NCBI GenBank assembly: GCA_013151835.1
Contig: JAADHK010000019.1
Location: 1,879 to 45,389 of the forward strand
From: Deltaproteobacteria bacterium
GTDB lineage: Bacteria; Desulfobacterota; Desulfobacteria; Desulfobacterales; Desulfosalsimonadaceae
Direction: 5' to 3'
Length of the DNA stretch: 43,511 nucleotides
Shown: one piece after another, positions 1 to 43,511 of the stretch
Layout: each line of letters starts with the position of its first letter
How positions within the stretch are numbered: the stretch's first letter is position 1
Position numbers and translations under genes: made by a program
The notes under the pieces: model-generated
Seen by the model: only the letters and a program-made list of their open reading frames with translations
Databases searched by the model: none
What the model was told of the DNA's origin: nothing

Positions 1-90
1 GTTTTTCAGGAACAAAGGCATACATATAGTATTCCGAGTGACTGAAAAAACACTACAACGCAGTAGATGGGACTTTTTACGACGCCATCA
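1..90. repeat. Dispersed hairpin repeat, copy 1 (cut by window edge)
   Basis: The first 90 bases match the right two thirds of the 128-bp element at 11183-11310, including the shared core GCAGTAGATGGGACTTTT and the terminal GCCATC. The left arm lies outside the window. The copy ends 8 bases before the stop codon of the Crp-type regulator, so it sits directly at that gene's 3' end and may act as its transcription terminator (inference). Confidence 0.8.
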
Positions 91-97
91 ATGTTGT

Positions 98-781
98 TTA
101 AATCCTGCCCGATGCGGCGAGTTCTTCCAGCCCGTTATAATCCGTCAGGCTGATCCTGGCTCCATCTACAACAATTAAATCCTGATCGCTCATCTTTTTT
201 AACATGCGTGAAATAGTCTCGGGCGTTGTGCCGAGAAAGGCCGCAAGCTGCCCCTTGGATATCTTAAGCCCAATCTGTTTTTGGCTTTCCTGCTCTTGTG
301 CCAGGAGCAGGAAATAGCCGGCGAGTCGCGCGGGAACTTCCTTTAAAGCCAGGTTTTCGATTTGTACGGTAAATCTCCTGAGCCTTTTTGCCATGACGGC
401 AAGCATATTTAACGCGAGATCAGGATCGGTATTTATAAGTTTTATCATCCCTTTTCTGGGGAAAAAAAGAAGGCTGCTTTTCTCCACTGCCGAGGCGCTG
501 GCCGGGAAAAGATCCCCGGAAAAGACCGGCACTTCGCCGATGGGTTCTCCGGGGTCGAATATGTGCAGAATCTGTTCCTTGCCCTCCATGGATAGCTTGA
601 ATACTTTTACCCTTCCTTCGATTATGATGTAAAAACCGTTTCCCGGATCTCCCTCGGAAAAAATAAGTTCACCCCGGGTCACGGTTCTTTCGGATGCAAT
701 GGAAAATATCGATTTTAAGTGGGTCTCTCCAAGGCCGTTGAATAAAAGCGATTCGGATATAATTGTTGGAATAGTTTGCAT
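98..781 (-). CDS. Crp/Fnr family transcriptional regulator
   Basis: This 227-residue protein has the two-domain build of the Crp/Fnr family: an N-terminal cyclic-nucleotide-binding-type beta roll (about residues 14-130, with the glycine-rich turns EGDPGNGFYIIIEG and GEPIGEVPVFSG) and a C-terminal winged helix-turn-helix (about 150-215, SKGQLAAFLGTTPETISR). The N-terminus has none of the cysteines that bind the oxygen-sensing cluster in true FNR, so the signal is unknown; cAMP, haem/NO or another ligand are all possible. Such regulators in sulfate reducers often control anaerobic or nitrosative stress genes (family knowledge). It is transcribed away from pdxA across a 231-bp gap. An AGGAG lies about ten bases before the ATG, which supports this start. 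Confidence 0.88.
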   Translation of the reverse strand: MQTIPTIISESLLFNGLGETHLKSIFSIASERTVTRGELIFSEGDPGNGFYIIIEGRVKVFKLSMEGKEQILHIFDPGEPIGEVPVFSGDLFPASASAVEKSSLLFFPRKGMIKLINTDPDLALNMLAVMAKRLRRFTVQIENLALKEVPARLAGYFLLLAQEQESQKQIGLKISKGQLAAFLGTTPETISRMLKKMSDQDLIVVDGARISLTDYNGLEELAASGRI

Positions 782-905
782 GGGACCGGCTCTCCTGTTC
801 TTTCATTTGGCGGAATAATAAAATCCGTGGACATTTCATGTGTTTTTCATGGTTATTAGCAGATATAACCTGTTTTGAAAATACTGTAATAACATAAAAA
901 CGGAA

Positions 906-934
906 TTGATGGACGTGGCGGGCTATGTTATACG
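906..934 (+). promoter_or_regulatory. Candidate sigma70-type promoter for pdxA-uvrA-kinase
   Basis: TTGATG (906-911) and TATACG (929-934) are separated by exactly 17 bases, about 80 bases before the pdxA start. The match to consensus is moderate. The remaining gap between the divergent regulator and pdxA shows no other clear signal. Confidence 0.35.
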
Positions 935-1012
935 GTATAGTTCATGACAAAAAGAGGCTTTCTCAACCGGGATTGACCGGAGGCGGAGTATATATAAGGA
1001 AAGGTTTAGAAA

Positions 1013-2023
1013 ATGACTTACAAACCGGTGATCGGGATTACCATGGGTGATCCCGTGGGGATCGGTCCGGAGGTTATCTGTCGCGCACTTGCACGGGATG
1101 ATCTTTTTTCGGAAGTACGGCCCGTTATCATAGGTGATCCCGGGATAATGGCGAAAGCCCTGGAATCCACTGGTGTATGCCTCAATCTTTCGGTTGTCGC
1201 CAATCCCGGGAATTGCCTGTTTCAACCCGGATGCATTGAGGTTATGGATATTTCCAGTTTAGAGCCAATAACGGTCCAATGGGCAGAACCGGATGTCAAT
1301 ACCGCTAAAGCCATGCTTGATTATATAACCACGGCCGTTGATCTTGCCATAGGCCGTGATATCGATGCCATGGTCACCGCGCCCATCAACAAGGTTGCCC
1401 TGAAAATGGCGGAATGCCCTCATCCCGGTCATACCGAACTCATCGCCACGCGCACGGGCTGTCGGCGCTATGCCATGATGCTTGCCGGAAAAAGGCTCAG
1501 GGTCGTGCTGGTGACGATTCATACGGCCCTTTCAAATGTCCCCGGAGAGTTGAGCATTGAAAAGATAGTAGAAATTGCAGAACTTACCCATGAATCCCTT
1601 ACCCAACGCTTTGGAATCGATTCCCCTAAGATAGCCGTTGCAGGGCTTAATCCCCATGCGGGGGAGGAAGGCATGTTCGGTGACGAGGAGATAAAAATTA
1701 TAAGGCCCGCCATTGAACGCCTTTGGCAAAAAGGGATCAAAGTGGCCGGCCCCTTTCCACCAGATACAATTTTTTATCACGCGGCAGGCGGAATGTATGA
1801 TGCCGTTGTATGCATGTATCATGATCAGGGGCTGATCCCTTTTAAACTGATTCATTTTTATGACGGTGTCAACACGACGCTCGGCTTGCCCATTATCCGC
1901 ACTTCCGTTGATCACGGCACGGCCTACGATATCGCGGGCAAGGGGATCGCAGACCCGGGAAGCCTTGTGGCGGCAATAGATATGGCTGCGCTTCAGTCGC
2001 GGTGTGCTAAGAAAAGCTTATGA
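1013..2023 (+). CDS. pdxA: 4-hydroxythreonine-4-phosphate dehydrogenase PdxA
   Basis: PdxA oxidises 4-phosphohydroxy-L-threonine with NAD in the DXP-dependent pathway to pyridoxal 5'-phosphate. The 336-residue length is normal. The start [14 protein letters not shown], the MVTAPINK segment (about residue 120), and the metal-binding histidine segments HPGHTEL (about 136), [11 protein letters not shown] (about 214) and [10 protein letters not shown] (about 269) are all intact. AGGAAAGG stands eight bases before the ATG. The stop overlaps the uvrA start as ATGA (2020-2023), so the two genes are probably translationally coupled. Some PdxA relatives act on other 4-carbon phosphates, but the full motif set and length fit the housekeeping enzyme. 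Confidence 0.95.
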
Positions 2024-4857
2024 AAAATGATAATATAATCATCAGGGGCGCACGGCAGCACAACCTGAAAAATATAGATTTGACTCTGCCGCGAAATAAA
2101 CTGATCGTTGTTACCGGACTTTCGGGGTCGGGAAAATCAACACTCGCGTTTGATACCCTTTACGCCGAAGGCCAGAGACGGTACGTTGAATCGCTTTCAA
2201 CCTATGCCCGCCAGTTTTTGGAGCGCATGGAAAAGCCGGATGTGGACGTCATTGACGGGCTTTCTCCAGCCATCGCCATAGAGCAGAAGACCGCGAGTCA
2301 CAATCCCCGCTCAACCGTCGGTACGGTAACGGAAATTTATGATTATCTCCGCCTCCTTTTCGCCCGTGTCGGAACGGCTCATTGTCACCAGTGCGGCAGG
2401 CCCATAACATTTCAGCCCATCGACCGGATTGTCGATACGATCATGTCTCTTCCCGAAAAAACAAGGATTATAATCATGGCCCCCCTTGTTTCCTTGCAAA
2501 AGGGGAGTCATCAAACCCTGTTTAAACGGCTCAGGCGGGATGGTTTCGCACGGGTAAGGGTTGACGGAAATATTTTCGAACTGGAGGCCGTCAAAAAACT
2601 GGATAAAAACAAAAAGCACACCATAGAGGTCGTGGTCGACAGGCTTGTCGTAAAACCGGGCATACAAAATCGTCTTGCCGATTCCCTGGAACTTGCGCTT
2701 TCACATTCCGGGGGCCTTGCCGTGATCGAGCCGATAGGCGCTTCCAAAGCATTTGTCGAGCCGATCCTTTTTTCCGAAAAAGCGGCCTGTGTCCATTGCA
2801 ATATAAGCTATCCCGAATTGAATCCGGCGTCTTTTTCATTTAATTCTCCCCAGGGGGCCTGCCCGGCTTGTGACGGACTCGGCACAACCATGGAGTTCGA
2901 CCCTGAACTCGTTGTTCCGGATAAGCGCATAAGCCTCAGGGAAGGGGCCGTAAGGCCATGGGCAAACAGGAATTCGGTTCGATTCGCCGAGTTTCTGGAT
3001 GCACTGACTTTGTTTTACAAGGCGGACATATATACCGCTTTTCAGGATCTGCCCGAAGCATTTCAAAAAGCCGTTCTCTACGGTTCCGGAGATCAAAGAA
3101 TCCCGTTTTACATGCATTCAAAAGACCGCAGGCTCGATTTTACCCGGCCCTTTGAAGGGGTGATCCCCAACCTGCGGCGGCGTTACATGGAGACCGATTC
3201 CCAGCAGACAAGAGATGAGATCAGGCAGTATATGAATTTCACCCCATGTCCCGAGTGCAATGGTGTCCGCTTAAACAAGGTAAGCCGGTCGGTGACGGTC
3301 TGCGATAAGACCATTTTCGAAATTACGGGTTTGGCGGTGGGCTTGGCGGTTGATTTTATGTCCGACATGAAGCTTACGGGTAAAAAAAAGGTCATTGCCG
3401 AACGGATTGTCCGGGAGATATCCGACCGGCTCGGTTTTTTAAAAAACGTAGGCCTCTCTTATCTCACCCTTGACCGGGCGGCCTCTACCCTGTCGGGCGG
3501 AGAAAGCCAGAGGATAAGGCTTGCAACACAAATAGGATCACGGCTTACCGGTGTCCTGTACGTGCTCGACGAGCCGAGCATCGGCCTTCACCAGCGCGAT
3601 AACCGCCGGCTGCTTGAAACGCTTGTAAACATGCGGGATATCGGAAATACGGTTCTTGTTGTGGAACATGACGAAGAGACCGTAAGGTCGGCTGATTATG
3701 TGGTGGATATGGGGCCCGAGGCGGGAATAAAGGGCGGGTACGTGGTTTATTCCGGCCCGCCCGACGGGCTTGTTTCTTGCGACTCATCCTTGACGGGTCA
3801 ATACCTGTCCGGCAGGAAAAAGATAGCCGCTCCGGCGAAAAGGAGGCCTTCGGACGGCAAAAGCATTGTGGTCCGCAATGCCTCGGCCAATAATCTCAAA
3901 TCAGTGGATGTATCCTTTCCCCTGGGCTGTTTTGTTTGTGTCACGGGGGTCTCTGGTTCGGGGAAATCGACCCTGGTCTTTGAAACCCTTTTTAGATCGC
4001 TTGCCCGGTATTTTAACCATTCCGGCCCGACCCCCGGCAAACACGCCGGAATAGACGGCCTTGAACATATCGACAAGGTAATCAATATAACACAGGCTCC
4101 CATAGGGCGGACTCCACGCTCCAATCCCGGCACCTATACAGGCGTTTTCACCCTGATTCGTGAGCTGTTTTCAAAGACACCGGATGCCCGCATGCGCGGA
4201 TACGGCCCGGGGCGTTTCAGCTTCAATGTAAAGGGCGGCAGGTGCGAAGCCTGCTCGGGAGACGGAATTATACGCATAGAGATGCACTTTCTTCCGGATG
4301 TTTTCGTAACCTGTGATGTCTGCAACGGAAAGCGCTATAACCGGGAGAGCCTCGAGATCAGGTACAAGGGAAAGAACATCGCCGAGGTTCTTGATATGAC
4401 TGTAAACCAGGCGATGGATTTTTTTAAAAATATCAAGGGAATACGACTTAAGCTGCAAACGCTGGTTGACGTGGGGCTCGGATATATTCACATCGGCCAG
4501 CCCGCAACGACCCTGTCGGGCGGAGAGGCCCAGCGCGTAAAACTCTCAAAAGAACTTTCACGCAGGGATACCGGCCGGACGCTGTATCTGCTGGATGAAC
4601 CCACAACCGGCCTTCACATGCACGATATTAAAAACCTGCTCCATGTCCTTGATCGTCTTGTTTCCGATGGTAACACGGTTATCGTTATCGAACATAACCT
4701 TGACGTTATTCGATATTCCGACTATATAATTGATCTGGGACCCGAGGGCGGAGATGGTGGTGGGGAGGTGGTTGCGGCAGGCGCCCCCGAGCAGGTCGCA
4801 TCCATTGATGGGTCTCACACTGGCCGCTATCTGCGCGACATGCTGATGAAAACTTAG
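2020..4857 (+). CDS. uvrA: UvrABC excinuclease subunit A
   Basis: UvrA is the ATP-dependent damage sensor of nucleotide-excision repair; it loads UvrB on distorted DNA. The 945 residues contain two ABC ATPase halves. The first has Walker [10 protein letters not shown] (about residues 32-40) and signature LSGGESQR (about 490); the second has GVSGSGKST (about 643-651) and LSGGEAQR (about 833), each followed by a DEP segment ([18 protein letters not shown]). Paired cysteines mark the zinc modules, including CEACSGDG with a later CDVC (about 741-770). It starts inside the pdxA stop codon and is followed 15 bases later by a hybrid kinase gene. uvrB and uvrC lie about 21 kb downstream. Confidence 0.98.
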
Positions 4858-4872
4858 TGCAGGCAAATTCTT

Positions 4873-7305
4873 ATGAGAAAAAAAATCAGTTTGATCAAAT
4901 TTATCCGGTTATGGGGAATTATCGTAATTCTGGCCAGTTGCGGAAGCATTGTTGTTATTGATATTGTCACTTCCCATCGGGATTTCGATTTTCGCGCGGA
5001 TCAAATGCGCACGGATTACGTTGAGCGCCAGAAACTGATGGTCAAGCGCGAGGTTGATCGTGTTGTTGATATGATTTACCATAAAAGATTGCAAAATAAG
5101 GCCCTGGCAGCAGGAACCAATGGATTTGAAATCAAGGCCGATCCGCATGGTGATGACCTTAATGCTCAAATAAAAGTGGATTTGCTCGAGACCATCAGCA
5201 GAATACGATTTGGAAAAGAAGGGTATATTTTTGTGAACCGGTTCAATGGGGATGCCCTTGTCTCAAATGGAAAACTGGTTTCCGGAACAAAAAAGCTGTG
5301 GGATGTTTTTAATAAAAATCCGGACAAGATAAAGCGTATTTTCAAAAAAGAATACGATGCGGCGTTAACGCCGTCCGGTGATTATATTTACTATTCGATC
5401 ATAAAATTAACCAACCCGATCAAGGAATCGCCCAAGGTATCTTTTATTTATGGAATCCCCGACCTGAAGTGGATTGTAGGCGCGGGCGTATACCTCGACG
5501 ATGTGGAAACGGGTATTTCCCTGATGCAAACCCGATTAAACAATCAGATCAAGGCGAAAATGATCCGGTTTTTCACAATTGCCCTGGGTATAATCGTTTT
5601 TTCCCTTTTTCTGTTGAACTGGTTTCATCGCAGACTTGAAAATGATTTTAATTTGTTTCTTACGTTTTTTAACCAGGCGGCCCTTTCCGATGACTCCATT
5701 GACCGTGGCCGGGTTCAATTTGACGAGTTAGATCGCATGGCGAAAAATGCCAACAGGATGCTCCTGGATCGCAGACAAGCCGAGGATGCCCTTCGGCGGA
5801 GCGAGGAAAAGTTCCGTGGACTTGTCGAGTCCTCCTCGGACTGGATATGGGAGGTGAACGACGAAGCCATCTACACCTATGCCAGTCCTCGGGTTGAGGC
5901 GATTCTTGGATTCACGCCGGACGAGATTGTCGGCAAAACCCCGTTCGATCTGATGCCGCCCGAAGAGGGAAAGCGAATTGCGGCCTTCCTGGCCGATGTA
6001 AAAGAAAAAGGCGGGTCAATAATCGCATTGGAGAATGTTAATCTCCACAAGGACGGCCGGCGAATTATCCTTGAAACAAGCGGTGTTCCGTTTTTTGACA
6101 AGGGTGGCAAGGTCATCGGCTACAGAGGAGTGGATCGCGACATCACCGGGCGCAAGCAGGCGGAAGAAGCATTGCGCAATATGGAGAAACTTAAAAGCAT
6201 AGGCACCCTGGCAGGAGGCATTGCCCACGATTTCAACAATATCATGACGGGATTATTCGGTAATATTTCAATTGCCAGACAGGCGCTTCCCAAGAATCAC
6301 AAGGCATTCCAGTCTCTTGAACAGGCGGAAGGTTCCATGAACAGGGCGATACACCTTACAAGCCAGTTGTTGACATTTGCCAGGGGCGGTGCGCCGGTAA
6401 AGGAGAACGTCAGCCTGGACAGCCTGGCCGAGGAAGTCGTTTGTTTCGATCTTTCGGGAAGTAATGTAAAGCCGGTTTTCAAGCATGCCGGGGACCTGTG
6501 GCCCGTCGAAGTGGATACGGGACAAATACAACAGGTCTTTTCCAACCTGGCGATAAATGCCAGACAGGCCATGCCCGACGGCGGTCATCTTTATATTACA
6601 TTGGAGAATGCGGATAACGTAAACAATGCATTGCAGGGTCTTGATCCGGGAAAGTACATCATGATTACAATGACCGATGAGGGAACCGGCATCGACCGGA
6701 AGTATCTTAACCGGATTTTTGACCCCTATTTTACCACCAAGCACGCAGGCAACGGCCTGGGGCTGGCAACCGTCTATTCAATAATAAACAGGCACGGCGG
6801 TTGTATCAATGTCGATTCAACGCTCGGGTCCGGCACGACTTTTACGTTTTATCTGCCTGCATCGGAGGTGCGGCAACCATTGGAAAAACTGCAAGCAAAA
6901 GCAAAGCGTACAAGCGGAGATCAGAGCGCCAGAATACTTGTAATGGATGATGAAGAAATGATCCGTGAGGTTGTTACATCAATGCTTGAAATCAGCGGAT
7001 ATTCCGCAGAGTCGGCGGAAGACGGAAAACAGGCGATAACCATGTACAAAGCGTCGATGGATGCCGGCAATCCTTTTGACGTGGTCATAATGGACCTTAC
7101 GATCCCCGGCGGGGTCGGCGGCCTGGAGGCGATCAGGGATCTCCTTGAAATTGATCCAAAAGCGAAATGCATTGTTTCCAGCGGATACGCCGATGATCCG
7201 GTCATGGCAAATTATGCTGAATACGGTTTTTACGGCATTGTTACAAAACCATACACGCAAAACGATTTGAGGGAAGCATTGAACCGGGTTTTAAGAAAAT
7301 CTTGA
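4873..7305 (+). CDS. Cache-PAS hybrid sensor histidine kinase with receiver
   Basis: The 810-residue protein is a membrane-bound two-component sensor. A transmembrane helix (about 13-32) and a second one (about 228-248) enclose a periplasmic Cache-type sensor domain with the typical FGKEGYIFVNRFNGD segment and WIVGAGVYLDD end. A HAMP-like linker and a PAS domain (about 310-430) follow. The dimerisation domain carries GGIAHDFNN with the predicted phospho-acceptor His452. The ATPase domain shows the N box NLAINARQAMPDGG and G boxes DEGTGI and GNGLGLATV. A receiver domain (about 690-808) has acidic pair DDEE, predicted phospho-acceptor Asp741 in VVIMDLTIPG, and a KP at the end. Its own target is not visible; no separate response regulator is adjacent. 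Its stop TGA is the first part of a repeat fragment. Confidence 0.93.
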   Translation: MRKKISLIKFIRLWGIIVILASCGSIVVIDIVTSHRDFDFRADQMRTDYVERQKLMVKREVDRVVDMIYHKRLQNKALAAGTNGFEIKADPHGDDLNAQIKVDLLETISRIRFGKEGYIFVNRFNGDALVSNGKLVSGTKKLWDVFNKNPDKIKRIFKKEYDAALTPSGDYIYYSIIKLTNPIKESPKVSFIYGIPDLKWIVGAGVYLDDVETGISLMQTRLNNQIKAKMIRFFTIALGIIVFSLFLLNWFHRRLENDFNLFLTFFNQAALSDDSIDRGRVQFDELDRMAKNANRMLLDRRQAEDALRRSEEKFRGLVESSSDWIWEVNDEAIYTYASPRVEAILGFTPDEIVGKTPFDLMPPEEGKRIAAFLADVKEKGGSIIALENVNLHKDGRRIILETSGVPFFDKGGKVIGYRGVDRDITGRKQAEEALRNMEKLKSIGTLAGGIAHDFNNIMTGLFGNISIARQALPKNHKAFQSLEQAEGSMNRAIHLTSQLLTFARGGAPVKENVSLDSLAEEVVCFDLSGSNVKPVFKHAGDLWPVEVDTGQIQQVFSNLAINARQAMPDGGHLYITLENADNVNNALQGLDPGKYIMITMTDEGTGIDRKYLNRIFDPYFTTKHAGNGLGLATVYSIINRHGGCINVDSTLGSGTTFTFYLPASEVRQPLEKLQAKAKRTSGDQSARILVMDDEEMIREVVTSMLEISGYSAESAEDGKQAITMYKASMDAGNPFDVVIMDLTIPGGVGGLEAIRDLLEIDPKAKCIVSSGYADDPVMANYAEYGFYGIVTKPYTQNDLREALNRVLRKS

Positions 7306-7332
7306 TGGCGTTGTAGAAAGTCCCATCTGCTG
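7303..7332 (-). repeat. Half copy of the dispersed hairpin repeat
   Basis: Read on the minus strand this is GCAGATGGGACTTTCTACAA followed by CGCCATCA, matching the right end of the elements at 1-90 and 11183-11310. No second arm follows, so it is a truncated copy. Its terminal TGATGGC contains the stop codon of the hybrid kinase gene. Confidence 0.7.
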
Positions 7333-7338
7333 TCGGTA

Positions 7339-8559
7339 TCACGGCACCTGCGCACGGTAAATTTGCCCGGTCCCTGAAATATTGTAATTCATAACACAGG
7401 CAGGGATAAACACGGAATCTCCTTTATGAATCCAGGCAGGGAGGAGCGGCTCCGGAAATTCAAGCAGACATTCTTTTTCAACGCAAAAGAGTATTTCAGG
7501 ACCCGAAGAATTTGAAAACGAGCATGCCTGTCCAGGTTTTATGGGCTCGGGTTTTATGGGTTCGGGTTTTATGACCGAAAGGCGGAATTCCTCTGCCATA
7601 ACGGGATAAGGCCTTTCGCATGTTCCGGTTTCCATTGGATGAAGGATTTCAATCGGCGCGGGGGAGAAGTCCAGCACATTTAAAAGTTCATCAACGTCAA
7701 TGTGTTTAGGGGTCAGGCCACCACGAAGAACATTGTCGGAGTTTGCCATAAGCTCGATTCCGAATCCGTCAAAATAGGCGTGGAGTCTGCGCGCCGGAAG
7801 AAACATGGCCTCGCCCGGCTGAAGCGTGACAAGGTTCAGGATAACAGGCGAGAGGATGCCGATATCATCCGGGTACTGCTCGTGGAGTTGCAATATCCAT
7901 TTTTTCTCAACGGTATCAGCTTGAGTGGCTGTGGCAATCGTCTCTGAAATGACTTTTTTCCTCAGATCATCTTCAATACGTAACAAAAATTCGAATATGA
8001 AGCGAATGGCGTCTTCTTCGGGCATCCGTCCGGCCCTGGAAATTTTATCCCCAAGGGTTTCCGGGCATATTGATGATATAGCGGATAATATCGTTTCAGA
8101 CGCACGAAATCCGTTTATTGCTGTAAATGGCGTTAAAGCGCAGATGCATTCAGGCTTGTGCCGGTCGTCCCTGTAATTTCGGAAAGGGGCGTCAATGGGT
8201 ATTTTCAGCCTGTTTTCACGCTCAAAACCCTCTTTGGCCTGTGCCTCGTCGGGATGCGCCTGGATAGAGAGCGGCCTGCCCGCGGCAAGGGCCTTGAAAA
8301 GAAAGGGGAGGGCGGGGCCGAATTTTCCGCACGTAGTCTTTCCAACGGTGGCCTCCGGGTTTTTTTCTATGACCATGTCAAGGGGAGCCCAGGAGCCGTT
8401 TATTTTAATTTCTGAAGGGGCTTTCGGGTGCGCGCCCATCCATAGCTCGGCCCATGGTGTGCCTGCCTTGCCTTTGGCTCCCAGGAGTTGCTGGATATGT
8501 GAAAAAGATCCCCAGGCATATTCCTGGATTTTGTTTTTAAGGATTGATGGTTTGATCAT
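7339..8559 (-). CDS. manA: Mannose-6-phosphate isomerase, class I
   Basis: ManA is a zinc enzyme that interconverts fructose 6-phosphate and mannose 6-phosphate, feeding GDP-mannose and polysaccharide synthesis. Family marks are PSILKNKIQEYAWGS at the start, the zinc-ligand segments SIQAHPDE and HKPECICAL, and LPARRLHAYFDGFGIELMANSDN in two adjoining blocks. The open frame extends upstream to 8640, but the ATG at 8559 has AAAGGTGGAG just before it and begins the conserved sequence, giving 406 residues. It follows a phosphoesterase gene on the same strand by about 65 bases. A tandem IKPEP repeat lies in a linker before the C-terminal cupin-like part. Confidence 0.93.
   Translation of the reverse strand: MIKPSILKNKIQEYAWGSFSHIQQLLGAKGKAGTPWAELWMGAHPKAPSEIKINGSWAPLDMVIEKNPEATVGKTTCGKFGPALPFLFKALAAGRPLSIQAHPDEAQAKEGFERENRLKIPIDAPFRNYRDDRHKPECICALTPFTAINGFRASETILSAISSICPETLGDKISRAGRMPEEDAIRFIFEFLLRIEDDLRKKVISETIATATQADTVEKKWILQLHEQYPDDIGILSPVILNLVTLQPGEAMFLPARRLHAYFDGFGIELMANSDNVLRGGLTPKHIDVDELLNVLDFSPAPIEILHPMETGTCERPYPVMAEEFRLSVIKPEPIKPEPIKPGQACSFSNSSGPEILFCVEKECLLEFPEPLLPAWIHKGDSVFIPACVMNYNISGTGQIYRAQVP
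7535..7574. repeat. 15-bp tandem repeat inside manA
   Basis: Two almost identical 15-base units (GGTTTTATGGGCTCG and GGTTTTATGGGTTCG) and a partial third encode a repeated Ile-Lys-Pro-Glu-Pro linker. The unit length keeps the reading frame, so copy-number change would only alter linker length. Confidence 0.75.
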
Positions 8560-8624
8560 GGTCTCCACCTTTATGTCCATCCTTGAGAAAAAGCGCGTGA
8601 TATTCTGAGTCATTGAGATTGAAA

Positions 8625-9350
8625 TTATAATAATCGCCATGCATGCTGCTCGGGGAGCCCGGCCTGGTAAATCTTGCCAATGGTTTCATTTATGTTGTAG
8701 GGCACATACTTTATGGCGACCTGGTCCTTGCCATGGTCATAAATCAGATATTTGGCGTAGTTGTTGCCGTCTCTGGGCTGACCCACGCTTCCTGAATTGA
8801 TAATATATTTTTTGTCGGGCGCAAGGTTTATGACTTCGCGCTGCAGAATTCTTCGTTCAATCTCATCCCCCTGCACGGATACCAGAATCAATTCATGGGT
8901 GTGACCCACAAAGCAGACGTGTTCCTCCATCTCTTCCAGTGTTTCCTCCAGTCGTTCATCCGGCACTTCAAAGAGATAAATGGTCGGTGAATCGGGCGGA
9001 TAGCCGTGAACGAATCTGCAGCCGTTTTCCGTAATGGCGTTAGGCATGTTATCTATAAAGGCAAGGGATTCCTCGGAGAGCATTTCCCTTGTCTTTTCAA
9101 GCGATATCCTTGCGTTGGGATTGAACCATTCCAGGAAGGCGGGCTGTTTGATGGCAAGTTCATGATTCCCGATGATCGTGGGAATGTTAAGTTTTATGAT
9201 TGTTGCCATCACGGCTTCCGGCTCCGGGCCGTAGCCTATGATATCCCCAAGACATATGATCCGGTCAATGCCGGCTTTTTCTATGCTTGCCAGTACTTCG
9301 CGAACAGCAACCGCGTTGCCGTGTAAGTCCGATATAATCGCAGTTTTCAT
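8625..9350 (-). CDS. Metallophosphoesterase (YfcE/MJ0936-like)
   Basis: A 241-residue calcineurin-like phosphoesterase with all metal motifs: SDLHGN at residue 7, GDIIGYGPEP, GNHE, and GHTH. The final INSGSVGQPRDG segment is typical of the single-domain phosphodiesterase subgroup that hydrolyses bis-pNPP or cyclic nucleotides in vitro; the physiological substrate is unknown. It precedes manA on the same strand and probably shares its transcript. A second member of the same superfamily lies at 41951-42601. Confidence 0.9.
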   Translation of the reverse strand: MKTAIISDLHGNAVAVREVLASIEKAGIDRIICLGDIIGYGPEPEAVMATIIKLNIPTIIGNHELAIKQPAFLEWFNPNARISLEKTREMLSEESLAFIDNMPNAITENGCRFVHGYPPDSPTIYLFEVPDERLEETLEEMEEHVCFVGHTHELILVSVQGDEIERRILQREVINLAPDKKYIINSGSVGQPRDGNNYAKYLIYDHGKDQVAIKYVPYNINETIGKIYQAGLPEQHAWRLL

Positions 9351-9399
9351 GTATGAGTCGTATCCCGGTCAGGTTGAACACAAAGCCATTGATTTATTT

Positions 9400-9528
9400 T
9401 TAAATTGTAACTCTGTTTCTGCCCATTTTCTTGTTTTCGTACATCATGGCGTCGGCCCGGTCAAGCGCGGATTGGACCGTATCGTCGATTAGAACCATTG
9501 CGGCGCCGATGGGAACCGTAACATTCAT
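9400..9528 (-). pseudogene. Remnant of a GGDEF (diguanylate cyclase) C-terminus
   Basis: The minus strand between an in-frame stop (9535-9537) and a stop at 9400 reads NVTVPIGAAMVLIDD, then QSALDRADAMMYENKK and MGRNRVTI. This is the recognisable last third of a GGDEF domain (VTVSIGVA, then ADxAMYxAKxxGRNRV in functional enzymes). The catalytic GGDEF/GGEEF loop and everything before it are missing; upstream sequence is only the leader of the next gene. About 42 codons remain. With this remnant, the 327-bp stretch between the phosphoesterase gene and the next gene holds no intact gene. Confidence 0.75.
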
Positions 9529-9677
9529 CTTCTTTTAACTATAATCATGCGTTGCGTCAATCTAAATAAGCTTATCTTATCGATTCGGGCACTGGAAACC
9601 TGCAATTTCAATAATTGACACCCCATATGATTTAAAGTATGTTGAAAAAATTTTACGGGATTATCTGGGAGGATAGG

Positions 9678-10625
9678 TTGAAAATAGGGATCATAGGAAC
9701 CGGGGCTGTAGGCGGCTATTATGGTGCGCTTTTGGCCTCGAACGGCTTTGATGTTCATTTCCTTATGAACACGGACTTTGAGCATGTCGCCAAACACGGC
9801 CTGTGGGTTGAATCAAAAAATGGCGATATCAATCTAACGACCGTCAATGCCTACAATAACGCCAAGGATATGCCTTCCTGCGATCTTGTGATCGTTGCGC
9901 TGAAGACCACGCATAATTATCTTTTAAAAGACATGCTTCCGGCATTGGTCAAGCCCGATGGAGTCGTCGTGGTCCTGCAGAACGGTCTCGGGGTAGAGGC
10001 GGATGTATCTGAAATTCTTCCCGCCGCCACAGTTGTCGGCGGGCTTTGTTTCCTGTGCAGCAACAAGGTGGGGCCCGGGCATATCCGGCATCTTGATTAC
10101 GGTTCGGTTCGCATCGGGGAACATTCGGGAGATGACCGTCCGGCCGGGATTACCGAAAAGCTGAAATGCGTGGCCGATATTTTCGGCCGTGCCTCAATAC
10201 CCGTCCATATGACCGATAACCTTCCGCTTGCCCGGTGGGAAAAACTTGTTTGGAACATGCCGTTTAACGGGCTTTCGGTCATCCTTGATGCCGACACGCG
10301 GCAATTAATCGATTTCCCGCCGTCATTCAATCTGCTCCGTGATATCATGGCCGAGGTGATCAACGGGGCTTGCCATTGCGGCATGGAGATAGACAGCCAA
10401 TTCGCGGATCTGATGCTTACGGCGACTAAGCAAATGGTTGCATATAACCCGAGCATGAAGCTGGATTTTGACGCCGGCCGGCCCTTGGAGATCAACAAGA
10501 TTTACAAACGGCCGATCCACGCCGCACAAGCCGCCGGATTTGAAATGCGCTTGTCACGCGCCATTACCGCGCAACTCGGGTTTATGGATATGAGAAATTG
10601 CGGTCGGTCGGGCCGGTCTCTTTGA
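9678..10625 (+). CDS. 2-dehydropantoate 2-reductase family protein (PanE/ApbA)
   Basis: The protein opens with [15 protein letters not shown], the NADP-binding Rossmann loop of ketopantoate reductases, and has the family segments [17 protein letters not shown] and a C-terminal helical ApbA_C domain ([14 protein letters not shown]). The frame is open from an ATG at 9639, but a TTG at 9678 is preceded five bases earlier by GGGAGG and begins exactly at the conserved fold, giving 315 residues. PanE reduces ketopantoate to pantoate for coenzyme A; several paralogues in this family have other or unknown 2-keto acid substrates, so the gene name is left open. It stands without pan genes nearby. Confidence 0.85.
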
Positions 10626-10729
10626 TACGGGACGCCGGACAAAAGATGCCATTGAATATATTGTTGTGCCACGGCCTAAGGGAACACAACCAGATAGCTT
10701 CATACATCGTTTCATCCAGGGAGGGAATC

Positions 10730-11047
10730 ATGAAGAACAGCAAGCGTTTTTTGGTTTTTTTGATTGTAATCGGATTCGTATTATGCCTTGCAGGAGGATT
10801 GTGGGCCGCAGATGAGGGGCAAAAAATTAATCTAAATACGGCGAGTGCCGTCCAACTGACCCAATTAAAGGGTATCGGTCCTGCAATTGCGGACAGAATA
10901 GTGGGCGACCGGGAAGCAAACGGTAATTTTAAGACAATCGATGATCTTGTCCGGGTAAAGGGGATTGGCCCTAAGGTTCTTGCTTCAATCAAGGATCAGG
11001 TGACAGCAGCGGTTCCCGAAAAAACACCGGAGCCGAAAAAGAAATAA
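10730..11047 (+). CDS. Exported ComEA-like helix-hairpin-helix protein
   Basis: The 105-residue product has a signal peptide (residues 1-26, ending in a GGLWA-type site) and one complete ComEA domain: [20 protein letters not shown] followed by ADRIV, a linker, and [14 protein letters not shown]. The two GIG hairpins bind DNA backbone without sequence preference in ComEA, which helps DNA uptake in the periplasm. No other competence gene is adjacent, so a role in uptake is inference. GGGAGGG five bases upstream of the ATG fixes this start over a longer open frame. A clear terminator follows. Confidence 0.87.
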
Positions 11048-11081
11048 CATAAAGATTTTTTGACTTGCCGTGGCCGGTATG

Positions 11082-11122
11082 AAAATCCCGGGTGGAATTC
11101 AAGTTCCATCCGGGATTTTTTT
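11082..11122 (+). terminator. Rho-independent terminator after the ComEA-like gene
   Basis: AAAATCCCGG and CCGGGATTTT form the outer part of a long stem, with TGGAA/TTCCA closing a short loop and one mismatch; seven T follow the stem. It begins 35 bases after the stop codon. Confidence 0.88.
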
Positions 11123-11182
11123 GTACGGTCCGGGCGGCTACGGCCGAGGATGAGCAGGTAAAAAGCTCGTCAAAATGGCAGA

Positions 11183-11310
11183 GATGGCACAAGTTAAAAG
11201 TTCCATATACAAGGCGCAGTGTTTTTCCAGGCACGAAGGCATACAAATCGTATTTCGAGTGCCGGAAAAAACACTGCAACGCAGTAGATGGGACTTTTAA
11301 CGATGCCATC
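11183..11310. repeat. 128-bp imperfect hairpin repeat, full copy 2
   Basis: The two halves are imperfect inverted copies: GATGGCA and GTTAAAAGT at the left end pair with ACTTTTAAC and TGCCATC at the right end, and GCAGTGTTTTTCC pairs with GGAAAAAACACTGC nearer the centre. The right two thirds match copy 1 (1-90) and its last 30 bases match the fragment at 7303-7332. No protein is encoded, so this resembles a MITE or extended REP element. Its right end overlaps the stop codon of the outer-membrane-type gene. Confidence 0.85.
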
Positions 11311-11920
11311 AAAATTTGAATTTAAAGCCGAGATATAGGCTGTTGTTCATCTCCGTCCAGTTGCGCGGATCATTAAACTGGATGTCTATATAGCGGTACC
11401 CCATAGTAATGGCCGCGTTTTGAAGCACGTTCCAGTCAACATCTGCGGTTACCTCTATGATCCGGTCGGTATCGTTTACGGAAAGGGGATCGGGAGAAAG
11501 ACAGGCCGAGGCCGAGAGTACAAAAGGAACCTCGTAGTCGGGAAGCGCTTTTGAAAGATCGTATACTGCGGAAACCATAAAGCCGAGGCCGTAAATATTG
11601 CTGTCAGGCCCTTGTCTGTCGGTTTCGCCCGCCATGGCCTTGAAGCCGAGCTTTCCGGTCAGCCCGTTTGTCAGTATCTGGCTTCCCATGAGCGCCCGAA
11701 GTCCGGCGATTTTATAATCGTCTTCATCATAGACCCCGTTTACGCCCAGAAAAAGGGTGCTGTCGGGCGTTATCGCAAGCATGGCCTCCACGTCACCTTC
11801 AATGGCGGCGGAGTTGGCTTTTAGTGCAACATTAAAGTGAGGGGCGTCATCGGCAAGGGCGGCGGTAACCATGCACAGGCCAAGAAACAAGGTTAGAATA
11901 ACAAAACTTCTGATTTTCAT
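11309..11920 (-). CDS. Outer-membrane beta-barrel-like protein
   Basis: A 203-residue product with a clean signal peptide (MKIRSFVILTLFLGLCMVTA, then ALA cleavage) and alternating hydrophobic strands such as SAVYDLSKALPDYEVP and AAITMGYRYIDIQF. The last residue is phenylalanine in LYLGFKFKF, the usual BAM recognition end of outer-membrane barrels. Eight or so short strands would fit a small porin/OmpA-like barrel. I do not recognise the exact family. The stop codon TGA is shared with the end of the hairpin repeat. Confidence 0.7.
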   Translation of the reverse strand: MKIRSFVILTLFLGLCMVTAALADDAPHFNVALKANSAAIEGDVEAMLAITPDSTLFLGVNGVYDEDDYKIAGLRALMGSQILTNGLTGKLGFKAMAGETDRQGPDSNIYGLGFMVSAVYDLSKALPDYEVPFVLSASACLSPDPLSVNDTDRIIEVTADVDWNVLQNAAITMGYRYIDIQFNDPRNWTEMNNSLYLGFKFKF

Positions 11921-12026
11921 GGTGGTTTCCTTTCAAAACAAGTTTTTATTTACGAACGTTTATGTTTATGGCTCAATAATGGAGAATTGTTTTCGGCTCG
12001 GTAATGGAGGCTGCACGGCACCTGCT
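11921..12026. other. Part of 516-bp gap: nothing recognised
   Basis: The first hundred bases of the gap between the barrel gene and the DUF2760 gene include the leader of the barrel gene (GGAAACC before its ATG on the minus strand) and no coding or structured element I can support. Confidence 0.4.
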
Positions 12027-12233
12027 TCAGGCCTGGAGAAAATGGTGGGTGCCGGTACATGAAATTCCCCTGGCAAGAATGATTCGTATCCGGTCGAGAA
12101 GCCGGCATTCATTTGAACAGGACGGGAGGTCGCGGAAACGCGGGCAGTCCCTGCACGGGCTCTTTGTGAGATAACCGATTTCAAAATCGAATTTGTCTCT
12201 TATTATGGGCATTGTTGATTGTACCTTGTGCAT
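12027..12233 (-). CDS. Small cysteine-rich protein, possible zinc knuckle
   Basis: This 68-codon frame contains EIGYLTKSPCRDCPRF, then LPSCSNECRLLDR: a CxxC pair and a CxxxC pair about nine residues apart, a spacing that would suit one zinc ion. The sequence reads like a real short protein rather than noise (charged helix LLDRIRIILARG after the last cysteine). The start is uncertain: no good ribosome site precedes the ATG at 12233 or the internal ATG at residue 8. Function unknown. Confidence 0.45.
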   Translation of the reverse strand: MHKVQSTMPIIRDKFDFEIGYLTKSPCRDCPRFRDLPSCSNECRLLDRIRIILARGISCTGTHHFLQA

Positions 12234-12362
12234 TGTTTTTATTTAAAACTCCGAATTTATATAATAATATCTTAAGCGGGCAGTCTTTTTTTAAAATCAA
12301 TAAAAGCATATCATCAGGGGTTACGGTGATCAAGCAGAATATCAGGTTTGATCCAAAATCTA

Positions 12363-12392
12363 TTGACACATGGTGTGTCTCCCATTTAATAA
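12363..12392 (+). promoter_or_regulatory. Strong sigma70-type promoter for the DUF2760-Hsp70 operon
   Basis: A perfect TTGACA (12363-12368) and TAATAA (12387-12392) are spaced by 18 bases (17 if TTAATA is taken). It lies about 45 bases before the first gene of the operon, whose ATG has GGAG eight bases upstream. Confidence 0.65.
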
Positions 12393-12436
12393 TCCTGATT
12401 CCGCAAGCCATCATCAACTATTAATGGAGAAAAAAG

Positions 12437-13207
12437 ATGAACAGGTTTAAAGCTTTTTCCCGCCGATCCATGATTATGATTTTTGGAATCATGGCCATTT
12501 TGGCGCTTATCGTGGACGGGGCTGTATATTTTTGTGTAACCCGTTTTTTCAGTATCGTACCCGTATCTGCTATTCAAAAGGCGACTGTGGGGTCACCGGA
12601 GTTAGGGACCTTCATAGACAGGGGGGTTGAATTTTTCTTTACAATCAAAATGTTTCTTGTGCCGGCCACCGGTGTTTTGTTTTTTTTCTTTGCGGTAATT
12701 GCGTGGATTGTTTTACGGCTTATATTTAAGGCCTCGGTTGCAAAATACGATCCGCCCATGTCCGGAAAGAAAAGTGTTGATTCCGAACCGGAGAGCCTGG
12801 ACCGAAAAAAGGAGGCCCAGGCTGAAAGACAGCGCTATTACCTGCATCTCATTGGCGCATTGCAGCGTGAAGGCCGGCTGGTTGATTTTTTAGAGGAGGA
12901 CATAAGCCCCTATTCAGATGAACAGGTCGGGGCCGCTGTTAGAAATATTCATGAAAACTGCCGTAAAACAATCCATAAATACCTCTCTCCAAAACCGGTT
13001 ATCATGAAAAGCGAGGGCGAAAACATAATCGTGGAAATTGATTTCGATCCCGGCGCAGTTAAGCTTACGGGGAATGTCGCGGGTGATCCGCCGTTTAACG
13101 GGATTCTGCGTCATCCCGGATGGCGTGCAGAAAGGGTTGATCTTCCCCGGCTGTCTGCTTCCGGAGATTTTTCAATACTCGCCCCGGCGGAAGTCGAGAT
13201 CGAGTAA
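12437..13207 (+). CDS. DUF2760 membrane protein, partner of Hsp70-like genes
   Basis: The 256-residue protein has two membrane helices near the N-terminus (about 14-40 and 70-95) and a soluble C-terminal domain of the DUF2760 type: YLHLIGALQREGRLVDFLEE, SDEQVGAAVRNIHENCRK, then a beta-rich end with LRHPGWRAERVDLPRL. No biochemical function is established for DUF2760. It is the first gene after a strong promoter and is followed nine bases later by an Hsp70-like gene, an order I recall from other proteobacteria, which suggests that it anchors or regulates the chaperone-like proteins at the membrane (inference). Confidence 0.85.
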   Translation: MNRFKAFSRRSMIMIFGIMAILALIVDGAVYFCVTRFFSIVPVSAIQKATVGSPELGTFIDRGVEFFFTIKMFLVPATGVLFFFFAVIAWIVLRLIFKASVAKYDPPMSGKKSVDSEPESLDRKKEAQAERQRYYLHLIGALQREGRLVDFLEEDISPYSDEQVGAAVRNIHENCRKTIHKYLSPKPVIMKSEGENIIVEIDFDPGAVKLTGNVAGDPPFNGILRHPGWRAERVDLPRLSASGDFSILAPAEVEIE

Positions 13208-13216
13208 AAATAAATA

Positions 13217-15031
13217 ATGGAGGATAAATTGCCAGAACCCGCCTATATCATAGGAATAGACCTTGGAACCACCAACAGCGTTGTGGCATACACGGATGCG
13301 GTTATGGAAAAGGGCGGCCGGCCCGATATCCGGATTTTTAAAATTCCGCAAATAACCTCTCCGGGCGTTGTTGAAGCTCTGGAAACACTAGCGTCTTTCA
13401 TCTACATGCCGACCGAACCTGAAACCTCGGAAGGGGGGTTGGCCCTTCCCTGGGACTCGGACAGTCGGCCGGTTGTTGGTGAATATGCAAGGGCTCGCAG
13501 CGCGGAAGTCCCGCAGCGTGTTATTTCATCGGCAAAATCCTGGCTGTGTAATTCCCGGGTGGACCGCAACAGCCCTGTTCTGCCATGGGAAGCTCCGCCT
13601 GACGTTGAGAAGATATCGCCCGTTGAGGCGACCGCCGCCATCATTTCACACATCCGGGACGCCTGGAACAGCGGAATGGCTGTTGACGACCCGGATATTG
13701 CCTTTGAAAACCAGGAAATACTCATAACGGTCCCGGCCTCCTTTGACGCCGTTGCCCGGGATCTCACGGTAAAGGCCGCAAAGTCAGCCGGCCTTGATCG
13801 TATTACGCTGCTGGAAGAGCCCCAGGCCGCCTTTTATTCATGGATCGAGGATTCCGGGGACAAATGGCGGGAAGCAGTTTTGGAGGGCGACTCCATACTG
13901 GTATGCGATATCGGCGGGGGAACAAGCGATTTTACGCTGATCCGCGTGGTGTCGAAAGATGGTGATCTCGGCCTTGAGCGCTGCGCGGTGGGTGATCATC
14001 TTCTGGTGGGCGGGGATAATATGGACCTTGCTCTGGCTTATTTTATCGCGGGTAAAATGGCTGAAAAAGGAACCCGCCTCGATTCGTGGCAGATACGGTC
14101 CCTGGTCCATGCCTGCAGAAGCGCCAAGGAGAAGATGGATGCCGACCCGCTTGAAAAGAGTTTTCCCATAACGATTCTCGGCCGTGGTTCAAGTCTTATC
14201 GGCGGGACAGTCAAATTCGATCTCCCTGTTGAGGAAATGGAAAAGCTTATCGTAAACGGGTTTTATCCCGAATGCGGCATGGCGGAAACCCCGCTTGCTC
14301 CGAAAAAATCGGGGCTCAGGGAGCAGGGGCTCGATTATGTAGATGATCCCGCAATTACCAGGCACCTTGCGGCATTTATCTCACGCAGCCTTGAATCCGA
14401 AAACCCGAAAGATTTCATGCTCAATGCGGTGCTGTTTAATGGCGGAGCTGCAAAATCGAAGGCTGTAAGGAAGAGACTGACTGAAATCATAGGTTCCTGG
14501 TTCGGCGACGGAAAAACAGCCGTAAGCGAACTGGACAACAGGAGTTTCGACCTGTCCGTGGCCCGTGGCGCGGCATGTTACGGCCTTGCCCGTAAGGGGC
14601 ATGGAATAAGGATCAGGGCCGGTCTTTCAAGAACCTGCTATATCGGGGTTGCCGCATCCATGCCTGCGGTTCCCGGCATGTCCGCTCCTGTAAAGGCTTT
14701 GTGTGTTGCGCCTTTCGGCATGGAAGAAGGAGAGTCTCTCGATCTTGCCGACCGTGAATTTACGCTTGTTGTGGGCGAACCCGTTATATTCGACTTTTTA
14801 GCCTCAGCCGCGCGAAAGGAGGACAAGCCCGGGATCATTATCGAGGACTGGGCCGATGAACTCGACCGGGTCACAACCCTGGAAACTACGCTGGACGGTG
14901 AACCGGGCGCTTCCATAGCCGTCGTCCTTCGCGTGGTTGTCACGGAAACCGGGACATTGGAAATATGGTGCGTTTCAAAGGGAAGCAAACAGGAATGGAA
15001 ACTCGAGTTTAACGCAAGAGAAAAAGAATAG
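13217..15031 (+). CDS. Hsp70-like protein (DnaK-related), short paralogue
   Basis: The 604-residue protein carries a complete actin-like Hsp70 ATPase fold: phosphate-1 loop IIGIDLGTTNSVVAY, the LLEEPQAAFYSWI segment, phosphate-2 loop CDIGGGTSDFTLI and the adenosine segment LFNGGAAKSKAVR. The C-terminal part is a short beta domain (FDFLASAARKEDKPG onward) unlike the long substrate domain and lid of DnaK, and there is no EEVD-type tail. No dnaJ or grpE is nearby. GGAGG precedes the start: ATG at 13217 lies four bases before a second GGAG, so the start is plausible but not certain by a few codons. The next gene is a longer paralogue with similar first 560 residues. Confidence 0.9.
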   Translation: MEDKLPEPAYIIGIDLGTTNSVVAYTDAVMEKGGRPDIRIFKIPQITSPGVVEALETLASFIYMPTEPETSEGGLALPWDSDSRPVVGEYARARSAEVPQRVISSAKSWLCNSRVDRNSPVLPWEAPPDVEKISPVEATAAIISHIRDAWNSGMAVDDPDIAFENQEILITVPASFDAVARDLTVKAAKSAGLDRITLLEEPQAAFYSWIEDSGDKWREAVLEGDSILVCDIGGGTSDFTLIRVVSKDGDLGLERCAVGDHLLVGGDNMDLALAYFIAGKMAEKGTRLDSWQIRSLVHACRSAKEKMDADPLEKSFPITILGRGSSLIGGTVKFDLPVEEMEKLIVNGFYPECGMAETPLAPKKSGLREQGLDYVDDPAITRHLAAFISRSLESENPKDFMLNAVLFNGGAAKSKAVRKRLTEIIGSWFGDGKTAVSELDNRSFDLSVARGAACYGLARKGHGIRIRAGLSRTCYIGVAASMPAVPGMSAPVKALCVAPFGMEEGESLDLADREFTLVVGEPVIFDFLASAARKEDKPGIIIEDWADELDRVTTLETTLDGEPGASIAVVLRVVVTETGTLEIWCVSKGSKQEWKLEFNAREKE

Positions 15032-15041
15032 GCACGGTCCC

Positions 15042-17804
15042 ATGGAAAAGCGATATATCATAGGAATAGATCTGGGAACCACAAATTGCGCCGCAGCCTT
15101 TGTTGAGCTTAAGGAAAAAGAGGAAGACGGCCATGACATAAGACTTTTTAAAATTCCCCAGGTTACGGGTCCGGGAGAAGTCACATCCCGTTTTGTTCTT
15201 CCTTCTTTTTGCTATATCCCCGGCAAATATGACCTCCCTGCCGGGGCCGGCGAACTGCCCTGGAAAGACACTCATGAAATAATCACGGGCGCATGGGCAA
15301 GGGATCATGGCTCAAAGGTTCCTGCCCGGCAGGTATCATCGGCCAAGTCCTGGCTCTGTCACGATAACGCCGACAGGCGTGCAAAGATTCTACCCTGGGG
15401 TGTGGACGACGGGGTTGACAAAATATCTCCGGTTACGGCAACAGCGGCATATCTGCGGCATATACGCCAGGCATGGAATTACTCGATGGCACGTGACGAT
15501 GATGACGCGGTGTTTGAGAGGCAGCACATCATCATAACCGTGCCGGCATCCTTTGATGAGGTGGCCCGGGATCTGACAATGGAAGCCGCAAAAATGGCCG
15601 GGCTGTCAAATATTATCCTCCTGGAAGAACCCCTCGCGGCCTTTTATTCCTGGATATCCAGGCACGAAGACAACTGGCGCGAATTTGTCCGGCCCGGCGA
15701 ACTGGTGCTGGTATGCGATGTGGGCGGCGGAACCACTGACTTTACACTTATCGCCCTTGTGGAAGCCGATGGCTCTCCCAGGTTTGAACGGATCGCCGTG
15801 GGCGACCACCTTATCCTCGGGGGGGATAATATCGACCTTGCCCTTGCAAGGCTTTGCGTTGCAAAATTTGCGGGGACGGCATCCCTTGACAGGGACAAGT
15901 GGCAGACCCTCTGTCATTTGTGCAGAAACGCAAAGGAGCGAATCCTTTCGGGAAAAGCTGAGACCGAGACCATAACCCTGGTGGGCGGGGGCACTCGTCT
16001 TGTGGGCGGCACCCTTACTGCGACACTTAAACGCCGTGAGATCGATGAGATCGTAATCAACGGATTTTTTCCTCTCCTGGCCCGGGAATCTGGTGCCGAC
16101 CCCACTACGCGTAAGGGGATATCCGAATTCGGGCTACCCTATGAGTCCGAGCCGGCCATTCCCCGTCATATCGGCAGATTCCTGGACCGGCATTTGTCGG
16201 ATATCCAAAACTTCCGCACGGAAAAGGACGCCTTTCCGGACTGCATCCTTTTTAACGGCGGCTCCCTTTCTCCCCAAAGCATCAGGAGTCGTGTCTGCGA
16301 GTCCATCCGCCATTGGTTTCAAAAACCGGGCGATGCCGGACCACGCGTACTTGAAACCCGGTCTCTTGATCTTGCCGTGGCATACGGCGCTGCATACTAC
16401 GGCCTGGTGCGTGAGGGAATAGGGGTCAGAGTCGGAAGTGGCAGCCCGAGATCGTATTACCTCGGCGTGGCCCTGGAAGGTGAGTCTGAAAGAGATGTTG
16501 ACCGGGCGGTCTGTCTGGTGGAACGTGGTCTTGATGAGGGGTCAAGGATACGGCTTGATGAGCACGGTTTTACGGTAATCGCCAATCAGCCCGTGAGTTT
16601 TGATCTTTTCAGTTCCAGTTTCCGGGCAGGTGATCGTTCGGGTGATCTTGTGGCCGTGGATGATTCCATGTCAGGTCTCCCGCCTCTTAATACCGTGATC
16701 CGGTTCGGTAAAAAAGGCGAAAAAAAGAAACTCCCGGTCACGGTCGAAGCCGAGTATACCGAAGCCGGAGTCCTTGAACTCTGGTGCCGGTCGGTTACAA
16801 CGGATCATCGCTGGAAGTTGAGATTCCAGCTAAGGGATATTCCTGGAACAGATCATGTAAAGGATTTTGAGGTTCTGGATGACTCCCTTATCGAGGACGC
16901 CTTGTCTTTACTGGATTTGACCTTTGCCCGAAACACCGAACCAGCAGAACTTTCAGGGCTTGTGAAGTCCATTGCAAGGGCCGTTAAGCGGCCCCGGGAG
17001 AAATGGCCCCTTGCAATGATAAGAAAAATTTCCGACTGCCTGCTTGATCTCATGGAAGCAAGGAAGGTTTCGCCTGACCATGAGATACGCTGGATGAATC
17101 TTTTCGGATTCTGCATGAGGCCGGGGTTTGGCGACGGCCTTGATCCCCAGCGCATTTCCCGTGTGTGGAAAATTTATAAGACCGGCGTGATTTTCAGGAA
17201 AAACCGGCAGGCAGCCAATGAATGGTGGATACTCTGGCGAAGGCTTGCGGGCGGGCTTTCTGCGGGCAGACAGCGTCAGATAGTGCAGGATGCGGGAGCA
17301 CGGCTTGTTCCGGCAAAAGGGGGCAGGGCAGGGGGCCAGGAACGGATTGAAATCTGGATGGCCCTTGCCAACATGGAATTAATATCCGTAAAAGAAAAGA
17401 TGAGATGGGCCGACATACTGGTTTCCGAAATCCAAAAGCCAAAGGCAAAATCCCAGCTTTTCTGGACGCTTTGCCGGATATGCGCACGGGAACTCCTTTA
17501 CGGCCCGGTGGATAGGGTGATCCCCCCGGCCCGGGCGGAAAAATGGATAAGACTCCTTGCAGACGGCAATTGGAAGGATTTTGCTCCCGTGGGCACGGCC
17601 CTTGCCCGGATGTCCCGAAAAACCGGGGACATGGGGCGTGATATCAGTCCGGATATTGCCGACGCAGTCGTGAAGCGTCTTGAACATCACGGCATGGAAG
17701 ACCATGCGCACATGGTAAAATCAATCACACCCATAAAGAAAACCGAGGTCGGCGCCATTTTCGGGGAATCTTTTCCCGCAGGCATCATCCTCCGGGGGGA
17801 GTGA
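15042..17804 (+). CDS. Hsp70-like protein with C-terminal DUF3731-type domain
   Basis: The first 560 residues parallel the upstream gene: IIGIDLGTTNCAAAF, LLEEPLAAFYSWI, CDVGGGTTDFTLI and ILFNGGSLSPQSIR. A further 300-residue, mostly helical C-terminal extension (from about 630) with ANEWWILWRRLAGGLSAGRQ and ELLYGPVDRVIPP corresponds to what is annotated as DUF3731 in DnaK-related proteins. The frame is open from 14937, but that would overlap the previous gene by 95 bases; the ATG at 15042, eleven bases after its stop, begins exactly at the conserved fold (920 residues). The pair looks like a tandem duplication in which one copy kept or gained the extension. Function unknown; a chaperone-like or cell-envelope role with the DUF2760 protein is inference. 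Confidence 0.9.
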   Translation: MEKRYIIGIDLGTTNCAAAFVELKEKEEDGHDIRLFKIPQVTGPGEVTSRFVLPSFCYIPGKYDLPAGAGELPWKDTHEIITGAWARDHGSKVPARQVSSAKSWLCHDNADRRAKILPWGVDDGVDKISPVTATAAYLRHIRQAWNYSMARDDDDAVFERQHIIITVPASFDEVARDLTMEAAKMAGLSNIILLEEPLAAFYSWISRHEDNWREFVRPGELVLVCDVGGGTTDFTLIALVEADGSPRFERIAVGDHLILGGDNIDLALARLCVAKFAGTASLDRDKWQTLCHLCRNAKERILSGKAETETITLVGGGTRLVGGTLTATLKRREIDEIVINGFFPLLARESGADPTTRKGISEFGLPYESEPAIPRHIGRFLDRHLSDIQNFRTEKDAFPDCILFNGGSLSPQSIRSRVCESIRHWFQKPGDAGPRVLETRSLDLAVAYGAAYYGLVREGIGVRVGSGSPRSYYLGVALEGESERDVDRAVCLVERGLDEGSRIRLDEHGFTVIANQPVSFDLFSSSFRAGDRSGDLVAVDDSMSGLPPLNTVIRFGKKGEKKKLPVTVEAEYTEAGVLELWCRSVTTDHRWKLRFQLRDIPGTDHVKDFEVLDDSLIEDALSLLDLTFARNTEPAELSGLVKSIARAVKRPREKWPLAMIRKISDCLLDLMEARKVSPDHEIRWMNLFGFCMRPGFGDGLDPQRISRVWKIYKTGVIFRKNRQAANEWWILWRRLAGGLSAGRQRQIVQDAGARLVPAKGGRAGGQERIEIWMALANMELISVKEKMRWADILVSEIQKPKAKSQLFWTLCRICARELLYGPVDRVIPPARAEKWIRLLADGNWKDFAPVGTALARMSRKTGDMGRDISPDIADAVVKRLEHHGMEDHAHMVKSITPIKKTEVGAIFGESFPAGIILRGE

Positions 17805-17851
17805 CAAAATTCTATTATTGTTGGCTTTCCGGCCTGCGAATGTGTTTCTTA

Positions 17852-18241
17852 TCAGTTCTGCCCGGTTTTAAGATTTATAATTTCAATCCCCTCTTTTTTA
17901 TATAACTCGAAATGCTGATCCGTAGTATAAATTTGTCTGCAACCCGCATCCAAAAGAGAGGACAGAATTAAAGCATCCAGACCCGGCATATGTGTTTCGT
18001 GGGCCAGGTGCGCGGCGAATAAAGAAATTTCAGCGTTCAAGGAGATTATATTGACAGAACGTCGGATATCCTCAATCAGTGTTACGGCTAATTCTTTTAA
18101 TCGGCCTTGTAGAAGTTTTTTTTGCAATTCATAAACCACAACAGCCGAGGTGATTATATTCCCATTTTTCCACACATCAACAGCCGTCGAATTTTGTTCC
18201 TCCAGCAGAAAGAAAAAACCCGTATCAACCCCTGTCTGCAT
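17852..18241 (-). CDS. vapC: PIN-domain toxin (VapC type)
   Basis: A 129-residue PIN-domain ribonuclease. The expected acidic residues are present: Asp6 in GVDTGFF, Glu38 in VVYELQKK, Asp about 93 in PGLDALI and Asp about 110 in TTDQHF. VapC toxins cleave tRNA or rRNA. The open frame extends to 18337, but the ATG at 18241 starts the fold and overlaps the end of the antitoxin gene by 17 bases, the usual arrangement. Confidence 0.9.
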   Translation of the reverse strand: MQTGVDTGFFFLLEEQNSTAVDVWKNGNIITSAVVVYELQKKLLQGRLKELAVTLIEDIRRSVNIISLNAEISLFAAHLAHETHMPGLDALILSSLLDAGCRQIYTTDQHFELYKKEGIEIINLKTGQN

Positions 18242-18473
18242 CTGCCGCGTCCCTTTCTTGATGTAATTGTTTCCATCCCTCCATTCCTCCCAGCGGTTTT
18301 TTTTTGGCAAGACATTTAAGGACGCGCTGCCTGGCATCTATACTCTCTTTTGTTTTGAGATGATTTTCAACTGCTTCTCGAATTATTTTGGACACAGGTA
18401 TATTTTCTGCCTTTGCTTTAGTGCGCACGGTATTAAGTGTTTCCTGGGGAAGATAAAAGCTTACTGCCGGCAT
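18225..18473 (-). CDS. vapB: Ribbon-helix-helix antitoxin (VapB type)
   Basis: An 82-residue antitoxin: the N-terminal AVSFYLPQETLNTVRTKAKA and IPVSKIIREAVENHL form a ribbon-helix-helix DNA-binding domain, and the C-terminal tail should wrap the toxin. GGAGGG seven bases upstream of the ATG at 18473 sets the start. It is followed by the PIN toxin with a 17-base overlap. The dimer probably represses its own promoter through the inverted repeat just upstream. Confidence 0.88.
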   Translation of the reverse strand: MPAVSFYLPQETLNTVRTKAKAENIPVSKIIREAVENHLKTKESIDARQRVLKCLAKKKPLGGMEGWKQLHQERDAADADRG

Positions 18474-18498
18474 TTTAAACCCTCCTTTTTTGAAATTT

Positions 18499-18520
18499 AT
18501 ATCATAACCCACTATGATAT
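18499..18520 (-). promoter_or_regulatory. Palindromic operator of the vapBC operon
   Basis: ATATCATA-ACCCAC-TATGATAT is a perfect 8-base inverted repeat with a six-base spacer, 26 bases upstream of the antitoxin start. A TTGACT (minus strand, 18535-18540) lies just outside, so the operator overlaps the -10 region. Autorepression by the ribbon-helix-helix antitoxin is the expected use. Confidence 0.65.
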
Positions 18521-18645
18521 GATGTAACACAAAAAGTCAAGTGTCAAACAATCTGCCTCCTAACAAGATTATGCAAAATGTTAATCATATCTCAATCAGA
18601 TCGTTATTGGGGTGAGAATATACAAAACCGGGGAAGTTAAGCGGC

Positions 18646-18704
18646 CTATTCCCCGCCCACTCTTAGCCTCGCGTCAAGGGCGATTGCTCCGCCTTTTTCC
18701 TCAT
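18646..18704 (-). pseudogene. Last codons of an ADP-forming acyl-CoA synthetase (remnant A)
   Basis: On the minus strand the sequence reads EKGGAIALDARLRVGGE and stop (18646-18648). GxxALDAR near the end is characteristic of the ATP-grasp C-terminus of ADP-forming acetyl/acyl-CoA synthetases. Only about 19 codons remain; beyond them lies a REP-like hairpin. The bases around ATCGCCCTTGACGC are shared with the longer remnant at 19737-19985. Confidence 0.6.
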
Positions 18705-18727
18705 TCCCACGCTCCGGCGTGGGAATG
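18702..18727. repeat. REP-like hairpin (CATTCCCACGC)
   Basis: CATTCCCACGC-TCCG-GCGTGGGAATG is a perfect 11-base inverted repeat with a four-base loop. Elements of this sequence type are widespread between genes in proteobacteria. It directly abuts remnant A. Confidence 0.85.
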
Positions 18728-19041
18728 CATACCCCGCGCCATCTTGCCATTGGCAAATCCATGTCATAATACTTGCAATTTCCGAGTGGTCGGTTATATA
18801 AAATATTCAGCGGCAGCTGGCTGAGATATCCTGTCCGTCCTCAAATTTTTTCGTCTTGCCGGGAGAGACTGATAAACCGGCACATGGGATCAATAAATTC
18901 AGAATTATACCGTCATCGGATACAAATAATGATTTGCTGAAAAAGGCCCGGGATGCAGTCGCGCGCGGGGTTGATTTTGAAATGCTTCGATATGCCGCAT
19001 AAGATCGTTATAATTCCAGTCTGTCAAAAGAAGATGAACGC
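18728..19041. other. Gene-poor stretch, only an open frame without start
   Basis: One frame (18802-19002, plus) stays open for 66 codons and reads HGINKFRIIP, then LLKKARDAVARGVDFEM, but has no start codon or ribosome site and matches nothing I know. It may be another decayed fragment. Nothing else is seen. Confidence 0.3.
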
Positions 19042-19497
19042 ATGAGCTATTATGTTTGGGGGTCGCATATGACCTGTCCGGATTACCTGCAGGCAAAGAG
19101 TTTTGCAGGAGATGCCACTTCTGCCTCACGGGAAGCGGCCCGTTCGGTTTCAATGGAAATTTCGCGCCAGACCCGGGAGGTCATCGCCATAAACGAGGTC
19201 CTTGCCCGGGACAATGTCCGGGTGATGGAAGCTTCCAGCAACCAGATTACGGGCGCACTCAACGAGGGCTTTGACCGGCTTTCCTACGTTATGGAGGATA
19301 TTTCAGAGGGCATTAACAATCTTGATGCCACTTTTCACTGGGGATTCGGGAAGGTGATCGCGTCTCTGGGCCACATGAGCGATACTTTGGAAGAATTGGT
19401 CAAAATCGCAAAGACGCCGGTGCAGACCGTAGTGTTCAACCATTTTTACATCGCCGACGTCGGCGATGTAAAAAACCAATATTTATGCTTTGTATAG
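19042..19497 (+). pseudogene. Truncated hypothetical protein, cut at a perfect palindrome
   Basis: The frame encodes SMEISRQTREVIAINEVLA, then NQITGALNEGFDRLSY, then ATFHWGFGKVIASLGHM and AKTPVQTVVFNHF: long amphipathic helices of a type found at the N-terminus of larger bacterial proteins that, to my recollection, continue into helical repeats. After FNHF the reading passes into a perfect 32-bp palindrome and ends within 16 residues that look random (YIADVGDVKNQYLCFV). The gene therefore seems broken here. A weak AAGAAG precedes the ATG. Function unknown. Confidence 0.6.
19443..19474. repeat. Perfect 32-bp palindrome
   Basis: TTTTTACATCGCCGAC is followed directly by its exact reverse complement GTCGGCGATGTAAAAA, without any loop. 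The T-run precedes and the A-run follows the stem on both strands, so it does not have the layout of a rho-independent terminator. It marks the end of the truncated reading frame. Confidence 0.95.
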
Positions 19498-19688
19498 AGA
19501 ATAAGGATTGTGAAGACCTGGAACGTCGTAAGGTATACCAGATGTTACCTGATGATGAGGCATTGAAAGAAGGATTTTTGAGGGTCATCGACGAATCAGG
19601 TGAGGATTATCTCTACCCAAAGTTCTATTTCATTTCGGTTCAAGTGCCACTAGAGGCGCAGGAAGCCCTGCAATTCGCAAGCGGATAG
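19485..19688 (+). CDS. Small conserved hypothetical protein
   Basis: A 67-residue product with CIENKDCEDLERRKVYQMLP and RVIDESGEDYLYP, then FYFISVQVPLEAQEAL. I recall short proteins with this KVYQxLPDxxA...IDESGEDYLYP pattern in many bacteria, often beside toxin-antitoxin or mobile regions; no function is assigned. No ribosome site is visible before the ATG, and it overlaps the end of the truncated frame by 13 bases, so its own N-terminus may have been lost at the same break. Confidence 0.6.
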   Translation: MLCIENKDCEDLERRKVYQMLPDDEALKEGFLRVIDESGEDYLYPKFYFISVQVPLEAQEALQFASG

Positions 19689-19736
19689 AGATTTTCTCAT
19701 TCGTCCTTATTCGCAGTCTACGTCAACCGATAACAA

Positions 19737-19985
19737 TCAACCGTCAACCGCCACCCTTATCCTTGCGTCAAGGGCGATTGTACCCCCTTTCCCCGGCATG
19801 ACACGCACGGGGTTGAGGTCCAGTTCCCGTATTTGCGGAAATTTCGTCACCAGATGGGATACTCGAAGAATTGCATCCACAAAGGCATCTATGTCTCCTT
19901 TGGCTTCGCCCCTGGCTCCGGAAAGCAGCCCAACCGATTTCAGCCCGTTCAGTTTTTTACGGATTTTTTTTATGGAAAGATTTTG
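19737..19985 (-). pseudogene. C-terminal remnant of an ADP-forming acyl-CoA synthetase (remnant B)
   Basis: Read on the minus strand from the in-frame stop near 19986, the frame gives LKSVGLLSGARGEAKGDIDA, FVDAILRVSHLVTKFPQIRE, then LDLNPVRVMPGKGG and TIALDARIRVAVDG with stop. This is the end of the ATP-grasp domain of the acetate-CoA ligase (ADP-forming)/acyl-CoA synthetase family (LLxGxRG, PxIxELDxNP, ALDAR). About 82 codons of a usual 700 remain, with no start. The leader of the next gene begins inside its 5' edge. It fills most of the 343-bp gap before the phosphodiesterase gene. Confidence 0.82.
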
Positions 19986-20031
19986 TCAAGGAGTGACGAA
20001 CTGGGTGGAAATAAGATAAAAAGGAGTTTTA

Positions 20032-20838
20032 ATGCCCGATTGTGGCGGATCAAAAAGACATTTCAGAAACTGGCCGTGGATCATCGCCCACCGCGGCGCC
20101 CGGGCCGAGGCCCCGGAAAACACCCATGCCGCGTTTGAAGCAGCGATCCGGCATGGAGTGGATGGCATTGAGCTTGACGTTCAGCTCACGTCGGACGATG
20201 TTCCTGTTATTTTCCATGATAACGGCATGTCGAGGATATTGGGTGTTGACAGGCCGGTCTCATCATTTTCCCATGCCGAGCTCTCAGGATTTGACATGGG
20301 GGGATGGTTTTCACCGGATTTTAAGGGGGAATCGATCCCGACCCTGGAATCGGTTATAGACCGATACGCCGACAAAACAATTCTGTTGGTGGAGATAAAA
20401 TCCATGCCCCAATGGTCGAACAGTCCCGGGCTCCGGAAGAAGTCGGCCTTGTCGGTAACCCGCATGATCCAGCGCATGGTTCCGGCCGAACGGATGGATG
20501 GAATTTATGTGCTTTCCTTTGACCCCATTATTCTTGACATGGCCCATGAGTATGCGCCCGAAATTAAACTTGTTCGGAATTTGCATTTACCGATAGACGA
20601 TCATGAGATACTCCAGGGCATGAACCAAGGGGTTTTCGCTTGCGGCCTTGCCTCTGAGCGGCTGACCCTGAACTTTATGATACATATTCACTCCCTTGGG
20701 CTGCGTGTGATGACATATTCGTGTAATACTGCAAAAGAGATTGACAGGGCGCTTGAACTCGGAGTTGACATGGTCCTGACTGATGATCCGGATGAAATAG
20801 TCGGCCATTTCAGGGAAAGGGTCTCGGCCCTTGAATAA
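20032..20838 (+). CDS. Glycerophosphodiester phosphodiesterase
   Basis: The 268-residue protein is a GDPD-family TIM barrel that splits glycerophosphodiesters into glycerol 3-phosphate and an alcohol. It has the metal and catalytic segments WIIAHRGARAEAPENTHAAF, GIELDVQLTSDDVPVIFHD and LVEIKS, and the end LELGVDMVLTDDPD. There is no signal peptide, so it should be cytoplasmic (UgpQ-like). AAAAAGGAG six bases before the ATG supports the start. Its leader overlaps the acyl-CoA synthetase remnant. Confidence 0.94.
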   Translation: MPDCGGSKRHFRNWPWIIAHRGARAEAPENTHAAFEAAIRHGVDGIELDVQLTSDDVPVIFHDNGMSRILGVDRPVSSFSHAELSGFDMGGWFSPDFKGESIPTLESVIDRYADKTILLVEIKSMPQWSNSPGLRKKSALSVTRMIQRMVPAERMDGIYVLSFDPIILDMAHEYAPEIKLVRNLHLPIDDHEILQGMNQGVFACGLASERLTLNFMIHIHSLGLRVMTYSCNTAKEIDRALELGVDMVLTDDPDEIVGHFRERVSALE

Positions 20839-20958
20839 TTTTGAAATCTCGGATATTCTGGCAGGTGAAAGTATCTTGGGGCCGGATCAAGATGCTGTCC
20901 CGCTATGAGTGGCGGACATCCAACCGGGGATTCAGTATATAAAGCAAAGGAGAAGATT

Positions 20959-22503
20959 GTGATCGGAAAAAGAGCTTTTTTATCATTTGTTGTTTTTTTT
21001 GCGTCTGTCTATTCCGCCTTTGGAGCGGCAACAACGCCCACCAATGTCAATCTAACGGCCGACATGAATTCCGTTACCGTAACCTGGTCCGGAAATAGTT
21101 CCACTGATGATGGATATTACGTTTACTGGGGAACCAGCTCCACGGATATTTCACAACAGGAACCATTAATCGACAAGAATACATATACATACACCATAAG
21201 CGGCCTTGATTCCGCTACAACTTATTATGTGCAGATTACGGCCGAATATAAAGGTGTGGAGTCGATAAGGACAACCGAGCAACACATCACAACAACGATC
21301 GACACCCCGCCCGCCGTGCCGTCCGGCCTGGCTGTTTCCGGTGAGGTTTCGGGAAGTTCAGTGACACTCACATGGACCGCAAATACCGAGAGTGATCTGG
21401 ATAAATACACCATACATTACGGCACAAACGCCGGGGCCCTGACTTCCACCAAGGATGTCGACGCATCAACGGCTCCTCAAACAACCATGGATGGGCTTGT
21501 CGCTTCGACACGGTATTATTTTGCCGTATCCGCCATCGATACCGCTGGCAATAAATCGGCCAATTCAGCCGTCCTTACCGTGGATACGTTGGTTGACAAC
21601 TTTCCTCCCGATGTCCCCGGCAGCATAAGCGCGGTTGTCTCAGGAATAGGGGAGATAAGTGTAACCATTGATCCCGGAAACGATCAAATGCATGATTTCG
21701 CGGGTGTTTATCTGTATTACAGCAGTCTCCCCGGGGGTTATGTTGACCCTGTTGACCTCGGCGTCGGCACCTCCTATGTTCTTACCGGTCTTGAACAGGA
21801 CAGCACCTGGTATTTCGCGGCATCCGCCTATGATACCTCCGGCAATGAAAGCTTAAAGACCGCCGAGGTGTCAACTGTCGTGGAAAGGACGACCGGTTTT
21901 CTCGACAGCACCTCCGGATTTGACGGGGGCTGTTTTATTTCAACGGTTTCTTCCGGGAAAAAGGACAGGGTTGAAAAGAAAAACCGGGCCGGTGTTTCCG
22001 TTGGATATCTCTGGACGGCCGAAAAGGATTTCAAGTCATTTTACGGAAAGGACAGGTACCCGGTTTTTGTCTTCTATGATCGGGATCTTTTTTCTCATGT
22101 TTCAGCGGAGATTTCTGCGGGATTCATGCGCAGGAGCGGAAATCTCCGAACGGTCTCAGGCGCAGGAACCGGTATTTCCAGCACCATGACCCTTGTGCCG
22201 GTTGCCGCGTCCCTGGATTATAATTTCGGAATCATTTCCCATGTTAAGGGCTTTATCGGGGCGGGCACGGATTACTGGTATGTAAATGAAAAACCGGATG
22301 CAACCGGTTTTCAGATGGATACAAAGGAATGGGTCGGGGGGTATCACGGTCATGCCGGGGTCTGGCTTTACAATGAGGATCCGGCCTATGCCGATTGGGG
22401 AGTAAAAATCGAGGGTAATTATGCAAAGATCGACCGGTTCGGCAATAATGACACGGATATTGGCGGGTGGATATTTGATATGGGGTTTTTTTACCGGTTT
22501 TGA
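20959..22503 (+). CDS. Surface protein: fibronectin type III domains plus C-terminal barrel
   Basis: From a GTG at 20959 with AAAGGAG seven bases upstream, the product is 514 residues with a signal peptide (AFLSFVVFFASVYSAFGA). Three fibronectin type III domains follow (about residues 25-110, 115-208 and 213-308), each with the core tyrosine/tryptophan and ending such as LDSATTYYVQITAEYKG or LVASTRYYFAVSAIDTAGN. A linker rich in charges leads to a C-terminal part with barrel-like strands (AGVSVGYLWTAEKDF to WIFDMGFFYRF) that ends in phenylalanine. It probably sits in the outer membrane with the FnIII part either in the periplasm or outside. I know no characterised homologue. Confidence 0.75.
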   Translation: MIGKRAFLSFVVFFASVYSAFGAATTPTNVNLTADMNSVTVTWSGNSSTDDGYYVYWGTSSTDISQQEPLIDKNTYTYTISGLDSATTYYVQITAEYKGVESIRTTEQHITTTIDTPPAVPSGLAVSGEVSGSSVTLTWTANTESDLDKYTIHYGTNAGALTSTKDVDASTAPQTTMDGLVASTRYYFAVSAIDTAGNKSANSAVLTVDTLVDNFPPDVPGSISAVVSGIGEISVTIDPGNDQMHDFAGVYLYYSSLPGGYVDPVDLGVGTSYVLTGLEQDSTWYFAASAYDTSGNESLKTAEVSTVVERTTGFLDSTSGFDGGCFISTVSSGKKDRVEKKNRAGVSVGYLWTAEKDFKSFYGKDRYPVFVFYDRDLFSHVSAEISAGFMRRSGNLRTVSGAGTGISSTMTLVPVAASLDYNFGIISHVKGFIGAGTDYWYVNEKPDATGFQMDTKEWVGGYHGHAGVWLYNEDPAYADWGVKIEGNYAKIDRFGNNDTDIGGWIFDMGFFYRF

Positions 22504-22578
22504 GGTTTTCGGGCTGTGTGGCAGCGCCCGGTCAGAATCCCGGGTTGCATTATTTTCAAAAAGGGTATGGTTTGTGCT

Positions 22579-22845
22579 ATGGGAAAATTTGAAAAACTGA
22601 TTTTTCAAATACTTCGGGGCATGAGTGATTCCAATATAGCCTTTGCTGATTTAGTCGGCTTGTTGAAATATTTTGATTTTGATATGCGAATCAAGGGAAG
22701 TCATCATATTTTTCGAAAAGCCGGTATATTAGAAAAAGTTAATTTGCAAAAGGAAGGTTGTAAGGCCAAACCATATCAGGTCCGTCAAGTCCGTAATATT
22801 ATCGTTAAATACAAATTGGGGGGAGAAAATAATGGACAAGTATGA
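22579..22845 (+). CDS. hicA: HicA-type toxin
   Basis: An 88-residue double-stranded-RNA-binding-fold mRNA interferase. The segment RIKGSHHIFRK holds the conserved catalytic histidine with its GSHH context, and FADLVGLLKYFDF is the usual first helix. The ATG at 22579 is preferred; one at 22567 would add four residues. It overlaps the antitoxin gene by 14 bases. Confidence 0.85.
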   Translation: MGKFEKLIFQILRGMSDSNIAFADLVGLLKYFDFDMRIKGSHHIFRKAGILEKVNLQKEGCKAKPYQVRQVRNIIVKYKLGGENNGQV

Positions 22846-23044
22846 GATTATTATTTATTGGAGCGATGAAGACAATGCCTTTATTGCCGAGGCTCCGGAG
22901 CTTCCCGGTTGTATGGCCCATGGATATACACATGAAGACGCACTTGTCAGTATAAAAAAAGCCATGGAACTTTGGATGGAAACAGCAAAAGAGTTTGACG
23001 AGCTAATTCCGGCGCCACGGGGCCGTCGCCTTGCCTTTGCATAA
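22832..23044 (+). CDS. hicB: HicB-type antitoxin
   Basis: A 70-residue protein with the HicB partial RNase H-like fold: YEIIIYWSDEDNAFIAEAPE then LPGCMAHGYTHEDAL and KKAMELWMETAKE. A separate DNA-binding domain is absent, as in the short HicB class. GGGGG lies 9 bases before the ATG. It neutralises the HicA encoded just upstream. Confidence 0.9.
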   Translation: MDKYEIIIYWSDEDNAFIAEAPELPGCMAHGYTHEDALVSIKKAMELWMETAKEFDELIPAPRGRRLAFA

Positions 23045-23147
23045 TCCGGCATGAGTTCTGGTTTTTTTTACCGGTTTTGCTCATTTACTATAAGTCGGGC
23101 TTGTGGTAACTATTTCGAAACCACGGGCACGTCGAAGGGCGGAAAAT

Positions 23148-23615
23148 ATGCGGATCGGTTTCGGGTATGACATCCATCGCCTTGTTCCAGGCCGTGACCT
23201 GGTGCTGGGAGGTGTCCATATCCCCTATGATCTTGGCCTTGACGGGCATTCCGATGCCGATGCCCTTGTCCATGCCCTGTGTGACGCACTCTTCGGAGCT
23301 GCCGGTATGGGAGATATTGGACAACATTTTCCGGATACAGATCCCGCCTTTAAGGGGATTTACAGTATTGATCTGTTGTGTCTGACCTGGAAGACGGTAT
23401 CGGAACGATTTGCCGCGATAGGCAACATCGATGCCACAATTCTTGCCCAGACCCCTAAAATGGCGCCGCATATCCCGGCCATGGTTGAAAAGATCGCGGC
23501 CTCGCTTGGAATCGGGGCTGAATTTGTAAATATCAAGGCGACCACGACCGAGGGGCTGGGGAACATTGGTGAAAACAAGGCCATTGCCGCCATGTGCGTG
23601 GTTTTAATCGAATAG
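23148..23615 (+). CDS. ispF: 2-C-methyl-D-erythritol 2,4-cyclodiphosphate synthase
   Basis: IspF forms the cyclodiphosphate in the MEP isoprenoid pathway. The 155-residue length is normal, and the zinc ligands are present: Asp8 and His10 in GFGYDIHRL and the histidine of DGHSDADALVHALCDALFG. MGDIGQHFPDTDP and ATTTEGLG complete the signature. The frame is open from 23103; the ATG at 23148 starts the fold after GGGCGGAAAAT. ispD is not in the window. cysS follows after a toxin-antitoxin pair, which looks inserted between ispF and cysS (inference, as the two are often neighbours). Confidence 0.96.
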   Translation: MRIGFGYDIHRLVPGRDLVLGGVHIPYDLGLDGHSDADALVHALCDALFGAAGMGDIGQHFPDTDPAFKGIYSIDLLCLTWKTVSERFAAIGNIDATILAQTPKMAPHIPAMVEKIAASLGIGAEFVNIKATTTEGLGNIGENKAIAAMCVVLIE

Positions 23616-23758
23616 ATTTACCTGTCTATTTGTTGTGACTAAGCTGCACGACAAGCAGATGATATAAAGATGTGCGAAGAAAAACACCGACGGGCCCGAT
23701 CCACGGAATCCTCCTTGGTCGGGTTTGATTGAAATCTGTTTTCTTATGAGGCTAAAAG

Positions 23759-24052
23759 ATGCCACATGTCATTACAGCAGTTTATGAAAATGGAGTGTTG
23801 CGTCCGATAACACCACTCCGGCTGAAGGAACATCAAAAAGTCAAGGTGCAGATTGTGCCCGATTCCCCCATGGAAACAGTCGATCACGTTTTACAATTAT
23901 TAAGCAGTGCCGGACGAGTAACTCCACCTCGAAAGCAGTCGGCCCAATCCCAGACATCCGACGGTGAACGCCTTAAACTCGCTCGTTTTTTGGGAAAGTC
24001 CGCCGATAAATCCCTTTCGGATTTTATTCTTGAAGAACGAGACGCACGATGA
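23759..24052 (+). CDS. DUF104-type antitoxin
   Basis: A 97-residue protein whose first 35 residues (ITAVYENGVLRPITPLRLKE then HQKVKVQIV) match the small beta-barrel DUF104/AF2212 antitoxin family. The C-terminal half is polar and likely binds the toxin. GAGG eight bases before the ATG. Its stop overlaps the start of the PIN gene as ATGA, so translation is coupled. Confidence 0.82.
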   Translation: MPHVITAVYENGVLRPITPLRLKEHQKVKVQIVPDSPMETVDHVLQLLSSAGRVTPPRKQSAQSQTSDGERLKLARFLGKSADKSLSDFILEERDAR

Positions 24053-24525
24053 ATTTATACTTTTTTGATAGTAGCGCACTCGTAAAACGCTATGTCCATG
24101 AGGCGGGTTCGCAATGGGTTCATACCGTTACAAGATTATCAGTCTCAAACATTCTATTTGTCAGTCGAATTACGCTGGTTGAAATCTCCAGCGCTTTTGC
24201 CCGCCTTGAACGTGAAGGCAAGGTCGATTCATCCCAAATTTTGGCTACGTTTCAACTTTTCGAGCATGACTGGAAGAATCAATATCAAATTGTAGAGATT
24301 GATGAAGCACTTAGTGAAAATGCTGGACAATTGGTACGGAAGTATCCATTGCGAGCGTATGATAGTGTGCAATTAGCCTCGGCCCTGAGTCTGCTCCCTT
24401 TTTTCAACGGAATCGATTCGTCCTTGTTTACGTTTGTTTGTGCTGATGATCGATTGCTGTCAGTCGCTCAATCAGAAGGATTGCGAACTGAAAATCCAAA
24501 CAGTCATTTGACTGCCCGAACTTAA
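24049..24525 (+). CDS. PIN-domain toxin
   Basis: The 158-residue protein has the PIN acidic residues: Asp7 in FFDSSALVKRYV, Glu about 43 in TLVEISSAF, Asp about 105 in LRAYDSVQLASAL and a final acidic pair in CADDRLL. It is paired with the DUF104 antitoxin four bases upstream and should be a ribonuclease of the VapC class. Together the two genes make the second PIN toxin-antitoxin module of the window. Confidence 0.9.
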   Translation: MNLYFFDSSALVKRYVHEAGSQWVHTVTRLSVSNILFVSRITLVEISSAFARLEREGKVDSSQILATFQLFEHDWKNQYQIVEIDEALSENAGQLVRKYPLRAYDSVQLASALSLLPFFNGIDSSLFTFVCADDRLLSVAQSEGLRTENPNSHLTART

Positions 24526-24541
24526 CGGACCAAGCAATAAA

Positions 24542-25996
24542 ATGAGTATAAGAATATATAATACCCTTACGCGACAAAAGGAAACGTTTGTCCCCCTTTC
24601 GCCCGGCCGGGTGCGGATGTATGTCTGCGGTCCCACCGTCTATGATTCGTGCCATATCGGGCACGCCCGATCCATAGTTGTCTTTGATATTATTTACAGG
24701 TATTTGAGAAAGTCCGGGTACGAGGTTGTTTATGTCAGGAATTTTACGGACATAGATGATAAGATAATCCGGCGTGCAAATGATGTCGGGGTCAGCGTGC
24801 AGGAGCTCTCCCAAAAATATATCGATGAATTCCATACCGACATGGCGGCCTTAAATGTGCTTGATCCGGCTTCGGAACCCCGCGCCACGGACCATATTTC
24901 CGATATTATCGATCTGGTCTCCCGGTTGAAGGAAAAAGGTCATGCTTATGTTGTGGAGGGAGACGTATACTTTTCAGTGGAATCGTGGGAAAAGTACGGC
25001 CGCCTTTCGGGACGAAAACTTGAGGACATGGCGGCAGGCGCCCGCGTAGCCGTTGATGAACGCAAACGTAATCCCTTTGATTTCGCATTGTGGAAAGCCT
25101 CCAAGCCCGGTGAACCCTGGTGGGAAAGCCCCTGGGGAAAAGGCAGACCCGGGTGGCACATCGAATGCTCGGCCATGAGCGCACATTTCCTTGGCCAGCC
25201 TTTTGATATTCACGGCGGCGGCAAGGATCTTGTCTTTCCCCATCATGAAAACGAAATAGCACAGTCTGAGGCGGCCTTTGGCAAATTATTTGTCAAGTAT
25301 TGGGTTCATAACGGATTTGTGAACATCGATCATGAGAAGATGTCAAAGTCTTTGGGAAATTTTCTCATGATAAAGGATATTGTCGCAAGGTTTCCCGGTG
25401 AAGCCCTGCGGCTCTTTCTTTTGTCTAACCACTACCGTTCGCCGGTGGATTACACTGAAAAGGCCTTGACGGATGCCCTTTCCGGCCTTGACAAGCTTTA
25501 TTCCGTTGTCCAAAGGCTCGAAGAATTCCTGGAAACCGCCCCTCTTTCCGCATGTGCAGGCGAAGAACGGCAAACTGATGGATTCGCGGCAAGGTTTGAT
25601 GCCGCCATGGACGATGATTTTAACACCGCCATGGGGATCGGGATTCTCTTTGACGCGGCCCGGCAGGCCAACCGGCTCCTTGACTCCAAAGATGCGGTGA
25701 ACAAAAACAGGGCTTCATCCGCCGCCCTGCTCCATAAGGAGATAAAGGAGATAACATCAGTCCTCGGGATATTGTCACAGCCGGCTGAACAATACCTGGA
25801 ACAACGGCGCATGGCCGGGGTGGCTGAAAAGACGGACATTGATCCTGCATGGATCGAGACGCAAATCCAGGCACGTGTAGATGCGAGAAAGGCAAAGGAC
25901 TTTTCGGGCGCCGACAGGATACGGGATGAACTCGCGGCGCTCGGCATTGTGTTGGAAGACCGCCCCGAAGGCACCCGGTGGCGGGTTGAGCCATGA
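24542..25996 (+). CDS. cysS: Cysteinyl-tRNA synthetase
   Basis: CysRS charges tRNA-Cys. The 484-residue class I enzyme shows [18 protein letters not shown] with the HIGH motif and first zinc cysteine, WHIECSAMS and [11 protein letters not shown] for the remaining zinc ligands, and [10 protein letters not shown] (KMSKS). The C-terminal anticodon-recognition helices are complete. The stop TGA overlaps an ATG that begins a nine-codon frame leading to uvrB. Confidence 0.97.
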
Positions 25997-26022
25997 AGGA
26001 TTTTATATCCATACGCATATGA
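25993..26022 (+). CDS. Nine-codon minicistron bridging cysS and uvrB
   Basis: ATG at 25993 overlaps the cysS stop as ATGA, encodes MKDFISIRI, and its own TGA overlaps the uvrB start as ATGA at 26019-26022. uvrB itself has no ribosome site near its ATG. The arrangement could pass ribosomes from cysS to uvrB by two successive stop-start overlaps. It may equally be chance. Confidence 0.3.
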
Positions 26023-28028
26023 CTGAAACATTCAAGCTTATCTCTCCCATGACTCCCAAGGGCGACCAGCCCCAGGCCATAGAATGTCTGTCAAAAGGAG
26101 TTCTTTCGGGAAAGAATCATCAGGTACTGCTCGGCGTTACCGGTTCGGGCAAGACCTTTACCATGGCCAACATCATAGAGAAGGTTCAGAAACCGACCCT
26201 TGTAATCGCGCCCAACAAGACTCTGGCGGCCCAGCTCTATTCCGAGTTCAGGACTTTTTTCCCTGAAAACGCGGTCGAATATTTTGTCAGTTATTACGAT
26301 TTTTACCAGCCCGAGGCCTATCTTCCGGTTTCCGACACTTATATCCAGAAGGACTCTTCCATCAACGAGATGATAGACCGGATGCGACACTCCGCTACCC
26401 GATCCGTCCTTTCCCGCGATGATGTTCTGGTGGTGGCCAGCGTGTCGTGCATCTTCGGGCTGGGAGCGCCGGAAGATTACCTTGCAATGCGCCTTGACAT
26501 TGCTTTCGGCATGGAAATAAACCGGGATAAATTTTTATCTCAACTAGTTGAAATTCAGTATCTGCGCAATGATATTGATTTTCACAGGGGTGTATTCCGG
26601 GTGCGTGGGGACCGGGTGGAGCTTTTCCCCGCCTACGAGGATGATGTTGCCGTGCGCATCGAGTTTTTCGGGGACGAGGTGGATGGTATATTCGAGATTG
26701 ATCCGTTGACCGGGGAGGTGAAAAAGTCTCTGAAACGCATAACCATCTATCCTGCAAGTCATTATGTGACTTTGAAACGGACCCGGAGGCGGATACTTGC
26801 GGATGTAAAGGTCGAGTTAAAGGAGCGTATCGCGTTTTTCCGTGCTGAAAACAAGCTCATAGAGGCCCAGCGAATCGAGGAGCGGACGAATTACGACCTG
26901 GAGATGATCCATGAGATCGGGTATTGCAACGGGATCGAAAATTATGCCCGCCATATCTCGGGCCGAAAAGCCGGCGAGCCACCCCCCACGCTTCTCGATT
27001 ATTTCCCGGATGATTTTCTTCTGTTCATAGATGAGTGTCATATCAGTGTGCCCCAGATCGGCGCCATGTATAAAGGGGACCATTCAAGGAAGAGAACTCT
27101 GGTGGATTACGGTTTCAGGCTGCCTTCGGCGCTTGACAACCGGCCCTTGCAGTTTGAGGAATTCAAGTCCAGGGTCTCTCAGGTGGTATACGTTTCCGCG
27201 ACCCCGTCCGAGTATGAAACCGGACTCTCGGAGGGTGCGATCGTAGAGCAGATCGTACGGCCCACCGGGCTTGTTGACCCCAAAGTGGATGTCCGGCCCG
27301 CAACAAATCAGGTGGATAATCTTTACGCCGAGATACGAGGGCGGATTGACGCGGGAGGCCGTGTGCTTGTGACCACCCTGACAAAGCGCATGGCCGAAGA
27401 CCTGACCGAATATTATGCGGAACTGGGCGTGCGCGTCAGGTACCTTCATTCGGATATCAAAACCCTGGAACGGGTCGAGATTATCCGAGACCTCCGGCAG
27501 GGTGAATTTGACGTTCTTGTGGGCATAAATCTCCTGCGCGAGGGCCTTGATATACCCGAGGTTTCACTTGTGGCGATCCTGGACGCGGACAAGGAGGGCT
27601 TTCTGCGCTCCGCCCGTTCCCTGATCCAGACATTCGGACGTGCGGCCAGAAACCTGCACGGAACGATCATTATGTATGCCGACCGGGTGACCAATGCCAT
27701 GGAGACGGCGCTCAGTGAAACAACGAGGCGGCGGAAAATTCAACAGGCTTATAACGAAAAACACAAAATCACACCGGTCGGAATACAAAAGGCATGTGAC
27801 GCCGCCTTTGGGGCCGAACATGGAGCCGAAGCAGCCGGAGAAGGAGTCTCTGTCATATCCGAATCGCTCGGCGTTTACACCTCCGGGGAAAATATAGAAA
27901 AGCAGATACGTGAACTCGAGGAAAAAATGCACTCCGCCGCAAGGGATCTTGAGTTCGAGACGGCCGCGAAGCTGCGTGACCGGGTCAGAGCGCTTAAGGA
28001 ATTGATGGTTTTTGAGTTTGAAGGTTAA
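26019..28028 (+). CDS. uvrB: UvrABC excinuclease subunit B
   Basis: UvrB is the damage-verifying helicase-like subunit of excision repair. The 669-residue protein has Walker [11 protein letters not shown], the beta-hairpin [12 protein letters not shown] that inserts between strands, [14 protein letters not shown], the helicase VI block QTFGRAARN, and a C-terminal UVR motif ([16 protein letters not shown] then [12 protein letters not shown]) that contacts UvrC. The frame is open from 25881 inside cysS, but homology begins at [10 protein letters not shown] (26019). No Shine-Dalgarno is visible within 15 bases, which suggests coupling to upstream translation. Confidence 0.97.
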
Positions 28029-28042
28029 TACGGGGCAGGTGA

Positions 28043-28082
28043 TTGAACGTCCAACATCGAACGTTGAACATCGAATAATGGA
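28043..28082. repeat. CATCGAACGTT-type short interspersed repeat, copy 1
   Basis: The stretch is made of imperfect tandem units of the kind GAACGTCCAACATC and GAACGTTGAACATC ending in GAATAATG. The same units occur at 30011-30069, so the two copies flank the uvrC gene. Confidence 0.75.
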
Positions 28083-28167
28083 ATCGCTTCGCTCTGCCGG
28101 TTTATAGCTTATAAAACAAAAAAGCCCGGGCGACAGGTAAAGTGGTTTTGACGATGGTGTTATAATA

Positions 28168-30063
28168 ATGATTAATCCTGATGAAACCTTGTACGCGAGC
28201 CTCCGGGAAAAGAGCCGTAACGCACCGCCCGGCCCCGGCGTATATATCATGCGCGATTGCCGGGGAAGCGTAATTTACGTCGGTAAAGCCGCATCGCTCA
28301 AAAAAAGACTCGCCTCTTATTTTTCAAACACCTCCCGCCATACTCCCAAGACCGGGATTCTTGTCACTCATATCTTTGATTTCGATACCCTGGTCACGGC
28401 CACCGAGAACGAAGCCCTTATTCTCGAATCAAACCTCATTAAAAAATACAAACCCAAATATAATGTTATCCTGAAGGACGATAAGCGATACCCATCGCTT
28501 AGAATCGATCTTTCGGACGATTATCCCCGCATTTCGGTTGTGCGGCGGATCAAAAACGACGGCGCACTCTATTTCGGTCCCTATGCGTCCGCGGGCGCCG
28601 TCCGGCAGACCCTTAAAATCATCGGCAGGACTTTCAAGCTCCGGAAGTGCCGTTCGGCACGCATGAAACAGAGAAGCCGGCCCTGCCTCAATTACCAGAT
28701 CGGGGCCTGTCTTGGCCCGTGCTGTAGGAATATCGATCCCGATGATTATAAAAAAATCGTGGAAGAGGTCAGAATGTTTTTAAACGGCCACACCTCGGAC
28801 CTGGTAAAAAAAATAGAGCTGGAAATGAATACCGCCGCGGAAAAAGAGGATTTCGAGGATGCGGCGGCTCTCAGGGACAAGATGTTTGCGCTCAGAAAAA
28901 CAATAGAAAAGCAGGTGATTGTTACAAATGATTTTTCAGACAGGGACGTGATCGCCCTTGCCCGGAACAAGGCGGCAACTATTGCAATGATCATGATTGT
29001 TCGCAACGGTTGCCTCTCGGGTAATCTTGATTTTACGTTTGACGCTTCCTTTGCCGAAGACGGCGAAATCCTGTCGGCCTTTGTACGTCATTATTATGCC
29101 ATTTCCGATTATATTCCTTCGGAAATACTTATCGCTTTGGAGATGGAAGATCGGGACCTGTGCGCAGAGTGGCTTTCATTGCGCAGGGGCCGCAAGGTCA
29201 GGCTGATTGTGCCCCGGCGCGGCGACAAGGTGCGCCTGGTATCCATGGCGGTTGAAAATGCAAAAAACCGGCTGTCCCGGCATATGGAGGAATCCGCCGG
29301 GATTAACAGGATTTTTTCCGCATTACTCCATCGGCTCAATCTGAAGAGATTGCCCAATAGAATCGAATGCGTTGATAATTCAGGAATCCAGGGCCAGGAT
29401 ATGGTTTCCGGGCTGGTTGTTTTTGAAAATGGAAAAGAGAAAAAAAAAGATTACAGGCGGTATATCCTGAAAACGGTTTCAGGGCAGGATGATTACGCGG
29501 CCATGCGCGAGGTCCTTACCCGCAGGTTTAAAAAAGGCGGAAATGCGCCTCTGCCTGATCTTCTGATGGTGGACGGTGGAAAAGGACAGCTCAATATCGC
29601 CGTATCGGTTTTGCGCGGGCTGGATCTTGATGGAAAGTTTGCCGTAATAGGGATTGCGAAAAAAGATGAAAAAAAGGGTGAGGAAGACGACAAGATTTTT
29701 ATTTACGGCCGGGCCAATCCGGTTAATTTTTTAAAAGACCGGCATGCCCTTTTTTTTCTGCAAAAAATCCGTGACGAGGCACATCGCTTTGCGATTACCT
29801 TCCACAGGACCCGGAGACGCGGCAGGGCGCTCGGGTCCATGCTTGATAACATCCCCGGGATCGGGCCTAAAAGAAAAGCCTCTATCATGAAGGTCTTTTT
29901 CGGGCCAAAACAGATAACGGCCGCCGGGATCAACGGCCTTGCCTCGCTTCCGTCAATGAATCGGGAAGCGGCTCGGGCAGTGATTCAGGCGTTTGAGACT
30001 GTTTTAAAAGATGAACATCGAACATCGAACGTCCAACGTCCAACATTGAATAATGAATGTTGA
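28168..30063 (+). CDS. uvrC: UvrABC excinuclease subunit C
   Basis: UvrC makes both incisions around the lesion. In the 631 residues the order is normal: GIY-YIG nuclease (GPGVYIMRD and VIYVGKAASLKKRL, residues 22-60), cysteine cluster (CRSARMKQRSRPCLNYQIG then CLGPCC), UVR motif (about 205-240, AEKEDFEDAAALRDKM), RNase H-like nuclease (IECVDNSGIQGQDMVSGLVV and DDYAAMREVL), and a C-terminal double HhH domain (NIPGIGPKRKASIM). The last 17 residues (DEHRTSNVQRPTLNNEC) are encoded by an interspersed repeat and replace or extend the natural end. The start is not strongly marked by a ribosome site. Confidence 0.96.
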   Translation: MINPDETLYASLREKSRNAPPGPGVYIMRDCRGSVIYVGKAASLKKRLASYFSNTSRHTPKTGILVTHIFDFDTLVTATENEALILESNLIKKYKPKYNVILKDDKRYPSLRIDLSDDYPRISVVRRIKNDGALYFGPYASAGAVRQTLKIIGRTFKLRKCRSARMKQRSRPCLNYQIGACLGPCCRNIDPDDYKKIVEEVRMFLNGHTSDLVKKIELEMNTAAEKEDFEDAAALRDKMFALRKTIEKQVIVTNDFSDRDVIALARNKAATIAMIMIVRNGCLSGNLDFTFDASFAEDGEILSAFVRHYYAISDYIPSEILIALEMEDRDLCAEWLSLRRGRKVRLIVPRRGDKVRLVSMAVENAKNRLSRHMEESAGINRIFSALLHRLNLKRLPNRIECVDNSGIQGQDMVSGLVVFENGKEKKKDYRRYILKTVSGQDDYAAMREVLTRRFKKGGNAPLPDLLMVDGGKGQLNIAVSVLRGLDLDGKFAVIGIAKKDEKKGEEDDKIFIYGRANPVNFLKDRHALFFLQKIRDEAHRFAITFHRTRRRGRALGSMLDNIPGIGPKRKASIMKVFFGPKQITAAGINGLASLPSMNREAARAVIQAFETVLKDEHRTSNVQRPTLNNEC

Positions 30064-30069
30064 ATAATA
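30011..30069. repeat. CATCGAACGTT-type short interspersed repeat, copy 2
   Basis: Units GAACATC, GAACATC, GAACGTCC, AACGTCC, AACATTGAATAATG follow in tandem and match the copy at 28043-28082. The copy lies inside the uvrC reading frame and supplies its final codons and stop. Confidence 0.8.
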
Positions 30070-30107
30070 AATATTCATGCTGAGGACTCGGAGAAAGCCA
30101 TTCTATT

Positions 30108-30136
30108 GTCGGATTACGCTTCGCTAATCCGCCCTA
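30108..30136. repeat. GTCGGATTA hairpin repeat, copy a
   Basis: GTCGGATTACGCTTCGC and TAATCCG make a hairpin. The same element recurs at 30287-30312 (opposite orientation) and 31312-31337. Together with the next copy it fills much of the 280-bp gap between uvrC and mdh; the rest shows nothing recognisable. Confidence 0.85.
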
Positions 30137-30282
30137 CTAAGGGCTCACTCAAGAATAACTTCACATTTTAATAAGCCGATGTATCCGGCCTGGCGGTGTT
30201 GCTCGGTGCTTCGACTCCTGAAAAATGTAAATTTATTTTTCCGTGAACCCTAAGGATTGCCTTTGAGGTGACGATATCTTCC

Positions 30283-30314
30283 GTAGGTCGGATTAGCGAA
30301 GCGTAATCCGACAT
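30283..30314. repeat. GTCGGATTA hairpin repeat, copy b (inverted)
   Basis: GTCGGATTA-GCGAAGCG-TAATCCGAC is a perfect 9-base stem. It is the reverse complement of copy a and lies about 30 bases beyond the stop of mdh, where it could terminate or stabilise the mdh transcript. Confidence 0.88.
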
Positions 30315-30343
30315 AAGCCACTATATTATTCGTTACGAGTTCG

Positions 30344-31337
<994 letters not shown>

Positions 31338-31489
31338 AACGGTACCGCCGGCGAATTTGAACCTTTAGGAGCGCGCCTATGCGGGCTTGCAAAGCCGTTG
31401 ACTTTCTTTATGAGTCCGTTATTATCTTCCAGGAGTCAATAAAAAAGAGGATGATTGAGCAATGGATTGCTTTTTTGCCAAAAAATACC

Positions 31490-31520
31490 TTGAGATAATA
31501 GTCAATATTAGATATTGACT
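31490..31520 (+). promoter_or_regulatory. Candidate promoter with palindromic operator for the GTPase operon
   Basis: AGTCAATA-TTAGA-TATTGACT (31500-31520) is a perfect 8-base inverted repeat. TTGAGA (31490-31495) and TATTGA (31513-31518) form a possible sigma70 promoter with a 17-base spacer, so the palindrome covers spacer and -10 region as an operator would. The TPR gene starts 77 bases downstream. Confidence 0.5.
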
Positions 31521-31596
31521 GTTTTTAAGCTCAGATCACGAATAAGAACCTATTATCCGGCTAACAAATATTGTATTCATTATAGAGGCTGTTTCA

Positions 31597-32517
31597 ATGA
31601 CGTTTGGTGAAAAAATAAAAGCCCTTTTGCAGGAGGCGGAACTCTACCGGGGTCAGGGCCTTTTAAACGAGGCGCTTGAGAAATTTAAATCGATTGAAAA
31701 ATTCATACAAAAGGCCCCCAAACTTAAAAACCGGGATAAAATTTTATCCAAGATTGCGGTGAAAAAGAAGGCGATTTCCGCTGAGATTAAAAATTTCAGA
31801 AAGCCCAAAAAAGCCCCAAGGGTTTCTGATAAAGCCCGGGAACTTATGAAAGGGATGTTTGAGGCCGGGGATCCCAAAACCAAAGGTTCGGCCGCTCTTG
31901 GAGGAGCCATTTCGCTAAAAGGCTTTGGCCAGTACGACAAGGCGATAAAGGAATTTACTACCCTTCTTGCCTTTGACCCTTTCCGGCTCGACGCAGCCGG
32001 GCATATCCTTGATTGTCTTATGGATGATTCCGGCCCTGATGCGGCGATTTCCCGTTTTAAGGAGTGGCTTTCCGACACTGCCTTTACGTCCGGGGAGCTG
32101 GATAAAATTCGTTCCCGCCTTCAGGCATTGCTGGATAAGGCGGGTGTTAAGAAGGATGTTTCCGGTTTGCAGGCAGGCCCGTTGCCCGAACCTGATTCGG
32201 AAGTCGATGAAGATGACATTCTGGATATCAACTCCATCCGTTTCAAACTCGCCAAGGGCGCTCAAAAAGGTGAGGAAATAGAGCTTGACGTTAATTACCA
32301 GTCCGGATGTGTGCTTAATGTGATTGTATCCAAAAAAGAAAAAGGCGTCATAGAAGGAATAAAAACCGGAGATATGATGAACGACATCGTATTTTACTCG
32401 CCGGTTGCAATTTTTTCCGGCACCGGATATGTTTCTGATATGACCGGAATAAAGTCCGGCCCTAAAAAAGGTGATTACAGCCTGAGCGTGAAAATCATCC
32501 GGATTCTGACCGGATAG
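31597..32517 (+). CDS. TPR-type protein with C-terminal beta domain
   Basis: The 306-residue protein starts with helical, lysine-rich sequence (EAELYRGQGLLNEALEKFKS), then has a TPR-like stretch (GFGQYDKAIKEFTTLLAFDP) and an acidic linker (EPDSEVDEDDILD). The end, EEIELDVNYQSGCVLNVIVS to GDYSLSVKII, looks like a PilZ- or YcgR-like small barrel; this is a guess from pattern. It is cytoplasmic (no signal). It lies 70 bases upstream of the MglA-type GTPase gene and is probably its partner. GAGG nine bases before the ATG. Confidence 0.78.
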   Translation: MTFGEKIKALLQEAELYRGQGLLNEALEKFKSIEKFIQKAPKLKNRDKILSKIAVKKKAISAEIKNFRKPKKAPRVSDKARELMKGMFEAGDPKTKGSAALGGAISLKGFGQYDKAIKEFTTLLAFDPFRLDAAGHILDCLMDDSGPDAAISRFKEWLSDTAFTSGELDKIRSRLQALLDKAGVKKDVSGLQAGPLPEPDSEVDEDDILDINSIRFKLAKGAQKGEEIELDVNYQSGCVLNVIVSKKEKGVIEGIKTGDMMNDIVFYSPVAIFSGTGYVSDMTGIKSGPKKGDYSLSVKIIRILTG

Positions 32518-32587
32518 ATAATTGAAAATGTTTGCTGAATCTGAATGCAGGCCGATTTGGATGAATAAAGTCGCGGGGTAATAATTT

Positions 32588-33202
32588 ATGGCCGTAATTA
32601 ATCTGAAAAACCGGGAAATCGAATGTAAAATCGTCTACTACGGACCCGGAAGGTGCGGCAAGACAACCAATCTGGAGTATATTCACAAGGCATTCAAGCG
32701 CCAGGTAACAGGTGAAATGATTTCCATTGATACTGATGGTGACCGCACGCTCTTTTTTGATTTTCTTCCACTTGGACTCGGGAAAATAAAGGGTTGCGAT
32801 GTCAAGGTCCAGCTCTATACGGTTCCGGGCCAGGTGCAGTACCGTTCCACCCGTAAACTAGTGCTGAAAGGGGCGGATGCCATCATTTTTGTAGCGGATT
32901 CGTTGAAGGTCAGGCGTGAGAAGAATATGATTTCTTTAAAGGACCTCCATGGAAACCTAAAAGAAACGGGGATAAGTATTTTAAAGATACCCCTTGTGCT
33001 GCAATTTAATAAGCGGGATCTTGCAAGCAAAGGCTTCCCGCTCATGTCGACCGACCAAATGAATAAAGAACTGAACCGTCAGTTGAAAGCCCCGACATTT
33101 GAAGCAAGCGCCCTATCCGGAGACGGTGTCGGGGCGACTTTGACAAAGTGCATGAAGCTCACATTGCAGCATCTTCAGAAAGAATTCAAATGGGCGCAAT
33201 AG
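32588..33202 (+). CDS. MglA-type Ras-like GTPase
   Basis: A 204-residue small GTPase: P-loop YYGPGRCGKTTN, switch region DGDRTLFFDFLPL, G3-like TVPGQVQYRSTRK and G4 LQFNKRDL. In MglA the usual G3 aspartate is replaced by threonine, and here TVPGQ shows the same change. MglA proteins set polarity of motility or secretion machines and are controlled by MglB roadblock proteins; no MglB is present in this window. It stands between a TPR gene and a DUF4388 gene, only 7 bases from the latter. Confidence 0.92.
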   Translation: MAVINLKNREIECKIVYYGPGRCGKTTNLEYIHKAFKRQVTGEMISIDTDGDRTLFFDFLPLGLGKIKGCDVKVQLYTVPGQVQYRSTRKLVLKGADAIIFVADSLKVRREKNMISLKDLHGNLKETGISILKIPLVLQFNKRDLASKGFPLMSTDQMNKELNRQLKAPTFEASALSGDGVGATLTKCMKLTLQHLQKEFKWAQ

Positions 33203-33209
33203 GAAACCA

Positions 33210-34382
33210 ATGACATCCAATGTCGTTTTACGTGGCAGCCTGGCTTTTGTGGGACTAGGGGAATTGCTCCAGCAACTGGGCGGGAACAACAGCACCGGTG
33301 TGCTTAAGCTCGTCAGTCCTTTTGCGGACTCACCCGGCCTTGTTTTCATAAAAGACGGCAATCCCGTTAACGCGGAATTTAATTCCCTGGTGGGGATAGA
33401 GGCGCTGAATACTTTTTTTGGGTGGAATGAGGCTGAATTTGAATTTCTGAATGAACCGGTTACCTGCGACAGGCTCATAAAAAAAGGGAGGATGGAAATC
33501 ATCCTGGACGGCCTCCGCATGCTTGATGACGGATTGATCAAGCGACTGGGGCCCGAGAGTGGAAATGCACCGCCTCCTGCTACGGCTTCCGACGGCTCCG
33601 GTCTTCCCGTCATCAAAGGCCCGCTTATAGATTATGTTTATGTGGTTGATGAAGAGGAATTCGCCGACGGGACCGAGATTGTCGCGCAGGACCGGTTCGG
33701 CAACTGGTTCTGGGTCATTTTGAGCGGGACCGTGAAAATAATCCGCATAATGCCCGAGGGAACGGCGCCCATTGTCAAGCTTTCTGACGGAGCATTTATC
33801 GGAAGTATTATATCTTTCCTTCGCCAGGGAAACATCCGGAGCGCAACGGTCGAGGCGGAGGGTAATGTCGTCCTCGGTGTTCTCGATTCGGAACTTATTG
33901 CCCATGAATATACGAATCTATCCGACAACCTGCAGAACCTCCTGATCTCAATGGACAAGCGTATGAAGCAGGTTACCAACCTTTGTGCGGGAGTTATCCT
34001 TAAGCAGGATGTTTTAGCGGATAAGCCTGGAAACATGAAACTTCATATCGCACCCGAGGTAAACGAAGAAACCGTATTTAAGATAATTGCGGGAGAAGCG
34101 CGTATTTTCAGGGAAGCGGACAACGCATTCCTTCCGCTCTGCACGTTGGGACCCGGTGATTTTATCGGTAATATCGAGTTTTTAAATACCCCCCATGAAC
34201 CCTATTCGGCAATGGCCTTTGTTTCAGAAGATTTCGAGGGCGAAGAGTTTGACCTTTCGGAGGTGCGTAAAGAGTTTGATAAGCTTTCAAATACATTTAA
34301 AAATATGGTCAACAACCTGATGGCGGGTGTCTCGGTCACGACCGGCCGCATTCTGGACCTTGTAAAGAAAAAGCCTGATTAA
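33210..34382 (+). CDS. DUF4388 (PATAN-type) protein with two cNMP-binding-like folds
   Basis: Residues 1-115 (VLRGSLAFVGLGELLQQLGG, TGVLKLV, GLVFIKDGNPVNAEF) form a DUF4388/PATAN domain, a signalling module common in deltaproteobacteria. After a linker, two beta-roll regions follow: about 145-235 (WFWVILSGTVKIIRIMPEG, SDGAFIGSIISFL) and about 270-355 (ETVFKIIAGEARIFREAD, LGPGDFIGNIEFLNTP). Both look like cyclic-nucleotide-binding folds but lack the PRAATV cassette arginine, so the ligand is open. AGGA five bases before the ATG. Gap to the GTPase gene is 7 bases: one operon. Confidence 0.85.
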   Translation: MTSNVVLRGSLAFVGLGELLQQLGGNNSTGVLKLVSPFADSPGLVFIKDGNPVNAEFNSLVGIEALNTFFGWNEAEFEFLNEPVTCDRLIKKGRMEIILDGLRMLDDGLIKRLGPESGNAPPPATASDGSGLPVIKGPLIDYVYVVDEEEFADGTEIVAQDRFGNWFWVILSGTVKIIRIMPEGTAPIVKLSDGAFIGSIISFLRQGNIRSATVEAEGNVVLGVLDSELIAHEYTNLSDNLQNLLISMDKRMKQVTNLCAGVILKQDVLADKPGNMKLHIAPEVNEETVFKIIAGEARIFREADNAFLPLCTLGPGDFIGNIEFLNTPHEPYSAMAFVSEDFEGEEFDLSEVRKEFDKLSNTFKNMVNNLMAGVSVTTGRILDLVKKKPD

Positions 34383-34423
34383 CATCCGCAGGCAATTTAA
34401 TTCTTTCAGGGTTCATAAAACCG

Positions 34424-34452
34424 TTGAATATAAGATTGCAATATTATATAAG
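34424..34452 (+). promoter_or_regulatory. Candidate promoter for the PilZ gene
   Basis: TTGAAT (34424-34429) and TATAAG (34447-34452) are 17 bases apart in an AT-rich stretch, 66 bases before the PilZ start. The PilZ gene may thus have its own promoter in addition to read-through from the operon. Confidence 0.35.
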
Positions 34453-34517
34453 CTTAAAAGGGCCTGCTTACTGGTCCGGATTAGCTGCAACAAAGGGATA
34501 ACAAGGAGCCGACTAGT

Positions 34518-34874
34518 ATGGAAAAAAACAACAAAAGAAGGGCCACCCGCTACGACTCTCTCAACCTGCTCTCCTATGTTTGTATAGATTCGGATGGGAA
34601 AGAATGGAAACAGGGGATGGGCAGGACTTTGAATATCAGTGAGTCGGGCATAATGCTTGAAACCCATGAACCGATTGAAACCAAGTATCTTCTCATGCTC
34701 TCACTCGGGATTGAGGATAATGTCGTTGATATCAAGGGGGAGGTTGTTTATTGCAACCGGGGCGAGATCGAAGGAAGGTTTGAATCCGGAATTGCGTTCG
34801 GGGAAGTCAATAGCCCGGAAGCCTTGGAAGCTTTAAATCGCTTTATCGAGGCCTTTGACAAGCAGTATGGATAA
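34518..34874 (+). CDS. PilZ-domain protein
   Basis: A 118-residue single-domain protein with both cyclic-di-GMP binding motifs of PilZ: RxxxR as RRATR at residues 7-11 and (D/N)xSxxG as NISESG about residue 38. The binding residues are intact, so it should bind c-di-GMP. It follows the MglA-type GTPase and DUF4388 genes, suggesting that the cluster links c-di-GMP with a polarity or motility output (inference). AGGAG lies ten bases upstream of the ATG. Confidence 0.9.
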   Translation: MEKNNKRRATRYDSLNLLSYVCIDSDGKEWKQGMGRTLNISESGIMLETHEPIETKYLLMLSLGIEDNVVDIKGEVVYCNRGEIEGRFESGIAFGEVNSPEALEALNRFIEAFDKQYG

Positions 34875-34990
34875 TTATTTTTCATGCCGACCTGACGTCT
34901 GTTTGCCAACCATCTCATCCGGTGCCCAACGATGAATCACCGGCCTGCATATACCCTCATTTATTAACATTCTGATCGGATACAATTCAT

Positions 34991-35887
34991 ATGCTTAAAC
35001 CATTGCATGAAACTCGATTTTCAGGCATTCCCCTCCTTAAGCAGGGAAAAGTCCGCGACATCTATGACCTTGGCGACACTATCCTGATTGTTGCAACAGA
35101 CCGGATTTCAGCCTTTGACGTCATAATGGCGGAACCCATCCCCGGCAAGGGAAAGATACTTACGGCAATTTCCCTTTTCTGGTTTGACGTAATGGAGAAT
35201 CTGGTACCCAACCACCTTGTCACAAGCGACGTGTCCCAATATCCGGAAGCGTGTCTTCCTTATGCTGAAATCCTTGCCGGCAGGAGCATGGTAGTCAAAA
35301 AGGCACAGCCCCTCCCCATTGAATGTGTAGTGCGCGGCTATATTTCGGGCTCGGGCTGGAAATCATATCTTGATTCCGGAAAGGTCTGCGGAATTACGCT
35401 CCCGGAAGGGCTCTTGGAGTCGGACCGGCTTTCCGAACCGATATTTACTCCTTCCACCAAGGCGGAACTGGGCGACCATGACATTAACATCACGTTTGAG
35501 GCGGCCGCCGATATTATCGGCAGGGAGCTTGCTGAAAAGGTCAGGAAACTGAGCCTTGCCATTTACGATAAGGGAGCGCGACTGGCTGCACAAAAAGGCA
35601 TTATAATCGCCGACACAAAATTCGAGTTTGGTTTTGTCGATGAGCAACTGATACTTATCGACGAAGTGCTGACCCCTGACTCTTCCCGGTTCTGGCCCAA
35701 ATCCGATTATCATCCGGGCGGCCCGCAGAAAAGCTATGATAAACAGTATCTCAGGGATTATCTCGATAGTCTGGAATGGGAAAAGCGGCCTCCGGCCCCG
35801 TCGCTCCCCCCCGAGGTAATTGAAAACACCCGTTTAAAATATCTCGAGGCCCAATCGGCGCTTACCGGCAAAACGGATGAGATTTGA
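34991..35887 (+). CDS. purC: SAICAR synthetase
   Basis: PurC joins aspartate to CAIR in purine synthesis. The 298 residues fit the longer class of the enzyme. Motifs: [15 protein letters not shown] (phosphate loop), [30 protein letters not shown] in order with SGSGWKSYL, and [17 protein letters not shown]. The start has only a weak ribosome site. Its last 11 bases overlap the start of the ParB-like gene, so an important housekeeping gene leads the operon with the ParB-like and SPL-like genes. Confidence 0.96.
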
Positions 35888-36857
35888 CTCGACCCATCTT
35901 GATCCGTCATCAATAGATATTGGCGATGACCGCTACCGTATCACGACCGCGTTGCCGGATAAATCCCTGGGCCGGTCCATATCGCTTGTCGGTCTTTTGC
36001 ATCCCCCGGTCCTTCAGGCCGTTCTTCAGAAAACAACTGCTTCTTATATTGTCGTTTCAGGCTTTAACAGGATAAAGGCCGTTTCCGCCATGGGCTGGAG
36101 CAAGATAGACTGTTTTGTTCTGTCAGGAGATACATCTCCGAAGGACTGCCTTCTTTTTTCCATTGCCGACAATGTTTCCTCCCGGAGTCTGAATCTCCTC
36201 GAACAGGCCAATGCCGTGCGCAAACTTTCCGTTTTTGTGCCGGACAAGATTTTTCTGTGCGCCATGCTTGAAGATATAGGGCTGAACCTTTCCCCCGGAC
36301 TGGTAAGCAAGTATGAAAGGCTGCTTAAGCTGCCCCAAGAGCTTCAGGCTGTTGTAGGCCGGGGTTTGATGCCGCTTGCCGCAGCATTGTCCCTGGAAGG
36401 AATGGATTTACATTCCGTTCACATGATCTGCGGATTGATTGAGCGGCTCCGTCCAGGTACAAACCTGCAGAAGGAAATCCTTTCCCGCTTAAAGGAATTC
36501 GCCGCGCAAAAGGGGATTCCAGTCTCGTCGGTCCTTGAATTGCCGGACGTCTCAGGGATTCTAAACAGCGGTGAAGCAGACCGGAAGGCAATGCTTCAGC
36601 ACTTGCGAAAAGCCTTGCGCAGGCTTTGTTTCCCTTCTCTTTGCGCAATGGAAGATCAGTTTGCCGAATCATTGTCCCGCCTGGAGCTGCCCCCCGGAGT
36701 GCGGTTTGTTTTTCCGGAAGGTTTTGAGGATACCCGGTACAGGCTTGAACTGGAAATAAAGTCTGCGTCCGACATGGAGAATCATGGCTGTTTGATGCAG
36801 GAGATATCTTCCCACCCGGCGCTGCTGGAGATATTTAAACGTGAATTACGGGATTAA
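35877..36857 (+). CDS. ParB-like N-terminal domain protein
   Basis: The 326-residue protein resembles the nucleotide-binding N-terminal domain of ParB/Noc: [15 protein letters not shown], then [18 protein letters not shown], at the place where ParB has its GERRxxA CTP-binding loop (here GFNRIKA, a divergent form). A helical middle part ([20 protein letters not shown]) could hold a helix-turn-helix. The C-terminal part matches nothing I know. It is not next to a parA gene, so chromosome partitioning is unlikely. It overlaps purC by 11 bases and the SPL-like gene by 17 bases, so the three are cotranslated. Confidence 0.78.
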
Positions 36858-37971
36858 ACGGTTATTTGTCGATTCGAGCGTGGCCGGCAGCCCGGTAGCT
36901 GAGGCCATATCAAAAAAAATCGGAATTTTGCCCAGCCTGGTGGACGGACCCGGGCCTGTTTACCGTGCGGTGTCGGAATCCCCGGACCCCGAGGCCGCAG
37001 GAAAAAAAGTGCTGTTTCTCACGAAAAACAGCGGGACATTCATAAAGGACTGCCCGGGCACATCCCATTACACCTGCTGCGGATACCGGATACTTCATAT
37101 CGGCACCTATTGTGTCATGGACTGTTCATATTGCATACTTCAGGCTTATTTTCATCCGCCCGTTCTTCAGTTTTTCGTCAATCACGGGGAGATGAAAAAA
37201 GCGTTGGCCCTGGCGTTTGAAGACAGGCAAATCATGAGGATAGGCACCGGAGAATATACCGACTCCCTGATCTGGGAATCTTTTTATCCGCTTTCAAAAA
37301 CCCTGGTGCCGCTTTTTGCCTCCCAGTCATCCTGCGTCCTTGAATTAAAATCAAAGACAACGGCCATAAAAAATCTTCTTGACCTTGAACATAACCGGAA
37401 AACCATAATGGCCTGGTCCGTAAATACCGGGCGAGTGATACACGATCAAGAGCGTGGGACCACAAGCCTTGAAAACCGGATATTGACCGCAAAAACCTGT
37501 GTGTCTTCAGGATACCCGGTTGCATTTCATTTCGATCCCATGTTAATATATGACGGATGCGAGGATGAGTATATATTTGTTGTGGATTTTATCTTCGACA
37601 ATATCCCCGCCGATGAGATCGTATGGATAAGCATGGGCGCTTTCAGGTTCATGCCTTTATTGAAACCGATACTTGAAAGAAGATTCCCTGCTTCCCGGAT
37701 TGTTTATAATGAATTTGTCCGTGGCATTGACTCTAAAATGAGATATTTCAAGCCCCTGCGCATGCGCCTTTACCGGAGCGTCATTGATCGCATACGGAAG
37801 AGGGCGCCCGATGTTTGTGTATATTTTTGCATGGAAGACGAAGAGGTGTGGGAAAAAACCATGGGCTTTTCGCCTGCCGTTCACGGCGGACTTGCACGCA
37901 TGCTTGATGTAAGTGCAAAAAAACATTGCGGACTTAGCGGGCGGTTTCGCCCCGGACCGATTTCTTACTAA
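36841..37971 (+). CDS. Spore photoproduct lyase-like radical SAM protein
   Basis: The 376-residue protein (GTG start inside the ParB-like gene) is related to spore photoproduct lyase: CPGTSHYTCCGYRILHIGTY followed by CVMDCSYCILQAY, with the iron-sulfur cysteines at 91, 95 and 98 in CxxxCxxC, the same numbering as in B. subtilis SplB from memory. Later segments (FVNHGEMKKAL, ELKSKTTAIKNLL, WSVNTGRVIHDQERGTTSLE, YPVAFHFDPMLIYDG) also follow the SPL layout. The place of the hydrogen-donor Cys141 (EASCTSD in SplB) reads GTGEYTDS here, with no cysteine, and Tyr99 is replaced by Ile. It may act on another DNA lesion or on RNA; the organism is not expected to sporulate. Confidence 0.88.
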   Translation: MNYGIKRLFVDSSVAGSPVAEAISKKIGILPSLVDGPGPVYRAVSESPDPEAAGKKVLFLTKNSGTFIKDCPGTSHYTCCGYRILHIGTYCVMDCSYCILQAYFHPPVLQFFVNHGEMKKALALAFEDRQIMRIGTGEYTDSLIWESFYPLSKTLVPLFASQSSCVLELKSKTTAIKNLLDLEHNRKTIMAWSVNTGRVIHDQERGTTSLENRILTAKTCVSSGYPVAFHFDPMLIYDGCEDEYIFVVDFIFDNIPADEIVWISMGAFRFMPLLKPILERRFPASRIVYNEFVRGIDSKMRYFKPLRMRLYRSVIDRIRKRAPDVCVYFCMEDEEVWEKTMGFSPAVHGGLARMLDVSAKKHCGLSGRFRPGPISY

Positions 37972-38009
37972 TGTGATTGCCCCCAACCCTTAGAGCCAGG
38001 GAGATAATG

Positions 38010-39983
38010 ATGAAAACCTTGACCCGTTCCCTTCTTTCGATCCTGATTCTTTTCATTCAATTTTTTATGGCAGGCGGCGCTTTTGCAACACCCGAGGCGG
38101 CTGATCAGTCCCGGCCCGACCTGGTCCTTCGCATTCACGGCCTTATCCCGGCGCTGAAGGTTGTTGACGACATTGCAGGCGCTACGGGATCACAGGTATC
38201 CCCGTCTCTCCTGCTCGGCGGTATGCTCCAGGGGACCGCGTGGATTGATTCCTCAAAAGACATTGTTTTAGGGGCCTGGTTTGATCCCGAACACCCTGAA
38301 GCACAGCCCGTAATGGGTGCGCTTGTCCCGTTTGCCTCGGAAAATGCAGGGTTTGCATCAGCCTATCATGCAAAAGCCGGTGGCTCGTATTATCTCATAT
38401 CCCTCCCGCCGGGAAACCCGAAGCCACTGTCCGAAGCCCTTGAGTCGGCCCTGGCAAAAGAATCCATGGCCACGTCCGGGCGTTTTCTTTCCATGGAGAT
38501 ATCCCTTTCCCATATCCTGAAAAATGCGGATCCCATTGTGGAAAAATGGGCCGGTGAAGTTGAAAAAAAAATAATGGCCGGAAGGCCCGGATCATCCCCT
38601 TCAATTACTCCGGACCAGGCGCGAAAAATGGTTTCCGGGCTTGTCGATCTCGGCAAACAGGTAAAACGCCTTGCAGTAGGGATTGATATCAATAAATCTG
38701 AAGCTTCTTTTTTTATGAGCGTAAAAGGCGGTGAAGGATCGCGTTTAAACGGCATTCTGACAAAAAAAGGCGCTCCCGGAGAATCTCGGCTCGTAAACCT
38801 CTCGCTGCCAGGCAACTATCCCATACGGTTTTCCGTGCATCCGTTTTCAAACAAGGATATTATCGGTTTTTTAAACGATTCCCTGGGAGGATTTTACAAG
38901 TCCATAGGGATCAATCCAGCTGAAACCGGGAAGATAATGAAATATTTTACCGGTGAGACTGTCGGCGGGATGCGAATAAATAAGGATGCAGGCATTGAGA
39001 TGTCGGTTGCAGCCGTATTCGATGATAAGGAGAAACGGAAGCCCGATTTTCTACAATCAGTATATATCCCCTGGCTCATGGATTACGGTAAAAACATGGC
39101 AGCGGCTTCAAAAGGTGCATTGCCCGGGGAGCGGTTTGCGCCGAATTTTACCAAGGCCGCCGAATCCAGGGTTTCAGGACATCGTACATTGGGCGTAAAA
39201 GGATGGCTCCCCGTCATGTCCGCCCCTGGGGCAAAAGCCGAAAAAAAATTCTTTTCCATTCGCATGACGGTTTTGGACGGCCTTCTGCTTGCTGCGTCGG
39301 ATGATCGCAGACTGGGCGAATTAATTGCCGCTGCAAAAGACCTTAAATCGGGACCGGCCACGGGGCCGTTCTTTGAAGCCAGGATGCGTGCCACGGATTT
39401 GATTTCACCCGGAGGGGCCGGAAATCCGGGCCGATCCGGGGCCGGAGAACTCATCATGACCGTGGATATCAGGGACGGTGAGCTGGTAATTGAATATAAA
39501 ACAAGGATTGCCGATATCAAGACACTTGCGGCATCAGCCATGAAAGGCCAAAAACAGCAGACCCCCTCTGCCGGGGAGCAATCGCGGTCCCGGTCCCGGC
39601 CAAAAATCGCGAAAACGGAAAAGAAACATGAACTGACCCCTGGAGAACCAGAGTACTGGATAAACAAGGGTTCACTCTATTCGTCATATGGAAATGAAAA
39701 CGCGGCTGTAAAGTCATTTAAAAAAGCGCTTAAACTCGATCCCCAGGCCGTTGAGGCGGAATTTAAACTCGGGGTTTCATACGGGGCTCTGCGCGATTAT
39801 GACAAGGCCTTGAAACACATGAACACTGCATTAAGCAAATCGCCTGAAAACGGACGCTTCCTTTACGGCCGGGCCTGGATTTATCTCCTTTCCGGGCAAA
39901 GGGATAAGGCCATGATCGACATGAAAGCCGCTGCACAAAAGGGAAATCCGGATGCCATGAGGTATCTGGTAAGGCCGCAATAA
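38010..39983 (+). CDS. Exported protein with C-terminal TPR repeats
   Basis: The 657-residue product begins with a signal peptide (LLSILILFIQFFMAGGAFA). A long region without recognisable family (about 25-530; it resembles proteins that describe repeated alpha-beta units such as LPGNYPIRFSVHPFSNKDI) is followed by a basic, serine-rich linker (SRSRPKIAKTEKKHE) and three TPRs at the end (PEYWINKGSLYSSYGNENAA, VEAEFKLGVSYGALRDYDKA, GRFLYGRAWIYLLSGQRDKA). GGGAG six bases before the ATG at 38010 (a second ATG at 38007 is possible). It is presumably periplasmic. It lies directly after the SPL-like gene and two bases before the DHH-CBS gene. Confidence 0.75.
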   Translation: MKTLTRSLLSILILFIQFFMAGGAFATPEAADQSRPDLVLRIHGLIPALKVVDDIAGATGSQVSPSLLLGGMLQGTAWIDSSKDIVLGAWFDPEHPEAQPVMGALVPFASENAGFASAYHAKAGGSYYLISLPPGNPKPLSEALESALAKESMATSGRFLSMEISLSHILKNADPIVEKWAGEVEKKIMAGRPGSSPSITPDQARKMVSGLVDLGKQVKRLAVGIDINKSEASFFMSVKGGEGSRLNGILTKKGAPGESRLVNLSLPGNYPIRFSVHPFSNKDIIGFLNDSLGGFYKSIGINPAETGKIMKYFTGETVGGMRINKDAGIEMSVAAVFDDKEKRKPDFLQSVYIPWLMDYGKNMAAASKGALPGERFAPNFTKAAESRVSGHRTLGVKGWLPVMSAPGAKAEKKFFSIRMTVLDGLLLAASDDRRLGELIAAAKDLKSGPATGPFFEARMRATDLISPGGAGNPGRSGAGELIMTVDIRDGELVIEYKTRIADIKTLAASAMKGQKQQTPSAGEQSRSRSRPKIAKTEKKHELTPGEPEYWINKGSLYSSYGNENAAVKSFKKALKLDPQAVEAEFKLGVSYGALRDYDKALKHMNTALSKSPENGRFLYGRAWIYLLSGQRDKAMIDMKAAAQKGNPDAMRYLVRPQ

Positions 39984-39985
39984 TC

Positions 39986-41284
39986 ATGCAGATGATAACA
40001 ACGCATCGTGGGACCGATTTTGACGCCCTTGCATCGGTTGTGGCCGCCACCATACTCTATCCCGCCGCCGTGCCCGTTCTGCCCGGAACCCTTAATCCCA
40101 ACGTCAAGGCCTTTCTGTCACTCCACAAGGATGTCTTTGACATGAAAACTGTGAAGGACATTGATTTTTCCCTGATCAAACGCCTTATAATCGTGGACAC
40201 CAACCGGTGGGACAGGCTGGAAAAGGGCAATCTCCTTAAGGAAACCAAAGGCCTTGAAGTCTTTATCTGGGACCACCATGAAAATGAGTCCGACATTGCT
40301 ACATCCTGGGAATGCCGCGAAAAGACCGGCGCAAACATAACCATAATGACCAGGGCGCTGAGAAAGGAGAATAAAAGCATCTCACCCATCCAGGCCACGC
40401 TTTTTCTCTGCGGGCTGTACGAGGATACGGGGAGTCTGAGTTTTACCTCAACAACGGCGGATGATGCATATACCGCCGGATATCTGATCGAAAACAAGGC
40501 CGACCTGAATATCCTGCGTACATTTCTCCAACCGGCATATGGACAGCAGCAAAAGGATGTCCTCTTTACAATGCTTAAAACCGCTGAGCGGAAGCGGATC
40601 AACAATTACAGCGTGAGCGTCAATTGTGTCGAAATCCACGGACATGTATCCAGCCTTTCGCTGGTGGTGCACATGTACCGCGAGATTGTTAATGTGGACG
40701 TCGCCTTCGGGATTTTCGTCTTAAGCGGCGGGGACAAGTGCATTGTCATAGGGCGGAGCAATGTGCCTGAAATCAATGTCGGCTCCATTGTCCGGAGCAT
40801 GGGGGGCGGAGGGAACGACGGAGCGGGTTCGGCAATGCTTAAAGCCGTAAATCAGGATGCCGTCAGAGAGTGGATAGAGGAACTGCTGCGGGGTAACCAG
40901 GAAAGCTCGGTTCACGTGGAGGATATCATGTCATCCCCGGTTTTCTTTGTATCCCAGAAAACATCCATGGGAAATGTCGCACAAATCCTGAAGGAAAAGG
41001 GGTGCACCGGCCTGCCCGTGGTGGATGGCGAAAAGCTTGTGGGCATAATATCAAGGCGGGATTTCAAGAAAATACGAAAGGAATCCCAGCTTGAATCGCC
41101 GGTAAAGGCCTTTATGAATATGCATCCCGTTACCATAACACCTGAAAAAAGTCCCATACACGCCGCAAGAATGATGGTTAAACACGATATCGGCCGGCTT
41201 CCGGTTATGGATAACGGCCGGTTGGCGGGTATTATTTCACGCTCGGACGCCATGCGCTTTTTCTATGACGCTCTTCCGGATTGA
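39986..41284 (+). CDS. DHH phosphoesterase with paired CBS domains
   Basis: The 432-residue protein has a DHH domain: motif I TDFDALAS, motif II VDTN, motif III WDHHENESD and motif IV GLYEDTGSL, and a DHHA1-like end SMGGGGNDGAGSAML. Two CBS domains follow (about 310-365, IMSSPVFFVSQKTSMGNVAQ, and about 370-430, MNMHPVTITPEKSPIHAARM). This is the architecture of the N-terminal half of a long deltaproteobacterial and Aquifex-type tRNA nucleotidyltransferase, but no nucleotidyltransferase domain follows; the protein ends right after the second CBS domain. It may act alone on oligonucleotides or cyclic dinucleotides under adenylate control (inference). Confidence 0.88.
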   Translation: MQMITTHRGTDFDALASVVAATILYPAAVPVLPGTLNPNVKAFLSLHKDVFDMKTVKDIDFSLIKRLIIVDTNRWDRLEKGNLLKETKGLEVFIWDHHENESDIATSWECREKTGANITIMTRALRKENKSISPIQATLFLCGLYEDTGSLSFTSTTADDAYTAGYLIENKADLNILRTFLQPAYGQQQKDVLFTMLKTAERKRINNYSVSVNCVEIHGHVSSLSLVVHMYREIVNVDVAFGIFVLSGGDKCIVIGRSNVPEINVGSIVRSMGGGGNDGAGSAMLKAVNQDAVREWIEELLRGNQESSVHVEDIMSSPVFFVSQKTSMGNVAQILKEKGCTGLPVVDGEKLVGIISRRDFKKIRKESQLESPVKAFMNMHPVTITPEKSPIHAARMMVKHDIGRLPVMDNGRLAGIISRSDAMRFFYDALPD

Positions 41285-41316
41285 TTCTATTGCTCAGCAG
41301 GGGCTTGCCCGGCGTG

Positions 41317-41610
41317 TCATGTGTGTATGCGCGAAACAATTTTTCCTTCACCGTCGGCAAGCACTATTTGAAATCCGCCTTCCGCCGCATCTTTTTCCAG
41401 GTCTTCAAACATAACAGCCTGGACCTCGTATTTATTCCCCCGTTGGGTCGGCATGTGAATCAGGCAGTCGGCAGCGTCCTCTTTTGATGTAAATGCCGGA
41501 ATGTAGGGCAGATCATCCGTTTCATCGTGAAGCCCGACAAACCGTTCCTCTGTGCCGGTGTTTTCAACGACCACCCATATCCAGTCGTGTTTTTGGGGCT
41601 TTTTGTTCAT
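41317..41610 (-). CDS. Small conserved hypothetical protein
   Basis: The 97-residue product is acidic and cytoplasmic, with WIWVVVENTGTEERFVGLHD, then AFTSKEDAADCLIHMP and KYEVQAVMFEDLEKDAAEGG. The sequence looks like a folded alpha-beta domain and resembles short proteins of sulfate reducers with the same KYEVQAxxFEDL pattern; I know no function. It is convergent with the DHH-CBS gene, with 32 bases between stops. Confidence 0.7.
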   Translation of the reverse strand: MNKKPQKHDWIWVVVENTGTEERFVGLHDETDDLPYIPAFTSKEDAADCLIHMPTQRGNKYEVQAVMFEDLEKDAAEGGFQIVLADGEGKIVSRIHT

Positions 41611-41818
41611 TGATAGATTCCCTGTGTGCGTGTTTGAGTTTGCGGTTTATATGCATAGATGCAATACTCGCCGCCTGATGTCAAGGATGATGCGGGTCAC
41701 AATCAGCTCTGTCCTGTTTGTTTCTTGCTTGCTGGATACGTTTGAACCTTTCTATCCGGAAAAGGTTTGATTATGGCCTTTAAAAAAATAGCACAAAATA
41801 AAATGTTCGCACGGCCCA

Positions 41819-41872
41819 CGTAGCGGAAGGCGTAGCCTTCCAGTTAAAGGCGGCCTGAAGGCCGCCCCTACG
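41819..41872. repeat. Cloverleaf-like palindromic repeat
   Basis: Outer arms CGTAG (41819-41823) and CTACG (41868-41872) enclose two perfect hairpins: GGAAGGC-GTA-GCCTTCC (41825-41841) and GGCGGCC-TGAA-GGCCGCC (41849-41866). It lies in the 340-bp gap between the small hypothetical gene and the phosphoesterase; the rest of that gap shows no gene. Confidence 0.9.
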
Positions 41873-41950
41873 AGGGCAGTACAATAAAAATAATAGCCCG
41901 CAAGAACCAAACCGGACACTGCTGGGTCACAATAAAAACAGGTCAGACGA

Positions 41951-42601
41951 TTGAATGAAACATTGCAAAAAGCGTCCCGTATCGGACTGATGGCCGATAC
42001 CCATGGAAGCGTGGCCGATCTTGAGGTCTCCATTGTGGCCTTGAAAAAGGCCGGAGCAGATGCTTTGATCCATCTGGGTGATTTCTGCGATTCGGTTCGC
42101 ACCGGCCGGCTTGAGGATATCATTGCCATGCTGATCCGGGAAAATGTGGCTGCCGTCATGGGGAACAATGATTTTCAGATATTAAATCGCCTGAAAAGCA
42201 ACAGCCTTGATCTGCCGAACCGGTCGCGGGAAACGGTTTTGGCCTTTTTACGTTCCACCCCGGTTATTCGCAATATTGATGGAATATGTTTTGCCCACTC
42301 GCTCCCCTATGATAACATTCGATCTTTTTACGAGCCCATAGACGATGGGACGGTTTTGCGGGCTGCCGACATTTTTTCCGAAAGCCCGCACCGGGTTATC
42401 TTCTGCGGTCATTCCCACCTCCCGGCCCTCTTTGTGTGGCATGCGGGCGTTGTGACCCGCCAGGCGTCGATTGCAAAAAGAATTGTTCCCTTTGTGCCGG
42501 AAAATCGCTACATTATTGTTGTCGGTTCCCCATCATCGGGCGAGTGCGGAATTTACGATTCCGGCAGGCATCAATATGAGCGGGTTTTGCTCGATATATG
42601 A
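41951..42601 (+). CDS. Metallophosphoesterase (YfcE-like)
   Basis: A 216-residue calcineurin-like phosphoesterase with MADTHGS, LIHLGDFCDS, AVMGNNDFQ (where many relatives have GNHD/E), and FCGHSHLPALF, then VVGSPSSGECG. The start is a TTG at 41951; no ATG exists before the first metal motif, and another TTG at 41963 is possible. The substrate is unknown. It is the second member of this superfamily in the window. Confidence 0.85.
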   Translation: MNETLQKASRIGLMADTHGSVADLEVSIVALKKAGADALIHLGDFCDSVRTGRLEDIIAMLIRENVAAVMGNNDFQILNRLKSNSLDLPNRSRETVLAFLRSTPVIRNIDGICFAHSLPYDNIRSFYEPIDDGTVLRAADIFSESPHRVIFCGHSHLPALFVWHAGVVTRQASIAKRIVPFVPENRYIIVVGSPSSGECGIYDSGRHQYERVLLDI

Positions 42602-42631
42602 ACTGAACTTACGAATTGAACGGCATTCTTC

Positions 42632-43255
42632 ATGATATCTGATGTGAATAAAATTTTGTGCACCTCCATGGTTGTCCTGATAGTCACTTGTATCAATGCA
42701 TGGGCCGGCACATCCCATTTCCCAGCCCCGGCTTCTGCAAATACATGGTGTGATTACGCCGGATACCTGGATATAGATTCAACGGAAGCTCAAATCGGAG
42801 ATGAAATAGCATTTCTTAGCCCTGCAGGAGAGATAAAAGGAGTTGTTGTTTTATCGAAGCCCGGTCAATACCTGCTTCATGTTTACGAGGGCGAAGGGAT
42901 ATATAACGGTATTGCTCTCGGTGTGAGCATTTGGGATCAATCGAGCCGGATAGAGTATAATGGCAATGCAATATGCCTTTTTTCCGGTGATCTGGGGGGC
43001 AGCACACAGCCTTCATCAATTCCGCCTCAATGGGTGGCTGACGGTTTTTTTTCATTAAACATTCAAGTTAAGACAATGGGGGATATTAATGGCGATTGTG
43101 AACTCGATTTGTCCGATGCAATATTGGCTCTAAAAATTTCATCGGGCATTGCCGTGGCCGGTGTGTATTTGCCTGAAAAAAATGCAGGAGAGATGGATAA
43201 GATCGGGACTGCGGACGCCTTATTTATCCTTCAAAAAACAGCCGGATTGCGATGA
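42632..43255 (+). CDS. Exported protein with a dockerin-like calcium module
   Basis: The 207-residue product has a signal peptide (ILCTSMVVLIVTCINAWA) and a beta-rich middle part (WCDYAGYLDIDSTEAQIGDE, then VVLSKPGQYLLHVYEGEG). Residues about 150-207 carry GDINGDCELDLSDAILALKI, a dockerin type I-like calcium loop (DxNxDxxxxxxD), and a second, less perfect loop near IGTADALFILQKTAG. Such modules in non-cellulolytic bacteria often end secreted or surface proteins. Partner cohesins are not seen here. Confidence 0.78.
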   Translation: MISDVNKILCTSMVVLIVTCINAWAGTSHFPAPASANTWCDYAGYLDIDSTEAQIGDEIAFLSPAGEIKGVVVLSKPGQYLLHVYEGEGIYNGIALGVSIWDQSSRIEYNGNAICLFSGDLGGSTQPSSIPPQWVADGFFSLNIQVKTMGDINGDCELDLSDAILALKISSGIAVAGVYLPEKNAGEMDKIGTADALFILQKTAGLR

Positions 43256-43298
43256 GATTAAAAAACCTATAGTCACATTTTGTAGTTTTTATGAGGGT

Positions 43299-43454
43299 TT
43301 AAAATGACAACTGTTGGAATAAGAGAGTTGAAGCAAAATTTGATGATCTCGTAAATTGTTTATGTGAACCTCTTTGCCGCACTTCATAGAAACCGAACTT
43401 TTTAAGGATTGAAACAATCTCTTTTGGTCTAAGCACCGGGATCGATCCCATCAT
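43299..43454 (-). pseudogene. hicA toxin fragment fused to antisense Phd sequence
   Basis: The minus strand from an ATG at 43454 reads VLRPKEIVSILKKFGFYEVR then QRGSHKQFT, the first half of a HicA toxin with the catalytic histidine context GSHKQF. From about 43350 down, the frame continues into the antisense of the Phd start (RSSNFASTLLFQQLSF) and stops at 43299. The second half of HicA is missing, so the 51-residue product is probably inactive. Confidence 0.75.
43304..43354 (+). pseudogene. Truncated Phd/YefM-type antitoxin start
   Basis: An ATG with GAGGG six bases upstream begins MTTVGIRELKQNL, the standard first strand and helix of Phd/YefM antitoxins, but after 13 residues the homology stops and the frame ends in MIS and TAA. 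The sequence beyond belongs, on the other strand, to a hicA fragment. The ribosome site and start are intact; the rest of the gene is gone. Confidence 0.72.
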
Positions 43455-43511
43455 TATGCCACCATTACAGTCTGGGTGCCGACAAATTCCGCTTTAATTT
43501 CTGGCTCTCCA
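43454..43511 (-). CDS. HicB-like antitoxin, C-terminal end (partial)
   Basis: The last 18 codons inside the window read GEPEIKAEFVGTQTVMVA and end with TAA, which overlaps the hicA fragment start (TAATG). Position and overlap fit a hicB gene upstream of hicA; too little is visible for certainty. It continues beyond the window edge. Confidence 0.5.
   Translation of the reverse strand, partial: GEPEIKAEFVGTQTVMVA

Follow-up and report, generated by a model that had tools for sequence, protein, structure and literature searches.

Two overlapping genes, one for a radical SAM enzyme with the fold of spore photoproduct lyase (SPL) and the other for a partner protein that combines a ParB-like fold with a C-terminal domain, PC, are co-inherited across much of the phylum. 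We read them as a two-part radical SAM system, of SPL-fold enzyme and PC/ParB-fold partner, that probably acts on nucleic acid, and judge the chances of this reading to be evenly balanced. The SPL fold is not known to have an activity other than spore photoproduct repair, so that a separate lineage of this fold, with a cysteine set of its own and a partner that is co-inherited, present in 138 of 247 sampled genomes of the phylum, points to a further conserved radical reaction in these bacteria. The pair is small and conserved, and hence directly testable, and here a protein of ParB fold goes with an enzyme and not with chromosome segregation.

Gene layout of the locus

The window (the whole stretch of DNA that was analyzed, 43,511 nucleotides) carries the pair and its upstream neighbor as follows:

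34991..35887, + strand: purC (SAICAR synthetase), by Pfam SAICAR_synt at 258.6 bits
35877..36857, + strand: ParB-like partner gene, 326 aa, ATG start, an open frame (AlphaFold2 model pLDDT 92.6)
35877..36182, + strand: partner ParB/Srx domain, residues 1-102, by structure match to PadC, with GxxR kept and Phe63 in place of the catalytic Glu
36144..36506, + strand: partner ParB-type HTH region, approximately residues 90-210, by structure match to the Noc DNA-binding domain
36369..36854, + strand: partner PC domain, residues 165-326, by conservation and by stand-alone or fused copies elsewhere
36841..37971, + strand: gene for the SPL-like radical SAM enzyme (376 aa, start codon GTG), by Pfam and fold matches to SPL
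37051..37080, + strand: enzyme C71...C79 C80 (CPGTxxYxCCGY), predicted to ligate an additional metal site, by conservation
37111..37134, + strand: enzyme radical SAM motif CxxxCxxC (C91, C95, C98), by conservation
37252..37254, + strand: enzyme E138 in GTGE, opposite the SPL donor Cys141, by alignments and conservation
37828..37830, + strand: enzyme C330 (CME), where the C-terminal extension begins, candidate fourth ligand, by conservation

The open-frame coordinates agree with the overlaps given in the first-pass annotation, 11 bases between purC and the ParB-like gene and 17 bases between the latter and the SPL-like gene. The start of PC at residue 165 is our own cut. We regard purC as context only, an upstream neighbor in this lineage that lies outside the system.

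Co-inheritance of the enzyme and its partner

Among 60 relatives, a match to the enzyme was found in 57 and a match to the partner in 55, the five partner-less genomes being G052 and G056 (distant SPL only) and G002, G021, and G035 (no enzyme match). The distant enzyme relative in G052 (L060, 198.6 bits) is cysteine-bearing and is placed within the family by the tree, in a genome with no intact partner. In Desulfatitalea alkaliphila, a cultured relative, the enzyme gene is found in L162, a stretch that does not include its partner. Across 247 genomes of the phylum both genes were present in 124, the enzyme only in 14, the partner only in six and neither in 103, corresponding to an odds ratio of 152 (p 1.6e-45, a value that overstates the case as the genomes are related). 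In each of the 14 "enzyme only" genomes a gene that bears PC sits immediately before the enzyme or, in L211, is fused to it. Of the six "partner only" genomes, five (G087, G158, G196, G280, and G175) show a pair that is broken off on or close to a contig edge, and in the sixth, G156, the enzyme gene is broken.

These counts are based on the best place per genome, with the enzyme at no less than 192 bits and the partner at approximately 80 bits or more. Weaker enzyme matches were excluded in nine of 147 genomes (G061, G082, G085, G156, G175, G193, G227, G265, and G271), as was G245, in which an 81.2-bit match spanned only positions 25-179, the canonical ParB part. Some of the counted partner matches comprise the C-terminal part only (e.g., G094, G127, G153, G177, and G226) and some are mainly N-terminal (e.g., G117, G143, G209, G229, G248, and G287). 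The contig scan for relatives covered the best 80 of 417, all of them close. Second, weaker copies of the enzyme (104-161 bits) occur in seven genomes (G248, G229, G095, G143, G154, G092, and G066).

The partner lies immediately upstream of the enzyme in 79 of the 124 genomes with both genes; the other 45 do not show this expected adjacent order, the two genes being on the same contig in 13 and on other contigs in 32. The genes upstream of the pair vary and include purC, a family-2 glycosyltransferase, SDR, HDOD, and others, none of the four named giving a pointer to DNA. The first-pass annotation had raised the possibility of a pairing that extends beyond this lineage and beyond purC, and this is borne out by the 124 genomes and the varied upstream genes. 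Linkage through purC alone is rejected, because the pair also adjoins a glycosyltransferase or other genes, and chance neighborhood is rejected by the co-inheritance in both the 60 relatives and the 247 genomes. Identity to the window protein is 19-35% for the partner and 48-59% for the enzyme, the partner evolving faster.

An SPL fold with altered active-site columns

The enzyme matches the Pfam SPL family (PF20903) at 84 bits, relative to a cut-off of 27, and in a structure comparison its residues 1-331 aligned with the SPL 4fhe at Z 27.7 and rmsd 3.1 (308 aligned, target 340), vs. Z 11.5 for the next-best fold family. It scored 90.6 bits against the SPL equivalog TIGR04070 and did not reach the cut-off of 400. 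The radical SAM motif at residues 91, 95, and 98 is present, as previously annotated, and its cysteines are invariant in the relatives (C91, 169/169; C95 and C98, both 170/170).

In three alignments Cys141 of SPL pairs with Glu138 of the GTGE motif, a position held by E in 167, Q in two, and D in one of 170 relatives, so the donor position carries no cysteine. The SPL Tyr99 column is Ile99 here (I 145, V 12, F 10, Y 2, and S 1 of 170), Tyr97 is kept in 170/170, the Lys172 and Ser193 columns are retained, and a C-terminal extension of approximately 45 residues runs beyond SPL. The first-pass annotation was thus correct as to the loss of cysteine from the Cys141 column and the change of Tyr99 to Ile, whereas the residue it implied opposite Cys141, Tyr139, gives way to Glu138. 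Its view of the enzyme as a non-classical SPL is supported, and we conclude that this is an SPL-fold radical SAM protein and not a classical SPL.

The earlier statement that the enzyme has no donor cysteine holds for position 141 and is incomplete, since it missed a conserved set formed by C71, C79, C80, and C330. In the rows covering each position these are kept in 168/169, 160/169, 168/169, and 168/168, respectively. By pattern, 158 of 170 rows have C71-C79-C80-C330 and eight have C71-C73-C80-C330, while L225 is missing C71, C79, and C80. None of seven SPL-family proteins examined has the set. Judged from the sequences, its layout, which is LipA-like, suggests that C71, C79 (or C73), C80, and C330 form an auxiliary Fe-S site.

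PADLOC (defense systems) gave no match for the enzyme and PHROGs no family. No match was found in viral contigs searched with the window enzyme, a search that reaches close relatives only. The viral fold library gave the enzyme two matches with E <0.001 among those listed, both unnamed. On plasmids there were four related records, which align across 53-65% of the protein at 23-27% identity.

A partner with a ParB/HTH half and a PC domain

Both a ParB/Srx domain and an HTH were found in the partner. Residues 1-102 of the model aligned with PadC (Z 11.5, 97 aligned, rmsd 2.1; VIA-align) and residues 90-209 with the Noc DNA-binding domain (Z 7.9, 114 aligned, rmsd 2.4; VIA-align), and the ParB fold of KorB was matched at Z 13.1. 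ParB profiles match the partner, but below their cut-offs (e.g., TIGR00180, 32.5 bits vs. 58.45). Its matches in PHROGs are to ParB-like and unnamed families, those listed from the viral fold library are mainly ParB proteins, and PADLOC gave one weak MTase match (E 0.019).

CTP hydrolysis in Myxococcus xanthus ParB is described as requiring Q52 and E93 (PMC9178275). The E93 column of the partner family is F in 80 and Y in 10 of 109, and that of Q52, a column placed by hand from the alignment, is T in 50, R in 20, and S in 13 of 105. G62 and R65 are each kept in 108/109 and N99 in 96/110. On this residue evidence, the ParB half has not kept residues on which CTP hydrolysis depends.

PC, a C-terminal domain of 160 residues, is the most often retained part of the partner. 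Three families clearly lack the ParB half and two more probably do, while retaining PC, and in L211 PC is fused to the enzyme in a frame of 504 aa. P253 and E284 are each conserved in 116/117. PC scores were low in L241 and L244 (22-25 bits), and L246, where the ParB half is strong, gave no score for PC alone. Stand-alone copies of PC have no Pfam match beyond E 0.02 and no PHROGs family, and solved structures barely reach partner residues 253-326 (few rows, Z <5). Since some families do without the ParB/HTH half, recruitment to DNA by this half is not essential. The first-pass proposal of a ParB-like CTP switch as an essential partner does not survive this loss of the ParB/HTH half from several families that retain PC, together with the lack of Q52 and E93.

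A proposed two-part system and its alternatives

The genes, co-inheritance, adjacency, domain loss, single fusion, predicted folds, and residue conservation were established by computation; the mechanism that follows is our proposal. The two genes would serve one enzyme system, each encoding a half of it. The protein of 376 aa is a radical SAM enzyme of SPL fold and has the standard motif for a SAM-cleaving cluster. A Glu in a GGE-like SAM-binding motif stands where SPL has its hydrogen-donor Cys, and a second, auxiliary Fe-S cluster (C71, C79 or C73, C80, and C330) probably lies beside what is the thymine-binding pocket in SPL. The PC domain of the 326-aa partner would work with the enzyme, presumably in a physical complex. 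In most lineages examined this complex would be held on DNA, or on some other nucleic acid, by the ParB/Srx and HTH regions, with no cycle of CTP hydrolysis such as a true ParB has. Most likely the system would carry out a housekeeping radical reaction in anaerobes, either repair or modification, with a nucleic-acid base as its target. We offer only tentatively, as possible and somewhat doubtful, the fuller version of a new nucleic-acid system, in which the auxiliary Fe-S cluster sits at the lesion pocket and a hydrolysis-less ParB-fold clamp on DNA is docked through PC, and which makes or removes a base modification and is core in more than half of the sampled phylum genomes.

An action on a target other than DNA (RNA, protein, or a small molecule), with the ParB/Srx half a leftover scaffold or nucleotide sensor and PC a subunit or substrate carrier, would accommodate the several families that have PC and the enzyme without the ParB or HTH half, the metabolic or surface genes nearby (e.g., the family-2 glycosyltransferase), and the generic nature of the SAM-binding motif. 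We think it rather unlikely, as among solved folds that of a DNA-lesion enzyme is the nearest by far and the window partner, like most examined, retains its ParB half.

It is also feasible, if improbable, that the enzyme is a true photoproduct-type repair lyase with a relocated donor, C71 replacing Cys141 at the place where a Clostridium-type donor may lie. A cysteine near the pocket is not wholly absent, because the family keeps Cys71, which aligns by both MAFFT and hhalign with Bacillus Ser77, equivalent to Geobacillus Ser76, and the title of PDB entry 4rh0 is that of a C140A/S76C enzyme, in which this Geobacillus position was mutated to Cys. We take C74 of the Clostridium acetobutylicum SPL to be the counterpart of Geobacillus S76. 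That SPL is described as using this other cysteine, C74 (PMC5368176). Against a relocated donor, C71 belongs to a three-cysteine set with a mobile middle member, plus C330, for which a metal site is the better fit, Tyr99 is replaced, and the TIGR04070 score is far below its cut-off.

A scan of eleven genes between 28.2 and 41.3 kb detected no ParA family member, in keeping with the first-pass remark that there is no parA nearby, and the genome has a parA-like gene (called by eye) beside a canonical parB on another contig, C126. A diverged chromosome or plasmid partition ParB, beside a repair gene by chance, would explain the ParB fold and profile similarity and is very improbable, a partitioning role being rejected by that pair elsewhere in the genome and by the count of zero parS-like sites when as many as three mismatches were allowed across the window, and chance placement being opposed by the 124 genomes with both genes.

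Comparison with known systems

With SPL (SplB; PF20903, TIGR04070, 4fhe) the enzyme has in common the fold, CxxxCxxC, Tyr97, and the Lys172 and Ser193 columns, and it differs in having Glu138 for Cys141, Ile99 for Tyr99, the C71/C79/C80/C330 set, the C-terminal extension, and a PC-bearing partner. LipA is described in a preprint (PMC13232139) as having three N-terminal cysteines, with a fourth ligand supplied by a C-terminal tail that lies above the active site. The enzyme resembles LipA (5exj) in its radical SAM barrel, three cysteines before the radical SAM motif, and a C-terminal candidate fourth ligand; however, the fold similarity is middling (Z 11.5, rmsd 3.7, 233 aligned), the spacing is CX7CC (or CX1CX6C) vs. 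CX4CX5C in LipA, and the fourth position is Cys (CME) vs. Ser (the RSSY tail), so that only the layout is alike. LipA was absent from the sequence-profile matches of the enzyme.

The partner shares with the ParB/Noc/KorB CTPase clamps the ParB/Srx and HTH regions, GxxR, and a mostly kept Asn99, and is unlike them in lacking the Glu of GERR, in having PC as its C-terminal domain, and in that no ParA neighbor was found. For SplB-like photolyases a link with ImuB-C or DUF4130 has been described within SOS operons (PMC3765255), which likewise place an SPL-like radical SAM enzyme near small partner domains; the partner here is instead PC, without a Pfam match, and the main text of that paper has no occurrence of "ParB". 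DndB and other ParB-superfamily proteins have been described as pairing with a nucleic-acid modifying Fe-S enzyme (PMC10853773), and the pair in the window is like these DndB-type systems in its combination of a ParB-superfamily protein with an Fe-S enzyme.

Arrangement and co-inheritance of the enzyme and partner genes

The gene for the radical SAM enzyme related to spore photoproduct lyase (SPL) directly follows that of its ParB-like partner, which in turn follows purC:

34991-35887, purC, same direction as the pair, overlapping the ParB-like gene by 11 bases
35877-36857, same direction as purC, ParB-like partner gene (326 aa), overlapping the SPL-like gene by 17 bases
36841-37971, same direction as purC, SPL-like enzyme gene (376 aa), GTG start

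Both overlaps had been claimed in the first-pass annotation and can be read from the window. Before purC (28168-34874) lie uvrC, a malate/lactate dehydrogenase-like gene, and genes for a TPR protein, a Ras/Arf-like GTPase, a cNMP-binding and DUF4388 protein and a PilZ protein; the last four are found again together with purC and the partner in further families of this order. A DHH-family phosphoesterase with two CBS domains is encoded two genes downstream (39986-41284). The genome itself is Desulfobacterales-type and 3.3 Mb in size.

The coupling of the two genes, which the annotation had proposed from this single locus, is real and is found across many families of the phylum, well outside the surroundings of purC and its own lineage. 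Among 247 genomes of the phylum with a completeness of 90% or more, the enzyme was identified in 138, the partner in 130, both in 124 and neither in 103, with 14 having the enzyme only and six the partner only (Fisher odds ratio 152, p 1.6e-45, although the kinship of the genomes makes this p overstate independence). The partner is directly upstream of the enzyme, on the same strand and within 400 bases, in 79 of the 124 genomes with both; it is elsewhere on the enzyme's contig in 13, including one (G097) with the two genes 18 bases apart in reversed order, and on a different contig in 32. Second, weaker enzyme copies (104-161 bits) were seen in seven genomes (G248, G229, G095, G143, G154, G092 and G066).

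At closer range, 30 loci from 25 genomes, all of one family, hold both genes with gaps between the frames of -38 to +1 bases, the frame starts having been picked by script. Searches of 60 relatives matched the enzyme in 57 and the partner in 55 (37/37 and 35/37, respectively, in those of ≥90% completeness and ≤5% contamination). Both totals include genome G030, in which broken pieces of the two genes lie side by side (contig C29, ~16416-17295), as if the pair decays together. Three of the relatives without a partner (G002, G021 and G035; 60, 83 and 76% complete) also have no enzyme match, and the other two (G052 and G056) carry only a distant SPL relative of 27-32% identity that, by eye, adjoins a transposase-like or XRE-like gene. 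When these two genomes were searched by profile for the partner, nothing appeared beyond ParB matches of the canonical type, apart from a decayed, stop-containing fragment in G052.

The pairing has exceptions, as in a FastTree tree of 23 proteins rooted on Bacillus SPL the partnerless, cysteine-bearing relative from G052 (locus L060) is placed inside the enzyme family. The tree groups this family apart from the Nostoc, Aureimonas, Granulicella and Deinococcus SPL-family proteins, with support of 0.83 without the relative at locus L061 and 0.96 with it. The L060 protein (4596-5861) has the extra cysteines described below and GTGQ for GTGE, and its genome is without an intact partner. The distant SPL relative at L061 (3271-5774) is without the C71 cysteine and adjoins a gene with XRE and metallopeptidase-like sequence, as judged by eye.

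Upstream of the partner, the next gene in 40 loci (L206-L245) is a family-2 glycosyltransferase in 13 (L206, L207, L208, L209, L210, L212, L216, L217, L223, L228, L229, L232 and L239), purC in five and other genes in the rest, based on simple gene calls with one member per cluster identified by Pfam and the remainder by similarity. The same glycosyltransferase adjoins the enzyme in L255 and the partner in L263. This arrangement next to the partner occurs outside Desulfobacterales; within the order the partner mostly remains behind purC, and in some of its other families the enzyme is ~0.7 to 17 kb off.

The C-terminal domain of the partner

The partner profile was divided at residue 165 so as to score its C-terminal domain (PC, residues 165-326) separately from the ParB half. 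In all 14 enzyme-only genomes a PC-bearing gene is directly upstream of the enzyme or PC is fused to it, the fusion (L211, genome G197) being a 504-aa single-frame protein with a weak PC match (23.9 bits) followed by the enzyme. A weak ParB half is also present in some of the 14 (e.g., L206, L209, L212 and L214). PC stands alone at ~170-200 residues, with zero ParB match, in L210, L219, L220, L221, L223 and L275 (families f82, f63 and f96), and probably in L207 (f69), L208 and L216 (both f82), where the open frame exceeds the gene length; L222 and L224 have PC only, but contig ends cut both loci. Three families thus clearly lack the ParB half, and two others, f69 and f91 (the fusion), probably do. 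Against a simple rule that PC is always kept are L241 and L244, where PC scores just 22-25 bits, and L246, where it is not found by itself though the whole profile aligns over 7-308; there the ParB half gives the clearer signal. Overall, PC is the part of the partner retained most often, and the ParB half a frequent yet dispensable addition. The best-kept PC residues are P253 and E284 (each 116/117), and stand-alone copies matched nothing in Pfam better than E 0.02.

Up to about residue 210, the partner model (pLDDT 92.6) matches KorB (Z 13.1, 197 aligned, rmsd 5.4), Noc and ParB, and the partner profile search against Noc gave E 1.7e-20. In Myxococcus xanthus ParB the GERR motif holds a glutamate, E93 (the E93A chain reads GARR), whereas 90 of 109 partners carry Phe or Tyr at this position. 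Q52A and E93A are hydrolysis-defective, according to a review (PMC9178275). As the glutamate is replaced and G62 and R65 are kept (108/109), nucleotide binding by the partner is possible and hydrolysis unlikely. With the glutamate replaced and the ParB half dispensable, the ParB-like CTP switch that the annotation had envisaged is not supported as the essential partner. The same genome also has, on contig C126, a canonical parB accompanied by a gene that by eye resembles parA.

Fold and cysteines of the enzyme

In the AlphaFold2 model of the enzyme (pLDDT 85.4, pTM 0.86; residues 294-301 mostly <50), residues 1-331 superpose on SPL with Z 27.7 (rmsd 3.1, 308 aligned), compared with Z 11.5 at best for any other family. 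Glu138 is opposite the SPL hydrogen-donor Cys141 in phmmer, MAFFT and hhalign alignments. Among 170 distinct family members taken from the fetched loci, E138 is conserved in 167, and Y97, D141, K172, E204 and R213 in all 170. The donor cysteine is thus missing from its position, as the annotation had noted, while a conserved cysteine set is kept elsewhere in the protein. In radical SAM enzymes generally, a GGE motif at the equivalent place holds the SAM amino group, so GTGE reads as the ordinary SAM motif and Cys141 as a peculiarity of SPL. Glu also occupies this position (YDVGENSD) in an SPL-family protein from a Deinococcus plasmid (L273, 286-1347), so this family is not alone in having lost Cys141. 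The enzyme is related to SPL by fold but does not qualify as an SPL. A 623-aa frame from Fusobacterium vincentii (L267, 1-3597) has a C-terminal SPL-like radical SAM domain and a long N-terminal part that, by eye, looks nucleosidase-like.

The extra cysteines are C71 (168/169), C79 (160/169), C80 (168/169) and C330 (168/168), the L127 row not covering the first three; the seven SPL-family proteins compared show no conservation of them. In eight rows the middle cysteine shifts from 79 to 73, in the context CPCT...SC (L186, L187, L195 and L197) or CPC...RC or EC (L211, L243, L209 and L215), so that the stretch retains three cysteines. One member, L225, lacks all three of C71, C79 and C80 but keeps C330. 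From this conservation the set is probably a second metal site, which would read most simply as a [4Fe-4S] cluster. As C71 is opposite Bacillus Ser77 (Geobacillus Ser76, the position mutated in 4rh0), the predicted site would sit at the SPL pocket.

No account of this SPL-like/ParB-like pair was found in the open-licence literature searched, although one may exist. Our best guess is that the system performs a radical reaction on nucleic acid. Lipoyl synthase, LipA (PMC13232139, a preprint), shares the general layout of the enzyme but differs in cysteine spacing and has a Ser ligand. The preprint reports that lipoyl formation depends on Ser308 and that S308C yields an intermediate together with a desaturated product; this speaks against an all-Cys site acting as a simple sulfur donor.
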